Assembly (NCBI RefSeq): GCF_006402735.1
Contig: NZ_CP017174.1
Span: 2,421,001 to 2,485,000 of the forward strand
Direction: 5' to 3'
Length of the DNA stretch: 64,000 nt
Source: Myxococcus xanthus
GTDB lineage: Bacteria; Myxococcota; Myxococcia; Myxococcales; Myxococcaceae
The notes beneath the pieces were generated by a model, which made no database searches, had not been told where the DNA came from, and worked only from the letters and a program-made list of their open reading frames with translations. Made by a program: the position numbers and the translations under genes. Positions 1 through 64,000 of this stretch are shown piece by piece (the first letter of the stretch is position 1; the number at the start of each line of letters is the position of its first letter).

Positions 1-564
1 GACGCCTATATGCGCGCCAACGTGTTCGCGCCCAGCGGCGCCACCAGCTTCGCCGTGGGGGGCGATACGTTGAGCGCGCGTCTGCCGAACGAGCCCGTCT
101 ACTACCAGCTTGGCACGGGGGCCTTCAGCCCGTATGGCATGCCGGTGCGTCGCATGGATGCGCACGGTGGCTGGGTCGCCACGCCCATCGATTTGCTGCG
201 TGTCGCCGTGCGCGCGGATGGGTTCTCCACCGTTTCGGACCTGCTGAGCGCGAGCTCACTCACCACGATGACCACACGCACGACGGCGCTCGACACCTTG
301 GGCAACTCCGTCAACTACGCCAAGGGCTGGTCGGTGAACAGCCTCCCCAACTGGTGGCACGGCGGCTACATCCCGGGCACCCGGGCCCTGTTGGTGCGCA
401 CCGATGACCGCTATGGGCCCAGCCGCTCCGAGGAGTTCACCTGGTCCGTCATGACCAACTCCAACAACAGCTCCGGCTCGGGTACGCCCGACATCAACCT
501 CGACAGCCTCATGTGGAACGTCGTGAACGGCGTCGGCGCCTGGCCCGCGCACGACCTGTTCTAA
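1..564 (+). CDS. Serine hydrolase (beta-lactamase/penicillin-binding-protein-like), C-terminal part
   Basis: The reading frame is already open at base 1, so the N-terminus and the SxxK nucleophile region lie outside the window. The visible ~187 residues contain a segment reading GGWVATPIDLLR near residue 55 and a WWHGGYIPGT segment near residue 120. These resemble the region around the third active-site motif (HxG/KTG-like) of class C beta-lactamase-fold esterases and peptidases. By family this would be a serine hydrolase acting on esters, peptides or beta-lactams, often secreted; substrate and location cannot be told from this piece. A GC-rich hairpin follows about 40 bases after the stop. 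The family call rests on the C-terminal motif pattern only. Confidence 0.65.
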   Translation, partial: DAYMRANVFAPSGATSFAVGGDTLSARLPNEPVYYQLGTGAFSPYGMPVRRMDAHGGWVATPIDLLRVAVRADGFSTVSDLLSASSLTTMTTRTTALDTLGNSVNYAKGWSVNSLPNWWHGGYIPGTRALLVRTDDRYGPSRSEEFTWSVMTNSNNSSGSGTPDINLDSLMWNVVNGVGAWPAHDLF

Positions 565-600
565 TCAGGGCCTCCACCGGATTTTCCGGGAGGGCTCGTA

Positions 601-635
601 GGACCGGCGGGGCTCGCAAAGGCCTCCGCCGGTCC
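601..635 (+). terminator. Hairpin downstream of the serine hydrolase gene
   Basis: GGACCGGCGG at 601-610 is the reverse complement of CCGCCGGTCC at 626-635, a perfect 10-bp stem. It starts about 37 bases after the stop at 564. No T-tract follows, so it is a candidate terminator or mRNA-stabilising hairpin. Confidence 0.45.
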
Positions 636-815
636 GTGCTGCAGCTCACTGCCAATCCCGCATGCAGCCGACCTCGAAGCCCTGTCGCTTCTGACCACGC
701 GCCTCGTGGAGACGGGGAAGCGGAAGAGGCGTGCGAGCGGATGGACGGAGCACCAAGACCGCCGCGACGGGAGGCTGAGAAGCAAGACTCCCCGGCAGCG
801 CGCGCCAGCGGATGA

Positions 816-859
816 TTTCATCCGGGTAGAATTGACTTGGGTTTTCACCCGGGTAATAT
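816..859 (+). promoter_or_regulatory. Sigma-70-like promoter with 13-bp direct repeats ahead of the DUF2239 operon
   Basis: TTGACT (832-837) and TAATAT (854-859) are separated by 16 bases, close to a housekeeping -35/-10 pair; the next start codon is at 890. A 13-bp sequence TTTCAYCCGGGTA occurs at 816-828 and again at 843-855, one copy just upstream of the -35 and one overlapping the -10. This layout fits a repressor operator, which is inference from position. Confidence 0.5.
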
Positions 860-889
860 CTGGCCATTCTCGAACCTCCGACACCTGGG

Positions 890-1483
890 ATGACCACGCC
901 TTCGACCACCTGGACCGCCTTCGCGGGAAAGCGCCTGATTGCCTCCGGCCCTCCGGCTGACGTCATCCTCGCGGCCCGCCGCGCGCTGGACACCGGGGAG
1001 TCCGCGCCCCTGTTGCTCTTCGACGACACCACGGGCCGGACCGTGGACTTCCACCTGCGTGGCTCGCGCGAGGAGCTACTGGCCCGCCTTCAGCCCGCGC
1101 CTGCCCCCACGGAAGAAGACACCGGGCCTCGGAGCCCCGGCAGGCCGAGACTGGGCGTGGTGGCGCGCGAGGTGACCCTGCTTCCACGGCACTGGGAGTG
1201 GTTGGCCACGCAACCGGGCGGTGCCTCCGTCGCGCTGCGCAAGTTGGTGGAGGCCGCGCGCGCGAGCAGCGGCGACACCGACCGGCGCCGTCAGGCCCAA
1301 GTCGCGGCGGACCGCTTCATGACCACGATGGCCGGCAACCTGCCCGGCTACGAGGAGGCCGCCCGTGCGCTCTACGTCGGGCACCGCGCCCGGTTCAATC
1401 AGTGGACCCGAAGCTGGCCGGACGACCTCAGGAATCACGCGCGCCGGCTGGCCGCGCCCGCGTTCGGAAAGGTGACGCCATGA
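890..1483 (+). CDS. DUF2239 family protein
   Basis: A 197-residue protein matching the DUF2239 pattern: an N-terminal segment TAFAGKRLIASG, then LLLFDDTTGRTVDFHLRGS near residue 45, a GRPRLGVVAREVTLLPRHWEWL block near residue 85 and a C-terminal region containing NLPGYEEAARALYVG. No biochemical role is established for this family. The protein has no signal peptide or membrane segment and is presumably cytosolic. Its stop overlaps the start of the downstream oxidoreductase by four bases (ATGA), indicating translational coupling. Transcription probably starts at the promoter-like block about 30-60 bases upstream. The start ATG at 890 is the first in frame after that promoter. Confidence 0.85.
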   Translation: MTTPSTTWTAFAGKRLIASGPPADVILAARRALDTGESAPLLLFDDTTGRTVDFHLRGSREELLARLQPAPAPTEEDTGPRSPGRPRLGVVAREVTLLPRHWEWLATQPGGASVALRKLVEAARASSGDTDRRRQAQVAADRFMTTMAGNLPGYEEAARALYVGHRARFNQWTRSWPDDLRNHARRLAAPAFGKVTP

Positions 1484-2532
1484 GCACGACGTCCAATCGC
1501 CAGTGGGTGCTGAAGACCCGTCCTCGGGAAGCGGTGTCCGACGACTGCTTCGAGTGGCGCGAGGGCCCCGTGCCCACGCCAGGCCCGGGTGAGGCGCTGG
1601 TCCGCGTCACCTGGCTCGCCATCGAGCCCACCCAGCGCACCTGGCTCAATGCGAATGCGACGTACATCCAGCCCGTCGCGCTCGGCGAGGTGATGCGGGG
1701 CGCAGGCGTGGGCATGGTCATCGCGTCCCGAACCGAGCGGCTGGCGGTGGGTGACTGGGTGGCGGGGCTCACCGGCTGGCAGGACTACGTACTGACCGGC
1801 GACGCGGGGCTCTTCGGCCTCAACAAGGTACCGGGCGGCGTCGCTCCGAAGGCGATGCTGAACCTCTATGGCGCGAGCGGGCTGACGGCGTACTTCGGCA
1901 TCACCGACGTGGGCCGCGTTGCGCCGGGAGAGACAGTCCTGGTGTCCGCCGCCGCGGGCAGCGTGGGCTCCATCGCGGGTCAGGTGGCCCGGCTCCGGGG
2001 CTGTCGTGTCATTGGCATCGCGGGAGGGCCGCACAAAGCCGAATGGGTCACCCGCACCGCGCGCTTCGATGCCTGCATCGACTACAAGTCTGAAGACATC
2101 CAGGCGCGGCTTCGCGCCCTGGCGCCCCAAGGCGTGGACGTCGTCTTCGACAACGTGGGTGGCCACGTCCTGGAAGCCGCGCTAGACCATCTCGCCCGAG
2201 GCGCGCGGGTGGTGCTCTCCGGCAGCGTGGCCTCGGGATACAAGGACGGTGACTACGGCACCGCGCCGCGCAACTACATGCAGCTCGGCTTCAAGCGAGC
2301 GCGGATGGAGGGCTTCATCTTCCTCGACTACGTCTCGCGCTTTCCTGAGGCTTTTCGCGAGCTGGCGGCTTGGGACGCCCAGGGCGCGCTCCATTGCGCG
2401 GAGTCCATCGCGGAAGGCTTGGAGCAGGCCCCCTCTGCCCTGCGAGGACTCTTCGAAGGCCGCAACGTGGGCAAGCAGCTCGTGCGCGTCACCTCAATTC
2501 CCTGTTCGAGCTCGACCCCCCGCGCTCGATGA
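1480..2532 (+). CDS. NADP-dependent oxidoreductase of the MDR superfamily (CurA/YncB-like)
   Basis: A 350-residue zinc-independent medium-chain reductase. The N-terminal half has the GroES-like fold signature (GPGEALVRVTWLAIEPTQR). The Rossmann half begins at VLVSAAAGSVGSIAGQVARLRGCRVIGIAG, whose AAxGxVG motif binds NADP(H), followed by DVVFDNVGG. Family members reduce alpha,beta-unsaturated ketones or quinones (curcumin, leukotriene and prostaglandin reductases). The start ATG at 1480 overlaps the stop of the DUF2239 gene, so the two form a coupled operon. No catalytic-zinc cysteines are present. Length is typical. The true substrate is unknown. Confidence 0.9.
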   Translation: MSTTSNRQWVLKTRPREAVSDDCFEWREGPVPTPGPGEALVRVTWLAIEPTQRTWLNANATYIQPVALGEVMRGAGVGMVIASRTERLAVGDWVAGLTGWQDYVLTGDAGLFGLNKVPGGVAPKAMLNLYGASGLTAYFGITDVGRVAPGETVLVSAAAGSVGSIAGQVARLRGCRVIGIAGGPHKAEWVTRTARFDACIDYKSEDIQARLRALAPQGVDVVFDNVGGHVLEAALDHLARGARVVLSGSVASGYKDGDYGTAPRNYMQLGFKRARMEGFIFLDYVSRFPEAFRELAAWDAQGALHCAESIAEGLEQAPSALRGLFEGRNVGKQLVRVTSIPCSSSTPRAR

Positions 2533-2591
2533 GACCGGAGGCAACTCGCAGGCTGCTGAAGCAGCAGTCTGCGTTGGCGCTTTCTCAGGGG

Positions 2592-2611
2592 CCGCCCGCG
2601 GTGGCGGGCGG
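2592..2611. terminator. Hairpin between convergent genes
   Basis: CCGCCCGC (2592-2599) pairs perfectly with GCGGGCGG (2604-2611) across a 4-base loop. It sits between the ends of two convergent genes (stops at 2532 and 2641), so it could terminate both. Confidence 0.5.
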
Positions 2612-2640
2612 TCCTTCCGGCCTGCGCGGAGGCACGAGCG

Positions 2641-3522
2641 TCAGTCTTGGGTCAGGGTTCGGAACACGGCCGGCAGCTCCTGGTCCCCCAGCCCCGCGCT
2701 GACGGCTCGCTTGTAGTTGTCGAGCAGTTCCTTCGGGAAGCGTGCGCTGATGCGGGCGTCCTGGCTCAGCCGGACGATGTGTTCGATTGCGGCGACGTGG
2801 GTGTTGAGACTGCACTGGTCGCCTGAGAAGTCATTCTTCTCGACCATTCCCTGCGCGGCGTCGGCGGTGACGGAAATCAGGCCGAGGAAGGAGTTCTTCT
2901 GGGCGAAGAAAGCCTTCGGGTCCAGGCCTTCCGCCTTGCACATGGCCGCCGCGTGCAGGAACGCCAGGGAGCCGCCGTAATAGGCCTCGAGAATCGCGCA
3001 GTCGAGCGTCGCGGCAGCGCCAATCTTCTCGTCGACGTACACGGAGTTCTTGGCAATCGCCTGGAGGGTCTCGGCGTGCCGGTCGAAGATGCCGCGCGAC
3101 CCGGCGTAATAGACGGTCGCGTACTCGGTGGCGACGAAACTCGGGTAGGCGAGGATCGCGGCATCCAGGTAGTCCACGCCGTGGGCCTGGGCCCACGCCA
3201 GCCCCTCGCGCGCGTCCGCGGGTGAGCCGCTGGTGAGCTGAACGAGCGTCGTTCCAGCCAGTGCCGCCGCGACGCCCTTCTCGGAGAACACCTCGGCGGC
3301 GGCGGCGTAGTTGGAGAGGGAGACGACGACGAGCTCGCGTCCCGAGACGGCCTCGACGAGGCTGTCGAAGGCACGGGTGCCACCACCGACAGCGGTGGCC
3401 TTGCTGGGAGTCCTGTTCCAGACCGCGACGTCGTGGCCCGCCGAAGCGAAGGCTCGCGCCAGTGCGCTTCCCATGAGACCACAACCCACCACCGCCATCT
3501 TCGCTGAACGAATCGAGTGCAT
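2641..3522 (-). CDS. NAD(P)-binding dehydrogenase of the 6-phosphogluconate/imine reductase type
   Basis: A 293-residue protein starting with a Rossmann motif (MAVVGCGLMGSALARAF) near residue 9, then NRTPSKA, a motif typical of NADP-dependent beta-hydroxyacid dehydrogenases and imine reductases. The C-terminal all-helical half has the EAYYGG and FLHAAAMCKAEGLDP segments seen in imine-reductase-like proteins. The conserved Lys of 3-hydroxyisobutyrate dehydrogenases is not obvious, which favours the imine-reductase-like branch. Substrate unknown, cytosolic. The ATG at 3522 is chosen over an in-frame TTG two codons upstream. The gene is convergent with the oxidoreductase and appears monocistronic. 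Confidence 0.82.
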   Translation of the reverse strand: MHSIRSAKMAVVGCGLMGSALARAFASAGHDVAVWNRTPSKATAVGGGTRAFDSLVEAVSGRELVVVSLSNYAAAAEVFSEKGVAAALAGTTLVQLTSGSPADAREGLAWAQAHGVDYLDAAILAYPSFVATEYATVYYAGSRGIFDRHAETLQAIAKNSVYVDEKIGAAATLDCAILEAYYGGSLAFLHAAAMCKAEGLDPKAFFAQKNSFLGLISVTADAAQGMVEKNDFSGDQCSLNTHVAAIEHIVRLSQDARISARFPKELLDNYKRAVSAGLGDQELPAVFRTLTQD

Positions 3523-3583
3523 GTGCAAGCTCGTTTTGACTCCAGGTTGTACGGCACCCCGAAACGTGAAGCCCGCCCATCCC

Positions 3584-4312
3584 TCAAGGAACCGGGCGAA
3601 CTGGTGGAGCGGGCGTCAACACCAACCCATCCAGGACACCATACGCATAGGCCACCGCGAAGGCATAGGCTCCCACCAGGTACGTCACGTTGAGCGTCCG
3701 CGCCGTCCCCGCGTCGCTCGCGCGATACCGGCCGTCCGGCCCGCGCAGCGAGAGCGAGGTCCCCAGGGAGACTCCCGCCGCCGCGAGTCCCAGCCCCTGC
3801 GTCACCGCCAGCACCGTGCCCATCCCCGAGCGCCCGTGCTTGAAATGCCCCACGCCCAAGGGCGCCAGATACCAGGCACGGGTCAGCGCCGGCGAGGTGG
3901 GCACCTCGTCTTTGCGGATGGGGTCGACGATGCGGGAGGGTGACGGAAACAGCCGAGGACTCCGCTGGGCACGCAGTTCCCCGATGCGTGTCTGGTGTTG
4001 GGCACGCGCGCGCTCGACGAAGGCGAGGAAGTCCGGTGGATACAGCAGCGGGTCCAGCGCCGAGTCGCCGTGAACGGCCAGCCCTCGCACCACCTCGTCC
4101 TCTGCGCGGGCCAGCTCCTCCTGTGCGTGATAGGTGGCTGCGAGCAGCAGGTGCGCTTCTGCTTCCAACGCCTCTCCGTCGAGCCGCAGCGGATAGAGCA
4201 GGGACTCCAGCTCGGCGCGGGCCTTGGGCAGCTCGCCGGATTGGTAGGCACCACGCGCGCTGTCGAGCGGGGACGCCGCGAGCACCATCAGCATCAAGGC
4301 CGCGCCCATCAT
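3584..4312 (-). CDS. Exported protein with TPR-like N-terminal region, kinase-linked
   Basis: A 242-residue protein with an N-terminal hydrophobic segment resembling a signal peptide, then a helical region (SARGAYQSGELPKARAELES, HLLLAATYHAQEELARAEDE) that reads like degenerate TPR helices. The C-terminal third has two hydrophobic stretches around residues 160-185 and 200-225, probably membrane segments. No enzymatic motif is seen. Its start overlaps the stop of the Ser/Thr kinase gene by four bases (ATGA), so the two are translated together; a role with the PEGA kinase at the cell envelope is inferred from this coupling only. Confidence 0.65.
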   Translation of the reverse strand: MMGAALMLMVLAASPLDSARGAYQSGELPKARAELESLLYPLRLDGEALEAEAHLLLAATYHAQEELARAEDEVVRGLAVHGDSALDPLLYPPDFLAFVERARAQHQTRIGELRAQRSPRLFPSPSRIVDPIRKDEVPTSPALTRAWYLAPLGVGHFKHGRSGMGTVLAVTQGLGLAAAGVSLGTSLSLRGPDGRYRASDAGTARTLNVTYLVGAYAFAVAYAYGVLDGLVLTPAPPVRPVP

Positions 4313-6270
4313 GGCGTCACATCCAGCGCCACTTCGAGCCGACGACCCGCGACCACGTCCACCTCTCGCACCAAGGGAGGTTCACCCGCGCGGCGTGCCG
4401 TCACCGTGTGTCGTCCATGTTCGACCATCACCGGACCGGACAGGGGGGCGACGCCCACCTCCCGGCCGTCCACGAAGAGCCGCGCGCCCACGGGAGCGTG
4501 GATGCGCACCTCCGCCTTGCGCGGTGACAACACCACGTCGCGCGTCACGGTCTCCCCCGGCGCGAGCGTCACCTCCTGCTCGACCTCGTCGCACAGAGGG
4601 TTGACGAAGCGCAGCCGGTGGGTCCCCGCTGGCAGCGAGAGTTCACGCACCCGAGGTGTGTAGCCGTGGCTCTCGCCGTTCACGAACACCTCCGCCCACG
4701 GGCGCGCCGTCACCTTCAACACGGCGGGACGCGCGGGGAGGGTGGTTCCCACGTCCGGGCCTGGCGCCGGCACCAAGGGCCGCGCGGCCCCTGTGCTCTC
4801 GGTTCCCGCCGAGTGCCCTGCCGGCAGGGCCGATACGGCCCGCTTCGCCGAATCCATTCCTCCCGAACGCCCTGTCGAAACGGATGGCCGAGCCGGCTTC
4901 GCCCCGGCACCGTCCGCCGAGCGTTCTGTCGGCACGAATGCCCCAGCCAGATTCGTGGTGTCTCTTCCGGCCGAAGGCCCCGGTTCTCGCGAAGCGTCCA
5001 ACCTGCCGGGTTCCGTCCCCGGGGCAGGCATCTCCTGGCCCGGGGGCGTGGGCGCATGAAGGCGTTCACCAGTGGAGGCGCCGTCAACGGATGCTGTTCC
5101 GGGGGAGGCCTGCCCTGACGAGGGCTCCGCGCCACGCGGCGTCTTCACGCCTTCGATGTCCTGGTGCGACCACACCCACCCCGCAGTCGCGCAGAGGACG
5201 AGCCCGGCGCCCACGGCGCCAGCCCTCCACGCGGAACGCCTCGGCCGCTGACGCAACAGCGCCACCACCTCGGCGGACGTCGGCTCCAGCGACAGCGCGG
5301 CGTTGAGGACCTTCGCGGCCCGCGCCCCCTCGCCGCGCGCCAGCAGTCCGCGCCCCTCCTCCAGCAACCGCTCGAAGCGCGCCCGGCGCCATCGACTGGC
5401 GCGGGCCACCGGGTCTCCCAAGAACTCCCGCGCCACGTCGGCAGGCGGGCCGACCTCTCGTTGGAGCAGCTCCTCCAACGCCAACGCCAGCGCGGCCCCG
5501 TCGCGCGGTCTATCCCGCGCATCCTTCGCCAGACACCGCGCGACCAGCGCTGACAAGGGCTCGGGCGTGCCCGGCACCACCTCCGTCAGCGGCGGCGCAT
5601 CCTTCGTCATCACCGACGCGGCCAGATGCGCCGCGCCCTTGCCCGCGTGCGGCGTGGCGCCCGAGCACAGCTCGAACAGGATGACACCCACTGCATACAC
5701 ATCCGAGGCAGGGGAGTACGCGCCCGTGTCGATGCGCTCGGGCGCCATGTATGGCAACGAGCCCGTCACCGCCCCGGTGCTCGTGAGGCGCTCCTGGTCC
5801 TCCAGCGCGGCGAGTCCAAAGTCCGCCAGCTTCAGCGGCCCGCCTTCCGCCACCAGCACGTTGTCGGGCTTCACGTCGCGGTGGACGATGCTGTGTGCGT
5901 GCGCCGCCGCCAGCGCCCGGGCGAGCTCCCAGCCCAACACCATCACCGCCTCGGGAGGCACCGGCGAGAGCCTCCCCGCCAGCGCGCGGAGGTCCTCGCC
6001 CCGCACCCACTCGCAGACGAGGAACGGGCCATGGGCCTCATCCTCGCCGTAGTCGTGGACCTCCAGGACGTTGGGATGATGGAGCGAGGCGGCCAGCTCG
6101 GCCTCCCGCCGGAAGCGCTCCGCGCGGCCCGTGCCGCCTCCCGGGTGCATCCGCTTCAGCGCTACCGGGCGCGACAGCCGCACGTCCGTGGCCAGGAAGA
6201 CCGTGGCCATTCCCCCACGCCCCAGCTCCCGCTCGAGTCGGTACCGGCCCGCAAGCACTTCACCCGTCAT
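4309..6270 (-). CDS. Transmembrane serine/threonine protein kinase with C-terminal PEGA domains
   Basis: A 653-residue Hanks-type kinase. The glycine loop GRGGMA is at residues 17-22, the ATP-binding Lys at 39 (VALK), the catalytic loop HRDVKPDN at 130-137, DFG at 150-152 and APE at 176-178, so the kinase should be active. A short helical region follows the kinase domain, then a single membrane segment (AGAVGAGLVLCATAGWVW) near residue 360, a Pro/Gly/Ala-rich linker, and two PEGA domains at the C-terminus (VFVNGESHGYTP and LFVDGREVGVAP), expected outside the cytoplasm. The ATG at 6270 is used because an upstream start would overlap the previous gene and add an N-terminus foreign to the family. 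It is the first gene of a coupled pair with the TPR-like gene. Confidence 0.93.
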   Translation of the reverse strand: MTGEVLAGRYRLERELGRGGMATVFLATDVRLSRPVALKRMHPGGGTGRAERFRREAELAASLHHPNVLEVHDYGEDEAHGPFLVCEWVRGEDLRALAGRLSPVPPEAVMVLGWELARALAAAHAHSIVHRDVKPDNVLVAEGGPLKLADFGLAALEDQERLTSTGAVTGSLPYMAPERIDTGAYSPASDVYAVGVILFELCSGATPHAGKGAAHLAASVMTKDAPPLTEVVPGTPEPLSALVARCLAKDARDRPRDGAALALALEELLQREVGPPADVAREFLGDPVARASRWRRARFERLLEEGRGLLARGEGARAAKVLNAALSLEPTSAEVVALLRQRPRRSAWRAGAVGAGLVLCATAGWVWSHQDIEGVKTPRGAEPSSGQASPGTASVDGASTGERLHAPTPPGQEMPAPGTEPGRLDASREPGPSAGRDTTNLAGAFVPTERSADGAGAKPARPSVSTGRSGGMDSAKRAVSALPAGHSAGTESTGAARPLVPAPGPDVGTTLPARPAVLKVTARPWAEVFVNGESHGYTPRVRELSLPAGTHRLRFVNPLCDEVEQEVTLAPGETVTRDVVLSPRKAEVRIHAPVGARLFVDGREVGVAPLSGPVMVEHGRHTVTARRAGEPPLVREVDVVAGRRLEVALDVTP

Positions 6271-6317
6271 CACCCAGGCATTCTCCGGGAGCGCGCTCCC
6301 GCGAGCAACCTGGTAGA

Positions 6318-7355
6318 TTACAGCGACAGCCGACAGGCCTTCGTGTCCCCCACCTGCTCGCAGGCGCCCGTCGCCCCCCCGGGGCAGTCCCGGTCCAGCC
6401 GGCACGGCTGCCGGCACCGCAGCTCCGTCCCCGACGACAGGCACACGCTACAGGGCGCGCAGTCCAGCGAGTTCTCGCAGACCTCTCCCACCGAGGCCGG
6501 GGTACCCGAGCACTCCTTCACGCACAGCCCGTCCGGAGCGCATTGGTAGCCCGCCTCGCAGAGAGTGCCCCCCGGGTTGCAGCTCTCCTCGCACCGCATT
6601 CGCTCCCTGGGGCAATGGGCGAAGTCGGAGCACTCGAATGTGTCCCTGCACGCCTCTCCAATCCGAGGCCCCACGACGCATCGCGCACTGGTGCACCGTC
6701 GCCCGTCGCGACACGTGAAGTCCGTCGAGCACGTCAGCGTGCACGTCCCGCCGACACAAGCCGCCGCTGCATCCGCGCACTCGCATGGCTGCGTGCACGC
6801 TCCTCCCTCCTCCACCGTGCTCGCGCATCCCGCGTCCGGAGTCCCGCATCCCGTGCCTGTGCAGCCGGCATCCGGCGTCCCGCATCCCGTGCCTGTGCAG
6901 CCGGCATCCGGCGTCCCGCATCCCGTGCCCGTGCAGCCCCCATCCGTCGGCGTCGTCACCGGCACACATGCACTCAGGGGGCCGGACGCGTCGGGCACGG
7001 GCCCACAGCCATACCCTGGCCGAGCACAGGCCTCGCCACAGGTCCGCAGGCATTGCCCCAGCCCCGTCGCGCACACGCTTCCTTGCGGGCACGGTGTCGA
7101 CTCGGAGCACGCCAGCAGGCAATACCCGCCCGGAAAGCCCGTGCCACAGGTGAGCCCTGGGGCGCATTCGGCATCCGCGCCACAGGCCTCTCCAATCCGC
7201 TCCGTGCCCATGGGCTCGCAGTCACCTCGCACGCAGACCTGCCCCTGGGGACAGCCGTCGGGCTCGTCACAGCGGATTCGGATGTCGAGCGGACAGCCCG
7301 GCGCGACGAGCAGCACCAGCGCGGGCAACAACGAGAGCAGGAGGAGTCGGCGCAT
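6318..7355 (-). CDS. Cysteine-rich lipoprotein with tandem repeats
   Basis: A 345-residue secreted lipoprotein: signal peptide MRRLLLLSLLPALVLLVAPGC with lipobox Cys at about residue 21. The rest has evenly spaced CxxxxxC units (for example CDEPDGCPQGQVCVRGDC), typical of the disulfide-rich proteins common in myxobacteria. A central stretch repeats the 12-residue unit CTGTGCGTPDAG, encoded by a 36-bp tandem DNA repeat. The start at 7355 is chosen because it places the lipoprotein signal at the N-terminus. Function unknown; a surface or periplasmic role is inferred. It lies 48 bases upstream of the kinase start in the same orientation. Confidence 0.75.
   Translation of the reverse strand: MRRLLLLSLLPALVLLVAPGCPLDIRIRCDEPDGCPQGQVCVRGDCEPMGTERIGEACGADAECAPGLTCGTGFPGGYCLLACSESTPCPQGSVCATGLGQCLRTCGEACARPGYGCGPVPDASGPLSACVPVTTPTDGGCTGTGCGTPDAGCTGTGCGTPDAGCTGTGCGTPDAGCASTVEEGGACTQPCECADAAAACVGGTCTLTCSTDFTCRDGRRCTSARCVVGPRIGEACRDTFECSDFAHCPRERMRCEESCNPGGTLCEAGYQCAPDGLCVKECSGTPASVGEVCENSLDCAPCSVCLSSGTELRCRQPCRLDRDCPGGATGACEQVGDTKACRLSL
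6841..6930. repeat. 36-bp coding tandem repeat
   Basis: A 36-bp unit starting GTCCCGCATCCCGTGCC begins at 6841, 6877 and 6913, about 2.5 copies, the first two nearly identical. It lies inside the Cys-rich lipoprotein gene and keeps frame (12 residues per unit), so copy-number changes would alter protein length without a frameshift. Confidence 0.8.
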
Positions 7356-7419
7356 CACCAAGGCCCGGGCGACTCTAGGCGCAGGGAGGCTCGAAGCGCA
7401 CCCCCCCAACAACGCCAGA

Positions 7420-7453
7420 GGCCCCGTGCTCCCCGACTGGGGAACACGGGGCC
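7420..7453 (-). terminator. Terminator hairpin after the second Cys-rich lipoprotein gene
   Basis: GGCCCCGTG (7420-7428) and CACGGGGCC (7445-7453) form a perfect 9-bp stem, extended inside by CCCC/GGGG. It lies about 12 bases beyond the stop at 7465 on the minus strand. Confidence 0.6.
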
Positions 7454-7464
7454 GTCTTCGCCAG

Positions 7465-8199
7465 CTACATGCAGGTGCCCATGACGCCCGGCGCGCCGAA
7501 GCACTGGCCGCTCTTGCAGTGGCTGTTCTCCGCGCACGGGAAGCCGAAGGCGCCCGGGCTGCAGAACCCGAGGACCGCGCCGGAGAAGGGCTTCACGCAG
7601 CTCCACTGCGAGGGGCAGTTCGAGTTGTCACTGCAGAGCCCCTGCATGCAGAAGCGGCCCTTGTTGGGCAGGTAGCCGTCGTTGCACACCGCGCCGCCCA
7701 GGCCCGTGGGGCACACGCCATCCTCGGGGCAGGGCGCGAAGCTGGCGCAGTACGGCTGCTGCGAGCCCTGGTCCGCTGCGTCCAGGCACACCGCATAGGT
7801 GTCGCAGCCGTCCTTGAAGTCGCTGGTGTTCGGGTTGCACGAGGGCGGGTTTGCCGGAGGCGCCAGGCTGCACAGGCCCTCGATGCAGACCTGGTTGCTC
7901 AGGCACTGGCTGTTGGAGCTGCAGGTCGGCACCTTCTTGTTCTTGCAAAAGGAGACGGCCATGCCCGTGTCCTCGAGGTCGCAGTACTGGTCCGCCGCGC
8001 AGTCCCCGTTCGACTGACAGCCGATGGCACACAGGCCGTTGAAGCAGAACTGCCCGGAAGGACATGCCTTGCTCGCGCTGCACAGCCCCGCGCTCTGCTC
8101 ATTGGGGTTGCCGTCGGGCCCCTCGCCGTCATCGTCCTTCGTGCTGCCGCAGCCCATGACCGTCAGCGCCAGGAACAATCCCATCACCACATGCTTCAT
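7465..8199 (-). CDS. Cysteine-rich lipoprotein
   Basis: A 244-residue lipoprotein with signal peptide and lipobox (MKHVVMGLFLALTVMGC). The mature part has repeated Cys units such as CSASKACPSGQFCFNGLC and CQSNGDCAADQYC, resembling the disulfide-rich modules of the neighbouring lipoprotein. An upstream GGAG is 6-8 bases from the ATG at 8199, supporting this start over in-frame starts further upstream. No enzymatic motif. It is probably anchored in the outer membrane. A hairpin terminator follows and a palindrome at 8366-8383 lies upstream, so it is likely its own transcription unit. Confidence 0.75.
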   Translation of the reverse strand: MKHVVMGLFLALTVMGCGSTKDDDGEGPDGNPNEQSAGLCSASKACPSGQFCFNGLCAIGCQSNGDCAADQYCDLEDTGMAVSFCKNKKVPTCSSNSQCLSNQVCIEGLCSLAPPANPPSCNPNTSDFKDGCDTYAVCLDAADQGSQQPYCASFAPCPEDGVCPTGLGGAVCNDGYLPNKGRFCMQGLCSDNSNCPSQWSCVKPFSGAVLGFCSPGAFGFPCAENSHCKSGQCFGAPGVMGTCM

Positions 8200-8365
8200 C
8201 GTCGTCTCCGTCAGGTTCATCTGCACCGTGGCGGCTCTCCGCCTTCGTGCGATGGGCAACACCAGAGCAACGTGCGTGCCCAAGCCTCGCGAGACATCGA
8301 ATCGCCCCGATTCCACGGGGTTGCATGACGCCCCTGGCCCTCCGAGCACCTGACGCCGGGGGAAA

Positions 8366-8383
8366 CGTGCCAGGACTGGCACG
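8366..8383. promoter_or_regulatory. Palindrome upstream of the Cys-rich lipoprotein gene
   Basis: CGTGCCA (8366-8372) and TGGCACG (8377-8383) form a perfect 7-bp inverted repeat with a 4-base spacer. It lies about 170 bases upstream of the lipoprotein start and 30 bases past the stop of the sigma-54 activator. TGGCAC resembles half of a -24 element, but no matching -12 element follows at the right spacing, so an operator is more likely than a sigma-54 promoter. Confidence 0.3.
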
Positions 8384-8412
8384 CGGACAAGCCCCCCAGA
8401 GGAGGCGGCCTG

Positions 8413-10158
8413 TCAGTCCCCCTCGCCCAGGTAGCGAAACAGCGAGCGAAGGCCGATGCCCAGCGCCGCCGCCGCGTCCTTCTTGCTGCCGCCGCAACGG
8501 GCAATGGCCTCCCGCACGTAGCGCTGGACGAACGCCTCCCGCGCCTCCTCCAGGAGAATCATGGGCGCTGCGTCGCCGCCCAGCTCCAGGTCTTCGGGGC
8601 GCAACAACTCGTCCGTCGCCAACACCGCGGCGCGGCGCACGCGCGACGCCAGCTCTCGCACGTTGCCAGGGAAGGGGTGCCCCCGCAGCGCCTCCGAGGC
8701 CTTCTGCGTGAAGCCTCGCGCCTTGCGCGCCTCTTGAGTCAGCACATGGTGGGCGATGAGCAGCACGTCCTCACCACGCGCTCTCAGCGGCGGCACGTCC
8801 ACGCGCACCTCTTCCAGCCGGAAGCGCAGGTCCGCGCGGAAGGTGCCCCGCCGCACCGCTTCCTCCAGGGCCACATGTGTCGCGGACACCACGCGCACGT
8901 CCACCTTGCGCGGCTGGTGTTCGCCCAGGCGGGTGACTTCGCGCTCCTGCACCACGCGCAGCAAACGCGTCTGGAGCGACAGCGGCATGTCCCCAATCTC
9001 ATCCAGGAAGAGGGTGCCACCGTCGGCCGCCTCCACCAGTCCCGCCCGCTCCGTGCCCGCGCCGGTGAACGCGCCACGCGCATGGCCGAACAGTTCGCGC
9101 TCGATGAGGCTCTCCGGCAGCGCCGCGCAGTTGATGGCCACCAGCCGGCCGCGCCGGCCACTGCGCCGGTGGAGTGCCCGCGCCACCAGCTCCTTGCCCG
9201 TCCCTGTCTCGCCTGTGACGAGGACGTTGAGCGGCGTGGGCCCCAGTCGCTCCACCTGCCGGTACAGGGCGCGCATCGACGGGGATTCGCCGATGAGCCC
9301 CTCGAACGTCGCGGCTTCGATGCGGCGGGTGAGGCCCTCCACCTGCGCGCGCAGCTCCGTCAATTCGCGCCGGGTCGACAGGAGCAGCGCCGTCAGCGCG
9401 GAGAGCGCCATGGCCTCCTCCAGCGCCACCGCTGAAAAGGCCGGAGCACCCAACCTCCGTCCCAGGTACACCACGGACAGCGGCACCGGCTCCACGCGCA
9501 GCGGCACCACCAGCGCGGAGCCCAGCCGCAGTGCTTCCATGCTGGGCGCCCGGGCCAGCGCCGCGTCCGCCTCTACGTCGGCCACCCGCACCGGGGCACC
9601 CGAGGTCAGCACCCGGTCCACGAGGCTGTCCACCACCGCCGCGTCGGGTCTGGCGCCCGTGGAACACAGCACGCGCCGAGGGCCCTCCCGAGAGTCCGCG
9701 GCGACGAGGAAGCCCACGTCCGCGCCCACCACGTCGGCGAGCCCCCGCATCGCCACCTCCAGCAGCTCCAGGGGGGGGCGCTGCACCAGCAGCCGCGAGG
9801 ACAGCTCCGCCAGCACCGCCACCAGCCGGCCGTCCTGTCGCCGGGGGGCCACCTCCGCCGCATCACCCGCGACGGACTCCACCGCTTCGATGAGCTCCAG
9901 CTCCACCGTGCCTACGCGGAAGCGGTCCCCGGGCTCCAGGGGCGCCAGGTCCACGCGCCGCCCTCGCACCTTGATGTCACAGCCCTTGCCCGCCGGGGAC
10001 ACGCTCCAGCCTCGCGCGTCGCGGAACAGCAGCGCGTGGCTCGGCTTCACACCGGGCGCAAGGAGCACGGCGTCACAAGTGGCGTCGGAGCCTACGGAGA
10101 CGACGGGCTTGTCCAAGGGGAGACGGCGGCCGTCGGGGAGGACCAGAAGCTGGGGCAT
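8413..10158 (-). CDS. Sigma-54-dependent transcriptional activator with FHA and GAF domains
   Basis: A 581-residue regulator. Residues ~1-95 form an FHA domain (phosphothreonine binding), ~110-250 a GAF-like sensor domain, ~280-520 the AAA+ sigma-54 interaction domain with Walker A GETGTGKE, the GAFTGA loop that contacts sigma-54 and a Walker B-like LFLDEIGD, and ~545-581 a Fis-type helix-turn-helix ([15 protein letters not shown]). All key motifs are present, so it should be functional. FHA-containing activators of this kind in myxobacteria are typically partnered with Ser/Thr kinases; the kinase 2 kb away is a possible partner, which is inference. ATG 10158 is preferred; an in-frame GTG six codons upstream is an alternative. 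Confidence 0.92.
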
Positions 10159-10470
10159 GGCGGGAGCGGACGACACAGTCGCATATCAGGAATGCGGCGG
10201 CGTGCGCATGCGGGGCCCGGAAGGGGCGTGCCGAAGAGGGGGCCCCGTGCCGTCGCCAATCGCCTGTGCTTCGACGTGTCCGAGTTCCACGGCGCCAAGG
10301 GCTACCTGAGCGCGCCAGGGTGGAATGCCGTCGCGGGGCAGACGCGCCCCCCACCACACGCCTGCCGCGGCCACTCCATTCCACGGAACCGTAGAATCCA
10401 TGTACCGTCAGGAGCTTCGCCGTTCCCTGGCAGTCCTTCCCATTCCCGGTTCCTCTGAGTGGCACTCCCC
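10159..10470. promoter_or_regulatory. Divergent intergenic region
   Basis: About 310 bases separate the divergent sigma-54 activator and the repeat lipoprotein, so both promoters should lie here. No clear -35/-10 or -24/-12 pair was recognised and no convincing gene is present. Confidence 0.35.
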
Positions 10471-13287
10471 ATGCGCCTCATACGCCCTTCCTGGCTCTGG
10501 GCCCTCTTGTTGGCCCTCTCCGCCTGTTCCTCGACCTCCACGACCCCCTCCGACGCGGGGACTCAGCCCGATTCGGGGACGCAGGGCGGGCGCATCGAAG
10601 GCCAAGCCATTCTGGAGGGGGCCTCGTCCCACGCGGGCATCAGCGTCTCCGTGGAAGGCGCTTCGCTGAGCGCCACCACGGCCACTGACGGCCGCTTCAC
10701 CCTGGAGAACGTCGCCCCGGGCACGCACATCGTGGTGGCGAAAATGCCCGGCTACTCGGAGGCTCGGCAGTCCGTCACGGTCGCCACGGGAGCAACGGCC
10801 TCCGTGAGGCTCGATCTCGTGCGTGGACGGGGTTCAATCCTCGGCAATGTCAAGGTGGAGGGCGTCCTGGATGCCTCGGGCGTCAACGTCACCCTGGTGG
10901 AGACGGGCGCCAAAACGACCACGGACGCGACGGGGCTCTTCACCTTCTCCGACCTGGCCCAGGGCACCTACACGGTGGCGCTCCAGAAGACGAACTACCT
11001 GGCGACGCAGCAGACGGTGGAGGTGCGGGGCACGGGCTCAACCCTGGTCAATTTCTCCCTGTCGCGCGAGCGGAGCAGCGTGACCGGCGTCATCCAGCTC
11101 GAAGGCTCAAGCAACCACGCCGGCGCCGTCGTCACCCTGGTGGAAGCGTCCCTCACCGCGACCACGAATGCCGAGGGACAGTTCAACATCCAGAACGTGA
11201 TGACGGGCACGTACACCCTGCGAGTGCGGCGGGAGAACTACGTGGACGCGCAGCAGACCGTGGAGGTCCGCGCGAACCAGCCGAGCCAGGTCAACCTGAC
11301 GTTGTTGCTCGTACGCGGGGACGTGGCGGGCACCGTCCAACTGTCGGACGGAGCCACCCCCTCGGGTGTCACCATCACCGTGACGCAGACGGGTGCCAAT
11401 ACGATGACGAACGCGCAAGGCCAGTTCACTTTCACCGGGCTTCCGCTGGGCACCTACACCCTGACCGCCCAGAAGGAGGGCTACGCGGTGGTGCAGCAAT
11501 CCGTCACGGTGCGCACGGGCGCTGCGGCCACGGTTGCCTTCTCGCTGGTACGAGCCCAGGGCCGAGTGGAGGGCACGGCCCTGCTCGAGGGCGCGAGCAG
11601 CCACGGCGGCATCACCGTCACGCTGGCGGAGACGGGGGCCACCACGACCACGAACGGCCAGGGCCGCTTCGCCTTCAGCAGCGTGGCCGCGGGCACGTAC
11701 ACGGTGGAAGCGCGGTTGAGCGGCTACGCCGTGGCGCGCGAGTCCGTCCAGGTGCAGGAGAACCAGGCGGCCACCGTCTCGCTCTCGCTGACGCGCGAGC
11801 GGGGCAACGTGGCCGGTGTCATTCAGCTCGAGGGCGGGGGCGCGCCGGTGGACGTCAACATCACCCTGGCGGGGACGGCCTTCAGCACGCGCACGAACAC
11901 CGCGGGCCAGTTCTCCCTCACTGGCGTCCCCACGGGCTCCTACACCTTGGAGGCCCAGAAGGACGGCTTCGCCACGGGCCAACGTACCGTGGAGGTTCGC
12001 GCCGGCGAGCAGGCCCAGGTCAGCCTGACGCTGTCCCGCGCTCGCGGGAACATCTCGGGCGTGGTCCTGCTGGAGGACGCCAACACCACCTCGGGCATCT
12101 CGGTGGCGCTGGTGGAGAGCAACGCCTCCGTGTTGACGGACGCCCAGGGCCGCTTCTCCTTCAGTGGCCTCATCGTGGGGACGTACACGCTGTCCGCCTA
12201 TTGGACGGGTTATGAGATTCAAGAGCGGAGCGTGGTGGTGCGGAATCAGGAGACCACGGTGGTCAACATCACGCTGCGGCGCAGGCCCGGCGTGGTGACG
12301 GGCACCATCCAACTCGAAGGCGAAAGCCACCACGAGGGTGTCACCGTGTCGCTCTCCGGCCATGGCGCCACCGCGACGACAGATGCCCAGGGGCACTTCG
12401 TCCTCGAGGACGTGCCCCAGGGGCGCCATACCCTGGCGGCCAGCAAGGCGAACTACGCGAAGGCGGAGGCCGCGCTGGACGTGCGCGAAGGCGAGCCCCA
12501 GCCGGTCAGCCTGTCCCTGTCGCGGCTGGGCGCGCTCGAAGTCTCCGCGCCCAAGCTGGCGGTCCAGGGGGGACACCTGACCTTGACGGGCTCCGGCTTC
12601 GGCGCCGAGCGCGGCCCCTTCACCGTCACGGTGGGAGGAGAAGCCGTCACCGACTTCATCTCCTGGTCCGACACGGAGGTGGTGGCGCGGGTGGCGCACC
12701 ACGTCGTTCCGGGCGAGCACGACATCGTCGTGACGCCCGGGGTGCCCTGGCGGCGGCACACCACCACCTCCGTGTGGGTGGTGCCCCAGAAGACCGTCGC
12801 CTACGGGGAGCATTGGGGCGTGGGCGTCCTTGCTTCCAATCACGTCTCCGTCTGGGGTGGGCCCTCCCTGGCCGACATCCACCCGATTCCGGCGGGGCTC
12901 ACCGACGTGGTGAGCGTGGCCACGTCGCGAACGACTGCCTTCGCCCTCCAGGCGGATGGCACCGTGGTGGCGTGGGGCGGTGACCTTCCCTCGGACCTGA
13001 GCGTCCCCTCCGACCTCTCGGAGGTCGTGGCCATCGCGGGAGGTGACTCCTTCGTCCTGGCATTGAAGGCGGATGGCACCGTCGTGGCCTGGGGCGACAG
13101 CGCCATCGCTCCGTCCTCCGACGTGAGGGACGTGGTAGGCATTGCCGCCACGAGCAACGCCAGCCAGGCCTTCCTCGCCGACGGCACCGTGGTGACGTGG
13201 GGACAGGAGAACGAGGGCCAGGCAATGCCTACCGAGAACCTCTACCTGCCGCCGCACGACCTGGTCCTGCGCGTCCCGGCTCGCTAG
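10471..13287 (+). CDS. Large lipoprotein with eight carboxypeptidase-regulatory-like repeats, an IPT/TIG-like domain and an RCC1-like segment
   Basis: A 938-residue protein. The lipoprotein signal is MRLIRPSWLWALLLALSAC, followed by a Ser/Thr/Asp linker. Eight repeats of roughly 80 residues follow (about residues 40-690), each with a core like GxVxGxxxLEG, TTTxxxGxFxFxxxxxGTYTL and a Tyr-Val-rich end: the beta-sandwich CarboxypepD_reg/SdrD_B type. Next comes an IPT/TIG-like segment (LTLTGSGFGAERGPFTVTVGG) and then four RCC1-like units containing GTVVAWG. No catalytic residues are seen, so a surface structural or binding role is likely. ATG 10471 gives a proper signal peptide; an in-frame GTG four codons earlier is less likely. 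A hairpin follows the stop. Confidence 0.85.
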   Translation: MRLIRPSWLWALLLALSACSSTSTTPSDAGTQPDSGTQGGRIEGQAILEGASSHAGISVSVEGASLSATTATDGRFTLENVAPGTHIVVAKMPGYSEARQSVTVATGATASVRLDLVRGRGSILGNVKVEGVLDASGVNVTLVETGAKTTTDATGLFTFSDLAQGTYTVALQKTNYLATQQTVEVRGTGSTLVNFSLSRERSSVTGVIQLEGSSNHAGAVVTLVEASLTATTNAEGQFNIQNVMTGTYTLRVRRENYVDAQQTVEVRANQPSQVNLTLLLVRGDVAGTVQLSDGATPSGVTITVTQTGANTMTNAQGQFTFTGLPLGTYTLTAQKEGYAVVQQSVTVRTGAAATVAFSLVRAQGRVEGTALLEGASSHGGITVTLAETGATTTTNGQGRFAFSSVAAGTYTVEARLSGYAVARESVQVQENQAATVSLSLTRERGNVAGVIQLEGGGAPVDVNITLAGTAFSTRTNTAGQFSLTGVPTGSYTLEAQKDGFATGQRTVEVRAGEQAQVSLTLSRARGNISGVVLLEDANTTSGISVALVESNASVLTDAQGRFSFSGLIVGTYTLSAYWTGYEIQERSVVVRNQETTVVNITLRRRPGVVTGTIQLEGESHHEGVTVSLSGHGATATTDAQGHFVLEDVPQGRHTLAASKANYAKAEAALDVREGEPQPVSLSLSRLGALEVSAPKLAVQGGHLTLTGSGFGAERGPFTVTVGGEAVTDFISWSDTEVVARVAHHVVPGEHDIVVTPGVPWRRHTTTSVWVVPQKTVAYGEHWGVGVLASNHVSVWGGPSLADIHPIPAGLTDVVSVATSRTTAFALQADGTVVAWGGDLPSDLSVPSDLSEVVAIAGGDSFVLALKADGTVVAWGDSAIAPSSDVRDVVGIAATSNASQAFLADGTVVTWGQENEGQAMPTENLYLPPHDLVLRVPAR

Positions 13288-13306
13288 CCCCGTCGCAACG
13301 TCGCGG

Positions 13307-13332
13307 CTCCGTCCCGCCGTTCGGGGACGGAG
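13307..13332 (+). terminator. Hairpin terminator after the repeat lipoprotein gene
   Basis: CTCCGTCCC (13307-13315) and GGGACGGAG (13324-13332) form a perfect 9-bp stem with an 8-base loop, 20 bases past the stop at 13287. Confidence 0.55.
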
Positions 13333-13960
13333 TTGACCGCACAGGCCGCGTGGGAAAGCGCCCGAGCCGTCGTCACAGGCTCGCCTCCGCATCCACTCTT
13401 CCCGAGACGGGGCGCTCACTGGCGCGCGCACGTCACGCGCTGGCATCCGCTGGATGTCCCACGACTGCTCGCGGGGTTCGTCGAGGACGCGAAGCGGACA
13501 CTGCCCGATGCGGTGCAGGAAGAACTGGAGACGCTTCTGCGGTGGCCTCGCGATCCGAGGCTCCTTCCCGCGCTGCTGGCCCTCGGCCAGTTGCCCATGC
13601 GCCACCTGGGGCTGTCGAAGGGCCACGGGACCAGCGACGCCGCGTTGTTCGATGCGCTGGCGGAGCTGCCCCAGCTCTCCCTGCTGGAGCTGGCGTACGC
13701 CACGGCGCTTCAAGTGACCGCGTGTGCCCAGTCCCAGCTTGCGCCCAGGCTGGAGCGCTTCGCGGCCGGGCTCAGGCGCTCCAGTCCAGGCCACCCTCGT
13801 GAGCCCGAGCGGGGCGAGGGTGCTCGCGGAGGCCCTCCGCGCCGCCGCGGAGCTTGGCACCCAGGAACTCGTCCTTCGTGGCACGGGACAGCTCTCCACC
13901 CCTGCCATGGCGCACCTTCGTGCGGCCTCCACCGTCTACGCGCGCGTCGAGTGGCTGTGA
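13333..13960 (+). pseudogene. Hypothetical protein gene, frameshifted near its 3-prime part
   Basis: Frame 1 encodes a plausible helical protein from 13333 (TTG start) to about 13770, ending in APRLERFAAGL. The sensible continuation, ATLVSPSGARVLAEALRAAA to ARVEWL, lies in frame 2 and ends at 13960. Frame 1 after about 13780 becomes Arg/Pro-rich nonsense. A one-base difference near 13770-13785 would join the two. The composition resembles leucine-rich, repeat-containing hypothetical proteins of myxobacteria; no family is firmly recognised. This may be a real mutation or a sequencing error. The N-terminus also looks short. Confidence 0.45.
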
Positions 13961-14071
13961 ACCCCTGAAACACGCAGGTGGGTTCTGCGTCCACGTTGGA
14001 TGACCCATGTCGCTGCATCCGGGCACCGGGGAAGCGGCAAGCGCCGGCAGACCCGAGTAGAAGACAAATCC

Positions 14072-14713
14072 ATGAATCTTGACGACCCGTCGTCCATTCT
14101 CCTGCACCTCGGCATCGTCGTGGCCGCGATTGCCTTTGGCTTCTTCTTTTGGCAGGCCCACAAGCGGCGCCTTCAGGCATGGAGGGACTTCGCGGACAGG
14201 CACGGCTGGGGATTCACCGATTCCATGGCGTCGTACAAGGTCGGGGGACTCCATCGGGGAAGGCCCTTCTCGATGCACACGGAGCATCGCCGCAGTGGAA
14301 AGAGCTCGCAGCTCTACACTGTGGTGCGGCTGGAACTCGGCACGGCGCTTCCTCCCGACCTGCGCATCGGTCCCGAGGGATTCGGGGACAAGCTCCTCAA
14401 GGTCTTCGGCAAGCGGGACGACGAAGTCGGCGACGCGGAGCTGGATGCGGCGCTCGACATGAAGAACCTGACCGACGAGGCCCGGGACACCCTGCGTGCT
14501 CCGCGCGTGCGCGAACAACTCCTGTTGCTGCGGCAACGCTGCGCCAACTTCTCCATCGAAAATGAGGAACTCCAGGCGGAGCAGCGCGGGATGCCCGACA
14601 GCGTCGACACGCTGGAGTCCTTGGTGGCTCCAGCCCTGGACCTGGGGGATGCGCTGCAAGAAGCCGCCTCGAAGGCGCGCACGCGCCGGAGCGGCGAAGG
14701 GGCACCGTGGTGA
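14072..14713 (+). CDS. Membrane-anchored protein of unknown function
   Basis: A 213-residue protein with one N-terminal membrane segment (LLHLGIVVAAIAFGFFFWQA, residues ~10-30), followed by a soluble region with FADRHGWGFTDSMASYKVGG and a Cys-containing helical part. The general pattern (single N-terminal TM, then a domain reading like YTVVRLELG) resembles myxobacterial DUF-type membrane-tethered proteins, but no named family is recognised. ATG 14072 gives the TM segment at the start. No operon partner; the next gene is convergent. Confidence 0.65.
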   Translation: MNLDDPSSILLHLGIVVAAIAFGFFFWQAHKRRLQAWRDFADRHGWGFTDSMASYKVGGLHRGRPFSMHTEHRRSGKSSQLYTVVRLELGTALPPDLRIGPEGFGDKLLKVFGKRDDEVGDAELDAALDMKNLTDEARDTLRAPRVREQLLLLRQRCANFSIENEELQAEQRGMPDSVDTLESLVAPALDLGDALQEAASKARTRRSGEGAPW

Positions 14714-14852
14714 CTTCGAGGCTCGTGCTCCGGCGCTTGCACGCCGCGGTCCCAGAATCGCTTGCGCCCGTGATGCTCCCTGCGCGTACGCGGCCATCGC
14801 ACGCGATAGCGGCCTGCAGTACGCACCCGCCTGAAGGGCAGACAGCGGTCGC

Positions 14853-16013
14853 TCAGTCGGCAGCCCGTCCCTTGCGCGCCGTCTCCAGCAACTCGCGGAT
14901 GGCATCGGCGTGCTTGCCATCGGTTGGCGCCCAGTCGGCGGGCATGCGGCCGGCGCGGTCGCGTATGAACGGGTCGGCACCGGCTTCGAGCAAGGCCTGC
15001 ACGAGCGCCGGCACCGCATGCGCCAATGCGCGTTGCAGCGGCCGCTGTCCTTCATCGTCGGGCACATTGGGATCGGCACCCGCCACCAAAAGGCTGCGAA
15101 TGATGGGGCCGTGCACGCGTGCCGACGGATTGAACAGCGCCATGTGCAGCGCGGTGAGTCCCTTGTCCGTACGGTGATTCACATTGGCGCGGCGTGCGAG
15201 CAGGAGGTTCACCGCACCCAGTTCTCCACTGCGCGCGGCCAGCATCAGTGCCGTCGGGTTGCCCTTGAACTGCGTCCAGTCAGGGGCGAGGCCGGCGTCC
15301 AGCATCCGCCCCACCAGTTCGAGGTTGCCGGCAGCGGCCACCGAAGGGAAGTCCTGGGTCGCCCACTGGCTGCGCGCAATGCCGCCAGAGAACGTCCATT
15401 CGGGGTCGGCAGCAGCCGCGCCACTGACGTCCTTGCCCGTGGCCCTGTCGACAACCTGTGCGCGCCGTGCCTCCGCCGCTTGCCGCGCGCGCTTCTTGCT
15501 GCCGCGCCAGAAGGAATGCGTGGCTGGGTAACTCGCCGGATCGTTCAGGTAGTTTGACAGCGCGACATGGCCATTCTCCAACGCCATGATGGAGGGCAAC
15601 TTGCCGTCGTTGTCCGCCTGCTCGCGATCCGCGCCGGCTTCCACCAGGCATCGTGCGATGTCGGAAAAGCCATTCGCGGCGGCTGTCCACAGCGCGCTGG
15701 CACCGGTTTCGTCCCCCGCGTTCACATCTGCGCCGGCCTTCACCAGCAAGGTCACAAGAGTTGCGAAGCCATGCGCAGTGGCCGCGACCAGCGGCGGCTG
15801 GAAGGCCGCTGCATTCGGGGCGGCCTTCGCGTCCAGCAGCGCGCGCACGGCAGCCTCGTCACCGTGACTGCAGGCATACGCCAATGGCGTGGCCTGGTAG
15901 CCGTGGAGGTCGACTTCGTCGGGGTCGGCCCCTTTCGCCAGCAGGTCCTCCACTGCGAAGACATCGCACTGCTCGATGGCAGCAAACAGGTTTTGGGGCT
16001 TGTCGAGCTTCAT
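14853..16013 (-). CDS. Ankyrin-repeat protein
   Basis: A 386-residue protein built of ankyrin repeats: units such as LFAAIEQCDVFAVEDLLAKG, TPLAYACSHGDEAAVRALLD, ASALWTAAANGFSDIARCLV, TALMLAARSGELGAVNLLLA and GLTALHMALF, in two blocks (residues ~8-125 and ~215-375) separated by a basic linker (WRGSKKRARQAAEARR). Ankyrin repeats mediate protein binding; no enzymatic domain or signal peptide is present, so it is probably cytosolic. ATG 16013 (MKLDKPQN) is chosen because the upstream residues lack the repeat pattern. Partner unknown. About 190 bases separate it from the next minus-strand gene. Confidence 0.9.
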   Translation of the reverse strand: MKLDKPQNLFAAIEQCDVFAVEDLLAKGADPDEVDLHGYQATPLAYACSHGDEAAVRALLDAKAAPNAAAFQPPLVAATAHGFATLVTLLVKAGADVNAGDETGASALWTAAANGFSDIARCLVEAGADREQADNDGKLPSIMALENGHVALSNYLNDPASYPATHSFWRGSKKRARQAAEARRAQVVDRATGKDVSGAAAADPEWTFSGGIARSQWATQDFPSVAAAGNLELVGRMLDAGLAPDWTQFKGNPTALMLAARSGELGAVNLLLARRANVNHRTDKGLTALHMALFNPSARVHGPIIRSLLVAGADPNVPDDEGQRPLQRALAHAVPALVQALLEAGADPFIRDRAGRMPADWAPTDGKHADAIRELLETARKGRAAD

Positions 16014-16201
16014 GGAACGCTCACTGATGGAGTCGTGGCGTGGGGCTGGATGCCGGAGCATCGCAGCCTACCTACAATCCAGCAGCCGTGTGCGCGCCAT
16101 GCCTTGCCCGTCGTACAGCCAGCGTCGAAGAACGTCGGGGCATCCGCGTCATGCCCCGGGACGTCAAGGGCCTGGAGCACCACATCGAGCGGGTGCGGTA
16201 G

Positions 16202-17110
16202 TCACGGCTCCACGGCGGGCGCCGACCCTGCCGGAAGTGGGAGGAGCCGCGAGTCGGCCCTCCGCGCCGCGTCACGAAGGGACTCCAGGCCTGGCCCGAG
16301 CGCCGGGAACGGCGGCAGGTTCAGGATGGTGAGCGCCTCCTCGAAGCGCTCCAGCTCGCGCAGCAGTTCCGCGTGCATCCACCTGTGCTCGGCGTCGTCC
16401 AGTGCGCACAGGGTCATGAGGGCCTCGGCGTTGTCGCGGACCTGGGGCGTGCGCTGGGCGAGCGGCACCCACGGCGCGTCGCGACGATAGGCCTTGTTCC
16501 CCTGCCACCAGGCCCACTGTCGCAGCTCGCGCTCCTCGTCGGAGGTTGTCGCGAGCCCCTCGCGAAGCGCATCCAGGAAGAGCGCTTCACTCACGTCCTG
16601 TACCTGCGGGGCTTCAGTCCATTCCCTGGGGGGCATGGGCACGTCGGGCTGGGTGACGATGCGCGTCGAGCTGACACGAGCGCCCAGCTCCTCGAAGCGG
16701 TCGGCGATGTGTCGGGCCGTGCCCAGGTGGTCGTATTCCCCGAGGCGCGCGGGGAGCTGGGCGACGAAGTGCTTCACTTCCTGGAGTCCCATCCCCAGGT
16801 CGCTCCGCAGGCGCTGCATGACCTCGATGCGACGCGCCCCCGTGCTCTCCAGGGTGAGGGTGGTGAATGTCTCACCGCACTGGGAGGTGACGCGGTCCAC
16901 GTGCCCCAGCTCGACGGCGCGCGCGACCCAGAAGAATGCATGGCAGCCCATGCAGCGCGCAACCAAGGGGGGCAGCGGCCGCATGGGGGCTTCGAACCAG
17001 CCATCACTCCAGAGCACGGCACCGAACGTATTGCCGGAGGCCAGGGACCAGCGCCTGTGGAGGGCGCCACAGCGCGGACAGCCAATGACCATGTCGGGAC
17101 CGGGAATCAT
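16202..17110 (-). CDS. Zinc-ribbon-type protein with a ribosomal L7/L12-like segment
   Basis: A 302-residue protein. Two CxxC pairs (C11/C14 and C53/C56) in the first 60 residues look like a split zinc ribbon. Residues ~92-147 (RRIEVMQRLRSDLGMGLQEV, then VKHFVAQLP and DRFEELGARVS) match the pattern of the ribosomal protein L7/L12 C-terminal domain (hydrophobic Ile-x-Val, GxGLxEAK-like turn, ELxxxGAxV end). The C-terminal half is helical with no known motif. No signal peptide; probably cytosolic. Function unknown. The fusion is unusual and the L7/L12 resemblance is by eye. Confidence 0.7.
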   Translation of the reverse strand: MIPGPDMVIGCPRCGALHRRWSLASGNTFGAVLWSDGWFEAPMRPLPPLVARCMGCHAFFWVARAVELGHVDRVTSQCGETFTTLTLESTGARRIEVMQRLRSDLGMGLQEVKHFVAQLPARLGEYDHLGTARHIADRFEELGARVSSTRIVTQPDVPMPPREWTEAPQVQDVSEALFLDALREGLATTSDEERELRQWAWWQGNKAYRRDAPWVPLAQRTPQVRDNAEALMTLCALDDAEHRWMHAELLRELERFEEALTILNLPPFPALGPGLESLRDAARRADSRLLPLPAGSAPAVEP

Positions 17111-17159
17111 GACGGTGGATTCAGGGCTCCTTCAGTCATTGAAACCCGATGCCTCCGAC

Positions 17160-17687
17160 TCAGGCCGCTGGCTGGCGCAGGTAAGCGAACATGTGCTGGA
17201 CGTAGTCGGCCTTGCCAAGCTGCACACCGTTGTGCCGCAGGATGTTGTAGGCCGTGACCAGGTGAAAGTAGAACTGCGGTGTCACCCAGTTCCGCGCGTA
17301 TTCGCTGCCGGTCATGTCGAAGGTCATGCCATTGGGCAACTCGATGGAGAGTTGGCGTTGTGCGCCTTCCTCTATCCGCGCCCTGTCCGCGCTCGAAAGC
17401 AGTTGTAGCGTGCGCTCAATCAAGGCGTTCGCCTGCTCCATGTCAGCCGGCGCGTCAAGCGGCGACAGCGGTTGCTGGCCAAGCCGCAGCACCGCTTCCT
17501 GCGCCTGGGTACAGACAAACTGCACCTGGCTGGCCAGGTTGTGCATGTCGGGAGCCAGCCGCGACTGAAGCAGGTTCTTCGGGTCACAGCCCAGCTCGCG
17601 AGCACGAGCCTCCCCCTTCTGCAGGAAAACCAGCAGCGCACGCAGCATCTGCGCGAAGCAGGGAACGGTCGTTTCGTAGATCGACAT
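17160..17687 (-). CDS. DUF1993 family protein
   Basis: A 175-residue protein with the DUF1993 pattern: start MSIYETTVPCFAQMLRALL, a RLAPDMHNLASQVQF segment near residue 45, and a C-terminal half with YFHLVTAYNILRHNGVQLGK. The family resembles DinB four-helix-bundle proteins; its biochemical role is not established. An AGGAGG about 7 bases before ATG 17687 supports the start. Cytosolic; monocistronic by spacing, with the preceding minus-strand gene end 50 bases away. Confidence 0.9.
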   Translation of the reverse strand: MSIYETTVPCFAQMLRALLVFLQKGEARARELGCDPKNLLQSRLAPDMHNLASQVQFVCTQAQEAVLRLGQQPLSPLDAPADMEQANALIERTLQLLSSADRARIEEGAQRQLSIELPNGMTFDMTGSEYARNWVTPQFYFHLVTAYNILRHNGVQLGKADYVQHMFAYLRQPAA

Positions 17688-17843
17688 CGGTGCCTCCTCC
17701 TTGAATGACTCAACCCTAGCAGGTTTGATTTGGACAACGCGCGCGGATGTGAACAGCGACACGTCATGGTGACAGCGCCGGGCAGTCCCCATGCGTGACG
17801 CCGGGACGGCCCTCCTGCAATGCTGTGGTCAGGAGGGCGTTCC

Positions 17844-18209
17844 ATGTTCCTAGCCTTCATGACATCCGCGCTCACGAGCGCATGGCTGCTCACGGCAGCC
17901 CCCGTGTTCGTCACCGTGGAGCTCCTCGGCTTCACCGTCCGGTCGGACGGAGAGAAGGTAACGGTAACGCGAGTCAAGCGGGGGAGTGTCGCCGCCCGTG
18001 TGGGACTCGAGCCTGGGATGCGAATCGAGCGCATCGACGCGCCTCGGCGGAGGTTCGCGCGCGGGCCCATCGCGAAGCTCTCCCAGGTCGACCTGCACGA
18101 TGCGCTCATTCCCACGTGGGATGAGCGGCTCCTGCTGCAGGTCTGGGCGGACACTGCGGATCACGGGGCGGCCCGAACAGTGGAAATCATGGGTGTCGAC
18201 ACTGGCTGA
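17844..18209 (+). CDS. Small exported protein with PDZ-like domain
   Basis: A 121-residue protein: hydrophobic N-terminus (MFLAFMTSALTSAWLLTAAP) resembling a signal peptide, then a segment VELLGFTVRSDGEKVTVTRV and VAARVGLEPGMRIERIDAP that follows the PDZ pattern (GLEPGDxIxxIxG). There is no protease domain, so it could be a PDZ-only adaptor or a fragment. AGGAGG at 17831-17836 is well placed before the ATG at 17844. The call is by motif resemblance. Confidence 0.55.
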   Translation: MFLAFMTSALTSAWLLTAAPVFVTVELLGFTVRSDGEKVTVTRVKRGSVAARVGLEPGMRIERIDAPRRRFARGPIAKLSQVDLHDALIPTWDERLLLQVWADTADHGAARTVEIMGVDTG

Positions 18210-18292
18210 AGACCTCTCCATGGCGGTCAGGCAGGGCGGGGAATTGCTTGTCAGTAAGCTCGCTTTGACGAAGAAGACGCGCGGTTAGTCGA

Positions 18293-18869
18293 TTGTCGCG
18301 GAGGTGGTGTGTGTATTGTAGGTTGGATGCGAGGTATAATTTTGCTGCACATGGCGTCGAGGGTGTTGCCTTGGATGAGTCGCCCGACGTCGACGTCCCT
18401 TGGACCATGGGCATCCGTTATCCGGACCCCGTACAAGAGCCCATCCCGTGCTATCTCGACCCGCGCAGCGGTCCCGTGATGCCGGACTCATCATCGACGT
18501 CCCTCTTTTTCCCAGCGCCTCATTGAGGTGCTCAAGGGGGCGGGAGTTCGCAATCTCGACCTGTATGACGCGGAGGTCATTGATCGGGAGCGAGAGAAGA
18601 CCTATTCACACTACAAGGCAGTCAACATCGTTGGTCTGGTGAGTTGTGCGGATTTGCCCAGATCGGAGTGTCTTCCTGGTTACAAACCGCCCCTGATGAA
18701 GTTCACGAAGCTCCGCGTCGACGAATCGAGGACCCTGGGGCTGCCGCTGTTTCGGCTTGCCGAGGACTCACTGGTCATTCTCGTGTCGGAGGCCGTGATG
18801 CAAGCCGTCGAGGCCGCGAAGTTGGTGGGAGTCCGGGTGGTATCGCTCGAAGAGCCGTCCGCATACTGA
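18293..18869 (+). pseudogene. Imm11/DUF1629-like immunity protein gene with two frameshifts
   Basis: Three frames together give one protein: frame 2 (RLDARYNFAAHGVEGVALDE to GPVMPD, up to ~18487), a short frame-1 piece (LIIDVPLFP) and frame 3 from ~18515 (RLIEVLKGAGVRNLDLYDAE to the stop at 18869). The sequence (YNFAAHGVEG, PRSGPVMPD, IEVLKGAGVRNLDLYDAEV) follows the pattern of Imm11/DUF1629 immunity proteins that protect against polymorphic toxins. GC is visibly lower than around it, suggesting transfer. It lies directly upstream of a DUF4150 gene, a usual neighbour. Two indels near 18487 and 18510 may be real decay or sequence errors. Confidence 0.5.
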
Positions 18870-18876
18870 GGGGATG

Positions 18877-19059
18877 ATGGGAACGAAAGTCTTTGCTGAC
18901 GGGCGCGGTATTTCCGCTGAGGACAGTGGTGGACAGAGCGTTGTCTTCCCCGACGTCTGCAAGACGCCGAGCCCGGGTGGACCAGTGCCCTTGCCTTATC
19001 CCAACCTGGGCAAGTCCTCGGACGCCTCGAATGGGCCGAAGAAAGTCACCGTCAATGGG
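18877..19059 (+). pseudogene. DUF4150 (PAAR-like) protein gene, cut by an IS3 element
   Basis: The first ~61 residues (MGTKVFADGRGISAEDSGGQ, then VVFPDVCKTPSP and PVPLPYPNLGKSSD) match the N-terminal pattern of DUF4150, a PAAR-like domain that caps type VI secretion spikes or starts polymorphic toxins. A GAGGGG precedes the ATG at 18877. From ~19060 the frame runs into the left end of an IS3-family element (WSAPQFLDRLKSERVLAARR), so the C-terminus, including any toxin domain, is missing from this locus. Upstream is an Imm11-like immunity remnant, consistent with a toxin/immunity pair. Confidence 0.65.
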
Positions 19060-19129
19060 TGGTCTGCTCCCCAATTTTTGGACCGGTTGAAGAGTGAGAG
19101 AGTCCTCGCGGCCAGGAGGTAGGTCGGTC

Positions 19130-19399
19130 GTGAGGAAGAGCAGGTTTACCGAGGAGCAGATGATCAGCATCCTGAGGGAGGCGGAGGCGCCTGGGGCCAG
19201 CGTGGTGGAGGTGGCCCGGAAGCACGGCGTCGTCGAGCAGACGCTCTACCGGTGGCGGCAGAAGTTCGGCGGCATGGAGGCAGTCGAGGCGACGCGGCTC
19301 AGGGAGTTGGAGAAGGAGAACGCGCGTCTGAAGAAGCTGCTGGCCGAGAGGGACCTCGAAATCGAGGTCATGAAGGAAATCTCCACAAGAAAATGGTGA
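19130..19399 (+). CDS. IS3-family transposase subunit OrfA
   Basis: An 89-residue protein with an N-terminal helix-turn-helix (RKSRFTEEQMISILREAEAP, then EVARKHGVVEQTLYRWRQKFGG) and a C-terminal leucine-zipper-like coil (RLRELEKENARLKKLLAERD). In IS3 elements OrfA binds the ends and is fused to OrfB by programmed -1 frameshifting to make the active transposase. A GTG start at 19130 follows AGGAGG at 19114-19119. It ends at 19399, overlapping the orfB start (ATG 19393). Because orfB is truncated, OrfA is left without its catalytic partner here. Confidence 0.85.
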   Translation: MRKSRFTEEQMISILREAEAPGASVVEVARKHGVVEQTLYRWRQKFGGMEAVEATRLRELEKENARLKKLLAERDLEIEVMKEISTRKW

Positions 19400-19515
19400 G
19401 CGCGCCCGTCGGCCGTCGGCAGGTGCGGTACGCCATGGGAAAAGGCGTGTCGCAGCGCCGGGCGTGCGCGCTACTACAGGTGGCCCGCAGTAGCCTGGGC
19501 TACGCCAGTCGCAAG
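19393..19515 (+). pseudogene. IS3 orfB 5-prime fragment
   Basis: The frame encodes RQVRYAMGKGVSQRRACALL and VARSSLGYASR, the usual OrfB N-terminal helix-turn-helix. The sequence then leaves the family pattern at about 19515. The DDE domain is missing. Confidence 0.6.
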
Positions 19516-19549
19516 GAGTGTTGGCGGTCATCAAAGAGCGCGGGATTCT

Positions 19550-19952
19550 GGTCATCGACGCGGTCAGCACGCGGCGAAAGGGTTGCCCGTTCCACTCCGG
19601 GACATCCTCCACACGCTGCTGAGGCGCAACCCCGCTGAGCGCTTCGCCACGGCCGCCGAGCTGGAAAACCGTCATGCGCGCGCGGCTGGCCCAGTTGGGG
19701 CCTTACGCGGGCGAAGACGTGGTGAGGGAAGTTCAGCAGGCGCTCATAGAAGCAGGTGACAGGCTCTGGGACTTGGAAGTACCGGAAGACGAGGGCGGCA
19801 TTACTCCGCCGCTTGCCGAGGCCGCCAGCGAGGACGAGCTTTCGACACAGACCGAGCCCCCCAATGGCGCGCGGGCGATTGCCTCTTCGACGCGCCATCC
19901 GGACGAGGTGACGACCGTGCCCGGTGGAGGGCCGCATCACTCGAGTAAATAG
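19550..19952 (+). pseudogene. Serine/threonine kinase C-terminal fragment with a frameshift
   Basis: Frame 2 gives LRDILHTLLRRNPAERFATA and AELEN, the end of a Hanks kinase domain; a one-base shift near 19667 leads to frame 3 with RARLAQLGPYAGEDVVREVQ and QALIEAGDRLWDLE, a C-terminal tail often seen after myxobacterial kinases. The catalytic part is missing, cut off by the IS3 remnant. It is non-functional as seen. Confidence 0.55.
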
Positions 19953-20323
19953 ACGCCAAGGAAAGATGGGGGCCCTGGTGGAGATGGGGGCGGTGCCCGA
20001 ACCCCAAGCGGTGCCTTTTAGCGATTCCCACTGCGATTCATCAGCACGGGAACTTTCCTGCCTTGTGCGCGCCTCGCTCACTCGCCTTGAGGCACTGCCC
20101 ACTGTGACCTTTACGCGCCCATGACGCAGCGACCGAGTTTTGGGTAGACACAGGGTGTCGGTCCGTTCTCCTCGCCCCATGTCCGGTCAACACCGGACGG
20201 CCCCGACCTATTTGCAGACACGACGTGGGTGTTGTTTGCCTCAAGGGACTTCTCACAGCCCAGAATGACGTAGGCCCGGGAAAACTTGACCGCATTGGCG
20301 TTGCTGAGCGCCCAAGTCGTTTC
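19953..20323. other. Gene-free stretch between IS3/kinase remnants and the MpaB-like gene
   Basis: No supported gene. It contains the first copy of the 34-bp motif at 20120-20153. The remaining sequence shows no terminal repeats or coding pattern that I can name. Confidence 0.4.
20120..20153. repeat. 34-bp dispersed motif, copy A
   Basis: The block starts CATGACGCAGCGACCGAG and ends TTTTGGGTAGACACAG. Related copies are at 28509-28542 and 31584-31617. This copy is 170 bases beyond the stop (20324) of the minus-strand MpaB-like gene. A CCTCGCT-containing stretch 45-50 bases upstream is also shared. Confidence 0.65.
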
Positions 20324-21355
20324 TCAATCCTTATCCGCTGGGGCCTTCGCCGCGACCGGCCGGATGCTGAACGGCACGTCGACGTAGGCGTCGATGGTGT
20401 TCAGCACCCGGGCCATGATCGTCGGCCGTTCTCCCCGAGCCATGGCCAGCCGCATCTGGGCCTGATGCCAGGCCGTGACGTAGCGGAGCTTTGGCGGGGT
20501 GAGGTGGATTCCCCGATGCATCGAGCCCTTCAGGAGCTTCCACGTGAGCCGCTGTCCAGGCCCCCAAGGCAGCCTGTACGCCACGCGCCAGCGCTCCGGT
20601 AGGAGGCCGGCGGTGAGCACCTCATCGAGCTGTCCTCGGGTGAACGGCGAATTGAAGAGCAGGCCTGCCAGCTCAAGCGCAGTGTCTCCCACGCTCAGCC
20701 GCTCCCCCGCCAGCTCCCCGTTGTACCACTCGTAGAAGGCCTCGAGCGTGGGCGGCATCTGCTCCGGTAGGAGCCCGAAGTACGCCGCGGCGAGCAGCGT
20801 CTCCTGATAGTAGCGGCGCTTCTCCTCGACGCTGAGCGGCCGCACGAATGTGTCGAAGATCAGCATGGCGGTGTCGATGAGGGTAGCGTGCACCCAACGC
20901 AGCAGCGAAGGATCGTTCGCGCGATAGGGGCCGGAGCCCTGCGGGCCGGCACCGTCCGGAAGTGCGCCGTAGACGCGGCTGTGCACGCTGTGGATCCGCT
21001 TCGCGGCGCCCGTCGCCTCCGAGAGGCCACCAAACTTGAGCTGGTACATCGCCGTATAGGTGCGTCGCGCACGGCCGAGCAGGTCATTCCGGAAGTTGCT
21101 GTTCTGGGCGATACCGTAGGCCACTGCCGGATGGGCGAGTTGCAGCAGGATGGCGCGCAGTCCGCCGAGGAGGATCACCGGCTCGCGATAGAGCACCCAG
21201 GTCACGCTGTTGGGGCCATAAACGCCCTCGACCTCGCCTGCCGCGTGTTCCCGCATGTAGTCGAGACACTTGCGGAAACGCTCGCGGTCCAGGTTGATCT
21301 GCTGCTCCACTTCCGGAGGGGGCGGCCACCGCCTCGGGTTCGTCTGCGTATTCAT
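20324..21355 (-). CDS. Oxygenase MpaB family protein (DUF2236)
   Basis: A 343-residue protein of the MpaB/latex-clearing-protein-like DUF2236 family. Visible features: VTWVLYREPVILLGGLRAIL with QLAHPAVAYGIAQ near residue 75, the RRTYTAMYQLKFG segment, and LLRWVHATLIDTAM near residue 155; the conserved His residues in these helices coordinate haem in characterised members. The family cleaves C=C bonds (rubber, terpenoid side chains); the substrate here is unknown. ATG 21355. It is bordered by mobile DNA on both sides (34-bp motif copy A and an IS91 end), so it may have come as cargo. Confidence 0.85.
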   Translation of the reverse strand: MNTQTNPRRWPPPPEVEQQINLDRERFRKCLDYMREHAAGEVEGVYGPNSVTWVLYREPVILLGGLRAILLQLAHPAVAYGIAQNSNFRNDLLGRARRTYTAMYQLKFGGLSEATGAAKRIHSVHSRVYGALPDGAGPQGSGPYRANDPSLLRWVHATLIDTAMLIFDTFVRPLSVEEKRRYYQETLLAAAYFGLLPEQMPPTLEAFYEWYNGELAGERLSVGDTALELAGLLFNSPFTRGQLDEVLTAGLLPERWRVAYRLPWGPGQRLTWKLLKGSMHRGIHLTPPKLRYVTAWHQAQMRLAMARGERPTIMARVLNTIDAYVDVPFSIRPVAAKAPADKD

Positions 21356-21524
21356 GAATCTATCCCCATCATGATTGTCACAGCAGTTGCTCCGCTAGCA
21401 GGTCGGGCCCTATCACGTCCGCGCGCCATCTCCCCGCGACACCGGAGTATATCAATTGGGCCGCCAGCGCGCGCGAGTGCAGCCCGAAGCCGCGGCCCTC
21501 CATGTGCGTGGTGAATCCGTGAAC

Positions 21525-21630
21525 GTATAGGCGGGATAGAGGCCCTGTTGAGGGTGAGGGCTGGAGCGGAGGGGCCGAGGAGGGCCGCTGACGGGGCCGC
21601 CCGAGCGATGCTCCCGTTCGGTGGACAGCT
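21525..21630 (-). mobile_element. IS91-like element end (putative oriIS end), orphan
   Basis: From 21525 the sequence GTATAGGCGGGATAGAGGCC and the next ~85 bases match the ends at 38876 and 39710, then diverge near 21630. It is flanked on the outside by GAAC (21521-21524), the tetranucleotide that IS91 elements favour next to their origin end. It is oriented toward the minus strand, opposite to the adjacent transposase fragment, so it is a separate remnant. Confidence 0.55.
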
Positions 21631-21765
21631 GCCGCCACTTGGTCCCGAACCAAGGCCGGGGAAGCGGTCCAGGGTTCGCCCCTCCTGACGCGCTGTCCTG
21701 GTCGCGCCTCGAACCACCCGAGCAGCAAGGGGCTCCACGGAAGCCCGTGGGAGCCCCTCCGTAGC

Positions 21766-22378
21766 GTGAGCCCTGGCGAGGTGTGGCTGGGGGAGGGGCA
21801 GGTGGAGGAGCGCGGGTGGGAGTACCGGCGGAGGCAGCAGGAGGGGACGGTGCTGTACGAGGCGGTGAGGGACAACCTCGCCACGCTGCTGGCGGAGGCA
21901 GGTGAGCTGGGACGCGGCCTGCCCCGGTACGTGGAGCGGGACTTCGCCAAGTACCTGGAATGCGGAGTGCTGGCACACGGCTTCGCGCCGGTGCGCTGCG
22001 AGAGTTGTAAGGACGAACTGCTCGTCGCCTTCTCGTGCAAGGGGCGAGGGGTGTGCCCCTCCTGCAACGCGAAGCGGGCGCAGGTAACGGCGGTGCATCT
22101 GGTGGAGCAGGTGCTGCCGCGCGTGCCCTACCGGCAGTGGACGCTGTCCTTTCCGCATCGGGTGCGGTGGGCGCTGCTCAAGGACGTAAGACTGCTCTCG
22201 GACGTCCTCACCGTCTTCCTGCGCGCGGTGTTCGCCCTACAACGTCGGCGAGCGCGGAGGCAGGGCATCCGTCATGGGCAGGTCGGGGCCGTCTCTTTCA
22301 TCCAGTTCTTCGGCTCGGCCTTGCAGGTGACGCCGCACTTCCACTCGCTGGTGCCGGACGGCGTCTTCGTGCCAGAAG
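21766..22378 (+). pseudogene. IS91-family transposase, N-terminal half
   Basis: The GTG start at 21766 opens a frame with the IS91 zinc-binding region ([36 protein letters not shown]) and then HFHSLVPDGVFVPE, the start of the catalytic Y2 region. It resembles the minus-strand fragment at 39890-40649. Homology stops near 22378, where sequence of a ppk2-like gene begins, so the catalytic tyrosines are missing. A GGGGCTCC/GGGAGCCCC stem-loop just upstream (~21728-21757) could be part of the terIS end. Confidence 0.78.
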
Positions 22379-22435
22379 CATGCAGAGTTGGGCCTGGAGC
22401 CTGCGAAGCTCCTTTTCATAGGCCTTGCGCTTCAT
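22379..22435 (-). pseudogene. Polyphosphate kinase 2 N-terminal fragment
   Basis: ATG 22435 opens MKRKAYEKELRRLQAQLCML, closely following the start pattern of PPK2 proteins (MKRKxYExELRxLQxEL). After 19-20 codons the frame enters the IS91 fragment, so the Walker-containing kinase core is missing. The call rests on this short motif only. Confidence 0.4.
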
Positions 22436-22496
22436 GGGTTCCGTATGGGTGTCTGGTTGCCATGACCTCGTGCCCCGGTAGGAGAAGAGGGGGGCT

Positions 22497-22891
22497 TCAC
22501 TCCACGGGGGGGCCATGCCCGGGCACTGGCCCGGCGTCAGCTTCCCGGCGGTCTCGTGGATCTCCGCGCGCAGTCGCTCTCCATCCGAGGGGTCCACGGC
22601 TTTGTAGGCGATGGTGACGCCCTGGGGAGTGTCCTCCACGCGGGCGTAGGTCGGTACGCTCGGAGCCCCCGCAGAACCCGGGAGCCCGCTACCGCCCATG
22701 GCCTCGTAGTCGATGCCGGGAGGCTGCTCGAGGCCGCGGCGCCCCGATACGCCGTGCTCCGCCTGCCGCTGCATCATGTTGCGGCCACGCTGCCGGAGGT
22801 TCGACACCTGGTCCTCCTCGGAGGTGGTGAAGACGAGGGCCACGCCGTCGGGCGTGTCCTCCGCCCGCGTCTGAGCGCCGGGGACCGTCAT
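22497..22891 (-). pseudogene. Hypothetical protein with duplicated motif, probable frameshift at a G-run
   Basis: From ATG 22891 the frame contains two related segments, RAEDTPDGVALVFTTSEEDQ and RVEDTPQGVTIAYKAVDPSD, about 70 residues apart, suggesting an internal duplication. It runs without a stop into the ppk2 fragment, but a one-base change in the seven-G run at 22506-22512 would end it at 22497 (…GMAPPVE). No family recognised. The absence of a signal peptide may mean the N-terminus is also lost. Confidence 0.4.
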
Positions 22892-22988
22892 GCAATGCGG
22901 CCTCACGTGCCCGCCCCTCCCTCGCGTTGGAGCGGGCGCTCCACCCCACCCCTTTCAAGGAGTCGGGAGCATGTCACCTTGCGCGAGA

Positions 22989-23016
22989 GGGCAAGAGCCC
23001 TGGGGAGAGGGCTCTT
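22989..23016 (-). terminator. Terminator hairpin after the secreted protein gene
   Basis: GCAAGAGCCCT (22989-22999) and AGGGCTCTTGC (23006-23016) form a perfect 11-bp stem with a 6-base loop, 13 bases beyond the minus-strand stop at 23030. Confidence 0.6.
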
Positions 23017-23029
23017 GCGGACCGGCCTG

Positions 23030-23611
23030 TCACGGTGAGCGGTCAATCTCCTCGGTGATGCCCACGTCCGTCACGGAACATGCGCCGCCGCTGCTCTCCA
23101 CGAGGAGAAAGGACTCCGCCGGGAAGATGTTGACGCCGTGCAGGTACGAGCACTCAATGAGGGCGTTCATGTCCCGGCTGCTGCTGTAGGTGAAGACGCG
23201 GGCGGGCGCGCTGAAGTCACCGTCACCGCCCGGCGAGGTCGCCACCGCCGTGTTGGGCTTGAAGTCCCAGGACTTCACCTTCACCTGCCAGTGGTCGCCT
23301 GGGATGCAGCAGTCCGCCACCTTGACGTCGAGCTGCTTCGTGCCCGGGCAGCTCACGGCGTAGCGCTGGATCTGGCCGGGACGCGACAGAAGGCAGGAGA
23401 GTTGAATCTGCTGCCCGCCATCGGACCGCTGGGTGATTTGGGGCTGGCGCTGGCCCGTGGAGCGGTAGTTGAGCTCGCCCGCGCGCGGCGCCGCCTCCGC
23501 GGGCTCGCCGGCGGCTGGCGGCTCCGCGGATGCGAGCGGCGAGACGCCGAGCGCGGCGCAATACAGGACGAGAGAAGCGAGCCTCCGGAGCTTCATGAAG
23601 GAAGCGGTCAT
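23030..23611 (-). CDS. Secreted protein of unknown function
   Basis: A 193-residue protein with a signal peptide (MKLRRLASLVLYCAALGVSP, cleavage near ASAEPP). The mature part is Pro/Ala-rich, then a compact domain with six cysteines (LSCLL, VSCPG, ADCCIPGDHW, IECSYL, GACSV) and a WQVKVKSWDF segment, likely disulfide-stabilised in the periplasm or outside. No known family. ATG 23611 is used; ATG 23596 just before the signal core is possible. A hairpin terminator follows. Confidence 0.65.
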   Translation of the reverse strand: MTASFMKLRRLASLVLYCAALGVSPLASAEPPAAGEPAEAAPRAGELNYRSTGQRQPQITQRSDGGQQIQLSCLLSRPGQIQRYAVSCPGTKQLDVKVADCCIPGDHWQVKVKSWDFKPNTAVATSPGGDGDFSAPARVFTYSSSRDMNALIECSYLHGVNIFPAESFLLVESSGGACSVTDVGITEEIDRSP

Positions 23612-23759
23612 GACGTATCTTTCTGTTGGCGCGAGAGAAGGACCTGCGCTCCAGGTAGCGCCCCGCCTGAGAGCAGCGAGGAAATAGGCATACGGAGCCG
23701 GGCCGGGCAGTGTTTCCGAGGGGCATGCATGCGTTCATGTCGTGAAAGCCAGCGTCTCC

Positions 23760-25023
23760 TCACGCCTGCGACTCTCCCGCGGCCTCCTTCAGGGGCTGGC
23801 ACGGAAGCACCACCGTGAACCTCGAGCCCAGGCCCGGCGTGCTGCCCACGCGCACCGTGCCGCCCATGGCCTCCGTGAGGCTCGAACGATGTAGAGGCCG
23901 AGCCCGAATCCGCCGTAGTGCCGGGTGGGCACCGCGCGCTCGAACCGCTCGAAGATGTGGAGCAGGCGCTCGGGCGGGATTCCGATGCCGTGGTCCTCCA
24001 CCACGAGCTCGGCCGTCCCCTCCCCGCGTGAGAGCGAAATCTCGATGGGCCTGCCCTCGCCGAACTTGAGGGCATTGCCGAGGAGGTTCGCCACCACCTG
24101 GTCCAGCCTGCTCCGGTCCCACATCCCCTCGACGGGCCCTTCGGCGCGCATGTCCACCAGCGACCCGGTTCGGGCGGCGGTCTCGATGAACCGCTCCACG
24201 ACCTCGCCCACGACGGCCAGGAGGTCCACGCGCTCCAGGTGGAGTTCGAGCCGCCCGGCGTGCAGCCGCGAGACATCCAGCACGTCGTCCACCAGGCGCA
24301 TGAGGCGCTGCACCTGCCTCTCGGCCGACTCGAGGGCCTGCATGAGCCGCTCCGCGGAGGGGCGCTCGTTTCGTCTCCGCAGCACCGACTGAAGCACGAT
24401 GTTCATGGAGGTGATGGGCGTCTTCAGCTCGTGCGCCGCGACACCGAGGAACTCCTCACGGACGCGGATGCCCTCCTGGGCCTCCTGGTAGAGGTGGGCA
24501 TTGTCGATGGCCATGGCCGCCCGGTGGGCCAGTTCCTCCATGAGCGCCAGGTCCGATGGCCCGAAGGGGCGCATCGGGTCCGTGCGGCCCATGGAGATGG
24601 CCCCCAGCGTCCGTCCGCGCGCCATGAGCGGCACGGCCATGCCGCTCCGGGTCCCCAGCTCGCGGATGAGCCGGGCATTCTCGGCGTCGAGGCTGTAGTC
24701 GTGCATATCGGGCTCCGAGAGCTCGGAGCGCAGGAAGGGCTTGCCGGACCATGACGCGGATGGCCGGCTGGAGCGAGCCCCAGTGGGGCGGATAGCGCTC
24801 CTCCAGCTCGCGCAGGACCCTCTGCTTCGCGGGGTCGGAGTGAAACCCGGCCACCCGGCGAATCCTGCCGTCCGCTTCGGCCACATCGACGATGCACCAG
24901 TCGGCGAACGTTGGCGCGACGAGGCGAGCCAGGCGCTGGAGCGTGGTCGGATAGTCGAGCGACTCGGCGAGCAGCGCGCTCGCGTCGGACAGGAGGCGCA
25001 CGGCCTTCTCCGCGCGCATGCGC
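23760..25023 (-). pseudogene. Sensor histidine kinase remnant (GAF + HisKA + HATPase), frameshifted and 5-prime truncated
   Basis: The combined frames read: GAF-like region (SDASALLAESLDYPTTLQRL, DWCIVDVAEADGRI), frameshift near 24755, GAF end (LGTRSGMAVPLMARG), H-box FLGVAAHELKTPITSM, N-box LLGNALKFGEG, G1 DHGIGIPPERL, F/G2 GFGLGLYIV, frameshift near 23890, then EAMGGTVRVGSTPGLGSRFT. Two frameshifts and loss of the N-terminal sensor make it non-functional as read. The 5-prime side is replaced at 25024 by an IS91-derived segment. Confidence 0.75.
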
Positions 25024-25235
25024 TCCCTCAAGCAGGTGCGCAGGAGGCGAGCGTGGGGCTTGAGGCGGCGGCCAGCACGGAGCCGATGAAGGAGAAGACG
25101 CCGCGAGTGGACTGGGCCGAGTTGCTCAGCAGGACGTTCGACGTCGACGTGTTCGCCTGCATGAGGTGTGGAGGCAGGCGGCGAGTGCTGGCGTACGTGA
25201 AGGGGGCGGAAGGGGTGCGAGCGATTCTGGAGCAC
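25024..25235 (+). mobile_element. IS91-like transposase C-terminal fragment, third copy of a recurrent unit
   Basis: It starts with TCCCTCAAGC at 25024, the same ten bases that start the 490-bp units at 32591 and 35527, and encodes TPRVDWAELLSRTFDVDVFA and CMRCGGRRRVLAYVKG, the C-terminal CxxC region of IS91-like transposases. It ends at about 25222-25235 inside istB, where both partners share GAGCACCTGGGC. The origin end is lost. Confidence 0.68.
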
Positions 25236-25721
25236 CTGGGCCTTGGCCAGGCGCTTGAGCAGGTGCGCATAGGTTCCATCGGCGCGCGCGTGGGCGAGCT
25301 CATCGAAGAGACGTGAGGCCCGGCGGTACACCACCGAGTAGCCATCCCGGCACGCCTTCTGTCCCAGCGCGCATGCGAGGAAGGACTTGCCGACGCCCGT
25401 GGGCCCGGTGAGGAGCACATTCTGCTTGTCCGCCGCCCACTTCGAGGTGGACAGCTCCATCACCTGCGTCTTGGCGAGCCCGCGTGCGTGCCCGTAGTCG
25501 ATGTCCTCCACGGCCGCGGCCTGTCGCAGGCGCGCGGCGCTCAGCCGCGAGGAGAGCTTCTTGTTCTCTCGGTGCATCCACTCCGCGTCGGCCAAGAGGC
25601 CCACCAGGTCGGCTGGGCCAACGTCTCGCTCCCCTGGCCTCGCCAACCAATCGCGCAGGTACGAGGCCATCTCGTGCAGCTTCATCCCGTTGAGTTTCTC
25701 CAGCGTCTGTTCCACCAGCAT
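25236..25721 (-). pseudogene. istB: IS21-family helper ATPase IstB, 3-prime truncated
   Basis: The first ~160 residues are present: MLVEQTLEKLNGMKLHEMAS, HRENKKLSSRLSAARLR, and Walker A GPTGVGKS near residue 110, ending at AHLLKRLAKAQVL, where the IS91 fragment takes over. The Walker B (LDDxG) and arginine-finger part are missing. IstB activates IstA-catalysed integration, so this IS21 copy is probably unable to transpose by itself. Confidence 0.85.
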
Positions 25722-25756
25722 CGGGTTTGTTCCTCATGTCGGTCATGTGGGGGCTT

Positions 25757-25784
25757 GCCCGCGCGCGCTTCTCAGCGCGCGGGC
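25757..25784 (-). repeat. Stem-loop between istA and istB
   Basis: GCCCGCGCGC (25757-25766) and GCGCGCGGGC (25775-25784) form a perfect 10-bp stem in the 177-base gap between istA and istB. IS21 usually has these two genes adjacent or overlapping, so both the gap and the hairpin are atypical; it might reduce istB expression. Confidence 0.4.
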
Positions 25785-25898
25785 CCCTTCCGAGTGCGGG
25801 GGACCGAGGCCTCGCACCAGACGGGAAGTGCCCGCGCACCCAAGGGGCTCCACCGCGGCAGGTGGCGGCGGTGCTCCTCTCTGCGTGCGCGAGGTACG

Positions 25899-27437
25899 TC
25901 AGTGGTAGTAGTGGGGGCCTCGCACGTTCTCATGGGCGGGCAGGGGCGGCTTCTCTTCGCGCTCCTCCCGTGCGTCCTCCAGGTGGTGCTGGAGGATGGC
26001 GGCCACGGACTTGTAGCTGTAGGCCCGGTGGCGCACGGCCCTGGCGCACGCCTTCTCCAGCCGTGCCTCGCCGTACTTGTCCTTCAATCGCATGACACCC
26101 AAGGCCCCGCGGAAGCCCTGCTCCGGATGGGGTTTTCGCTCCATGAGGCCTTGCACCAATGCGGCCGTGGAGGGGCCCGTCTTCTCCGCCCACGTCAGCA
26201 GCCGCTCGGGCGTCCACTCCGCGTGGGCCCGGTGGCTGGTGGGCATGTGCTCCTTCAGCGTGGTGTAGCCCTTGGCGTGCTTGCGCACGTGGCTCGCTAC
26301 CCGACGCCCCCCGAGGAACACCTCGACGCTTCCCTCCGTGTAGCGGGCCTCCACCTGCTTGTGCGCCAGCGAGTACGGCACGCTGTACAGGTGCCCCTCC
26401 ACCTCGACGTGGTAGTCCGGGTGGACGCGCGCCTTCTTCCAGAAGGCCAGCTCGTAGGCATGTACCGGCAAGGCCTTCAGTACGGGCTTCTCGAGTTCCT
26501 CGTACAACTGGCGACGCGAGCGCCCCACATGTCGCATCGGGCGCTCATTCAGCTTCTCAAGCAACGGCCGTATGGCCTCGCGTACCTCGTGCAGGCCACT
26601 GAAGCGGCGGTTGCGCAGGACGGCCAGAATCCACCGCTCCGCCACCAGTACCGCCGCCTCTACCTTCGCCTTGTCACGCGGGCGGCGAGGACGTGCCGGC
26701 AGAATGGCGAAGCCGTAGTGCCGGGCCAGGTTCGCATACGTGGGGTTCTCTTCCGGCTCGTAGCGGTGCGCACGTGTGACTCCTGACTTCAGGTTGTCCG
26801 GCACCACCAACTCCGGGACTCCGCCAAAGAAGGCCATGGCGCGCACGTGGCAGCCCACCCAGGTGGCCAAGCCCTCGGAGTAGACGGGCTCGACGTACGT
26901 GTAGCTGCTGGCCCCCAACGTGGCGACGAAGAGCTTCGCGACCCGCACCTCTCCGCTGTCGCCGTCCACTACTTCGACTCCATCCCCGCTGAAGTCCACG
27001 AAGAGCTTCTCGCCCGCCCGGTGCTCCTGTCTCATGGTGACGCCGAGGACGGACTGCCAGCGCCCATACCGCTCGCAGAACTGGCTGTACTGGTACCCAC
27101 CCGGGTTGGCCGCCAGGTACTCCTCCCACAACAGCAGCTTGGTAACTCCCTTGCGCTTGAGCTCTCGATGCACCTGCGCCCAGTCCGGCTCCGGCCGGTG
27201 CGCAATCGCCTTGCCCTCGTCTGGGAAGAACAGCGCGGTGAGCGCCCCGTCATCGTCCAGTTCCGCCGGCAACGGCCAACCTCCCACTCCTGCTATCCGC
27301 GCTCGCCCCAGGTACTCGCACACCGTCCCATTCCCGATGCCCAGACTCGTGGCGATGTTTCTCGTCGACAGCTTCGACGCGAACCGCAATCGCAACACCT
27401 CTCTCAACTTGCGCACCGCCAGCCTCTCTTGGGCCAT
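25899..27437 (-). CDS. istA: IS21-family transposase IstA
   Basis: A 512-residue transposase. N-terminal helix-turn-helix (LSTRNIATSLGIGNGTVCEY), then an RNase-H-like DDE core with Asp in FVDFSGDGVEV, Asp in VVPDNLKSGV and Glu in DKAKVEAAVLVAERW, and a C-terminal beta-rich domain (HVEVEGHLYSVPYSLAHKQV). All three catalytic residues are present and the reading frame is complete, so the protein may be active. GGAGG 6-9 bases before ATG 27437 fixes the start. The partner IstB is truncated 180 bases downstream. Confidence 0.93.
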   Translation of the reverse strand: MAQERLAVRKLREVLRLRFASKLSTRNIATSLGIGNGTVCEYLGRARIAGVGGWPLPAELDDDGALTALFFPDEGKAIAHRPEPDWAQVHRELKRKGVTKLLLWEEYLAANPGGYQYSQFCERYGRWQSVLGVTMRQEHRAGEKLFVDFSGDGVEVVDGDSGEVRVAKLFVATLGASSYTYVEPVYSEGLATWVGCHVRAMAFFGGVPELVVPDNLKSGVTRAHRYEPEENPTYANLARHYGFAILPARPRRPRDKAKVEAAVLVAERWILAVLRNRRFSGLHEVREAIRPLLEKLNERPMRHVGRSRRQLYEELEKPVLKALPVHAYELAFWKKARVHPDYHVEVEGHLYSVPYSLAHKQVEARYTEGSVEVFLGGRRVASHVRKHAKGYTTLKEHMPTSHRAHAEWTPERLLTWAEKTGPSTAALVQGLMERKPHPEQGFRGALGVMRLKDKYGEARLEKACARAVRHRAYSYKSVAAILQHHLEDAREEREEKPPLPAHENVRGPHYYH

Positions 27438-27513
27438 CTCCACCTCCTCGAAGGAGATGGAGGCGAGACCCTGCTGCCCAGTGCCGCCAACTCTCCGTGT
27501 GTCGCCTCCTCCC

Positions 27514-27604
27514 GTGCTCACCATGCCCGGAACGGGTGCTCACCTTGGGCCGGAACAGGTGCTCACCTTGGACCGGAATCGGTGCTCACCATGGTCCGGT
27601 ACAC
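27514..27604. repeat. IS21 terminal repeats (transposase-binding sites)
   Basis: A 22-23-bp unit beginning GTGCTCACC occurs four times at 27514, 27536, 27559 and 27582, each followed by a CCGGAA-like core. Such multiple end repeats are typical of IS21-type left ends and mark the outer limit of this element at about 27604. Confidence 0.75.
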
Positions 27605-28135
27605 GCAGCTGCTGTTTCGTCGCAGCCCAGTGGACGGGAAGGTGGCCTTCTACATTGCCCATGCACGACGCAATGCCTCGCTTGCCTCGCTCGTACGGGC
27701 GGCGGGTAGCCGGTGGGCCATTGAGGAAGACTTCGAGTCCGCCAAGGGCGAGGTGGGCCTGGCGGACTACGAGGTGCGTACCTGGACGGCCTGGCATCGA
27801 CACATGTCGCTGTGCCTCGTCGCGCACGTTTTCCTGGCCAGCGCACGGGCCATGGCCAACCTCGAGCCACGGGAGGGACTGCCCCCAAAAGCGCTCGGCC
27901 TGCCGACTCGAAGAAACCCCATGCGGGCGTTTCTCGTCCGGCGCGGCCTTCACTGACAACCTTCGTCCGCTACTCCGTCCAGGAGGTACGAAGACTGCTG
28001 CTGGCGCTTTGGTGGCGCACACTGCCCTCAGTCGCCTACCTCCTCTCGTGGAGTCACTGGCGACGCCATCACCAGGCCGTCGCCATGCGCTGTCACTACC
28101 GCGCACGTGGTGCGCGGCTCAAACTACAACTGTAG
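27591..28135 (+). pseudogene. IS701/IS4-type transposase C-terminal remnant
   Basis: The frame from 27591 encodes VAFYIAHARRNASLASLVRA and RWAIEEDFESAKGEVGLADY, the region with the last catalytic Glu of IS701-type transposases, then HRHMSLCLVAHVFLA. A frameshift near 27925 leads to EVRRLLLALWWRTLPSVAYL and RARGARLKLQL, the usual C-terminus, ending at 28135. The N-terminal half is absent; the IS21 end abuts it. Confidence 0.7.
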
Positions 28136-28635
28136 GACTAAACCAACGGTCATGATTCTCGGCCGACCTCAGGCGGAGCGCCTGAGGTCGGCCCGGCGCA
28201 GGGATGGACTGGCGGAGCGCTGCGCCTCATCACCGCTGTCGCCCTGGAAGTCACTGGAGTCTGGGACGACCGCGGCTCCCTCGACATGTCCCTGCTGAAA
28301 TCATCCCCTGTCACTTCCGCTGCCTGATGCCGCCAAGGAGCCTTCCTCCCCCGAACCCCCTCCGAACCAACTACACAAGATTCGGGACTTGACCCTGCCG
28401 AATTGTGCCCATGCCCTCTGATGATGTCGGCTGTTTTCGTCGTGGTGATAGCCGTACCAGCACCTCGCTCACCCGACTTGACGCACCCCTGAAGTAGGCT
28501 TGACGCACCATGATGCGGCGACCGGATTTTGGATAGGCACAGATGCTGCTCTGGCTCAACCAGCCCCATCATCCGGAAGCCTTCTGAACGGGGTGTCCTC
28601 GACAGGCGGACAGACTGGCCGGGGACAAACCAGGA
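28136..28635. other. Gene-free stretch between IS701 remnant and amidohydrolase gene
   Basis: No gene is supported. It contains copy B of the 34-bp motif at 28509-28542, 94 bases beyond the amidohydrolase stop. An inverted sequence GACCTCAGGCGGAGCGCCTG/AGGTC near 28163-28190 is a further hairpin, possibly the edge of the IS701 remnant. Confidence 0.4.
28509..28542. repeat. 34-bp dispersed motif, copy B
   Basis: The block starts CATGATGCGGCGACCGGA and ends TTTTGGATAGGCACAG; compare 20120-20153 and 31584-31617. It lies 94 bases beyond the stop of the minus-strand amidohydrolase gene. Confidence 0.65.
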
Positions 28636-30636
28636 TCAGGGTTTCGCAGCGTAGACCTTAACGCCGCCCTTCCACGTCGACAGCACCGTGATGGCGCGCA
28701 TGTTCTGGTAGATGGCCTCAACGGGCGGCAGTTCTTGCTCCGTCCTCGCCACATCGTGGCCATGGCCACGCCCGGGCAGCTTCTTCCCCATGCTCAGTGG
28801 GTCCTGCGCCAGGATCACGAAGTCGGCAAGGTGGCCGGGCGTCAGCGACCCGACCCAGTTCTCGGCCCGGCAATGCCATGCTGCATCATAGGTGACGGCG
28901 CACAGAGCCTGTTCCGGCGTCAGGCATTCGTCCTCGTTCAGGACGCCCTTGTCCGGATCGGCTTCCATGATCCGGGTAATCGCCTGCTCCATCTGCCGCA
29001 GCGGCCCGAGCGGGGTGACGCCGTAGTCGGAGTGCAGGCTGATGCGCAGCCCCTTGTCTAACGCCGACTTGCACAGGTCGAGGGTTTGGGCCTTCTTCTC
29101 CTCGAAAATCACCTTGTTGAAGGCATAGCCCCAGTAACCGACGTGACCGATGAGGAAGCTGGGGGAGATGCCCCATCTGTGCATGGTATCCAGTTGCCCG
29201 GGACTGAGCAGCGAGCAATGCTCAATCCGGTCGCGGCGGTCGTCCCGTTGCTGCGGCGTCAGGGACTTCAACGCGTTGACATAGGCCTGCGTCGTGAGCT
29301 CATTGGCCCTGTCGCCGTTGGCGTGGATCATCAGCGACCAGTTCTTCTTGGCCGCCGTCTGTACCAGGGTCGCGAAGTCCGGAGGCTTGGTGGAGCCCGA
29401 CTGCGAGCCCCCTGCATCGGTGAAGTTGAAGATGCCGCGGTTCTCCGGCGGGTTGCAGCAATAGTACTCCTGCTGGTATCCGGTCAGGCCCTGGTTCGAT
29501 CCGTCGGAAATCACCTTGAGGTGCCCGATATAGAGATCTTCGTAATCAGTCATCGGCTCGTACGGTTTCAGAGCATCCTCGACATCCTCCTGGGCTTTGA
29601 TGAGCTTTGCCCCGCCAATGCGGACACGCGGTTTATACACCTTCAGGTATGCCTTCAACACCTCGAGTTGGTCCTCGTCCAGGCCAGCGTCATAGAGCAT
29701 GGTCACGCCCCGTTCCACCGCCGTTTCGAACAGCCGCGTCAGGTTCGGAACGGCTTTGGCCTTTATTTCCAATATCTGGTGTTTGGGAATGGCTAGCAGT
29801 GCCGGCTGCATGGCCGGAATTTCTTGAAGCTGGCCCTTGTTGGTGGCCTTGTACTTCTCGAACGTACCGAAATCCCTCTGCAAGTCAGGGCTGTTGTTAT
29901 AGGTATGTCTCAGGGCCGCCGTGTTCAGGTAAGCGGTGTGCATCGACGCGCTCAGCAGCAGGACTGGCACGTCGGCGACATACTGGTCGAGAAAGTCGGC
30001 ATCGATTGTCACCAGGTTGTTCAGTTTGCCTGGCGGGTTCACCGTGAACGGCATCAGTGCCGGATCGACCTCGCGTCCCAGGACCCAGGCATAGGGCTTG
30101 ATGCCGGTGGGAATGATGTGCGCCTCCGGCCCGAACTGTACCATCGAATTTACGTTGCGGATGGTGGCCGCCTCATCCTGGATCTTTGTTGTCAGCCACT
30201 TCTCGTTGTAGTCGGGCCGCAGGGACTGCCCGTCGAAGGCGCCCATGTCGGTGAACCCCGCAGACACTGCCGATGCCACAATGTGCATGTGCGGTTCGAT
30301 CAGCCCGGGCAACAGTGCCTCAGTGGCTTTCAGTTCGAGCGTCTTGAACGGGATGCCACGTGTCCGCATCGCCGCCTCGACCGTCGCGAACTTGCCGGTG
30401 GCGACGACCTTGCCCTGATGGATGCCAATGGCCTCCACCTCCTCCGCCGAGCCTTTGATCATCGGGCGGATGGTGCCCCCTCGGATCAGCAGGCTTTCCG
30501 GAGCTTCCGGCTCATGCGCGGCATGTTCCACCGGCACGCGGCTGAAGACATCCGGGGTCAGCAGCTCTTTGCAAAGAGTATCCATCAAGGGGTTGTTGCA
30601 ACCACAATGGGTGCAGGTCGGATGGGAGTGGTGCAT
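28636..30636 (-). CDS. Amidohydrolase family protein (YtcJ-like metal-dependent hydrolase)
   Basis: A 666-residue enzyme. An N-terminal beta-sandwich part contains LLIRGGTIRPMIKGSAEEVE, leading into the TIM-barrel start ALLPGLIEPHMHIVASAVSA, whose HMH is the first metal-binding motif. Further metal or catalytic residues are suggested by SLMIHANGDRANE, DRIEHCSLLSP and RISLHSDYGVTPLGPL. The C-terminus has GSLTPGHLADFVIL, standard for amidohydrolase_3 proteins. The N-terminal 30 residues include a His/Cys-rich stretch (MHHSHPTCTHCGCNN), unusual. Substrate unknown, cytosolic. It lies between 34-bp motif copy B and an 11-bp inverted repeat, within mobile DNA. Confidence 0.86.
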   Translation of the reverse strand: MHHSHPTCTHCGCNNPLMDTLCKELLTPDVFSRVPVEHAAHEPEAPESLLIRGGTIRPMIKGSAEEVEAIGIHQGKVVATGKFATVEAAMRTRGIPFKTLELKATEALLPGLIEPHMHIVASAVSAGFTDMGAFDGQSLRPDYNEKWLTTKIQDEAATIRNVNSMVQFGPEAHIIPTGIKPYAWVLGREVDPALMPFTVNPPGKLNNLVTIDADFLDQYVADVPVLLLSASMHTAYLNTAALRHTYNNSPDLQRDFGTFEKYKATNKGQLQEIPAMQPALLAIPKHQILEIKAKAVPNLTRLFETAVERGVTMLYDAGLDEDQLEVLKAYLKVYKPRVRIGGAKLIKAQEDVEDALKPYEPMTDYEDLYIGHLKVISDGSNQGLTGYQQEYYCCNPPENRGIFNFTDAGGSQSGSTKPPDFATLVQTAAKKNWSLMIHANGDRANELTTQAYVNALKSLTPQQRDDRRDRIEHCSLLSPGQLDTMHRWGISPSFLIGHVGYWGYAFNKVIFEEKKAQTLDLCKSALDKGLRISLHSDYGVTPLGPLRQMEQAITRIMEADPDKGVLNEDECLTPEQALCAVTYDAAWHCRAENWVGSLTPGHLADFVILAQDPLSMGKKLPGRGHGHDVARTEQELPPVEAIYQNMRAITVLSTWKGGVKVYAAKP

Positions 30637-31583
30637 GGCTTGCGTCTCGTGCCTACGGGTGAGTTCGAGGTGTGCCACCGTGTGCGGAGGCGCCTCGGTG
30701 CAAGGCGTTTGCAGTGGGCGTGCCGGGCCCCCAGGAAGGGCCCCTCTCTCGGAAAGCAGAGATTGGAGACTTCGCCTTGCGTCCCCCGTGACGTGTCAGC
30801 CCTCCGCGCTGACACGTCAGTGCGTGCGCTAACCTTCCGTGGGGCCGTGTGACGGGGGAACTGTCAGCCTTTCGCGGAGGGGCGAGTGCCCGGCGAAGAG
30901 GCGGCGGCTGTGGTCGGCTCAGAAGCCTCCTGCGACAGCCCTCACTTCAGGGGCGAGCCAGGAGGGCCCCCTTTCAGTACCGCGAGCCAAAATCCCTTGA
31001 GATTCAGGGGCTTGAGCATGAAGGCCCCGCGATTTTCATCGCGAGGCCCGTGTAAAACAAAAGGGCCTTACCGGTTCTCCCCGAATGAAACTCTGCGCGA
31101 ACTCGTTCTCGGCATTCTCTCCAGAGACTGCGACGGAAAACACGAGAGACATCATGGGTTACGCGAAGTCGGGAAAATTCGGGGTCCGATTGAGTCTCCG
31201 CAAACTTCGTCGCCTTTGTTCCCGATTGTCGCGGATTGAGGAGGGCGCCCACCATCCTCCAGAAGGAGACGATGTGGGGCGCCACGTGGGTCGATGGGGC
31301 GGACGGGGCCTCGTGCCCCCATGGTCTGAGGCCACGAACTCTCGTATCCGGACCCGCCCGTGAGCCCTGGCCGAGAGCACTGCTGCGCTGGTCGCCTGGG
31401 CACGCGGTTGTCCTTGATGGGCTGGCGGTCGGCAGGGCCGGCTTGGCGCTCCCTTCATCACGAGTGCTCAGCCTTTGATTGCGCGGGACGGCGTGGGCGG
31501 TGTCACGATGATTCCGACCCCACTTTCACTGCTACAGGAACTCGCCGGCCCGCGCGCGCCTCGCTTGCTCACCTCAACGCGCT
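30637..31583. other. About 0.95 kb without a supported gene
   Basis: The region contains a perfect inverted repeat at 30790-30818 and several short open frames without family motifs. Sequence around 30980-31150 is locally lower in GC (AAAACAAAAGG) and may be the decayed end of a mobile element that I cannot name. Confidence 0.4.
30790..30818. promoter_or_regulatory. Perfect 11-bp inverted repeat upstream of the amidohydrolase gene
   Basis: GACGTGTCAGC (30790-30800) and GCTGACACGTC (30808-30818) are separated by 7 bases. It lies about 155 bases upstream of the amidohydrolase start. It could be an operator for a dimeric regulator or a hairpin; no promoter elements could be fixed beside it. Confidence 0.35.
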
Positions 31584-31617
31584 CATGACGCAGCGAGCGA
31601 ATTTTGGGCAGGCACAA
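31584..31617. repeat. 34-bp dispersed motif, copy C
   Basis: The block starts CATGACGCAGCGAGCGAA and ends TTTTGGGCAGGCACAA; compare 20120-20153 and 28509-28542. It is 27 bases beyond the stop of the minus-strand gene at 31644. Confidence 0.65.
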
Positions 31618-31643
31618 AGGGTTGACGTTGCGGGGACGGATGT

Positions 31644-32585
31644 TCAGGCGTGGAGCTGCTGCTGGAGCCAGGCGGGGAAGCTGCTGACCTTCGCGGCGAG
31701 CTCGTCACCGCTCAGGTCCCGCTTCTCCTTGAGGAACACGTCGCTCAGGGAGCCCTCGATGGAGACACCGCCGCTGGCGCGCCCCGCGTCCAGCGACAGC
31801 TTCCCGGTGAAGCCGGCCGTCGCCGCGAACTCTCCCTCCACGGTGACGGGCACCTTCCCCAGGTTCTTCGCCTGCGGCCCGAAGTCACCGTTGGCCAGGG
31901 CCTCGCGCGCCTTGGGGTCCGCCAGCGCGGCGGCGACGGCCACCGTCTTCCCCGTGAGCTTCAGCTTGCCGGACACTCCGGTGTCGCCCTTGAGGCTGGC
32001 CTCCGTCTGCGTGCCTCCCGGAGTGGCCAGGCCCACGCCACCCTTGCCGGAGACGCCCACCTCGGCGGAGAGCGTGGAGTCCACGAGGTTGACCTTGAGC
32101 CCGGGGGAGCCGCCCTGCAGCGCCGCCTCCAGGTCCAGCTTCCCGTTGACCTCGAACTTGTTCTGAAAGGCGAGCTTGATGGCCCCCTTGCCCTCGCCTG
32201 TCTTCGTCAAGAAGGTGCCGCTGTCGACGGAGCCCTTGCCCTCGAGCTGTCCGGACTGCTCCACGGTGATGGTGGGCTTCTGGCCGTTCTTGCCGAATTC
32301 GATGTCGACCTTCGTCTCGAGCTGTCCCTTGAGCTCGCCCGCGAGCGCGCGGTTGGGCAGTTCCAGTTTCCCCGCGAGCTTCCCGGCCAGGGTGCCCTTC
32401 ACCGACAATCCCTTCAGGTGGTCTACGAGGAACGTCTGCGCGTCCGTGCCGACGTACGAGTCCAGCTTCCGGTTTGCGTCACCCGCCTTGTCGAAGGAGT
32501 TGCCGAGGCCGTCGGCGCCCACCGCCTTGGCTGCGCCCGCCAGGAAGCCGTAGGCCTTGTCATTGACCTTGGCGCCGGCATCCAC
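31644..32585 (-). CDS. Beta-rich repetitive protein, 5-prime truncated
   Basis: 313 codons remain. The sequence is Gly/Lys/Leu-rich with alternating hydrophobic patterns (SVKGTLAGKLAGKLELPNRA, GQLETKVDIEFGKNGQ, GSVDSGTFLTKTGEGKGAIK, VSGKGGVGLATPGG), suggesting a repetitive beta structure, possibly an exported or toxin-delivery-type protein. The ATG at 32585 is directly at the junction with the IS91-derived unit starting at 32591, so it is an accidental start and the real N-terminus is missing. No family recognised. Confidence 0.5.
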   Translation of the reverse strand: MDAGAKVNDKAYGFLAGAAKAVGADGLGNSFDKAGDANRKLDSYVGTDAQTFLVDHLKGLSVKGTLAGKLAGKLELPNRALAGELKGQLETKVDIEFGKNGQKPTITVEQSGQLEGKGSVDSGTFLTKTGEGKGAIKLAFQNKFEVNGKLDLEAALQGGSPGLKVNLVDSTLSAEVGVSGKGGVGLATPGGTQTEASLKGDTGVSGKLKLTGKTVAVAAALADPKAREALANGDFGPQAKNLGKVPVTVEGEFAATAGFTGKLSLDAGRASGGVSIEGSLSDVFLKEKRDLSGDELAAKVSSFPAWLQQQLHA

Positions 32586-32590
32586 GGCGT

Positions 32591-32877
32591 TCCCTCAAGC
32601 GGGGGCGGAGCCGGGGCTGGAGGAGGAGAGCCCGACCCAGGCTGCGACGTTGGAGTCGACGATGGAGCGCACGCCGCGATTGGATTGGGCGGGACTGGTG
32701 CGCCGGACGTTCGCGCTGGATGTCTTCGCCTGCTCTCGGTGTGGAAGCCGCAGGAGGGTGCTGGAATACCTGACGGCCCCCGGTGGGGGGCGCGCCATTC
32801 TGGAGCACCTGGCATTGCCCTCGCGGCTTGCGAAGCTGGCCCCGGCACAGGGTCCACCCCAGAGCGCGTGGTGTTGA
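32591..32877 (+). pseudogene. IS91-like transposase C-terminal fragment in copy 1
   Basis: Encodes TPRLDWAGLVRRTFALDVFA, CSRCGSRRRVLEYLTAPG and AILEHLALPSR, ending in AQGPPQSAWC with stop at 32877, the typical C-terminal zinc-finger-like end of IS91 transposases. The catalytic region is missing. Confidence 0.68.
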
Positions 32878-33080
32878 GCCCAAGCACCCACAGTGACCTG
32901 GAAGCCCACGCCCCTGCGGCCTGCCGCCTGGATGGGGCGCTTGGGCCGGCATGTGCCCCGAGGGGCGGCACAGCCTCTGCTCCGGCACGGCGCACAGCCC
33001 GCGTGTCACCCTCCAGCGGCCCTTCTTGGCCCCTCTTCACCAGCCCGCCGCCCTCAACAGGGCTCCTATCCGTCCTATAC
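32591..33080 (+). mobile_element. 490-bp IS91-derived unit, copy 1
   Basis: It begins TCCCTCAAGCGGGGGCGG and ends CTCCTATCCGTCCTATAC. It is exactly as long as the unit at 35527-36016 and differs from it by about six substitutions counted by eye. It includes the 3-prime part of an IS91-like transposase gene followed by ~200 bases to the putative origin end. Left flank: a gene missing its N-terminus (31644-32585). Right flank: intergenic DNA before a ferredoxin-like gene. Confidence 0.75.
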
Positions 33081-33152
33081 TTTCGTGGAGGTCGCACCGC
33101 GCTGCTGACCGGTGTGCGCCGGGGAGCTGGCGCCCGCAGGCTGTGCGTCGCA

Positions 33153-33836
33153 TTACCAGGGGTGGGCCTGGCCCGGAAGGCCACGTTCCCACTCCTCCTG
33201 CGAGTACCACTGCACCGCGCCCAGTTCACCTGCGCCCTTCAGCCACTCCGCGATGATCTCGGACACCGGGATATTTCCTGCATGTTGGAGGAGCCACCGG
33301 CCTGGTACGTCGCCGATGGGGTTGGCCGTCACTTCGTGGAACCCATTCTCGGTCCAGGAGAACGAAAAGGAGGCGCTGGAGGCGCTCCTCTTGATGTGAG
33401 TGGTTCGATAGTTGGGTTGTTGGCCCGTCAGCCAAAGACGGAAGCGCTCAAGCACAGCCGCTGACTCCCAAGCGCGAGTATCGAGACGCTGTGCTTCGAC
33501 GGAGACGTGGTTCCGCAAGACAGGGCGGATCCCTGCGGGCAGAGGCGCATCGCACTGGTCGCCTTCCCCCGCTTCAGTGAGTCGGCGCAGGATGACGGGG
33601 TGGGTCCCCCGGTACCGAACGCATCCGAACTCCTGGCAGCGAACGACCATGAGCGCGCGGTCGACCTCTTCGGGGGTGGTGGGCTGTCTCTGGACGTAGC
33701 AGTCGCCGCCAAGTCGTTCGGTCGCGAACGTCTCTGGCGCAATGTGTGTGGGAACGCCGCATGCGGTGCAGCACTGGTCCACGACATAGAAGTCGCCAGG
33801 CACGTTCATGGGATGGGGCTCGTGCTGCTTCGACAT
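33153..33836 (-). CDS. Ferredoxin-like protein of unknown function
   Basis: A 227-residue protein. Residues ~13-60 contain DFYVVDQCCTACGVPTHIAP and CYVQRQP, then CQEFGCVRYRG, suggesting a ferredoxin-type Fe-S domain with an incomplete CxxC pattern at the N-terminus. The C-terminal half (NYRTTHIKRSASSASFSFSW) is not recognised. The start ATG 33836 has AAGGAG 8 bases upstream. Probably a cytosolic redox protein; the family is tentative. It is not obviously in an operon; the next gene upstream is divergent. Confidence 0.62.
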   Translation of the reverse strand: MSKQHEPHPMNVPGDFYVVDQCCTACGVPTHIAPETFATERLGGDCYVQRQPTTPEEVDRALMVVRCQEFGCVRYRGTHPVILRRLTEAGEGDQCDAPLPAGIRPVLRNHVSVEAQRLDTRAWESAAVLERFRLWLTGQQPNYRTTHIKRSASSASFSFSWTENGFHEVTANPIGDVPGRWLLQHAGNIPVSEIIAEWLKGAGELGAVQWYSQEEWERGLPGQAHPW

Positions 33837-33970
33837 GCGGTTCTCCTTGAGCGCGAGCCTACCTGGGCGCCGGGCTCAGGCGCTGTGCGATTCACGGAGA
33901 GACAAGGCTCTCGTTCCTTCACGATTCGTCTACACTCGCCGCGAATCCATCCTTTCACGGAGATGTCACG

Positions 33971-34720
33971 ATGTTCAGCGCCTTCTCGCGCACCCTGCGA
34001 ACGTTCACTGCAACCACCGCGCTCCTGGCCCTCACTGGCTGCGGTGAAGATACGCAGGACCCGCTTCCGGGTCCTCCCGAGGAACTCGCCTGCGATTCAC
34101 AGACCTATGCGGAGGCCGTCCGCAACGCGGCCGAACCCGCGGTGGCGGACATCTCCACGGAGCTGTGGGCCATCAGCCCGTCGAATCCGCGGCTCATCTG
34201 GAACGAGTCCCGGACGGCCGTGCGCATGGCCATCTGGACCACGTTCGCTGGCTACACGCTGGGCGAGAACACGCTCTCCCGTGAGGTCTGGGTCACACCC
34301 GCGCCTCAGCTCCAGACGTTCTGCAAGACGGTACCCGAAGAGAAGCTCGTGGGTCGCCTCAACCAGTACCTGGGATTGCCCCCGGCCACGGAGAACGACA
34401 ACGCTCGCTACGTCGTCGAGCTGTGGGTCCGGCCCGAGAACCTGTTCCGGCCCTGCCCGGACGCGGAGATTGACGACGCCTCGTGCGGTCTTCAGTTCCC
34501 TGCCTCCGCCACCTCCGAGCACAGGAATTGGATCAACGCCTACTACGCCTCCAGCTATGGGTTCTGGCAGAGCACGCACTACCCCTGGACCGGGTTGGGC
34601 TACACGTATGATTGGTGCAACGCCGACACGCGTGTGGGTGCCAGTGAGTACGTGGTTCGCGCTGACTCCATCGTCGAAGTGACGGGCAAGTTCGAGCGCG
34701 CCATCTACTGCGCGCCGTAG
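33971..34720 (+). CDS. Lipoprotein of unknown function
   Basis: A 249-residue protein with signal peptide and lipobox (LRTFTATTALLALTGC). The mature part has several Cys and aromatic-rich segments (WNESRTAVRMAIWTTFAGYT, WINAYYASSYGFWQSTHYPW, YTYDWCNADTRVG) with no known family. GGAGATG 8 bases before ATG 33971 supports the start. Likely outer-membrane anchored. A strong hairpin follows, so it is its own transcription unit, divergent from the ferredoxin-like gene. Confidence 0.75.
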   Translation: MFSAFSRTLRTFTATTALLALTGCGEDTQDPLPGPPEELACDSQTYAEAVRNAAEPAVADISTELWAISPSNPRLIWNESRTAVRMAIWTTFAGYTLGENTLSREVWVTPAPQLQTFCKTVPEEKLVGRLNQYLGLPPATENDNARYVVELWVRPENLFRPCPDAEIDDASCGLQFPASATSEHRNWINAYYASSYGFWQSTHYPWTGLGYTYDWCNADTRVGASEYVVRADSIVEVTGKFERAIYCAP

Positions 34721-34741
34721 CGAACCGCACCGGACCCCGGG

Positions 34742-34775
34742 CACGCGGGCCACCTCGTCAGTGAGGGCCCGCGTG
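34742..34775 (+). terminator. Hairpin terminator after the lipoprotein gene
   Basis: CACGCGGGCC (34742-34751) and GGCCCGCGTG (34766-34775) form a perfect 10-bp stem with a 14-base loop, 22 bases past the stop at 34720. It may also act on the opposite-strand MFS remnant ending at 34833. Confidence 0.6.
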
Positions 34776-34832
34776 TCTGGTCGCGGAAACGGGGCCCGAC
34801 TGGTCTCTTTCTCCGCGCCATGAATCAGGCCC

Positions 34833-35526
34833 TCAACTGGCCAGGTCCTGGGACTCGACTGGTGGACGCTTGGGCTCGCCGAAGGCCATCAGCCGGCGGT
34901 GGAGCGGCGCGAGCAGCCCGAGGAAGCTCACCAGCACGCCGGTGATCTGCAGGAGCCGCTCGATGGAGACCACTTCTGCCAGGGAGCCGAAGAGCGGCAT
35001 GGATAGCGGGATCAGCGCGGTGGAGAGCATGGTCATCACGCTGAAGACTCGGCCCAGGTAAGCCGGCTCCACGCGCTCCTGGAGCATCACCGTGGCGGGC
35101 GTGTTGTAGAGCGGCAGTGCCACGCCGAAGATCCCCATGGCCGCCAGGTACACCCCCAAGTGGGGCACCACGCCGAGGGCCACGGTGCACGCGCCCATGA
35201 TGAGGTTGGACACGACCATTGTCCGCATGCGGCTGTCGAAACCGCCCCACGCCGCGAGCGCTGCGCCCCCCACCATCATGCCCACCGAGAAGACCATCTC
35301 GATGGCCGTCAGCCGCCACACCTCGTCCCCGAAGCTTCGCGCCGTCTGCAAGGGCGTGAGGAATGTGGCCGGGGTGATGAGGACCATGATGAATCCCAGG
35401 TAGCCGAAGAACGGCACCAGGTGCGTGTGGCCGCGGATGTATTGGAATCCGTCGCGGATCTCCGTCAGCTGCGAGGCTCCCTCCTGCGCTGGTTCGCGGG
35501 GGCGTGGTGCCACCCGGACGAAGAGC
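34833..35526 (-). pseudogene. MFS transporter, C-terminal half
   Basis: About 230 residues remain with several hydrophobic segments (VPFFGYLGFIMVLITPATFL, IEMVFSVGMMVGGAALAAWG, TMVVSNLIMGACTVALG, FGVALPLYNTPATVM, LGRVFSVMTMLSTALIPL, ITGVLVSFLGLL), matching the second half of a major-facilitator drug-efflux-type transporter. The N-terminal half is missing; the gene meets the 490-bp IS91-derived unit at 35527. Stop at 34833. Non-functional. Confidence 0.75.
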
Positions 35527-35813
35527 TCCCTCAAGCGGGGGCGGAGCCGGGGCTGGAGGAGGAGAGCCCGACCCAGGCTGCGACGTTGGAGTCGACGATG
35601 GAGCGCACGCCGCGATGGGATTGGGCGGGACTGGTGCGCCGGACGTTCGCGCTGGATGTCTTCGCCTGCTCTCGGTGTGGAGGCCGCAGGAGGGTGCTGG
35701 CATACCTGACGGCCCCCGGTGGGGGGCGCGCCATTCTGGAGCACCTGGCATTGCCCTCGCGGCCTGCGAAGCTGGCCCCGGCACAGGGTCCACCCCAGAG
35801 CGCGTGGTGTTGA
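35527..35813 (+). pseudogene. IS91-like transposase C-terminal fragment in copy 2
   Basis: Encodes TPRWDWAGLVRRTFALDVFA, CSRCGGRRRVLAYLTAPG and ends AQGPPQSAWC at 35813, nearly identical to copy 1. Catalytic region missing. Confidence 0.68.
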
Positions 35814-36016
35814 GCCCAAGCACCCACAGTGACCTGGAAGCCCACGCCCCTGCGGCCTGCCGCCTGGATGGGGCGCTTGGGCCGGCATGTGCCCCGAGGG
35901 GCGACACAGCCTCTGCTCCGGCACGGCGCACAGCCCGCGTGTCACCCTCCAGCGGACCTTCTTGGCCCCTCTTCACCAGCCCGCCGCCCTCAACAGGGCT
36001 CCTATCCGTCCTATAC
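35527..36016 (+). mobile_element. 490-bp IS91-derived unit, copy 2
   Basis: Same boundaries and length as copy 1: starts TCCCTCAAGCGGGGGCGG and ends CTCCTATCCGTCCTATAC. Left flank is the MFS C-terminal half, right flank an esterase N-terminal fragment, both on the minus strand, so the sequence between those genes has been deleted. Recombination between two such units, one in each gene, would produce this. Confidence 0.75.
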
Positions 36017-36181
36017 TTCGCGGTCGGCGATGGCGCCGATGCGGCCGAACTCCTCGGCCTGGAAGAAGCGGCCCTTGCTCGTGGGCAGCAGGAGCACGGG
36101 CTCGCCTGAGTGGCCGAAGACGAGCAGCTCCATGTCGCGGTGCAGCCGTTCGCTGTACCAGCGGTGGTATTCGCGGTTCAT
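36017..36181 (-). pseudogene. Alpha/beta-hydrolase esterase, N-terminal fragment
   Basis: ATG 36181 opens MNREYHRWYSERLHRDMELL and VFGHSGEPVLLLPTSKGRFF, the N-terminal pattern of small esterases of the alpha/beta fold that resemble depolymerase-like proteins. It is cut after 55 codons by the end of the IS91-derived unit. The catalytic Ser, Asp and His are missing. Confidence 0.5.
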
Positions 36182-36240
36182 GGCGTGCAACTTAACCGCA
36201 ACGCGGCAACGGCTGCGACCGGGGTGCAATGGCCTTTCGG

Positions 36241-36276
36241 CAGACAGCCGGGAGTGAACACCCGGGTGGCTGTCTG
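36241..36276 (-). terminator. Hairpin after the HEAT-repeat gene
   Basis: CAGACAGCC (36241-36249) and GGCTGTCTG (36268-36276) form a perfect 9-bp stem, extended by GGG/CCC, about 20 bases beyond the minus-strand stop at 36295. Confidence 0.5.
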
Positions 36277-36294
36277 GCTTTACCGATTCGACGG

Positions 36295-38247
36295 TTACCC
36301 GCCCGGCGGTTCGTTGCAGTTCATACGGTCTCCGCGCCGCGCCAGGTGATGTGTCCACTGTTCTTCGAGTTGGAGGGTGCATCCCAGCCGCACGCCCGCG
36401 TCGAGCAGGGCGGAGAGGTCTTCGTCCGTGCCGAGCCGGGAGAGCGCTTCGATGGCCGCCTCGACCTCGGGGGAGAAGACAGCTGGGAGGCAGGGGCAGC
36501 AAGGGCAGCCGTGGCTGTCGCCCTTGGGGGAGGGCGCGCTGGCGAGCACCTGGAGGAACAGCGCCCGGCTGGCGTTTCCGTCCAGCAGGCCGAGCCAGCG
36601 GAGGGCCTCGGCGCGCAGGAAAGGGGTGGGCGCGTCCAAGGTCAGTTGCTGGAGCGGCGTCAGCCATTCGCGCTGGCCTTGCTGGACCAGTCCCGCGGCG
36701 GCGGGGATGCGGACCTCGGGATGAGGCTCGTGGGCCAGGGAGAGGAGCCGGTCGACCCACGCCGGGCCAGACTCCCCGAGCGCGAGCAGACCTTCGATGG
36801 CCAGGCCCCGAATCCTCGCGTCCGGGTTTCGCAGCGCGGACAGGAGCAGCGGGCGGTCTTCGGGCGTGGGTGTGTTGAGCGCGGCATGCTGGACGACGGT
36901 GCCAATGAGTGGCGCGTTGCCGGGATATCTCTCAGCGGCCCGCGCCCAGCGGACGGCTGCGGGGCGGTCATGGTCCGACAGGTGTTCCAGCAGGTGGCTC
37001 CGAACCTGCGAGGCCACATCGGCGTCACACAGGAGTGGGTACAACACGCGGCGCCGGGCCACGTCCCATTGAAACAGCAGGTCATTGGCCCAGTGGAAGG
37101 CAGGGTGGTGCTTCACGAGGTTGTAGGGCACCTTGCATGCGACGCTCTCCGCGCGCACGACGCGTTCGAGCCGATGCAGCAGTCTCTCTTCGCCCCAGTG
37201 CGCAATCAGGTCTGGCAGGGGGAGCAGCAAGGCTTCCGCGGCACGGTGGTGGAGCGCCGGATGGGTGCGCGTGATTCGAGCCAGTTCGTCGCGAGAGACG
37301 CCCCAGTCCACTCGAATCAAGTCTCTTTCCAGTTCCTCCGCGCTCATGTCCTGACACCACTCGGTGAGCAAGCGCCAGGCTTCGGGCCGCTCCTTCCACG
37401 TGAGGGCGATGCAGAGGTTGAGCTGTTCGTAGGGGTCCACCTCCTCGCGAATGGCGTGACGGTCGGAGTGGTACCAGCGTTCGAACAGCCATTCCGCGAG
37501 CGCGTACGGCTGAGCAACGACGCCTTGCTCGGGGAAGGGGAAGCGAAAGGGATGAAAGGGATGGCGGTCGAGCCGGGCCTTACTCGCGCGTTGCGCCTGT
37601 GTGCGTTCCGGGGACTGCGGGGCGCTGTGGCCGCGCCGCTGCGCGATGAGCAGTCTGCCGCGGGGGCGGGGAGGCAGCTGGAGGAGCGCCGCCTCCAGGT
37701 CTGGACTGAACGTCGCCAGCCTCGCGAAGGAGATGAGGTCGACCAGGGTGAAGCCTGGACCCATGCGTTCGCGATGGTCCTCATCGAGTTGGATGAACTC
37801 CCGTGGGGAGAGTTGGAGTCCGTGCCTCGCGCCCGCGCGTAGTGCGAGGTCCTGGACGTTGAAGTCCTCGTTCGGGTCGAACAGGAGGGCGCGGAAGAGG
37901 GGGAGTTGCTCGACGCCGCCGAAGCTGCCGAGCATCCAGACGATTCGGCGCCGGGTGTCGAAGTGCTCGGGCGGCGTTGCCTTCAGGAGGGAAATCAACT
38001 GCGCGCAGATGTTCTCGCGCGAGGACCACACCAGACTGGGAGACGAGGGCAATTCAGACGCCGAGTTGGGTCCGGCTGGCGACACCGGCTGCGAACACGC
38101 AGGAAGTTCAGGAGAGCCTAGCGACGGTTCTGCCCACGCGCAATCCCGCGGCCTGCGGGGGGTGACGCGCGCGGACGGTTCGACGCCGTGAGTCAGTCTG
38201 CCCGCACTCTCCACGCTCGGACATACCACCCGGGAGGGAGAGCGCAT
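36295..38247 (-). CDS. HEAT-repeat protein
   Basis: About 650 residues with HEAT/PBS-lyase-type helical repeats, e.g. RRRIVWMLGSFGGVEQLPLF, LLLSALRNPDARIRGLAIEG, LAHEPHPEVRIPAAAGLVQQ and LQQLTLDAPTPFLRAEALRW, interrupted by a Cys-rich stretch (GCPCCPCLP). HEAT solenoids bind proteins or nucleic acids; no enzymatic domain is visible. The start is uncertain: ATG 38247 is used, but the first ~60 residues lack the repeat pattern, so a later start is possible. It is divergent from a truncated cas3 HD gene 110 bases away, which may or may not be meaningful. Confidence 0.6.
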   Translation of the reverse strand: MRSPSRVVCPSVESAGRLTHGVEPSARVTPRRPRDCAWAEPSLGSPELPACSQPVSPAGPNSASELPSSPSLVWSSRENICAQLISLLKATPPEHFDTRRRIVWMLGSFGGVEQLPLFRALLFDPNEDFNVQDLALRAGARHGLQLSPREFIQLDEDHRERMGPGFTLVDLISFARLATFSPDLEAALLQLPPRPRGRLLIAQRRGHSAPQSPERTQAQRASKARLDRHPFHPFRFPFPEQGVVAQPYALAEWLFERWYHSDRHAIREEVDPYEQLNLCIALTWKERPEAWRLLTEWCQDMSAEELERDLIRVDWGVSRDELARITRTHPALHHRAAEALLLPLPDLIAHWGEERLLHRLERVVRAESVACKVPYNLVKHHPAFHWANDLLFQWDVARRRVLYPLLCDADVASQVRSHLLEHLSDHDRPAAVRWARAAERYPGNAPLIGTVVQHAALNTPTPEDRPLLLSALRNPDARIRGLAIEGLLALGESGPAWVDRLLSLAHEPHPEVRIPAAAGLVQQGQREWLTPLQQLTLDAPTPFLRAEALRWLGLLDGNASRALFLQVLASAPSPKGDSHGCPCCPCLPAVFSPEVEAAIEALSRLGTDEDLSALLDAGVRLGCTLQLEEQWTHHLARRGDRMNCNEPPGG

Positions 38248-38358
38248 CTGGAGCGTTCGTAGGACAAGGCGCCTTGTGCCTGTCACTCGACGGCACCCAG
38301 AATCCAACCACACGCGTCTGTTCGAGAGAGCGGGCTCGTGCGCGGTGGGGGGAGTGCG

Positions 38359-38875
38359 ATGACCAAGGATCCGGATCGTCCTGGGGCGCCATCACGGCCA
38401 CGCGTGGTCACGAATGAGCCATTGGCTCACGTGACGGAAGACTGTCGACCTCACCTGTTGCGCGAGCACCTGGAAGCCGTAGGGCAATGGGCCGCTCGAC
38501 TGGCGCCTCGTGAGGACTTGCGCGCGCCTGCCCTGGCCACGGGACGGTGGCATGACCTGGGCAAGTACACCCGGGACTTCCAGATACGCATCCGCAAGGA
38601 AAACGGCTTCGAGGCGCACCTGGAGAAGGAAGGGGCGCTGGAGCGGGACCACTCGACGGCGGGAGCGCTCTGGGCGTTGAGCCGGGATCGTCGGCTGCTC
38701 CCGCTGGCGCTGGCGATCACCGGGCATCACGCGGGCCTGCCCGACTTGCCGAAGTTCAAGGAGCGGGTGGGGCGCGATGAGAAGCAGGCGCTGCTCGCGG
38801 ACGCGCGGGCCCGCTGCGACAGCCCTTCTCTTCTGGATGAATCGCTGGGCTTCTCTCCGGAGACGCTCGTGAAAC
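38359..38875 (+). pseudogene. cas3: CRISPR-associated Cas3 HD-nuclease domain, truncated
   Basis: 172 codons from ATG 38359 (GGGGGAG 5-6 bases before) encode a Cas3-type HD domain: LLREHLEAVGQWAARL, RWHDLGKYTRDFQIRI (HD motif), DHSTAGALWALS and LAITGHHAGLPD (GHHAG), the metal-binding pattern of Cas3 HD domains. The frame is cut at 38876 by an IS91-like end, so the helicase part and any downstream cas genes are gone. No CRISPR array was seen in the window. Confidence 0.75.
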
Positions 38876-39055
38876 GTATAGGCGGGATAGAGGCCCTGTT
38901 GAGGGTGAGGGCTGGAGCGGAGGGGCCGAGGAGGGCCGCTGACGGGGCCTCCCGAGCGATGCTCCCGGCCGGAGGACAGACCGATTGAACCCCCTTGGGG
39001 TCCACGCCTGCCCAGGCCTCGCTCCCATCAGGTGCGTGGCAGGGGCCGCCGGCCT
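38876..39055 (-). mobile_element. Solo IS91-like end, 180 bp
   Basis: Starts GTATAGGCGGGATAGAGGCC and is the same length (180 bp) and nearly the same sequence as 39710-39889. Flanked on the outside by AAAC (38872-38875) in the cas3 remnant. It carries no transposase; it looks like an orphan origin end left by one-ended transposition or recombination. Confidence 0.65.
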
Positions 39056-39161
39056 AAGACGGCCGAGCCCAGCACCTCCGGGGGCAGGCGGAGGATCGTC
39101 TCGACCGACAAGCGCAGGCGACGGGATATCCGCAAGCGATTGTATGGCTTAGACTCGCCGC

Positions 39162-39776
39162 ATGGGACTCTTGACCTTCAGCATCAACGTCACCCTGGAC
39201 GGCTGCGTCGACCACCAGGAGGGAATCGCCGACGACGAGACACACGCCTTCTTCACCCGCCTCATGGACGAGGGCGGGGCGATGCTGTGGGGCCGCGTCA
39301 CCTACGAGATGATGGAGAGCTACTGGCCGGCGGTCGCCCGCGGCGACGCGGAGGCGCCGCCGGCGATGCGCGAGTGGGCGGTCAAGCTGGAGGCCAAGCC
39401 GAAGTACGTGGTGTCGTCGATGCGAAAGGACTTCCCGTGGACCAACAGCCACCACATCGCCGGCGACCTGCGCACGGGCGTGCAGAAGCTCAAGGACGCG
39501 ACCCCGGCTGGCGTGCTCCTCGGTAGCGGCACGCTCGCGACCGAGCTGGACCGGCTGGATCTGATCGACGAGTACAAGTTCCTCGTCCACCCCAGGATCG
39601 CCGGCCACGGCCCGACCCTGTACCAGAGTGGGCTGCCCAGCACGCGGCGGCTCGAACTGGTCTCGGCGAAGCCGCTCCGCAGCGGCGTGGTCGCCATGCA
39701 CTACCGAACGTATAGGCGGGATAGAGGCGCTGTTGAGGGTGAGGGCTGGAGCGGAGGGGCCGAGGAGGGCCGCTGA
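39162..39776 (+). CDS. RibD C-terminal/dihydrofolate-reductase-like protein with IS-derived tail
   Basis: The main part (~183 residues) fits the RibD_C family: MGLLTFSINVTLDGCVDHQE at the N-terminus, LWGRVTYEMMESYWP, KPKYVVSSMRKDFPWTN, LLGSGTLATELDRLDLIDEY and FLVHPRIAGHGPTLYQS. Such proteins are NADPH-dependent reductases, often of unknown substrate. The family normally ends shortly after MHYR; here the last native codons run into the IS91-like end at 39710 and add ~22 foreign residues before a stop at 39776. The core fold is complete, so it may still be active. Confidence 0.85.
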   Translation: MGLLTFSINVTLDGCVDHQEGIADDETHAFFTRLMDEGGAMLWGRVTYEMMESYWPAVARGDAEAPPAMREWAVKLEAKPKYVVSSMRKDFPWTNSHHIAGDLRTGVQKLKDATPAGVLLGSGTLATELDRLDLIDEYKFLVHPRIAGHGPTLYQSGLPSTRRLELVSAKPLRSGVVAMHYRTYRRDRGAVEGEGWSGGAEEGR

Positions 39777-40700
39777 CGGGGCCTCCCGAGCGATGCTCCC
39801 GGCCGGTGGACAGACCGATTGAACTCCCTTGGGGTCCACTCCTGCCCAGGCCGCGCTCCCATCAGGTGCGTGGCAGGGGCCGCCGGCCTGGTTGCAGCGC
39901 GTCCTCAGGCCCTTGCGCGGGCAGGGCCCCTCTTTTCTCCAGCAGGCGCAGCACCCGGTGACGCACCACCCTCAGCAGCCGCTCCACATCAACTTGCGTG
40001 GGCGGCGGCAACGCCTCGAAGCGCACGCGCCCTCCCCCGGCACGAAGACGCCTTCCGGCACCAGCGCATGGTAGTGAGGCGTTACTTGCGAGGCCGAGCC
40101 GAAAAATTGGAGAAAAGAGACGGCCCCGGTCTGTCCACCGCGCACGCCCTGCCGCCGTGCCCTGCGACGTTGCAGGGCAAACACCGCTCGCAGGAAAAGG
40201 GTGAGGACGTCCGAGAGCAGCCCCTTCTCCTTCAGCAGTACCCATCGCATCCGATGCGGAAAGGACAGCGTCCACTGCCGGCAGGGCACGCGCGGCAGCA
40301 CCTGCTCCACCAGATGCACCGCCGTTACCTGCGCCCGCTTCGCGTTGCAGGAGGGGCACACCCCTCGCCCCTTGCACGAGAAGGCGACGAGCAGTTCGTC
40401 CTTACAACTCTCGCAGCGCACCCGCGCGAAGCCGTGCCCCAGCACGCCGCACTCCAGGTACCTGGCGAAGTCCCGCTCCACGTACCGGGGCAGGCCGCGC
40501 CCCACGTCGCTCGCCTCCGCCAGCAGCGTGGCAAGGTTCTCCCTCACCGCCTCGTACAGCACCGTCCCCTCCGGCTGCCTCCGCCGGTACGCCCACCCCC
40601 GCTCCTCCACCTGCCCCTCCCCATCCCCCACCTCGCCAGGGCACTCACTACCGTCAGCCTCCCACGGGCTTCTCGTGAGCCCTGCGAGACTGGGGAACTC
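39710..40700 (-). mobile_element. Internally deleted IS91-like element
   Basis: From the origin-like end at 39710 (outside flank GAAC, 39706-39709) through 180 bases matching the solo end, then a minus-strand transposase N-terminal region up to about 40650, with its upstream part near 40700. The middle and catalytic C-terminal part of the transposase is missing. The right limit is approximate. Confidence 0.6.
39890..40649 (-). pseudogene. IS91-like transposase with internal deletion and frameshift
   Basis: The frame from about 40649 gives the zinc-binding region [20 protein letters not shown] and [16 protein letters not shown], continuing to HYHALVPEGVFVPGEG near 40045; after a frameshift it goes on with GRVRFEALPPPTQVDVERLL and RHRVLRLLEKRGALPAQG to about 39890. 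It resembles the fragment at 21766-22378. The Y2 catalytic and C-terminal segments are missing. Confidence 0.7.
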
Positions 40701-40888
40701 GGGCCGCTCGCGTCCGTGAGCGGGTTGCCCCTGTGGGGCCGCATGTGCCCCCAGTGTGCCCCTCATGCGGGGATGAGAACGGGACAAGACGGGGGAAGAC
40801 GGGATAGGGCGGTACAACGAACCGACGTGAGATCAAGGCGATAGTGGGTAACAGCGCGTCCTGCCTGGGGTTTCCTATCGCCTTGCCC

Positions 40889-40913
40889 GTGGGTTCGATT
40901 CCCGCCGCCTCCA
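40889..40913 (+). other. 3-prime fragment of a tmRNA or Ala-type tRNA gene (possible attachment site)
   Basis: GTGGG-TTCGATT-CCCGC forms a T-arm, followed by CGCCTCC and A. U70, C71, C72 and A73 in tRNA numbering match the alanine/tmRNA acceptor rule (G3:U70). No matching 5-prime acceptor strand (GGGGGCG or GGAGGCG) lies at tRNA distance upstream, so only the 3-prime end is here, as at att sites of integrative elements. The bases after A (CTG) do not encode CCA. Confidence 0.45.
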
Positions 40914-40998
40914 CTGTGAAGCCCAGCCATCCCACCCTGCGGTGTCTCTGTCCGGTTCGGTCTGGAGCCGGGGCGTCGGCTGGTCGATTTGCACCGGT

Positions 40999-41589
40999 TC
41001 ACCGCTCTGGAGTCTCCATGCGGATGGCCAGCGCGCGACAGCCCGCGCCGGCCTCCAGGCCATCGGGCGGAGCCCACGCTCCGACCGAGTGATAGAGTCG
41101 GCCCTCGCGCCTCTCCAGGTAGAGAATCATGTTGAGCGGCCAGCCGCTGCCCTGGAAGAGGTGGCGGTCCATGGGCGTGGGCTCCTGGCTGACGCGCAGG
41201 CCGCGCTCGTGGAGCGGGCCGATGCGGTGCCAGTCCGGGTGCAGGTGGATGGAGCCGAGCACGTCCAGTCCCTGGACCGCGGCCTCGGTGGTGATGCGCA
41301 GCAACTCCCGCGGCTCGCACCAGAAGCCACGACGCCCGTTGGCGTAGCAGGCGCCGAAGCGGGGGATGATGGTGGTGTCGAACTCCTGGAGCACGCGCTC
41401 ATCCGTCTCGCGGATGTTGGTGGCGAAGCGAACACGCTCCACGCGCATGGCGTCGCCGGCGACGCGCCCCAGCAGCACGGCCCAGCTCCGGGGCGGAAGC
41501 TCAGGGGTGCACGTGGTGTACTCGCGGATGGCGTCCACCAGGAAGTCCGACAGCACCGCCGAATCCAGCAGGACGGCCTCCGTCCTCAT
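40999..41589 (-). CDS. JAB/MPN-like protein (tentative)
   Basis: A 196-residue protein with LLGRVAGDAMRVERVRFATN near residue 40 and GSIHLHPDWHRIGP near residue 113. The HxHP motif (H115, H117, P118) and a downstream Asp (D141 in PTPMDRHLF) recall JAMM metalloproteases of the MPN superfamily, but the spacing to the Ser/Asp is longer than usual, so it may be a divergent or inactive member. Its ATG overlaps the stop of the 3-hydroxyacyl-CoA dehydrogenase gene (ATGA), indicating coupled translation. Cytosolic. Confidence 0.55.
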   Translation of the reverse strand: MRTEAVLLDSAVLSDFLVDAIREYTTCTPELPPRSWAVLLGRVAGDAMRVERVRFATNIRETDERVLQEFDTTIIPRFGACYANGRRGFWCEPRELLRITTEAAVQGLDVLGSIHLHPDWHRIGPLHERGLRVSQEPTPMDRHLFQGSGWPLNMILYLERREGRLYHSVGAWAPPDGLEAGAGCRALAIRMETPER

Positions 41590-42551
41590 TCCTCCAGCTC
41601 CGCCGTGGGAGTGCGGAGGCGGCCCGCCGCCCGGTCCTCACGAAGCTGGGTGACGAGGTGGCGGGCCATGCGCTCCTCGTAGGCGGCGGTGGACTCGGGC
41701 GTCCAGGAGTAGAAGCCCTGGCCCACCTTCTGGCCCAACTCGCCCCGCTCCACCTTCTGCGCGAGCACGGGCGGCACGGGGCGGCCGGTGCCGCGGAGGA
41801 GGGCCGTCATGAAGTCCAGCCCCACCAGGTCCAGTCGGTCGAAGACACCCGAAGCGCCCAGGCGCCGTCCGACGCCCTGGGTGAGCACGCGGTCCACCAT
41901 CTCCGGCGTGGCCACGCCCTCGTGCACCAGCCGGATGGCCTCGCCAATGAGGGCCTGCTGCAGGCGCGGGCCCACCGAGCCCGGCACGTCCCTGGAGAAC
42001 ACCACCGGCGACTTGCCCAGCTCCTCGAGGAACCGCCGCACCGTCTCCACCGCGTCGGGGGACGTCTTCTCGCCGGGGATGACGTCCACCAGCGGGATGA
42101 GGTGCGCGGGCAGGTAGTAGTGGGCGGAGAGGACGCGCTCGGGCCGCGTGCAGTCCTGGGCGATGGCCGTCACGCTCAGCGCGGTGGTGTTGGTGGCGAG
42201 GAGGGTGTCGGGGGCCGCGAGCCGGTCCAGCTCGCGGAAGAGCTGCTGCTTGAGGGCGAGGTCCTCGGGGATGGACTCGATGACCAGGTCCTGCTCCACG
42301 GCGGCCTCGGCGAGCACTGTGGTGCGGCGAATGCGTCCGAGCGCGGCGGGGGCCTGCTGTGGGGCGAGCAGGCCTGTCTCCACCAGCAGCGCCGCGTCTC
42401 GCTCCAGCTTCGCGCGCGCCCGCTCGCTGCTGTCGGCGCGCGTGTTGTAGAGCACCACCTGCCTGCCGGCGATGGCGAGCTCGAGCGCGATACCGCACCC
42501 CATGGCGCCCCCGCCCACCATGCCAATCCTCTTCAGCCGCTTGTGTGTCAT
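41586..42551 (-). CDS. 3-hydroxyacyl-CoA dehydrogenase family protein
   Basis: A 321-residue NAD-dependent dehydrogenase. N-terminal Rossmann motif KRIGMVGGGAMGCGIALELA; IESIPEDLALKQQLFRELDR; NTTALSVTAIAQDCTRPERV followed by SAHYYLPAHLIPLVDVIPG (variant of the His-containing catalytic motif, H in SAHYY). The C-terminal dimerisation domain ends with GQGFYSW, typical of the family. It oxidises 3-hydroxyacyl-CoA (fatty-acid beta-oxidation or butanoyl-CoA pathways). ATG 42551. The gene ends in an ATGA overlap with the JAB-like gene, forming a two-gene operon. Confidence 0.9.
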   Translation of the reverse strand: MTHKRLKRIGMVGGGAMGCGIALELAIAGRQVVLYNTRADSSERARAKLERDAALLVETGLLAPQQAPAALGRIRRTTVLAEAAVEQDLVIESIPEDLALKQQLFRELDRLAAPDTLLATNTTALSVTAIAQDCTRPERVLSAHYYLPAHLIPLVDVIPGEKTSPDAVETVRRFLEELGKSPVVFSRDVPGSVGPRLQQALIGEAIRLVHEGVATPEMVDRVLTQGVGRRLGASGVFDRLDLVGLDFMTALLRGTGRPVPPVLAQKVERGELGQKVGQGFYSWTPESTAAYEERMARHLVTQLREDRAAGRLRTPTAELEE

Positions 42552-42656
42552 GGGACGCAGCCTTGCCAGCCCGCGCGACAGAGACAACCCCTTGATGTGT
42601 TGCTGTAATTGTTCATGGTGCGTGTGTGATTGATGCACTGGGCCATGCTGCGGGCC

Positions 42657-42952
42657 CGAGGGCTCGTCGACCTGGCCACCTGCTCCCAGCGGGGTCCTCC
42701 CCGTGGCGGCGGCGCCCGTCATCACTGCGTGCGCGTCCTCGATGCACGGACGGGAGCGCTTCAGCACGAGTTCCCTCACCCGTCCCCGGCCTTCTCCGTG
42801 GCCCTGGGGACGAGGCGCTCGTCATGCTTGCCAACGAAATGCCCGCGCGCATCTTCGACCTGTCCACGGGCGCGCTGCTCGCACAGGTGCAGGGGGCGCG
42901 GCGGAATGACGAGCGCGCCGAGAAACGCCTCAATAGGTTGCTCGTCCCATGA
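42657..42952 (+). pseudogene. WD40-type beta-propeller remnant with frameshift
   Basis: One frame gives VRVLDARTGALQHEFPHPSP and another GDEALVMLANEMPARIFDLS and TGALLAQVQG; together they read as the end of a WD40-like repeat protein. A frameshift near 42810 separates them and the N-terminal bulk is missing. Confidence 0.35.
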
Positions 42953-43188
42953 ACAGATGACCCGCGGGCGCGACAGCAGATTCTTCAGCTCGTCGACGCA
43001 CTGGGCTTCGATGCCATCGACGCGGGCCCCTTGTCGGGGTCCTGGCGGCAGCAACAGGGCACGGCGGTGTACTGCACCGACCTCGACGCCGAGAATCCCC
43101 CAAAGGCCCTGGCCGCTGCCGACGCGACGAAGGTGGCCGAGGTCCGTCAGCAGAACGACCTGAGCGTCAAGGCCATGTTCAGCCGCTG
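42953..43188 (+). pseudogene. NADP/F420-dependent oxidoreductase C-terminal fragment
   Basis: The frame encodes DPRARQQILQLVDALGFDAI and DAGPLSGSWRQQQGTAVYCT, the usual C-terminus of NADPH:F420 oxidoreductase-like proteins, ending at 43188. A stop at 42950-42952 interrupts the frame upstream and the Rossmann half is missing. Confidence 0.5.
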
Positions 43189-43258
43189 AGGCGCCCGCGT
43201 TCAACGCGACCCGCGGACGGGCTCGTAGGCCACGCGTCGCCCCTGGAAGTGAGGCGGC

Positions 43259-43531
43259 TCAGGCGCGCGTGGCTTCGGCGATGCAGCGGGCGGCTTCGGC
43301 CGCGTCGCATCCGTTGAGCCCGGCGCCCCACGCGGCGTTGGCTTCCAGGAGCGCCCAGCCCCGGCCCTCCACCCAGGCCGCGTCCAGCACGCACGTGCGA
43401 GGCAGCATGGGCGCCCCCGCCGTGGTGGCGAGGAGCGCCCGTGCCTCTGATCCCAACGTCACGACTTCCGAGGACAGCACGGGCGTCTCCGGCGAGAGGC
43501 CCCGGCACTCCGCCGTGAGCGGCTCCGGTCC
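43259..43531 (-). pseudogene. ATP-grasp-type protein, C-terminal fragment
   Basis: The frame from ~43531 encodes VTLGSEARALLATTAG and CVLDAAWVEGRGWALLEANA, then AWGAGLNGCDAAEAARCIAE, matching the end of ATP-grasp proteins (Glu-Ala-Asn/Asp motif followed by WG). The ATP-binding N-terminal part is missing; the frame is closed upstream by a stop. Confidence 0.42.
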
Positions 43532-43600
43532 GCTCTACACTGCTCTCCGCGCGTGTGTCCCAGGTGGTGCGGGCCTACAACGCCTGACCCAGGGCGCGCG

Positions 43601-44911
43601 TCACGGCGCGAACTGTTCGACCGAAGGCGCGTGCGAAATGCGGATGGCTGGGATGTCCAAGACATCATCCTGCTTCACGCGGGTCCCCACGGTGACCTGG
43701 TAGGGCGGTTCATCCATCACGGGGGCACGCCCGTAGACGACGAAGTACTTGTCGTTGGCATAGGCCACGTTGCCGGACACGAGCTGGCGAGCCGCCGCGC
43801 CCCGGGAGATGGCGAAGCCGTGGCGGTCACGGACGTCCCCGTTCAGCTTCACCCGGGCGCCACGGACGCGGCCGGTGTCGGCCGTCAGCGCGCTCCAGGT
43901 GACGAGCACCTGGTGGCCCTCGGAGGCGACCTTGGGCGTGATGTCGTTCGTGTTCGAGGTGGCGATGGGGATGCCGCTGGGGTCCAGGACGTTCGCCGTC
44001 CCGTCCTTCACTCGGGCGCCGTAGATGTCGGCGGTGCCATTGCGTGCGTCGCTCCATGCGACGAAGAAGCCCTGCTTCGTCGCCGTCACCGCCGAGAAGT
44101 TCTGATTGCCCGGCGCAGCGGAGATGACGAAGCCGTCCGGGTCGAGCACCGCGCCCGTGCGCCGGATTCTCGCGGCGAAGATGTCCTGGCCGCCGAAACG
44201 AGAGTCCGTCCATGTCGCCAGGTACCGGTCATGGGACCAGGCCACCGCGACGCCATAGGAGTTGATGGCAGACAGCTGGTTGGAGATGAAGACCTCCTGG
44301 ACGTCGAAGCCCGGCTTCGCCGTGTTCAGGGTGATGCCGCGGACCGCGCCAGTGGCGGTTCCGCCGAAGCCAATCCACGCCACCAGGCACTTGCGGTCGT
44401 GGCAGGCGATGCCCGGGGAGCCCGCGGGCTGGTGGTCGGTGGGTGTGAAGAGCGTGACCGGCGGGCCGTCCAGTGTCCCGTTCCGGTTGACACGCGTCAG
44501 GAAGATGGAGCTGTCTCCGGTCCAGACGACGAGGAACTGCCGGCCATCGAACGCGGTCGCATGGAAGTAGGCGTCGGGTCGAAGCCCGGGGTTGAGGGGG
44601 ATGGCATCCGGGTCCAGCAACCGGCCATTCTTCGAGACGCGCGCGGCGTAGAAGCGGCCGGGGCGGCCGTCGGACCAGGCCACGAAGAACTGGTTTCCGT
44701 CCTCGGCCACCTGGGCATCCGTCGAGAAGGTCGGTGTCGACCAGTTCGGGTAGGGCCCCTGGTTCCCCGGACCATGAAGCCCGGCCTCGACGTCCTCTTG
44801 CGAAGAAGCGTTGTCCTCGAACAGCTCCGCTTCACCGCCGCACGCCAGGGTGAGTAGCCCCCCGAGGAGCAACGCGCCCCAGCCACGAGTTTGCTTTGAC
44901 AGTCCACGCAT
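43601..44911 (-). CDS. Lipoprotein with repeated propeller-like units
   Basis: A 436-residue protein: signal peptide with lipobox (MRGLSKQTRGWGALLLGGLL, then TLACGG). The rest contains repeated units with the pattern FxVxWxDxR (FFVAWSDGRPGRFYAARVSK, FLVVWTGDSSIFLTRVNRNG, YLATWTDSRFGGQDIFAARI, FFVAWSDARNGTADIYGARV), ~55-60 residues apart, likely a beta-propeller. Such proteins in myxobacteria are surface lipoproteins of unknown function. ATG 44911 gives the signal peptide. Monocistronic by spacing. Confidence 0.75.
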   Translation of the reverse strand: MRGLSKQTRGWGALLLGGLLTLACGGEAELFEDNASSQEDVEAGLHGPGNQGPYPNWSTPTFSTDAQVAEDGNQFFVAWSDGRPGRFYAARVSKNGRLLDPDAIPLNPGLRPDAYFHATAFDGRQFLVVWTGDSSIFLTRVNRNGTLDGPPVTLFTPTDHQPAGSPGIACHDRKCLVAWIGFGGTATGAVRGITLNTAKPGFDVQEVFISNQLSAINSYGVAVAWSHDRYLATWTDSRFGGQDIFAARIRRTGAVLDPDGFVISAAPGNQNFSAVTATKQGFFVAWSDARNGTADIYGARVKDGTANVLDPSGIPIATSNTNDITPKVASEGHQVLVTWSALTADTGRVRGARVKLNGDVRDRHGFAISRGAAARQLVSGNVAYANDKYFVVYGRAPVMDEPPYQVTVGTRVKQDDVLDIPAIRISHAPSVEQFAP

Positions 44912-45147
44912 GAATTGCCCCCTTGCAACATCAGTCCGGCGGCAGGGTCCACGGCGGGGGCGGGTGGTCGCAACGCGGTATCCATGCTGAAGCTGGCGAA
45001 TGGACAGACGCTGGACGCATCCACGCGTGCTTCGTCGCACCTTGAACGAACGCCTGAAACCGTGGCCCATGGCATGGCGGCCGGAGAAGAGCGCGGGTGA
45101 GGGGACAGGTTGCTCGAAGGCCGGTGTTGCTCTGGAGCCAACCGCGT

Positions 45148-45515
45148 TCAAGGAGGCGGACCTGATTTTCCGGGTGGTGTCGCGCAGGGATGGGAAGAAG
45201 CCGATTGTTCTGACGACCAATCTCCCGTTTTCGGAATGGACGACCATCTTCCCCAGCGCCGAGTGCGCCATCGCCCACATCGACCGCGTCATTCACCACG
45301 CGAGCATCATCAGCATCGAGGGTGACAGCTACCGCCGGCGCGTAGCCGATGCGTCTCGCGCCGAGCGCAAGGCCAAGAAGGGCTGGATTCCTCCGCTACC
45401 GGCCGGTCCTGCTCTCCCGCTGCGTTTTCTCGGACCCGACGGTAGTTACGCGGCTATCGCATCGACGTCTACGACTCCACTGCGTGTTCCGGGGCATGTC
45501 GAGCACCTGCGGTGA
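45148..45515 (+). pseudogene. IS21 IstB C-terminal remnant
   Basis: Encodes ADLIFRVVSRRDGKKPIVLT and TNLPFSEWTTIFPSAECAIA, then HIDRVIHHASIISIEGDSYR, the end of IstB ATPases. The ATP-binding N-terminal part is absent. The coding pattern fades after ~45391 although the frame stays open to 45515. Confidence 0.65.
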
Positions 45516-45584
45516 GGAGGGGCGCGACAGGCGCCATGACGGCGCCGGGCAGCAGCAGGCCACTGCGCCTCCGATTCGGAGGAG

Positions 45585-45930
45585 ATGGCGGCACAGAGGC
45601 TGTCCATGCGGGAGTTGAGAGAGCTGTTCCGGTTGAGGTTCGAAGCGAAGCTGACGACGCGGTCGATTGCGGCGAGCCTGGGCATCGGCAATGGCACGGT
45701 GTGCGACTCCCTGGGGCGGGCGGCCGCTGCCACTGGAACTGGACGATGACGTGGCGCTGGCGGCGCTGCTGTTCCCCGAGGACGCGAAGGTGCTGGCGGA
45801 GCGTCCGGAGCAGGACTGGGCGCGCGTGCATGCGGAACTGAAGAAGAAGGGCGTCACCCAACTGCTGCTGTGGCAGGCGTACCTGGAGGCGGTGCCGGGC
45901 GGCTACCAGTTCAGCCGCTTCTGCTTTGGC
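45585..45930 (+). pseudogene. IS21 IstA N-terminal remnant, frameshifted
   Basis: ATG 45585 (GGAGG upstream) opens RLSMRELRELFRLRFEAKLT and TRSIAASLGIGNGTVCDSLG, the IstA helix-turn-helix; after a shift near 45715 it continues with RPLPLELDDDVALAALLFPE and KKKGVTQLLLWQAYLEAVPG and stops matching near 45930. A sequence GTTCCGGGGCATGTCGAGCA at 45486-45505 resembles the terminal repeat of the other IS21 copy. The DDE core is missing. Confidence 0.68.
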
Positions 45931-46310
45931 TCGGTGTTACGGACAGCCCACCCTCATTCAGAGGAGTGAACGGCCACTCGTACGGGTAAGCGGAGCACAG
46001 GGAACGAGGCGCTTGCTCAGCGCACGAAGAGTGGCCCAATGGAGGGGCAGGAGGGCGAGGAGCGCGCAGTCCGCCACAGGGCTTGGCTGCGTCGAGGGCT
46101 TTGGAGGGTGAACGAGGTCTTCTGCGCTGGATTCGCTGGCCCCCGGGAAGTCTGCGCCGACTTTCGTCGGGCTTGCAGAATGGTCTCAGTAGTTTGGGCG
46201 CTCGAAAGGCCGCGAGCCAATATTCCGGGTGGCGCGTCCTGAACTGAGTGTCAAGACTTGGCCTGATGGGGAGCCCCGGTTTGAATCTTGACGGGCTCTC
46301 AGGGGGAACC
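45931..46310. other. Upstream region of the patatin gene
   Basis: No gene recognised in about 380 bases. It holds the inverted repeat at 46250-46292 and the ribosome-binding site AGGGGG at 46301-46306. Confidence 0.4.
46250..46292 (+). promoter_or_regulatory. Inverted repeat upstream of the patatin gene
   Basis: GTCAAGA (46250-46256) and TCTTGAC (46286-46292) are 29 bases apart and 19 bases before the start codon. TCTTGAC could also contain a -35 TTGAC. A regulator site or RNA stem is possible; it is short. Confidence 0.3.
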
Positions 46311-48452
46311 ATGACCCTGGCAATACCTACAACTGCAAGCAAGAGCCATTTCGAGAATACCGCGTACCAAAACCCTCATGATGAGTGTGACCTCATCATG
46401 AAAGGAGGTGTCACCAGCGGTGTCGTCTATCCACCGGCAATCCTGGAGTTGGCGCGGCAGTATCGCTTCCGTTCGCTGGGAGGGACTTCTGCCGGCGCTA
46501 TCGCTGCTGCCGCAGCTGCCGCCGCCGAGTATGGCCGAGAGAAGAATTCACGCCCAGACGTAGGGTTCGCCGGTTTGCGCAGCATGATGGAGCAGCTTCA
46601 GCAAGCAGGATTCCTCCTCCATCTTTTCCAGCCGGCCCCTCAAGCGCGCAAGTTGTTCGATGCCGTTGTCGCGACAATCACCGCTTTCAATGAGCCTGGG
46701 GAGAAGCGACAGATACTTCAATGGATGGAGTTGGTGCGAAAGGTTCTTCAGGGGCCCGACGTGGCAGCGCAGCGAGGCATACTGCCCATTAGAGCAGTTC
46801 GTCAGTCCCTTGCATTGATGGCATGGCCCGTTGCGACCATGGCACGTTGGGCCTCACGTCCCGTGAAGACGCTGGCAATGGGATCATCGCTTTGGTCTTT
46901 GGCCGGCGTGATGCGGAGGGGACTCGACATCTGGCAGTCACTCAAGGGTGGGGTTGCGTATGTGAGAGCCAAGGACGAAAGCTTCTTCGCCCTTTGTACA
47001 GGAATGGATGTCTCGTCCGAGAGCAAGGCCCCGAAGTACCCGGCACTGACTCCCTGGCTGCACGAGCACATCCAGAAGCTCGCGGGACTCGACAGCGATG
47101 ACGTCCTGACTCTTGGCCGGTTACGGGAAAAGAAAGATGACAAGGGCAAGGCTGTTGGCATCGACTTTCGTATGGTGACAACGAATCTGAGTCAGCGTCA
47201 GCCCTATACGTTGCACGGCGAAGACGCGGACGCATCGAGCAGGCGAGTCGTGCACCCGGAAGAACTGGACGCTGGGTATCTCTTTTGTGCCGACGACATG
47301 CGTCGCCTCTTCCCCCTTGAGGTGGTGCGATATCTCAAAAATTGGATGGATGTGAGAACGTATCCGCTCAACAAGACTCAAAGTGAGCGAACCAAGGCCG
47401 CTTTCGAAAACTTCGACTTGGAGAAGGCGCGGGACAAAGGCTTCTATCCGTTCCCTGCAGGTAACGCGCTGCCCGTCGTGGTTGCCACGAGGATGAGTCT
47501 CAGTTTCCCTTTGCTCCTCAGTGCGGTACGTCTCTACACCATCAGGCATAGTGTTTTTCAGATGCGAGAGACGTTGAGCAAAGGGAAAAGGCCCTATGTG
47601 CTGCGGGTGAAGGATGCTGGTGCTGAGAAGAGCGACCTGCTGGAGAACTGGTTTAGTGATGGAGGGATTTCGAGTAATTTCCCCATTCACATGTTTGATG
47701 ACTGGTTGCCTCAACGTCCGACGTTTGGGATTAATCTGGCGGACTCGCAGATGCCCACGAACATCACTGGGCCCAGGGAGGCGTCCATTCATCGGGGGAG
47801 TGATGATGTCTTTCTGGCACAGCCCCGATGTGTCCTCACGCCTCATGTCTACCCGCTTACGTGGTTGCGTGAGTTTCTAGGGGCAATCTTCGATACCGCA
47901 CAGAATTATCGTGACAATACGCAAGCCCGCCTGCCTAGTTACAGAGAGCGGGTGGCTCACGTCCGCCTGGCGGATGGGGAGGGGGGACTCAATCTGAACA
48001 TGGGGGTGGGCACCATCCAGACCATTGCCGAGAAGGGTGGTCGTGCCGCGGAAAGATTGCGGCGTGAGTTTGGATTCGATGAACACCGCTGGGTGCGCCT
48101 GCTCGTGTTGCTCGGACGATTGGAGGAGGAATTCTTCCGTCTGCGAGAACGATACGAGAATGAGTCAAAGAATGGGAACTGGCGTCAGGAGTTGCTGCGC
48201 CAGTACGCGGCGCTCTTGGCAATGTCTCAGGAAAACGGGCGAGGGTGGTACCGTGTCCCGCAGGAAGCGCGGTGGCCACGATGGCGCAAAGAGGCGATAC
48301 AGCGCATCGAGGCCCTGACCGTGCTCATCGATAAATGGACCTCCGGAAATACAACCGGAATTCCGTACGCACGAAATGAGCGGAAGCGGTATTTCTTCGC
48401 GTACGATGAGCCCATGCCCGAGAGCATCCTGCGTGTGACGCCCGAGCACTGA
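46311..48452 (+). CDS. Patatin-like phospholipase, large
   Basis: A 713-residue protein with the patatin catalytic pattern: oxyanion loop GGVTSG at residues 32-37, nucleophile elbow GTSAG at 58-62 with Ser60, and the catalytic Asp in FSDGGISSNFPI near residue 450. The large insert between them has hydrophobic stretches (LALMAWPVATMARWA, LAMGSSLWSLAGV) that may contact membranes. Family members hydrolyse phospholipids or act as lipases; many bacterial ones are toxins or defence effectors. AGGGGG is 5 bases before ATG 46311. GC is visibly lower than in neighbours, suggesting transfer. No nucleotide cyclase, T6SS or CBASS gene is beside it. Confidence 0.85.
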   Translation: MTLAIPTTASKSHFENTAYQNPHDECDLIMKGGVTSGVVYPPAILELARQYRFRSLGGTSAGAIAAAAAAAAEYGREKNSRPDVGFAGLRSMMEQLQQAGFLLHLFQPAPQARKLFDAVVATITAFNEPGEKRQILQWMELVRKVLQGPDVAAQRGILPIRAVRQSLALMAWPVATMARWASRPVKTLAMGSSLWSLAGVMRRGLDIWQSLKGGVAYVRAKDESFFALCTGMDVSSESKAPKYPALTPWLHEHIQKLAGLDSDDVLTLGRLREKKDDKGKAVGIDFRMVTTNLSQRQPYTLHGEDADASSRRVVHPEELDAGYLFCADDMRRLFPLEVVRYLKNWMDVRTYPLNKTQSERTKAAFENFDLEKARDKGFYPFPAGNALPVVVATRMSLSFPLLLSAVRLYTIRHSVFQMRETLSKGKRPYVLRVKDAGAEKSDLLENWFSDGGISSNFPIHMFDDWLPQRPTFGINLADSQMPTNITGPREASIHRGSDDVFLAQPRCVLTPHVYPLTWLREFLGAIFDTAQNYRDNTQARLPSYRERVAHVRLADGEGGLNLNMGVGTIQTIAEKGGRAAERLRREFGFDEHRWVRLLVLLGRLEEEFFRLRERYENESKNGNWRQELLRQYAALLAMSQENGRGWYRVPQEARWPRWRKEAIQRIEALTVLIDKWTSGNTTGIPYARNERKRYFFAYDEPMPESILRVTPEH

Positions 48453-48713
48453 TTGACATCGACCTTGGCTGCGGCGAGGCCTCACGTTGCAGTCAACGCA
48501 CGGGCGTCCCACGGTTGTGATCTGGCCCCCGTTCTTTGGGCCACGAGTTACGAGAGTCCTGCGGTGCTGCTGATGCCGTGCTCGGGGGATGATGCGGCGG
48601 GGCCGGCATGGGCACCTCGTGGATTGAATGTCAAAGTGGGGGCTCTGACCTCATGCGCTGCCCGGTTCCACCATTGGCTTCGCCATCGCCCGGCATTTCA
48701 GAGGCTTGCCCTC

Positions 48714-49565
48714 ATGGTCCCATCCATCACAATCCAGGCCCTGGAGGACTTCCCTTCGCAGCTCGAAGCGCACTACGCCGCCATCCCGGAGGACTTCAGG
48801 CATTGGGCCCCCCCTTCGTGGGACGGCGTGCCCAGTGCGCCTTTGACCGCCATCGAGCAGGTCTGGCACGTGCGGGACATCGAGATTCTGGGCTACCACG
48901 TTCGCCTGCGTCGCACGCGGGACGAATGGAATCCAACGCTGGCGTCGCCGGATACCGATACCCTGGCCAGGGAGCGCGCCTACGGCAGCCGGCCCGCGGA
49001 CCTCGCGCTGGCGGAGTTCCGGGAGGCCTGTGCGCAGACGGTGGCGCTCATCGCGAGCCTGTCGCCCGAGCAGCTCCATCGCACCGCTGTGTTCGAGGGC
49101 GACGGTCCACTGTCGCTGCAAAGCCTGGTGCACAATCTGTGCAGCCGCGATCAGCAGCACCTTGCGCACCTGGGTGCGGTAGCTCCCGCACCCCGCGCTC
49201 AGACGGGCCACACCTCAAGACGGCAATTGGTCCCTCACCAACTCGCGGACGCTGCGGAGCTTGTCCGGGTTGCGGGTGACGTAGATGGCAACGACGCGGC
49301 CATCTTCGATGCCCAGGGCGGTCGTCTGGAGCGTGCCGTCCTTCTCCAGGGTGACGAAGGCGGGCAGTCCGTCGATGAATCCCTCGTGCACCAGTTGCGA
49401 GTAGTTCACGCCCCTGATGCGCAGCAATCCCTCGAAGAGGCGCAGCGTCTTCTCCTGCCCGTAGATGGGGTTGAGGGCCGCCTTCACCTTGCCGCCACCG
49501 TCGGAGTACACGACGACGTCCTGGGCCAGGAGCGCCTGGAGCGCGCCCATGTCCCCGCTTCGTGA
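48714..49565 (+). CDS. DinB-family protein, probable frameshift near its end
   Basis: From ATG 48714 (GAGG 13 bases upstream): AIPEDFRHWAPPSWDGVPSA, TAIEQVWHVRDIEILGYHVR, ECAQTVALIASLSPEQLH-like helices and SLVHNLCSRDQQHLAHLGAV, fitting the DinB four-helix bundle with metal-binding His residues (H in EQVWHVRD and DQQHLAHL). Family members are thiol-dependent enzymes or of unknown role. The homology ends near 49170; the rest of the open frame is antisense to the sigma-factor gene. A one-base shift there would stop the protein at about 49181, so the true end is probably near 49180. Confidence 0.58.
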   Translation: MVPSITIQALEDFPSQLEAHYAAIPEDFRHWAPPSWDGVPSAPLTAIEQVWHVRDIEILGYHVRLRRTRDEWNPTLASPDTDTLARERAYGSRPADLALAEFREACAQTVALIASLSPEQLHRTAVFEGDGPLSLQSLVHNLCSRDQQHLAHLGAVAPAPRAQTGHTSRRQLVPHQLADAAELVRVAGDVDGNDAAIFDAQGGRLERAVLLQGDEGGQSVDESLVHQLRVVHAPDAQQSLEEAQRLLLPVDGVEGRLHLAATVGVHDDVLGQERLERAHVPAS

Positions 49566-50081
49566 CGCGGCGTAGAAGGCCGAGGCCAGCTCATGGCCCT
49601 TCGCCTCCGACACGGGGAAGCGGGGCCGAGCCTCGCGCACGTGAGCCCTCGCGCGGCTGGCGAGCTGGCGGCAGGCGGCCGGGTCCCGGTCGATGGCCTT
49701 CGCCACCTCCTCGAAGTCCATGCCGAACACGTCGTGCAGGAGGAAGGCGGCTCGCTCCAGAGGGGACAGTCGCTCCAGGGCCATCATCAGGGTCAGCGTC
49801 AAGTCATCACTCTCCACCGCATCGACGATGGGCTCCGGAAGCCAGGTGCCCACGTATTCCTCGCGGCGTACGCGGGCGGACTTCAGGACATCCAGACACA
49901 ACCGCGTCACCGTGCGGACAAGCACGGCCTCGGCGTCGCGCACGGCGGTGCGGTCGGTCTGGTGCCAGCGCAAGTACGCCTCCTGCACCACGTCTTCTGC
50001 CTCCGCGACGATGCCCAGCATCCGGTAGGCGATGCGGAGCAAGCGGGGGCGCAGTGGGTCGAAGGCGTCAGCGGGATTCAC
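49215..50081 (-). CDS. ECF41-type RNA polymerase sigma factor with SnoaL-like C-terminal domain
   Basis: A 288-residue ECF sigma factor. Sigma2 region (AYRMLGIVAEAEDVVQEAYL), sigma4 region (LERLSPLERAAFLLHDVFGM, DPAACRQLASRARAHV), then a ~100-residue SnoaL_2-like extension containing the ECF41 signatures SDGGGKVKAALNP (DGGGK) and TRNPDKL (NPDKL) that control activity. ECF41 genes are next to a carboxymuconolactone decarboxylase, oxidoreductase or epimerase gene; here the decarboxylase gene ends one base before this start. Regulated probably by the promoter at 50600-50627. Physiological signal unknown. Confidence 0.93.
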   Translation of the reverse strand: MNPADAFDPLRPRLLRIAYRMLGIVAEAEDVVQEAYLRWHQTDRTAVRDAEAVLVRTVTRLCLDVLKSARVRREEYVGTWLPEPIVDAVESDDLTLTLMMALERLSPLERAAFLLHDVFGMDFEEVAKAIDRDPAACRQLASRARAHVREARPRFPVSEAKGHELASAFYAASRSGDMGALQALLAQDVVVYSDGGGKVKAALNPIYGQEKTLRLFEGLLRIRGVNYSQLVHEGFIDGLPAFVTLEKDGTLQTTALGIEDGRVVAIYVTRNPDKLRSVRELVRDQLPS

Positions 50082-50082
50082 G

Positions 50083-50547
50083 TCAGGCGGCCTCGGTGCG
50101 GGGAGCGGTGACGGGGTGAATGGAGCGGAACCCCACGGCGATGCGGTTCCAGGTGTTGATCATCCCGATGAGCAGGGTGAGGTGCACGATTTCCTGCTCC
50201 GAGAAGTGCGGCTTGAGGGCAGCGTAGTCCTCATCGGGCGCGTGCGTCTGGGAGACGTGCGTCAGGGCCTCCGTCCAGGCCAGGGCCGCTCGCTCGCGCT
50301 CGGTGTACAGAGGCGACTCGCGCCAAGCGTCCAACAGGTAGATGCGCTCCTCGGTCTCCCCATGCGCGCGGGCGTCCCGGGTGTGCATGTGGATGCAGAA
50401 CGCGCAGCCGTTGATCTGCGAGGCGCGGATCTTCACGAACTCCAGGATGCTCTTCTCCAGGCCCAACTCCAGCAGCTTCTGGCCATAATCGAGTGTCAGC
50501 TTCATCGCATCGGGGGCGGCGGCGTACGGGTTCAGCCGGGACTTCAT
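50083..50547 (-). CDS. Carboxymuconolactone decarboxylase family protein
   Basis: A 154-residue AhpD-like protein: MKSRLNPYAAAPDAMKLTLD, then KIRASQINGCAFCIHMHTRD with the redox CxxC pair (C48, C51) and His, and EALTHVSQTHAPDEDYAALK; small all-helical thiol reductase/peroxidase-like enzymes. AGGAG 8 bases before ATG 50547. It is the first gene of the ECF41 operon, one base from the sigma-factor start, and is the expected ECF41 target gene. Cytosolic; the oxidant or substrate is unknown. Confidence 0.9.
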   Translation of the reverse strand: MKSRLNPYAAAPDAMKLTLDYGQKLLELGLEKSILEFVKIRASQINGCAFCIHMHTRDARAHGETEERIYLLDAWRESPLYTERERAALAWTEALTHVSQTHAPDEDYAALKPHFSEQEIVHLTLLIGMINTWNRIAVGFRSIHPVTAPRTEAA

Positions 50548-50599
50548 GGGCGGCTCCTGAGTGTCGGGCAGGGCGAAAGTGCCTGCGTTCAACTTCAGG

Positions 50600-50627
50600 A
50601 CGACGCAGCCGGGGCCGCATGTGACAT
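50600..50627 (-). promoter_or_regulatory. ECF41-type promoter upstream of the decarboxylase/sigma operon
   Basis: On the minus strand TGTCACA (50627-50621) is followed after 17 bases by CGTC (50603-50600), matching the ECF41 promoter consensus (TGTCACA, spacer ~16, CGTC) and located ~55 bases before the start at 50547. It suggests autoregulation. An overlapping CGTC at 14 bases is also present. Confidence 0.6.
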
Positions 50628-50675
50628 GGCCTTTTCCGGCCGATTTATTCGCCCTACCGTTCCCGGGGCGAGGAA

Positions 50676-51386
50676 TCAGTCGAGCCCCGTCTTGCCCACC
50701 GCCCAGTAGGCCTTCACCTTCGGCGTGGCGCGGTCGCCGTCGCCGCGCAAGCGGGCGCGCAGGGCCTGGATCGACTGCGCCCGGCCCGTCATCACCAGCG
50801 CCGCCCCGGGCTTCGCGCCCATCGCCTCTCGCAGCCGTTCATGGAGGCGGGCCAGGTGGGCGTCCCCAGGCTCGCGCGCCACGGACTGGCCTTCGAAGCC
50901 CATCTCACGAAGCACGGGGGCGCACGCGTCAGGCGCCGTCACCTCGAAGAGCGGCGTGACGTCCCGCCTCGCCGCCGTTCGGAATGCGTACGCCACCGCG
51001 AAGGACGTCTCGTCGCCGAACAGCACCACCGGCGCGTCTCCGGCCTCCAGGGACAGCGAGCGCCGGGGGCCGAAGAACTGGACGGTGTCGCCCACCTTCA
51101 CGTCGCGGCCCCAGCTCGCACCCGGGCTGTCGCCGTGCAGGTACACGAGGAAGGAGGTGGCACCCCGTTCCTCGTCCCAGGACTGCGGCGTGTACGTACG
51201 CATGCCCAGCCCTGGCAGGAAGACCTGCACCTTGTCGCCAGGGGTCCAGCCCTGTCCCTTCAACGCGGGCCCCTCGCAGTCAATCTGCCGGAAGACGCGC
51301 GAGCGCTCGTGGACCTGCGTCACACGGCTGTCGGTGAAGAGGAAACGCCCCAGGACACTTCCCAGCAAGGCCTTCGCGGATGCCAT
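50676..51386 (-). CDS. Siderophore-interacting protein (FAD-binding)
   Basis: A 236-residue protein with the SIP/ViuB pattern: GPALKGQGWTPGDKVQVFLP and MRTYTPQSWDEERG (FAD-binding RxYT), a GDTVQFFGPRRSLSLEAGDA segment and VVLFGDETSFAVAYAFRTAA before the NAD(P)H-binding C-terminal part. Such proteins reduce ferric siderophores to release iron in the cytoplasm. GGGAGG 6-9 bases before ATG 51386. No siderophore transport genes are next to it, so its substrate is open. Confidence 0.85.
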   Translation of the reverse strand: MASAKALLGSVLGRFLFTDSRVTQVHERSRVFRQIDCEGPALKGQGWTPGDKVQVFLPGLGMRTYTPQSWDEERGATSFLVYLHGDSPGASWGRDVKVGDTVQFFGPRRSLSLEAGDAPVVLFGDETSFAVAYAFRTAARRDVTPLFEVTAPDACAPVLREMGFEGQSVAREPGDAHLARLHERLREAMGAKPGAALVMTGRAQSIQALRARLRGDGDRATPKVKAYWAVGKTGLD

Positions 51387-51471
51387 TGGCACCTCCCTCC
51401 CGGCTTCCTTATGCGCCCCTCCTGTCCGGGGCTCGTGAAGTTGCGTGAAGCCGTCCCCGTGGTGCGAAAGC

Positions 51472-53187
51472 TCACTCCGGCTGGAGGAAGCGTCCGTCCA
51501 CCAGGTGGTCGATGACCTCTCGCGCGGAATGCGGGTCGAGCCGGGCCTTCGCGCCGAGCTTTGACACCGCGCTGGAGACGGTCGTGGGGTGCTCGAAAGC
51601 AGCCAGGGCGGCCAGGAGGATGGCGCCGTCCTCGCCCTGCGTGAGCGTGGGGTCGGAGAACCGCTTCGGGCTGACAGAAGGAGCGCAGCTCATCGTGATG
51701 CCATCCACGGAGCGGAGGACCGTCACCGCCTCACCCGCGAGCTTCGCGGGGGCGCGATGGCTGCCCAGCCACTCCCCCAGGGTAAAGCGCTGGGTCCAGG
51801 GGGCGGTGTTGCGCAGCCGCGTCCTGCCCTGGATGGCGACGCTCTTGCGCGTGTCGCGGTGCTTCCATGCCAGCGCGTCCACCCGGTCGGAGGTGTGCTG
51901 GACCGCTGCTTCCAGCGCCGCGTCGCGGAAGCGAATCATCGGCACGGACACGTCACCGGGCTCGCGGCGCTCGAAGTAGCCGAGGAACTCCGCGAACGTC
52001 TTCGCCTCTGTCACCATGTCGAAGCGCGCGGGGTGCTGCGTCACCAGCGCCCCGGGCTGCGCTTCGAGCCGCTGGTAGCCCACCACGCAGTCCAGGCCGA
52101 TGATGCGCTCCACGAGCCGCAGCTCCTCCGCCAGGGTGGCCTTGCTCGCGAAAGGCAGGCCTCCGATGCCGGAGATTTCGATGTCCAGGTTGGGGTACTT
52201 GCGGCAGGCGTCGATGACTTCCAGCAGCTCGTGGTCCTTCGCGCAGGGCTTGAGCAGGCCCCGGCCCATCTGCTCCAGCCGCTGCTGTTCGGAGAAGCAA
52301 CCGATATCGATGACCATGTAGACGCGCTGGAACGTCGCGGCCAGCGCCGCCACCAGCTCCACCCGGGGTACGCCCCACAGGAAGTACGTGCAGCAATGGC
52401 TGGAGAGGTCCACGCCCGCCCAACTGCTGCTCAGGAACCCGGCGGTGCTGCCCGCGAAGTCGTAGCGCATCTGCCACGTCCGGGCGGCGATCTCCTGGTG
52501 GTCGCGGCGCACGTTCTCCTCGGCGCGCAGGAAGGGCTTCGCGCGCCCGAAGTCCGCTTTCTGGTTGCCTCGCGCCCCGCCGCAATACAGGCAGTTCTCA
52601 CCGCACCCCTTGCCGGGAGCGACCCAGCCGGAGAACGAGTGCTGGTCCATCTGGCTGAGGAAGATGTCGTTGAAGTGCGAGTAATAGATGTCGTCCGTGT
52701 TCGTGGAGCGCTGCACGTACTCCAGCGGCATCCGGCGCGGCCGGCCGTCCGGACTCCTCGTCACGACGTTGGGCGGCGCCTCCTCGCCGTTGCACAGCGC
52801 CAGCAGTGGCACCTCTCCGTCGCCCAGCATGATGTGGTCGATGCTGTCGTAGCCGCTCAGCTCCTTCCACCAGTACGACGCGGAGTTGCCTCCCACGACG
52901 ATGCGGATGGAGGGGTCGAGCCGCCGCACCGTCCTCGCGATGAGTAGCGCGCGGTCCACGTGGTGGAACCACTTGAGGCTGATGCCCACGAGCTTCGGGC
53001 GTACGCGGCGCAGGAGGCCCTCGAAGGTGCGTGTCACCTCGGCTTCGGTCTCATCCCCGTCGTACAGCCGCACGAAGGCCTCGATGCCGCCGCGCCGCAG
53101 GTAGCCCGCCAGGTACAGGATGCCGCACGTGGCCTCCCCCGTTCCGGCACCGACGAGGAGGACTGGAGAGAGGACACGACCGCCCAT
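51472..53187 (-). CDS. B12-binding domain radical SAM protein
   Basis: A 571-residue enzyme. Residues ~1-150 form a B12-binding-like Rossmann domain (VLLVGAGTGEATCGILYLAG, PKLVGISLKWFHHVDRALLI, IRIVVGGNSASYWWKELSGY, IMLGDGE). The radical SAM cluster motif CxxxCxxC is C195, C199, C202 (GCGENCLYCGG). A C-terminal segment (residues ~500-571, EDGAILLAALAAFEHPTTVS and AREVIDHLVDGRFLQP) resembles a winged-helix or PqqD-like domain. Family members catalyse methylations or RiPP maturations. No precursor peptide was recognised beside it. Monocistronic by spacing. Confidence 0.83.
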   Translation of the reverse strand: MGGRVLSPVLLVGAGTGEATCGILYLAGYLRRGGIEAFVRLYDGDETEAEVTRTFEGLLRRVRPKLVGISLKWFHHVDRALLIARTVRRLDPSIRIVVGGNSASYWWKELSGYDSIDHIMLGDGEVPLLALCNGEEAPPNVVTRSPDGRPRRMPLEYVQRSTNTDDIYYSHFNDIFLSQMDQHSFSGWVAPGKGCGENCLYCGGARGNQKADFGRAKPFLRAEENVRRDHQEIAARTWQMRYDFAGSTAGFLSSSWAGVDLSSHCCTYFLWGVPRVELVAALAATFQRVYMVIDIGCFSEQQRLEQMGRGLLKPCAKDHELLEVIDACRKYPNLDIEISGIGGLPFASKATLAEELRLVERIIGLDCVVGYQRLEAQPGALVTQHPARFDMVTEAKTFAEFLGYFERREPGDVSVPMIRFRDAALEAAVQHTSDRVDALAWKHRDTRKSVAIQGRTRLRNTAPWTQRFTLGEWLGSHRAPAKLAGEAVTVLRSVDGITMSCAPSVSPKRFSDPTLTQGEDGAILLAALAAFEHPTTVSSAVSKLGAKARLDPHSAREVIDHLVDGRFLQPE

Positions 53188-53459
53188 GCGACGTACACCG
53201 GCCTTTCAGGAGACGGCGGGCAGCGTAGGCGAAACAGGCCCGTCTCGGGCGGAATGGTGGCGCCCGTCCGCCTGGCTGCCCGTCCCCATCCGGGTAAGGC
53301 GGAGCATTTCAGCAGGTCCGCCAGGTCTGCGGCACGCAGCGGGGACTGGAACTCCGCGTCCTGCTTCACGCCCGGTAGCCAGTCTGCTCCGAAACACGCG
53401 GGCATGAGAGGTGCTCGCGGAGCACCCGAGCCGGGTCATGGCGGCCTTCCGTCCGCCGT

Positions 53460-54812
53460 TCACTTCGGCGACGCACCGTTGCTCGTGCGAAGCCTCGCGA
53501 GGGTTCGCTCGAGGACCTTTCGCTGGAGATGGTCCTGGGGAATGCCTGGCGTCCGGTCCATCTCGCTCAAGGCCTCGGTCAGCAGTCGCTCCGCGTGTGC
53601 CCGCTCGCCATGTGCCATGAGGATGCGCGCATGGCCCGCGAGCACGGTGCCTCGGGAGACTCCCTTGGCCAGGGCCAGGGCCCGCTTGCTCGCCGTCAGC
53701 GCCTCATCCTTCCGCCCGGCCATCAGGTACAGCGCCGCGAGCCGGGCTGGCGGGTTGTAGTCCCCGGGCAGCTCCCGCTCGCTGCGCTCCAAGAGGGGAA
53801 TGGCGGCGTCCGGCTCGTCCAGCAGCGCGGTGGCCATCACCCGATGCGAATCGAGCGCCGCGCGCTCCTCGGCCCCATTCGCGTGAGTGGCCTGGCGCTG
53901 GAGGAACGCCCACCAGGTCCGTGCCTGGTCGCGCAGCCCCGCTTCGTCCCCGGACGCCTCACGGGCCTCGCAAGCCAGCTCGTAGAGCGACGAGCGCTGA
54001 AGCGGAGTCAGCTCGGTCTCGGGAGCACCCAGGGCCCGGTTTGCCTCCTCGGCGAACTGGCCGCGCACCGCTCGCGCCTCATCGGTGTCCGTGTCCAGCG
54101 CGCAGCCCATGCCCACGTACAGCAGCCGCGTGCGATCGTCCACGCGCGAGAGCTTCGGCAGCTCCCTCGCGGCCACCCGCATGCAGTCCGCGGAGGCGCC
54201 CGTGGCGGCCAGCGACTTGCTCCAGGACACGAGGGCGCCCGCGCGGCGCGCGTCCGCGGGTGCCAACTGCTCCAGGGTCCGCTGATAGGCCGCCGCGGCT
54301 TCGCCGTGCTGACCGGAGAGGGCGAGCGCATCCGCCCGGACCAGCGCCTCCGTGCCCAGGCGGCCTTGCTGGAAGGTCCGCTCGGATTGCTCGAGCAAGC
54401 CCAGTAATTGGGGGAGGGACACCGCACCCAACGAGCGCGCGAGGACGGCACCCGTTTCTGGCTCCAGGACGAAGAAGGTGGGCCACGTGTCCACCGGGTA
54501 TCGCTGGAGGAAGGCCATGCTGGTGTCGGCGTCCGTGTCCACCGCGAGCCAGACGAAGCGGTCCGCCCACTCATCCAGGGCGGGGGACGTCAGCACCGTG
54601 GCGCGCATGGACCGGCACGACTGGCACCAGGGGGCCCAGGCCTCCACGAGGACGGGCCGCCGGCCCTCCCGCCCCGCCTGGAGCGCTCCCTCCCAGTCAT
54701 TCTCCATGAAGACGGGCCCTGCCTTCGCGGGAAGGGTGCGCTGCGGGGTGGCGGGAGGCGTCGCGCACCCCCAGAGCAGCAGCAGGGCGCCGACGGCGAG
54801 TCTCATCGTCAT
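53460..54812 (-). CDS. Lipoprotein with thioredoxin-like domain and TPR-like repeats
   Basis: A 450-residue protein: MTMRLAVGALLLLWGC lipobox, then a thioredoxin fold (VLVEAWAPWCQSCRSMRATV, with WCQSC; LVAVDTDADTS-like strand; YPVDTWPTFFVLEPE with cis-Pro region). The C-terminal ~270 residues are helical repeats (TPR-like: GQHGEAAAAYQRTLEQLAPA, LPGDYNPPARLAALYLMAGR, RKDEALTASKRALALAKG). GGAG before ATG 54812. The protein would be in the periplasm or on the outer membrane, possibly in disulfide exchange with the Cys-rich lipoproteins of this organism, which is speculation. Confidence 0.8.
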   Translation of the reverse strand: MTMRLAVGALLLLWGCATPPATPQRTLPAKAGPVFMENDWEGALQAGREGRRPVLVEAWAPWCQSCRSMRATVLTSPALDEWADRFVWLAVDTDADTSMAFLQRYPVDTWPTFFVLEPETGAVLARSLGAVSLPQLLGLLEQSERTFQQGRLGTEALVRADALALSGQHGEAAAAYQRTLEQLAPADARRAGALVSWSKSLAATGASADCMRVAARELPKLSRVDDRTRLLYVGMGCALDTDTDEARAVRGQFAEEANRALGAPETELTPLQRSSLYELACEAREASGDEAGLRDQARTWWAFLQRQATHANGAEERAALDSHRVMATALLDEPDAAIPLLERSERELPGDYNPPARLAALYLMAGRKDEALTASKRALALAKGVSRGTVLAGHARILMAHGERAHAERLLTEALSEMDRTPGIPQDHLQRKVLERTLARLRTSNGASPK

Positions 54813-54999
54813 GGATTCTCCGGGGTTGTGGGCTCGACGCGGGCCCCAGACACCCCGGGGGCTGGTGCGGTTCCGGAATGCGGACGGATTGGACGGAGAG
54901 GGGCTGTGTTGAGAGGGGGAGGGCTGGAGCCGCAGCTCCGCGCCCCCCGAGGACCGAGTCGCTCGGGGAGCGTGGAGCATGCCGTGGCCGGCGGTGACT

Positions 55000-56361
55000 T
55001 CAGCGCGGCGTGACCTTGAGCAGCTTTCCGTTGGTGGCGTCGGTGAGCAGGTAGAGGGCTCCGTCGGGGCCCTGCACCACCTCGCGGATGCGCGCGCCCA
55101 GGTCCTTGAGGAGATGCTCCTCGCCCACCACGCGGTCGTTCCGCATCATGAGCCGCACCAGCGCCTGGCTGGACAGGCCTCCGATGAAGATGTTGTTCCG
55201 CCACTCGGGGAACAGGGTCCCCGAGTAGATGGTCATCCCCGAGGGAGAGATGACCGGGTCCCAGTAGTACACGGGCTGCTCCATGCCTGGGCCCCGAGGG
55301 CTCTCGTGGATGGGCGCGCCGGAGTACTCCTCGCCATACCCGATGGTGGGCCAGCCGTAGTCCTTGCCGGCCTCGGGGCGGTTGAGTTCGTCACCCCCGC
55401 GCGGTCCCATCTCGACCGTCCACAGCCGGTGCTGGCTGTCGAGCGCCGCCGACAGGACGTTGCGGTGGCCCACCGACCAGATTTCCGGCTTCGCCCCCTC
55501 GGTATTCACGTAGGGGTTGTCCTGGGGCACGGAGCCGTCGGGATTGATGCGGACCACCTTGCCGAAGTGGCTGTTCACGTCCCGAGCCTGCACCCGGCCC
55601 GCGAGGATGGAGCGCTCCCCGAGCGTGACGAACAGCTTGCCGTCGGGGGTGAACACCATCCGTCCCCCCGAGTGCAGCGTCGACTCGAGCGTGGGCATCA
55701 TGCGGAAGATGACCTGGACGTCCTCCACGCGAGGCTGCGCACCGTCCACGAGCTTCGCACGCGCCACCGCGAGCCCGTTGCCGCCCTGGCGTGGCTCGGA
55801 ATAGGTCCAGTAGATGAGCTGGCTCTGCGCGTAGTCGGGGCCGACCTCCACGTCGAGCAGGCCCCCCTGTCCGCGGCCATCCACGTTGGGCAGCCCCACG
55901 ACGGCGGGAGACTTCGCGCCCTGCGGTGTGACGATGTAGAGCGAGCCGGTGGGCTTCTCCGTCACCAGCATGCGCTGGTCGGGCAGGAAGGCGATGGCCC
56001 AGGGATTCCTGAATCCCGAGGCAATCTCGGTGACCTGGATGGGCGTCTGCGTCTGGATGGCTGGGACGCGTGTCTGCCCGGGGAAGGCCGGATCGAACTC
56101 GGGCACGTTGGGCGGCCCCTGCGGGACCGGGGGGCCTGTGGGAAGCGGCTCTTCAGGCGGAACACCCGCGTCGTCCGGCGGAACGCCCGCGTCATCTGGC
56201 GGAACGCCCGCGTCATCTGGCGGAACGCCCGAGTCTTCCGGCGGGAGGCCCGAGTCCTGCTGCGGGACGCCCGAGTCCTGGGGCGTTGGCGTGGGGTCTG
56301 GCGTCTGGCTGCAGCCAGATAGGAGGGCGGCGACGATGAGGGGCAATGACAGGGTTCGCAT
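55000..56361 (-). CDS. PQQ-dependent sugar dehydrogenase-type lipoprotein
   Basis: A 453-residue lipoprotein (MRTLSLPLIVAALLSGC) with a Pro/Asp-rich linker of 7-residue repeats (GVPPDDA type) and then a ~350-residue six-bladed propeller of the soluble glucose/sorbosone dehydrogenase family: GFRNPWAIAFLPDQRMLVTE, GGLLDVEVGPDYAQSQLIYW, GGRMVFTPDGKLFVTLGERS, EIWSVGHRNVLSAALDSQHR, EMGPRGGDELNRPEAGKDYG and WPTIGYGEEYSG. These oxidise sugars with PQQ and Ca2+ in the periplasm. ATG 56361 places the signal correctly. Confidence 0.9.
   Translation of the reverse strand: MRTLSLPLIVAALLSGCSQTPDPTPTPQDSGVPQQDSGLPPEDSGVPPDDAGVPPDDAGVPPDDAGVPPEEPLPTGPPVPQGPPNVPEFDPAFPGQTRVPAIQTQTPIQVTEIASGFRNPWAIAFLPDQRMLVTEKPTGSLYIVTPQGAKSPAVVGLPNVDGRGQGGLLDVEVGPDYAQSQLIYWTYSEPRQGGNGLAVARAKLVDGAQPRVEDVQVIFRMMPTLESTLHSGGRMVFTPDGKLFVTLGERSILAGRVQARDVNSHFGKVVRINPDGSVPQDNPYVNTEGAKPEIWSVGHRNVLSAALDSQHRLWTVEMGPRGGDELNRPEAGKDYGWPTIGYGEEYSGAPIHESPRGPGMEQPVYYWDPVISPSGMTIYSGTLFPEWRNNIFIGGLSSQALVRLMMRNDRVVGEEHLLKDLGARIREVVQGPDGALYLLTDATNGKLLKVTPR
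56169..56280. repeat. 21-bp coding tandem repeat
   Basis: Five to six units of 21 bp (first CGTCGTCCGGCGGAACGCCC) start at 56169, 56190, 56211, 56232, 56253 and 56274, coding the GVPPDDA-type linker of the sugar dehydrogenase lipoprotein. The first three are nearly identical, so the length may vary between strains. Confidence 0.75.
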
Positions 56362-56743
56362 GCGACTCTCTCCTGGGGGATAGAACGGAAATGAACATCG
56401 CGTGCCTCGTGTCGAGTGGAAAGTCCGCGCTTCAACCGGCGGCCGGACCGTGCCGGACATCGGACAGAGGCTCGGCTCTCGGGCGGAGCTCAGCACGCCA
56501 TCGCCAATCGCTGTGCAGCGAGGCACAAATTGTATGGAGTGGCCGTAGTATCCCGTTCACGGCGAAGCGGTGCCAGGGCAACGCCCCTCATTGGGCCGTG
56601 CACGGGGGCTTCACGGCGGTGCTCACCTGGGACTCCGCCGAAGAGCCACCGGCCAACGCCCAGGAGGAGCGCGACGAGGACGAGAGCCGGCTTCCTGCCT
56701 CACGAGCCCAGGGGGCGCCCTGGGGCCGGGCGAGAAGAGCGGG

Positions 56744-57235
56744 CTACGGTTCCGCGCCAGGGTGGGCTGAAGACTTTGGCGACGGGGCCCGGCCCGGCAG
56801 GACGGCGCGGAGCCGCGCATCGCGCAGCCAGAGCCCCAGCCAGAGCAGCGTCGCGATGTAGACGGGGAAGAGCATGTGGGAGAAGAGCGGGTTGCCGACC
56901 CGGACGTGGGTGGCGACCGCGCCTCCGAGATAGCCCGTCCACAGGATGGCCCCCAGCACCGAGAGCCGGGGAGTGAGGTACACCGCCAGGCACGCCAGCT
57001 GAACGATTCCCAAGCCGAAGAGCACGCTCACGGGGTAGCCGAGCTCCACCGTGCCCTGCTGCGCCTCCGGAATCTGGAGCAATTTCCCGGTAGCATCGAA
57101 CAGCAGGAAGAGGACGGCGATGCCGCTCAGGATGCGTCCCGTCCACAGGGCCTTCTTCGAGGAGTACTGCGTGCCCGACTGCAGGCAGGGGGCCGGGGCG
57201 GTGTGCTGGAATTCGGTGTGGGTCGTCATGGTCAT
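56744..57235 (-). CDS. DoxX family membrane protein
   Basis: A 163-residue protein with four hydrophobic segments (ILSGIAVLFLLFDATGKLLQ, VSVLFGLGIVQLACLAVYLT, VLGAILWTGYLGGAVATHVR, MLFPVYIATLLWLGLWLRDA) typical of DoxX-like proteins. Members are linked to redox and thiol metabolism in other bacteria. ATG 57235 has GGAG 6-9 bases upstream. The C-terminal tail is Pro/Arg-rich. An operator-like sequence lies ~100 bases upstream. Confidence 0.85.
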   Translation of the reverse strand: MTMTTHTEFQHTAPAPCLQSGTQYSSKKALWTGRILSGIAVLFLLFDATGKLLQIPEAQQGTVELGYPVSVLFGLGIVQLACLAVYLTPRLSVLGAILWTGYLGGAVATHVRVGNPLFSHMLFPVYIATLLWLGLWLRDARLRAVLPGRAPSPKSSAHPGAEP

Positions 57236-57633
57236 GGGGTTCTCCGTGAAGCGGTTTTGAGGGTTGGACCGCCATGGCCGCCGAAAATCATCGGTCGGTC
57301 GGAAGAAAGATCGCGGGCCTTCCTCGCCTGACTGACCGCCGCTCAGTTTGGCGGGCAGGGTGGAGGAACGAAGGCCTCGCTGAGGCAGGCCTCCCTCGGT
57401 TCAGCGCGCTTCTGGCCCGCGCGCCATCATCCATTGCTGTGCAGTGAAGGACCCAGCGGGTGCAGGCGCGAACGTCACGCGCGGCCGTCAACCCGACGAA
57501 CCCGCCGGAGCACTGACCGGTTGGCCCAACGCCGTCGTTGGAGGACTCTCCGGCGGCGGTGTGGTTTCCGCCGGACTTGGCATCGCCAATGGAAATCTCA
57601 CGCGAGGCTGAAGCTCGTCACGACGCGGCACTC
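57236..57633. other. Intergenic region between DoxX and DNRLRE genes
   Basis: About 400 bases with no supported gene. It contains the TetR-type operator candidate at 57331-57347 and a CGGTCGGTCGG sequence near 57290. Confidence 0.4.
57331..57347. promoter_or_regulatory. TetR-type operator candidate upstream of doxX-like gene
   Basis: ACTGACCGCCGCTCAGT is a near-perfect palindrome with ACTGA/TCAGT arms, typical of TetR-family operators. A related CGGTCGGTCGG sequence at 57290-57300 lies between it and the start codon at 57235. No tetR gene is in this part of the window. Confidence 0.4.
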
Positions 57634-58163
57634 CTACCCATCAATCGAGTTGACGCCCATCTTCTCTGCTTCCGTCGTGTCGCTGTACCAGAGGTTCCGC
57701 TCCCCGCGCGTGTCTCCCGCGCCCGCTGGCTTGTTGTTCCAGGTGATGGTCCGCTCGTGCCAATCGTCATCGGGGACGTAGGTCGTGTAGGCGTTTCCGT
57801 CGCCCCTATGTGCGACGCCAGTGTTGGCGGTCACGGAGAGCCGCACCGAGCGCACTCGAATATTCGGTGGCAGGAGGCTCAAGTCGAAGCGCATGTAGAC
57901 GTGACTGTACTGGCGGTTCACTTCCCACGCGGAATACTGGCCGTAGTTGGTGTCCGGTGCGGAGGAGGTGACCTGAGAATCGGCCACGGGCTCCATCGTC
58001 ACCGTGGTTCCGCCCAGCGCGGAGGTTCGGGTGGCGACGGGAAGCGGGGTTCGGGAGAGGACTCCACGCTGACATCGCCGCACCCCGCGGCGCAGAGCGC
58101 GAGCAGGGCCGTCAGCGAGAGCGGATGTCGGTGAGGCGGAGAGAATTGCTTCAAGAAATGCAT
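57634..58163 (-). pseudogene. DNRLRE-domain lipoprotein with a frameshift
   Basis: ATG 58163 (GAGG upstream) opens a lipoprotein signal (FSPPHRHPLSLTALLALCAA, GC) in one frame; near 58035 the sequence moves to another frame, giving VTMEPVADSQVTSSAPDTNY, VYMRFDLSLLPPNIRVRSVR and WHERTITWNNKPAGAGD, the DNRLRE (CBM96-like) domain, ending at 57634. The frameshift may be real or an error. If intact, it would be a small surface protein of carbohydrate-binding type. Confidence 0.55.
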
Positions 58164-58310
58164 CAGGTCTGCCTCTCTGTGAGAGTTGTCAGACACGGGG
58201 CCTGATGCCGCCGTGAATCCAGGTGTACATCACGACTGAGAAGGGCCGGGCACGCTCATTCCCAGACCCGCAGTGTCGAGGCGCGGGGTGGCGGTCTAGG
58301 ATGCCGCGCC

Positions 58311-58649
58311 ATGGGAATCTTCGTCATCGGGTCTTTCTTTCTGGCGCTCCTTGGAGGGGGCGTGCTCGGGGTCGTGTCACTCCTCATCCACCTGTTCGCG
58401 GTGCGAAAGGGGCGCGGCTCGTGGAAGCGGTTCCTGCTGATTTCCGGAGCATCCACGGTGGTGGTGGGCGTATCAGCCTATTTGTGGATGTTCAGTGGCC
58501 CCGAGGCATCGGGCGCACCGACAGGGGACGACTACGCGCGGGCCATCCTGGGAGCAGCGCTCCTTGGAGGCTCGCCTGGGGTCGGGCTGCTCGCCGGACT
58601 GCTGACCTTGCTCAAGGGCAACGCACCGGCCCCCGTCTCGCCGGCATGA
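58311..58649 (+). CDS. Small membrane protein of unknown function
   Basis: A 112-residue protein with three hydrophobic segments (FVIGSFFLALLGGGVLGVVS, FLLISGASTVVVGVSAYLWM, GAALLGGSPGVGLLAGLLTL). No family. ATG 58311; a short acidic loop lies between the second and third segments. Stands alone. Confidence 0.6.
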   Translation: MGIFVIGSFFLALLGGGVLGVVSLLIHLFAVRKGRGSWKRFLLISGASTVVVGVSAYLWMFSGPEASGAPTGDDYARAILGAALLGGSPGVGLLAGLLTLLKGNAPAPVSPA

Positions 58650-58852
58650 GGGCGCCTGATAGGGGACCCATGCGTCACCTGGCGGCCGTCGCTCTCTGGG
58701 TGCGTTGGTGTTGCAACCGGAGCCCCACGCCGCACGCGGGCGTGGCCTCCAGAGGCGAGGCGCGCTACTGCATGCGCTTCTTCCCCTGCTGAAGACGCGC
58801 TGGCGAAACGAACAGTCGAGTTCGTCCGCCATGGGGTATCCCCAGTTGCCCT

Positions 58853-59766
58853 CTATGCAACGGCCATGGGGGTAGGGTCCTCACGCGGACTCAGCCGCCG
58901 CCTGGGCGCCCCGAGAATCCCTGTTGCCATGTACCAACCGAGAACAGGACCAGCCCCTGCTCCCATGACGGGTACCGGGAAGTTGCCGAGCATCGGCACG
59001 CAGAGGGTCGCGGCGATGTAGACGAAGAGACTGGTAGCGAGGGGTGTTCCAGGGCCATCGCTTGTCTTCCATCGGGCGGTGCCTGGCGCGGCGGGCAGAA
59101 GGAGAAGGGCAAGCGCGGCCACTGCGCCGCGATGCCGAGCGCGGGCGCCAGACTGGCGGCGAGCTGGAGGATGCGCTCGACGTGGGGGACCGCGGGGAGT
59201 GGGTCCGGCTGGAGCCATGCACCGAAGCCGATGAGGAGAACGACGGTGCAACTGACGGCACGCTGGAGCCAGTGCGTCGAGTGCGCGCGGGCGAGCAGGG
59301 TGCTCGCCGCCAGTGCGAAGGCAGTCCCCTGGCCTGCGTCGGGTTGCGCGGCATGGACGGCCGATAACCCCACGGCAAGGACTGCAGCGGCGGAGAAGCG
59401 CCGGTGCAGCGCATCGCTCATTCCGAGGAGCACCCACGGCACCGCCACGGCGGAAGCGTGGAGACGAACCTGCCCCAGCTCAATCCATCGATGAACTTCG
59501 TCGAGTCCCGGAAAGAGGAGCGTCGAGGCGGTGAGCAGCACCGCGATGACGGAGAGGGGGCCGGAGACTCTCAGGAGTATCGCGCTCGAGAGGCGTCCTG
59601 CCATGGCCGCCACGCCAGCACCCAGTGCCGCCGCCGTCGCATTGATGGCGAATGCGGCGATGGGAGCGCCACTTCGCCATGCGACGAAGGCGCCCAGGAG
59701 CATGGCGGGAAGTGGCAGGAGCAGAAGCCATGACGGTGCAGTCTTCTGCGCCTCGGTTGGAGTCAT
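58853..59766 (-). pseudogene. Multi-pass membrane protein with a frameshift
   Basis: ATG 59766 opens PSWLLLLPLPAMLLGAFVAW, GPLSVIAVLLTASTLLFPGL, HRWIELGQVRLHASAVAVPW and other hydrophobic segments to about 59110, where the good frame changes; the continuation LVTSLFVYIAATLCVPMLGN-like (TSLFVYIAATLCVPMLGNFP) runs to 58853. The HRWIELG-type motif recalls FtsW/RodA-like sequences loosely, but the protein is too short for that family. A single-base shift near 59110 explains both parts. Confidence 0.5.
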
Positions 59767-59825
59767 GCGGGGCGTATAATACGAGCGACAGTGCCCTCGC
59801 CTTGCGGCGCCCGGCCCCGACCTCG

Positions 59826-60746
59826 CTAGTAGGTGCCCCAGCGCGAAGGCAGGGGGCCGCTCCACTGTGTCCGAGTCCCGGGCGTCGTCAGCGGCGAGTC
59901 TCCGGCGATGCGCATGACGTTTGCGTCCGCGTTCATGTTGGACCAGTCCACGGCGATGTTGCGGCAGTACCGGTCACGGGCGAACCCTGTCTGGAGGTCA
60001 TGCACACAAGGCGTCGGGTCCCAGACCCGGTCTGCTTGCAGACGCTGGACCGCTGCGACGATGTTGGAGGGCATCTCCCCGGAGGCCCGGACGAAGGGAA
60101 CGCCGTCGATGGGCGTGCCGTCCGACGCGAAGAGTTCGAAGACCTTGCCGGAGTAGCTCAGCGCGCCCGGCATGCTGAAGTCCCATGCCCCGGCGGTGAA
60201 TGGGGCGGCCTGTCCACAGGAGGCCGGGTTCCCAGGGGCATCCGTGCATGCGCCGCGAAGGTGGAGGACCAACACCGCGCCCGTCTCCACCGTGTAGCCC
60301 TGGGGGAAGGTGAAGGTGAAGTTGGAGTTGGTGAGCTCCTTGAGGGAGATGCCCGTCAGCGAACCGCCGGTGACAGCCACCAGCTCGATGAGTTCCTGCT
60401 GGACGTACGGATTGATCTCCGTGATGCGCAGCGAAGCCTCCGGCGCGGAACTCCCGGCATCCGTGCCCGAGTCCGGCGCGCCGGCATCGCCCGAGCCTGC
60501 GTCCACGCCACCGTCATCCGAGCCCGGCTCCGTCGAACCCGCGTCCACCCCGGCGTCTTCCATGCCTGCGTCGACGGTTCCCGAGTCGGGCAAGGAGGCC
60601 TGAACGCAGGTCTCCTCCACACAGACGATGTCCGGTCCACGGGACGCGCAGTCGCGGCTCTCCGTGCATTCGGAAGAGGAACAGGCGGAGAGGAGTGGGA
60701 GCAGGGCGAAGGCCAGGACTCGTGGGACGCGGTGTGTAAGGAGCAT
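59826..60746 (-). CDS. Lipoprotein with lamin-tail-like domain
   Basis: A 306-residue lipoprotein (VLAFALLPLLSAC) with a Cys-rich stretch and then an Asp-Ala-Gly-rich linker (DAGMEDAGVDAG type), followed by ~190 residues resembling a lamin-tail domain (LRITEINPYVQQELIELVAV, GISLKELTNSNFTFTFPQGY, GAVLVLHLRGAC, GKVFELFASDGTPIDGVPFV). Such domains occur in secreted proteins and may bind DNA or surfaces. ATG 60746. Surface location inferred; function unknown. Confidence 0.75.
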   Translation of the reverse strand: MLLTHRVPRVLAFALLPLLSACSSSECTESRDCASRGPDIVCVEETCVQASLPDSGTVDAGMEDAGVDAGSTEPGSDDGGVDAGSGDAGAPDSGTDAGSSAPEASLRITEINPYVQQELIELVAVTGGSLTGISLKELTNSNFTFTFPQGYTVETGAVLVLHLRGACTDAPGNPASCGQAAPFTAGAWDFSMPGALSYSGKVFELFASDGTPIDGVPFVRASGEMPSNIVAAVQRLQADRVWDPTPCVHDLQTGFARDRYCRNIAVDWSNMNADANVMRIAGDSPLTTPGTRTQWSGPLPSRWGTY

Positions 60747-60856
60747 GGGGGGAATTCCTGGAAGCAAGAGGGGGAGACGGAGGGCGGTGATGACGGAGTG
60801 GCAGGGGCCGCAGATACACGGCCCGCCAGCAGCCCGTTGAGCCCACTTCATTTTTA

Positions 60857-61843
60857 CTACGGAGGACACGGGCTCATGGCGCCGCGGGCGAACATCCGTG
60901 CGAGCCACGCGTCGCGTGTCGCGATGCATGCGCGCGCCAGGTCGGACTGCGGGGCGATGTCATAGAAGCCATGGAAGGCTCCGCCCCAGACGTGCAGCTC
61001 GCACTCACCACCCGCTGCCAGGATTCCGCGGGCATAGGCGACCGCTTCATCTCGAAACGTCTCCGCTCCTCCGACGTCGATGAAGGTGGGCGGCAGCCCG
61101 CTCAAGTCCGATGCTCGCGCGGGCGCGGAGTACGGAGACACCTCGGGGCCTCCACAGCGGTCTCCCAGCACGGCTCTCCAGGCGGTCAGATTGCTGGTGC
61201 GGTCCCAGACGCCGACGCCATCGTATCGGTGTGCAGATTCCGTCTCGTTCCGGTCGTCCAGCATCGGGCATTGCAGAAGTTGGCCCAGCAGCCGAGGGCC
61301 CTGCCGGTCCCGAGCCAGAAGCGTGGTGCCCGCCGCGAGCCCTCCGCCGCCGCTCCCGCCGAAGATGACCAACTGATTCGGATCAAACCGGAGCATGTCC
61401 GCATGCGCCGCCATCCACGCCAGCCCGGCGTAGCAGTCCTCCACCAGGGTGGGAGCTGGATGCTCGGGTGCCAGCCGGTACTCGACGGTGACACAGACCG
61501 CATCATGGCGGAGCACCCACTCCACGAGCGGCTTCGCCCCCGCGAAGCGGGTGCCCATCACCATGCCGCCGCCATGGATGTGATAGATGGCGGGACCGGG
61601 AACCGAGTGGCCTTGCCGGGATATGACCGAGACCACGATTTCGGCGCCCTGGTATCCGGGGATGCTGTAGTCAACGCAGCTGACCTGCGCGTCGCCAATC
61701 AGCGTTTCCCGGGTCACGTGGCTCAACCGGCGGAAGTGATCGAGCTGCTCCAACGTCATCTGTAAGGGCACATACCCCTTCAGCGGCGGGAGGAGGGGGG
61801 CCAGTTGTGGATCGAAGTCCGTCGATGAGGTCGGGCGAGTCAT
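60857..61843 (-). CDS. Alpha/beta hydrolase (hormone-sensitive-lipase type)
   Basis: A 328-residue hydrolase. HGGG oxyanion motif in YHIHGGGMVMGTRFAG, the nucleophile elbow GGSGGGG (Ser in FGGSGG), PPTFIDVGGAETFRDEAVAY with the catalytic Asp and WGGAFHGFYDIAP with the catalytic His: a complete HSL-family triad. Likely a carboxylesterase/lipase on small esters, cytosolic. ATG 61843; the region upstream is divergent to a small lipoprotein gene. Confidence 0.9.
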   Translation of the reverse strand: MTRPTSSTDFDPQLAPLLPPLKGYVPLQMTLEQLDHFRRLSHVTRETLIGDAQVSCVDYSIPGYQGAEIVVSVISRQGHSVPGPAIYHIHGGGMVMGTRFAGAKPLVEWVLRHDAVCVTVEYRLAPEHPAPTLVEDCYAGLAWMAAHADMLRFDPNQLVIFGGSGGGGLAAGTTLLARDRQGPRLLGQLLQCPMLDDRNETESAHRYDGVGVWDRTSNLTAWRAVLGDRCGGPEVSPYSAPARASDLSGLPPTFIDVGGAETFRDEAVAYARGILAAGGECELHVWGGAFHGFYDIAPQSDLARACIATRDAWLARMFARGAMSPCPP

Positions 61844-61938
61844 GCGCGTTCCATACCGGATGGGTGTGACACCCGCAAAGCGGCTGTCAGGCAACTGGCG
61901 GATGGGCACGCCCGCGTGGTTCTCCCTATTGTCCACAC

Positions 61939-62229
61939 ATGCGTGCGTTGCGAGTGCTACTGGCGTTCACGGTGGGGTGTAACGCACCAATGCCTCACCC
62001 CATTACGGCACAGGGCGCTCCGCCCGATGTCGGCGATACGTATGAAGCCTGTGGCTGCGGCTGTTGCCCGATGGCGGGGCCGGTGTACGAGTGCCTCTAC
62101 TGGACCCAGGGAGACAGCCTGCAGGCTGTCATCGCCAAGGACAAGGCAATGAAGGACGGGCCGTTCTGCAAGGGGACCGGCAAGCGCCTGGGATGCTCAT
62201 TGGGGACGATGTACAGGTACTGTGACTGA
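61939..62229 (+). CDS. Small secreted Cys-rich lipoprotein-like protein
   Basis: A 96-residue protein: hydrophobic N-terminus MRALRVLLAFTVGC fits a short lipobox, then GDTYEACGCGCCPMAGPVYE, CLYWTQGD and CKGTGKRLGCSLG, eight Cys in 80 residues. No family. ATG 61939. Divergent from the hydrolase. Confidence 0.6.
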   Translation: MRALRVLLAFTVGCNAPMPHPITAQGAPPDVGDTYEACGCGCCPMAGPVYECLYWTQGDSLQAVIAKDKAMKDGPFCKGTGKRLGCSLGTMYRYCD

Positions 62230-62431
62230 AGGCACCTGTCCGTCGGCTCGATGCGCTCAACCCGCTGAGCGCTTCCGAACCAGGTCCTGGCGCCTGAACG
62301 TCTTCACCAGGAAGTCCACGAGGGAGGGGCCCGCGCCGGCAGATGCCATTTCTTGAGAGGGGGCCTATCGTCCCCCGGCTAGGCCACTTAATCCACCCGA
62401 GGCAATGAGAGCGCATTCGCCTGGGGGATTC

Positions 62432-63955
62432 ATGACGAGGATTGGTGAGCGTCTACCTTCTGTCTCCGCGCCCAAGGTCCGGACCTTGGCGGACATGAGC
62501 TCCGCCCGCGCGTTCGTGGACCTGCTCGGCTCGGTGATTCCGGCCCAGCATGCCGCGCCGGTCGCGGCTGCCCGCCACTACAACATCGAGTCCCTGGGCC
62601 CTTCCAACGCCATGCAGCAGGCGGCCCATGCGAGGGAGGTTCTCCCCTCCCTGCTGGGCCTGTTGACCGATGAGCGCATGGCGCGCTGCGTCGACGAGGC
62701 CTACCGGGAAATCTTTCAGGGCGACCGGTGGCCGCGCGGACCGGAGCGGTCCAAGTGGCTGGGCTTCGCGCGTGAGCTTCGCGCCAGCAACCCCCAAATC
62801 ACCGCCGAGCAGGTCCGCGCCGCCATCGCGAACGAACTGCGGCTCGAGCGGGACGGGCTGGATGTCGCGACGGTCGAGAACATCGACCTGTACATCTCCG
62901 GAGCCATCGGCTGGGTGACCTGGTGCTACGAGGGGGAGTCGCGTAACGCCACCGAAGAAGACATGCACCATTGGCGCGCCTTCGCCGCCGAGAAGAAGCG
63001 GGAGAACCCCGATATCCAGCCGGACGAACTCAAGTACGCCATCATCGACGCGGTGCGGGCGAAGGTGATGAAGATGGACTCGACGTCACCGGAGAACGTC
63101 GACAAGTTCATCGAAGACGCCGTGAAGTGGGTCACGCTCTGCTACCAGGGCAAGGAGCGTCATGCCTCCCCAGCGGAGATGACGTACTGGCGCGCCTTCG
63201 CGGCGGAGAAGCTGCGGGAGGACCCGGAGATGTCTCCAGTGGCGCTCAAGTACGCCATCACCGATACCCTCCGCGCGAAGATGACAGGCACGGACTCCGC
63301 GTCGCCCGCGAACATCGATCGGTTCATCGAAGACGCCATCGGGTGGGTCTCGATGTGCTACGAGAGCAAGACGCGCCACGCCTCCCCGGCGGAGATGGCG
63401 CACTGGCGTGCCTTCGCCACCGCGAAGCTCGCGGAGAATCCGAAGATGACGCCGGAGGAACTCAGACACGCCATCACCGACGCCATTCGGGCGCAGGCAC
63501 TGGGGATGGACACCCTGTCCCCCGCGAACATCGATGGCTTCATCATGGAGGCCATCGGCTGGGTGTCGCTGTGCTACCTGGGAGCGTCCCGCGCCCCCAC
63601 GCCCGAGGAGATGCAGTCCTGGCGCGCCTTCGCGGTGGAGAAGCGGCGGGAGAACCCGGACATCACCCCGGAGGAGCTCAAATTTACCATCCGCGATGCG
63701 GTACGTAACGAACTGACGGGCATGAGCAAGCCTGCGGAGCTCAACATCGAGCGCTTCATCCGGGAGGCCTACGAATTCATGTTCCACGCCTACCGGGGCA
63801 TGCCCGCGAACATGAAGCGCGAGCCGACGCCGCGAGAGCTGCACGAGTGGCAGCAGTTCGCCCGGGCCCGACTCCGGGAGGAGCCGAAGCTGTCGAGCGA
63901 GGAACTCAACTCCTACCTGCTCGACAGCCTGCGAACGGCGCTGGCCAACCAGTGA
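62432..63955 (+). CDS. Protein made of 72-residue tandem repeats, function unknown
   Basis: A 507-residue protein. After a ~105-residue N-terminal part it has units of exactly 72 residues, marked by Trp at residues 109, 181, 253, 325 and 397 and a last, 76-residue, unit with Trp473. The core is WRAFAxEKxRENPxxxPxEL, then KxAIxDAxRA, and IDxFIxDAIGWVxxCYxG. Repeats are acidic and helical; the DNA repeats too (216 bp). No signal peptide or membrane segment; no known family. GGGGGA 5 bases before ATG 62432 supports the start. Confidence 0.75.
   Translation: MTRIGERLPSVSAPKVRTLADMSSARAFVDLLGSVIPAQHAAPVAAARHYNIESLGPSNAMQQAAHAREVLPSLLGLLTDERMARCVDEAYREIFQGDRWPRGPERSKWLGFARELRASNPQITAEQVRAAIANELRLERDGLDVATVENIDLYISGAIGWVTWCYEGESRNATEEDMHHWRAFAAEKKRENPDIQPDELKYAIIDAVRAKVMKMDSTSPENVDKFIEDAVKWVTLCYQGKERHASPAEMTYWRAFAAEKLREDPEMSPVALKYAITDTLRAKMTGTDSASPANIDRFIEDAIGWVSMCYESKTRHASPAEMAHWRAFATAKLAENPKMTPEELRHAITDAIRAQALGMDTLSPANIDGFIMEAIGWVSLCYLGASRAPTPEEMQSWRAFAVEKRRENPDITPEELKFTIRDAVRNELTGMSKPAELNIERFIREAYEFMFHAYRGMPANMKREPTPRELHEWQQFARARLREEPKLSSEELNSYLLDSLRTALANQ
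62756..63847. repeat. 216-bp coding tandem repeat
   Basis: Five consecutive units of ~216 bp (72 codons), recognisable at the DNA level by the recurring TGGCGCGCCTTCGC near the start of each unit (e.g. 62972, 63188). They encode the repeats of the 507-residue protein. Confidence 0.75.
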
Positions 63956-64000
63956 CGGAGGCTGCTGCCTCGCGACCAGCGGTAGTCCAACGGCCATCGC

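What the first reader, a model, noticed from the sequence alone, without database searches (positions are those of the whole stretch)
32591..36016. Two 490-bp IS91-derived units with identical boundaries, and a third sharing the left edge
The segments 32591-33080 and 35527-36016 are the same length to the base and differ by about six substitutions; both start TCCCTCAAGC and end CCTATAC. A third copy at 25024 starts with the same ten bases. All three sit beside different truncated genes (histidine kinase, beta-repeat protein, MFS transporter). IS91 remnants normally end at random places; a fixed left boundary in three loci suggests a defined small mobile unit (a transposase 3-prime end plus origin end) moved by a full IS91 elsewhere. 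The left edge contains CAAG, an IS91 target/terminating tetranucleotide.
Basis: partly seen in the sequence, partly recalled or inferred. Interest (0 to 1): 0.75.

Follow-up and report, generated by a model that had tools for sequence, protein, structure and literature searches.

The report
Fixed-end transposon fragment joining gene pieces
A piece of a bacterial jumping gene about 490 letters long starts at the same letter in dozens of places in soil myxobacteria and often sits at the seam between unrelated gene pieces, which suggests that it has real ends of its own and moves neighbouring DNA with it.

Summary
Of 114 copies aligned from Myxococcus, Corallococcus, Archangium and relatives, 30 run on upstream as transposase; of the other 84, 55 stop within 5 nt of this edge, the best other 11-nt window holding 8. 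Host bases before the edge are RY in 54 of 58 (background 25%). None of 27 units showed a contiguous empty site (few candidates scored per genome), and where both flanks could be traced they come from different loci. Three pairs of units share the right flank but not the left; one case shares the left but not the right. My reading, inferred: a non-autonomous rolling-circle element whose 5' end lies inside the transposase gene and which often overruns its 3' end, carrying gene fragments; IS91-like, but of opposite polarity. Closest precedent: IS801 one-ended transposition. New variant of a known kind.

The parts
32591..33082 (+). unit 1 (W1), 492 nt: transposase 3' end plus right terminus
35527..36018 (+). 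unit 2 (W2), 492 nt, 6 differences from unit 1 in the first 490
25024..25243 (+). third copy, left part only, then IS21 istB-like frame
32591..32600 (+). fixed left end TCCCTCAAGC of unit 1; host bases before it CGT
35527..35536 (+). fixed left end TCCCTCAAGC of unit 2; host bases before it AGC
33074..33082 (+). right end CCTATACTT of unit 1
36010..36018 (+). right end CCTATACTT of unit 2
31616..32590 (+). fragment left of unit 1; relative at G002:C24 10209-11183, 90.6%
33083..35526 (+). fragment F1 between units 1 and 2; follows one native locus (G000 6645494-6644307) with about 1.2 kb extra; MFS gene broken at unit 2
36019..38873 (+). fragment F2 right of unit 2; one stretch with G007 9230011-9232815, 90.8%; esterase-like gene broken at unit 2 (my recognition)
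38874..39052 (-). right-end piece of another IS91-type element, opposite strand, bounding F2
39708..40904 (-). larger IS91-type remnant with the N-terminal transposase part (Zn_Tnp_IS91, start of Y2_Tnp) and a right end

Best explanation
The unit is a non-autonomous derivative of myxobacterial IS91-family (HUH, Y2) elements. Shown: two recurrent ends, TCCCYCAAG at the left inside the transposase frame and CCTAT[AG]C[GT][TC] at the right; host bases before the left end are nearly always RY; unit plus right-hand DNA recurs with the same left edge beside different left flanks. Inferred: a transposase acting in trans nicks the top strand after MGY and takes the strand that begins TCCC as its 5' end; transfer runs rightwards and should stop at the CKY-terminated right end, but often overruns to a later RY site, so that downstream gene fragments are carried along; the product joins at an MGY target, and existing MGY|TCCC junctions would be natural targets, giving runs of unit-fragment-unit in one orientation.
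For: Fixed edge, 55 of 84. RY before it in 54 of 58, p 6e-28 against trinucleotide background. For the 7 exact-edge units of the 27 tested whose left native was found, the native has the same bases and then runs on differently, so these bases are host. At the right end the last three bases are CGT, CTT, CGC or CTC in 79 of 83 and differ from the native bases there: like motif outside the left end and inside the right end, which under the HUH rule that bases 5' of the cut are read (recalled) makes the top strand the mobile one. Three pairs share the right flank with unlike left flanks: W1/G013, L185/G032, G011/C. sicarius, the last over 4.29 kb at 96.2% between genera. Unit plus F1 lies in different surroundings in G000 and G024.
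Against: No empty site in 27 units or for the G050 cassette; plain insertions should exist. L190 (G029) and a 29-nt remnant in G031 share the left flank and differ on the right. The G000b/G024 pair is discounted: G024 also has the left flank with part of the unit. The ends of shared right flanks do not all sit at RY (G029/G032 end at GGGG). At right junctions RY is exact in 8 of 12 natives and needs a 1-nt shift in 4. No conserved 3' hairpin. Full-length left ends were not defined. Subfamilies with GG before TCCC in the parent do not show the RY rule at that donor site.
Confidence: 0.45

Rival explanations
1. Ordinary IS91/IS801-type one-ended transposition: origin at the right end, bottom strand moved leftwards, with TCCCTCAAG as a favoured premature stop inside the transposase gene.
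For: IS801 gives 229, 360 and 679-nt right-end fragments with set left ends, 26.3% of its insertions (PMC3189936, passages). CCCTCAA is at the left edge and in 66 of 83 right ends. One case shares the left flank.
Against: The host motif lies outside the left end, not outside the right end. Three pairs share the right flank. No empty sites. F1 in G013/G024 and the C. sicarius fragment end without a unit on their right.
Confidence: 0.3
2. The edge was made once or a few times, and homologous recombination between units, with DNA from other strains, has since shuffled the flanks.
For: Left and right flanks come from different loci wherever both were traced. Units 1 and 2 are alike enough to recombine. 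Several fragments are closer to other species than to the own genome (F2).
Against: The edge occurs in subfamilies with different linker lengths and about 70% identity; shuffling does not explain RY in 54 of 58 flanks.
Confidence: 0.15
3. Deletions that start at the fixed left edge and end at an MGY site, so that the right flank stays and the left flank changes.
For: Same right flank with different left flanks. IS801 makes deletions by one-ended transposition (PMC6354349, passages).
Against: The flanking genes are extra copies: relatives stay elsewhere in the same genome (W2: 6.64 and 8.76 Mb in G000). Unit plus F1 lies in different surroundings in G000 and G024.
Confidence: 0.06

Closest known systems
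IS801 miniature fragments made by one-ended transposition (IS91 family, Pseudomonas syringae; PMC3189936, passages read)
   Same: Short 3' pieces of an IS91-family element with a constant right end and a few set internal left ends; transposase can act in trans; adjacent DNA sometimes taken along
   Different: IS801 takes DNA from upstream of the element and uses GAAC/CAAG-type tetramers; here one edge serves many subfamilies and genera, the host motif is MGY at the left, and the carried DNA appears to be on the right
Helitrons (PMC4778049, PMC5876387, passages read)
   Same: 5' end beginning TC, top strand moved, overrun of the 3' end carries flanking gene fragments
   Different: No helicase domain in the parents, no conserved 3' hairpin, not inserted between A and T, bacterial
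ISCR elements (PMC13393415, passages read)
   Same: IS91 relatives thought to carry neighbouring genes by rolling circle
   Different: They carry a transposase gene; the unit carries only its C-terminal part

Membership tests
IS91 family (full-length parents) | Y2_Tnp and Zn_Tnp_IS91 domains | tested here: met
   L110 and L112 carry both, above cut-off
IS91 family (the unit) | own transposase | tested here: not met
   its 94-aa frame matches no Pfam family
IS91 family (the unit) | target tetramer GAAC or CAAG beside the right (origin) end | tested here: not met
   right flanks vary; the conserved host motif is MGY at the left
IS91 family (the unit) | no target duplication | not testable with these tools
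   no empty site found
Helitron | 5' end TC | tested here: met
   TCCC in nearly all edge copies
Helitron | hairpin near the 3' end | tested here: not met
   RNAalifold predicts no pair on 12 right ends, though many single ends could pair GCCCT with AGGGC
Helitron | insertion between A and T | tested here: not met
   left flank ends in C or T in 57 of 58
Helitron | RepHel with helicase domain | tested here: not met
   parents show only Zn_Tnp_IS91 and Y2_Tnp
MITE | terminal inverted repeats | tested here: not met
   by eye: TCCCTCAAGC against the reverse complement of the right end, AAGTATAGGA
IS801-type one-ended fragment | constant right end with set internal left end | tested here: met

The most novel reading that the evidence does not exclude
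Myxobacteria hold a bacterial counterpart of Helitron gene capture: an HUH system of opposite polarity to IS91 whose 5' end lies inside the transposase gene and which cuts and joins DNA at RY sites, building runs of a 0.5-kb unit with gene fragments of many loci and species strung between them.
Probability: 0.27. Interest if true: 0.8.

Novelty: new variant of a known kind. Interest (0 to 1): 0.58.

Why it matters
If right, it offers a bacterial system in which strand polarity, choice of ends and gene-fragment capture in rolling-circle transposition can be tested directly, a question left open between IS91 and Helitrons. It would also explain patches of broken, foreign-looking gene pieces in myxobacterial genomes.

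Tried and rejected
Empty sites: joined flanks of 15 units in 27 genomes and of 12 units in 96 genomes gave no contiguous match; only 11 and 3 candidates per genome were scored, so a weak empty site could be missed. One of the 12 (L207) starts 4 nt inside the edge, and the left flank typed for L105 held a 12-nt stub of a second left end. L105 gave a weak match across the join (72%, G045) but is an NRPS-like piece beside a YhhN-like piece by eye. The cassette of C. sicarius gave none either.

I looked for the missing half of the target beyond the fragment in several natives and did not find it. The left end of full-length parents stayed undefined: homology runs into sequence that I recognise as like a tRNA or tmRNA 3' end, but ARAGORN found no gene in the 6 loci scanned. 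A conserved right-end hairpin was dropped. Plasmid relatives of the C-terminal part are all under 60% identity; of three opened, the Comamonas copy breaks at another place.

Print: searches listed IS801, ISCR and Helitron papers; I saw no listing about such units in myxobacteria. Only passages of five papers were read.

Full report
Observation. A third copy starts with the same ten bases at 25024 and matches a unit for 220 nt. The window lies in a 9.3-Mb single-contig genome.

What the unit is. The left part is the last 94 codons of an IS91-type transposase (PQAG...DWAGLVRRTFALDVFAC..CGGRRRVL), the rest non-coding up to a terminus shared with other elements. Two full-length relatives carry Zn_Tnp_IS91 and Y2_Tnp; the unit's own frame matches no Pfam family.

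The left edge. C-terminal copies in all loci at hand (own genome, genus genomes, and 60 loci of the genome-contig scan) were aligned to 11 references that read through the edge. Of 114 copies, 30 run on more than 40 nt upstream, 55 end within 5 nt of the edge, 4 lie 6-40 nt upstream and 25 downstream. The best other 11-nt window holds 8, mostly a subfamily that has the motif edge but was misaligned; with those, 62 rows were taken as edge copies, of which 4 were later dropped. The set is not a random sample: most loci were fetched because they match the unit, and some copies may be related by descent. Parents read through the edge in frame (...RPFLLPQ). The edge is found with several linker lengths, so it was reached more than once.

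Bases at the edge. In 58 distinct flanks the base before TCCC is C or T in 57, the last two are RY in 54 (background 0.25), and [CA]GY in 36 (background 0.09). For 7 exact-edge units of the 27 tested (W1, W2, G018a, G018b, G026d, G013a, L055) a left native was found; it carries the same last three bases in its best match and then differs from the unit.

The right end. Natives of right flanks show that TT (or GT, GC) after TATAC or TATGC is not host. The last three bases of 83 right ends are CGT 26, CTT 24, CGC 22, CTC 7, other 4. In 12 right junctions with a native, the native bases before the flank are RY exactly in 8 and with a shift of one base in 4 (test).

Flanks. None of 27 units gave a contiguous empty site, with the limit on scored candidates told above. 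For W2 the two flanks have relatives far apart in the single-contig genomes G000 (6.64 and 8.76 Mb), G007 and G010, for L190 in G028 (9.80 and 3.77 Mb), for G026d and L183 on different contigs of drafts; for L105 the two sides encode different proteins by eye. For the other units one or both natives were not found. F1 follows one native locus with about 1.2 kb extra; F2 is one stretch with a G007 locus; in G018 two fragments between units follow G011 and, with a gap, G010 loci.

Direction. One search (84 right ends, 38 left edges with coding sequence) gave four pairs with a shared right flank and no shared left flank other than transposase. On checking, one of the four (G000b/G024) is not good: G024 holds the left flank with part of the unit elsewhere and only 110 nt of the unit beside the right flank. 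In the other three both members have the edge and unlike left flanks. G011 and C. sicarius share 4.29 kb at 96.2% from the edge to ...GATGGCG; the fragment runs on to the next unit in G011 and stops in C. sicarius. F1 stops after CACGCCGCGA in G013 and G024, followed by part of another gene whose natives mostly have RY before that place. Against: in G031 a 29-nt remnant made of both ends has the same left flank as L190 of G029 (98.4% over 1.4 kb) and another right flank; and the shared flank of G029/G032 ends at GGGG.

Arrays. In the seven loci shown, picked because they hold several copies, all hits have one orientation (3 to 6 hits each, some of them two pieces of one unit). Among 24 typed hits in G000, neighbours within 12 kb are 9 alike and 5 opposite.

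Reading. A motif outside the left end and a like one inside the right end mean, under the HUH rule (recalled), that the top strand moves from TCCC to CKY. Overrun to a later RY explains the fragments on the right. That plain insertions are missing might be because insertions in working genes are lost; this is a guess. G000 has only partial Y2 domains (4 matches), so the units may be at rest here.

Precedent. IS801 yields set right-end fragments and deletions by one-ended transposition (PMC3189936, PMC6354349, passages read). New here are one edge used across subfamilies and genera, the apparent polarity, and the fragment arrays.

Noticed in passing
window 40830-40910; L112, L131, L034, L120: Left of several longer IS91 remnants lies sequence that I recognise as like a tRNA or tmRNA 3' end; ARAGORN found no gene.
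   Followed up: partly
L253 (G031:C406), 29 nt at the edge: A 29-nt remnant that fuses the left end TCCCTCGAGC to the right end TCCTATCCGTCCTATGCGT, between a shared left flank and a new right flank.
   Followed up: partly
L105, left end: Two left ends 12 nt apart in tandem (TCCCCCAAGCGT|TCCCCCAAGCG), as if a unit had joined after CGT inside another unit.
   Followed up: no
window 49804-63896: This part runs in reverse order along G024:C4; G024 holds about 4 kb with part of a unit and F1 where the window has about 0.4 kb.
   Followed up: partly
window 25250-27524: IS21-like istA and istB frames that cut off the third copy (my recognition).
   Followed up: no
L355 (Comamonas testosteroni pI2) 1-2363: A DUF4158 (Tn3-type) gene runs into the 3' part of an IS91 transposase, at another break than in myxobacteria.
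   Followed up: partly
L121 (G001:C89): Transposase frame broken in its C-terminal part and followed by a serine-recombinase-like frame (my recognition).
   Followed up: no
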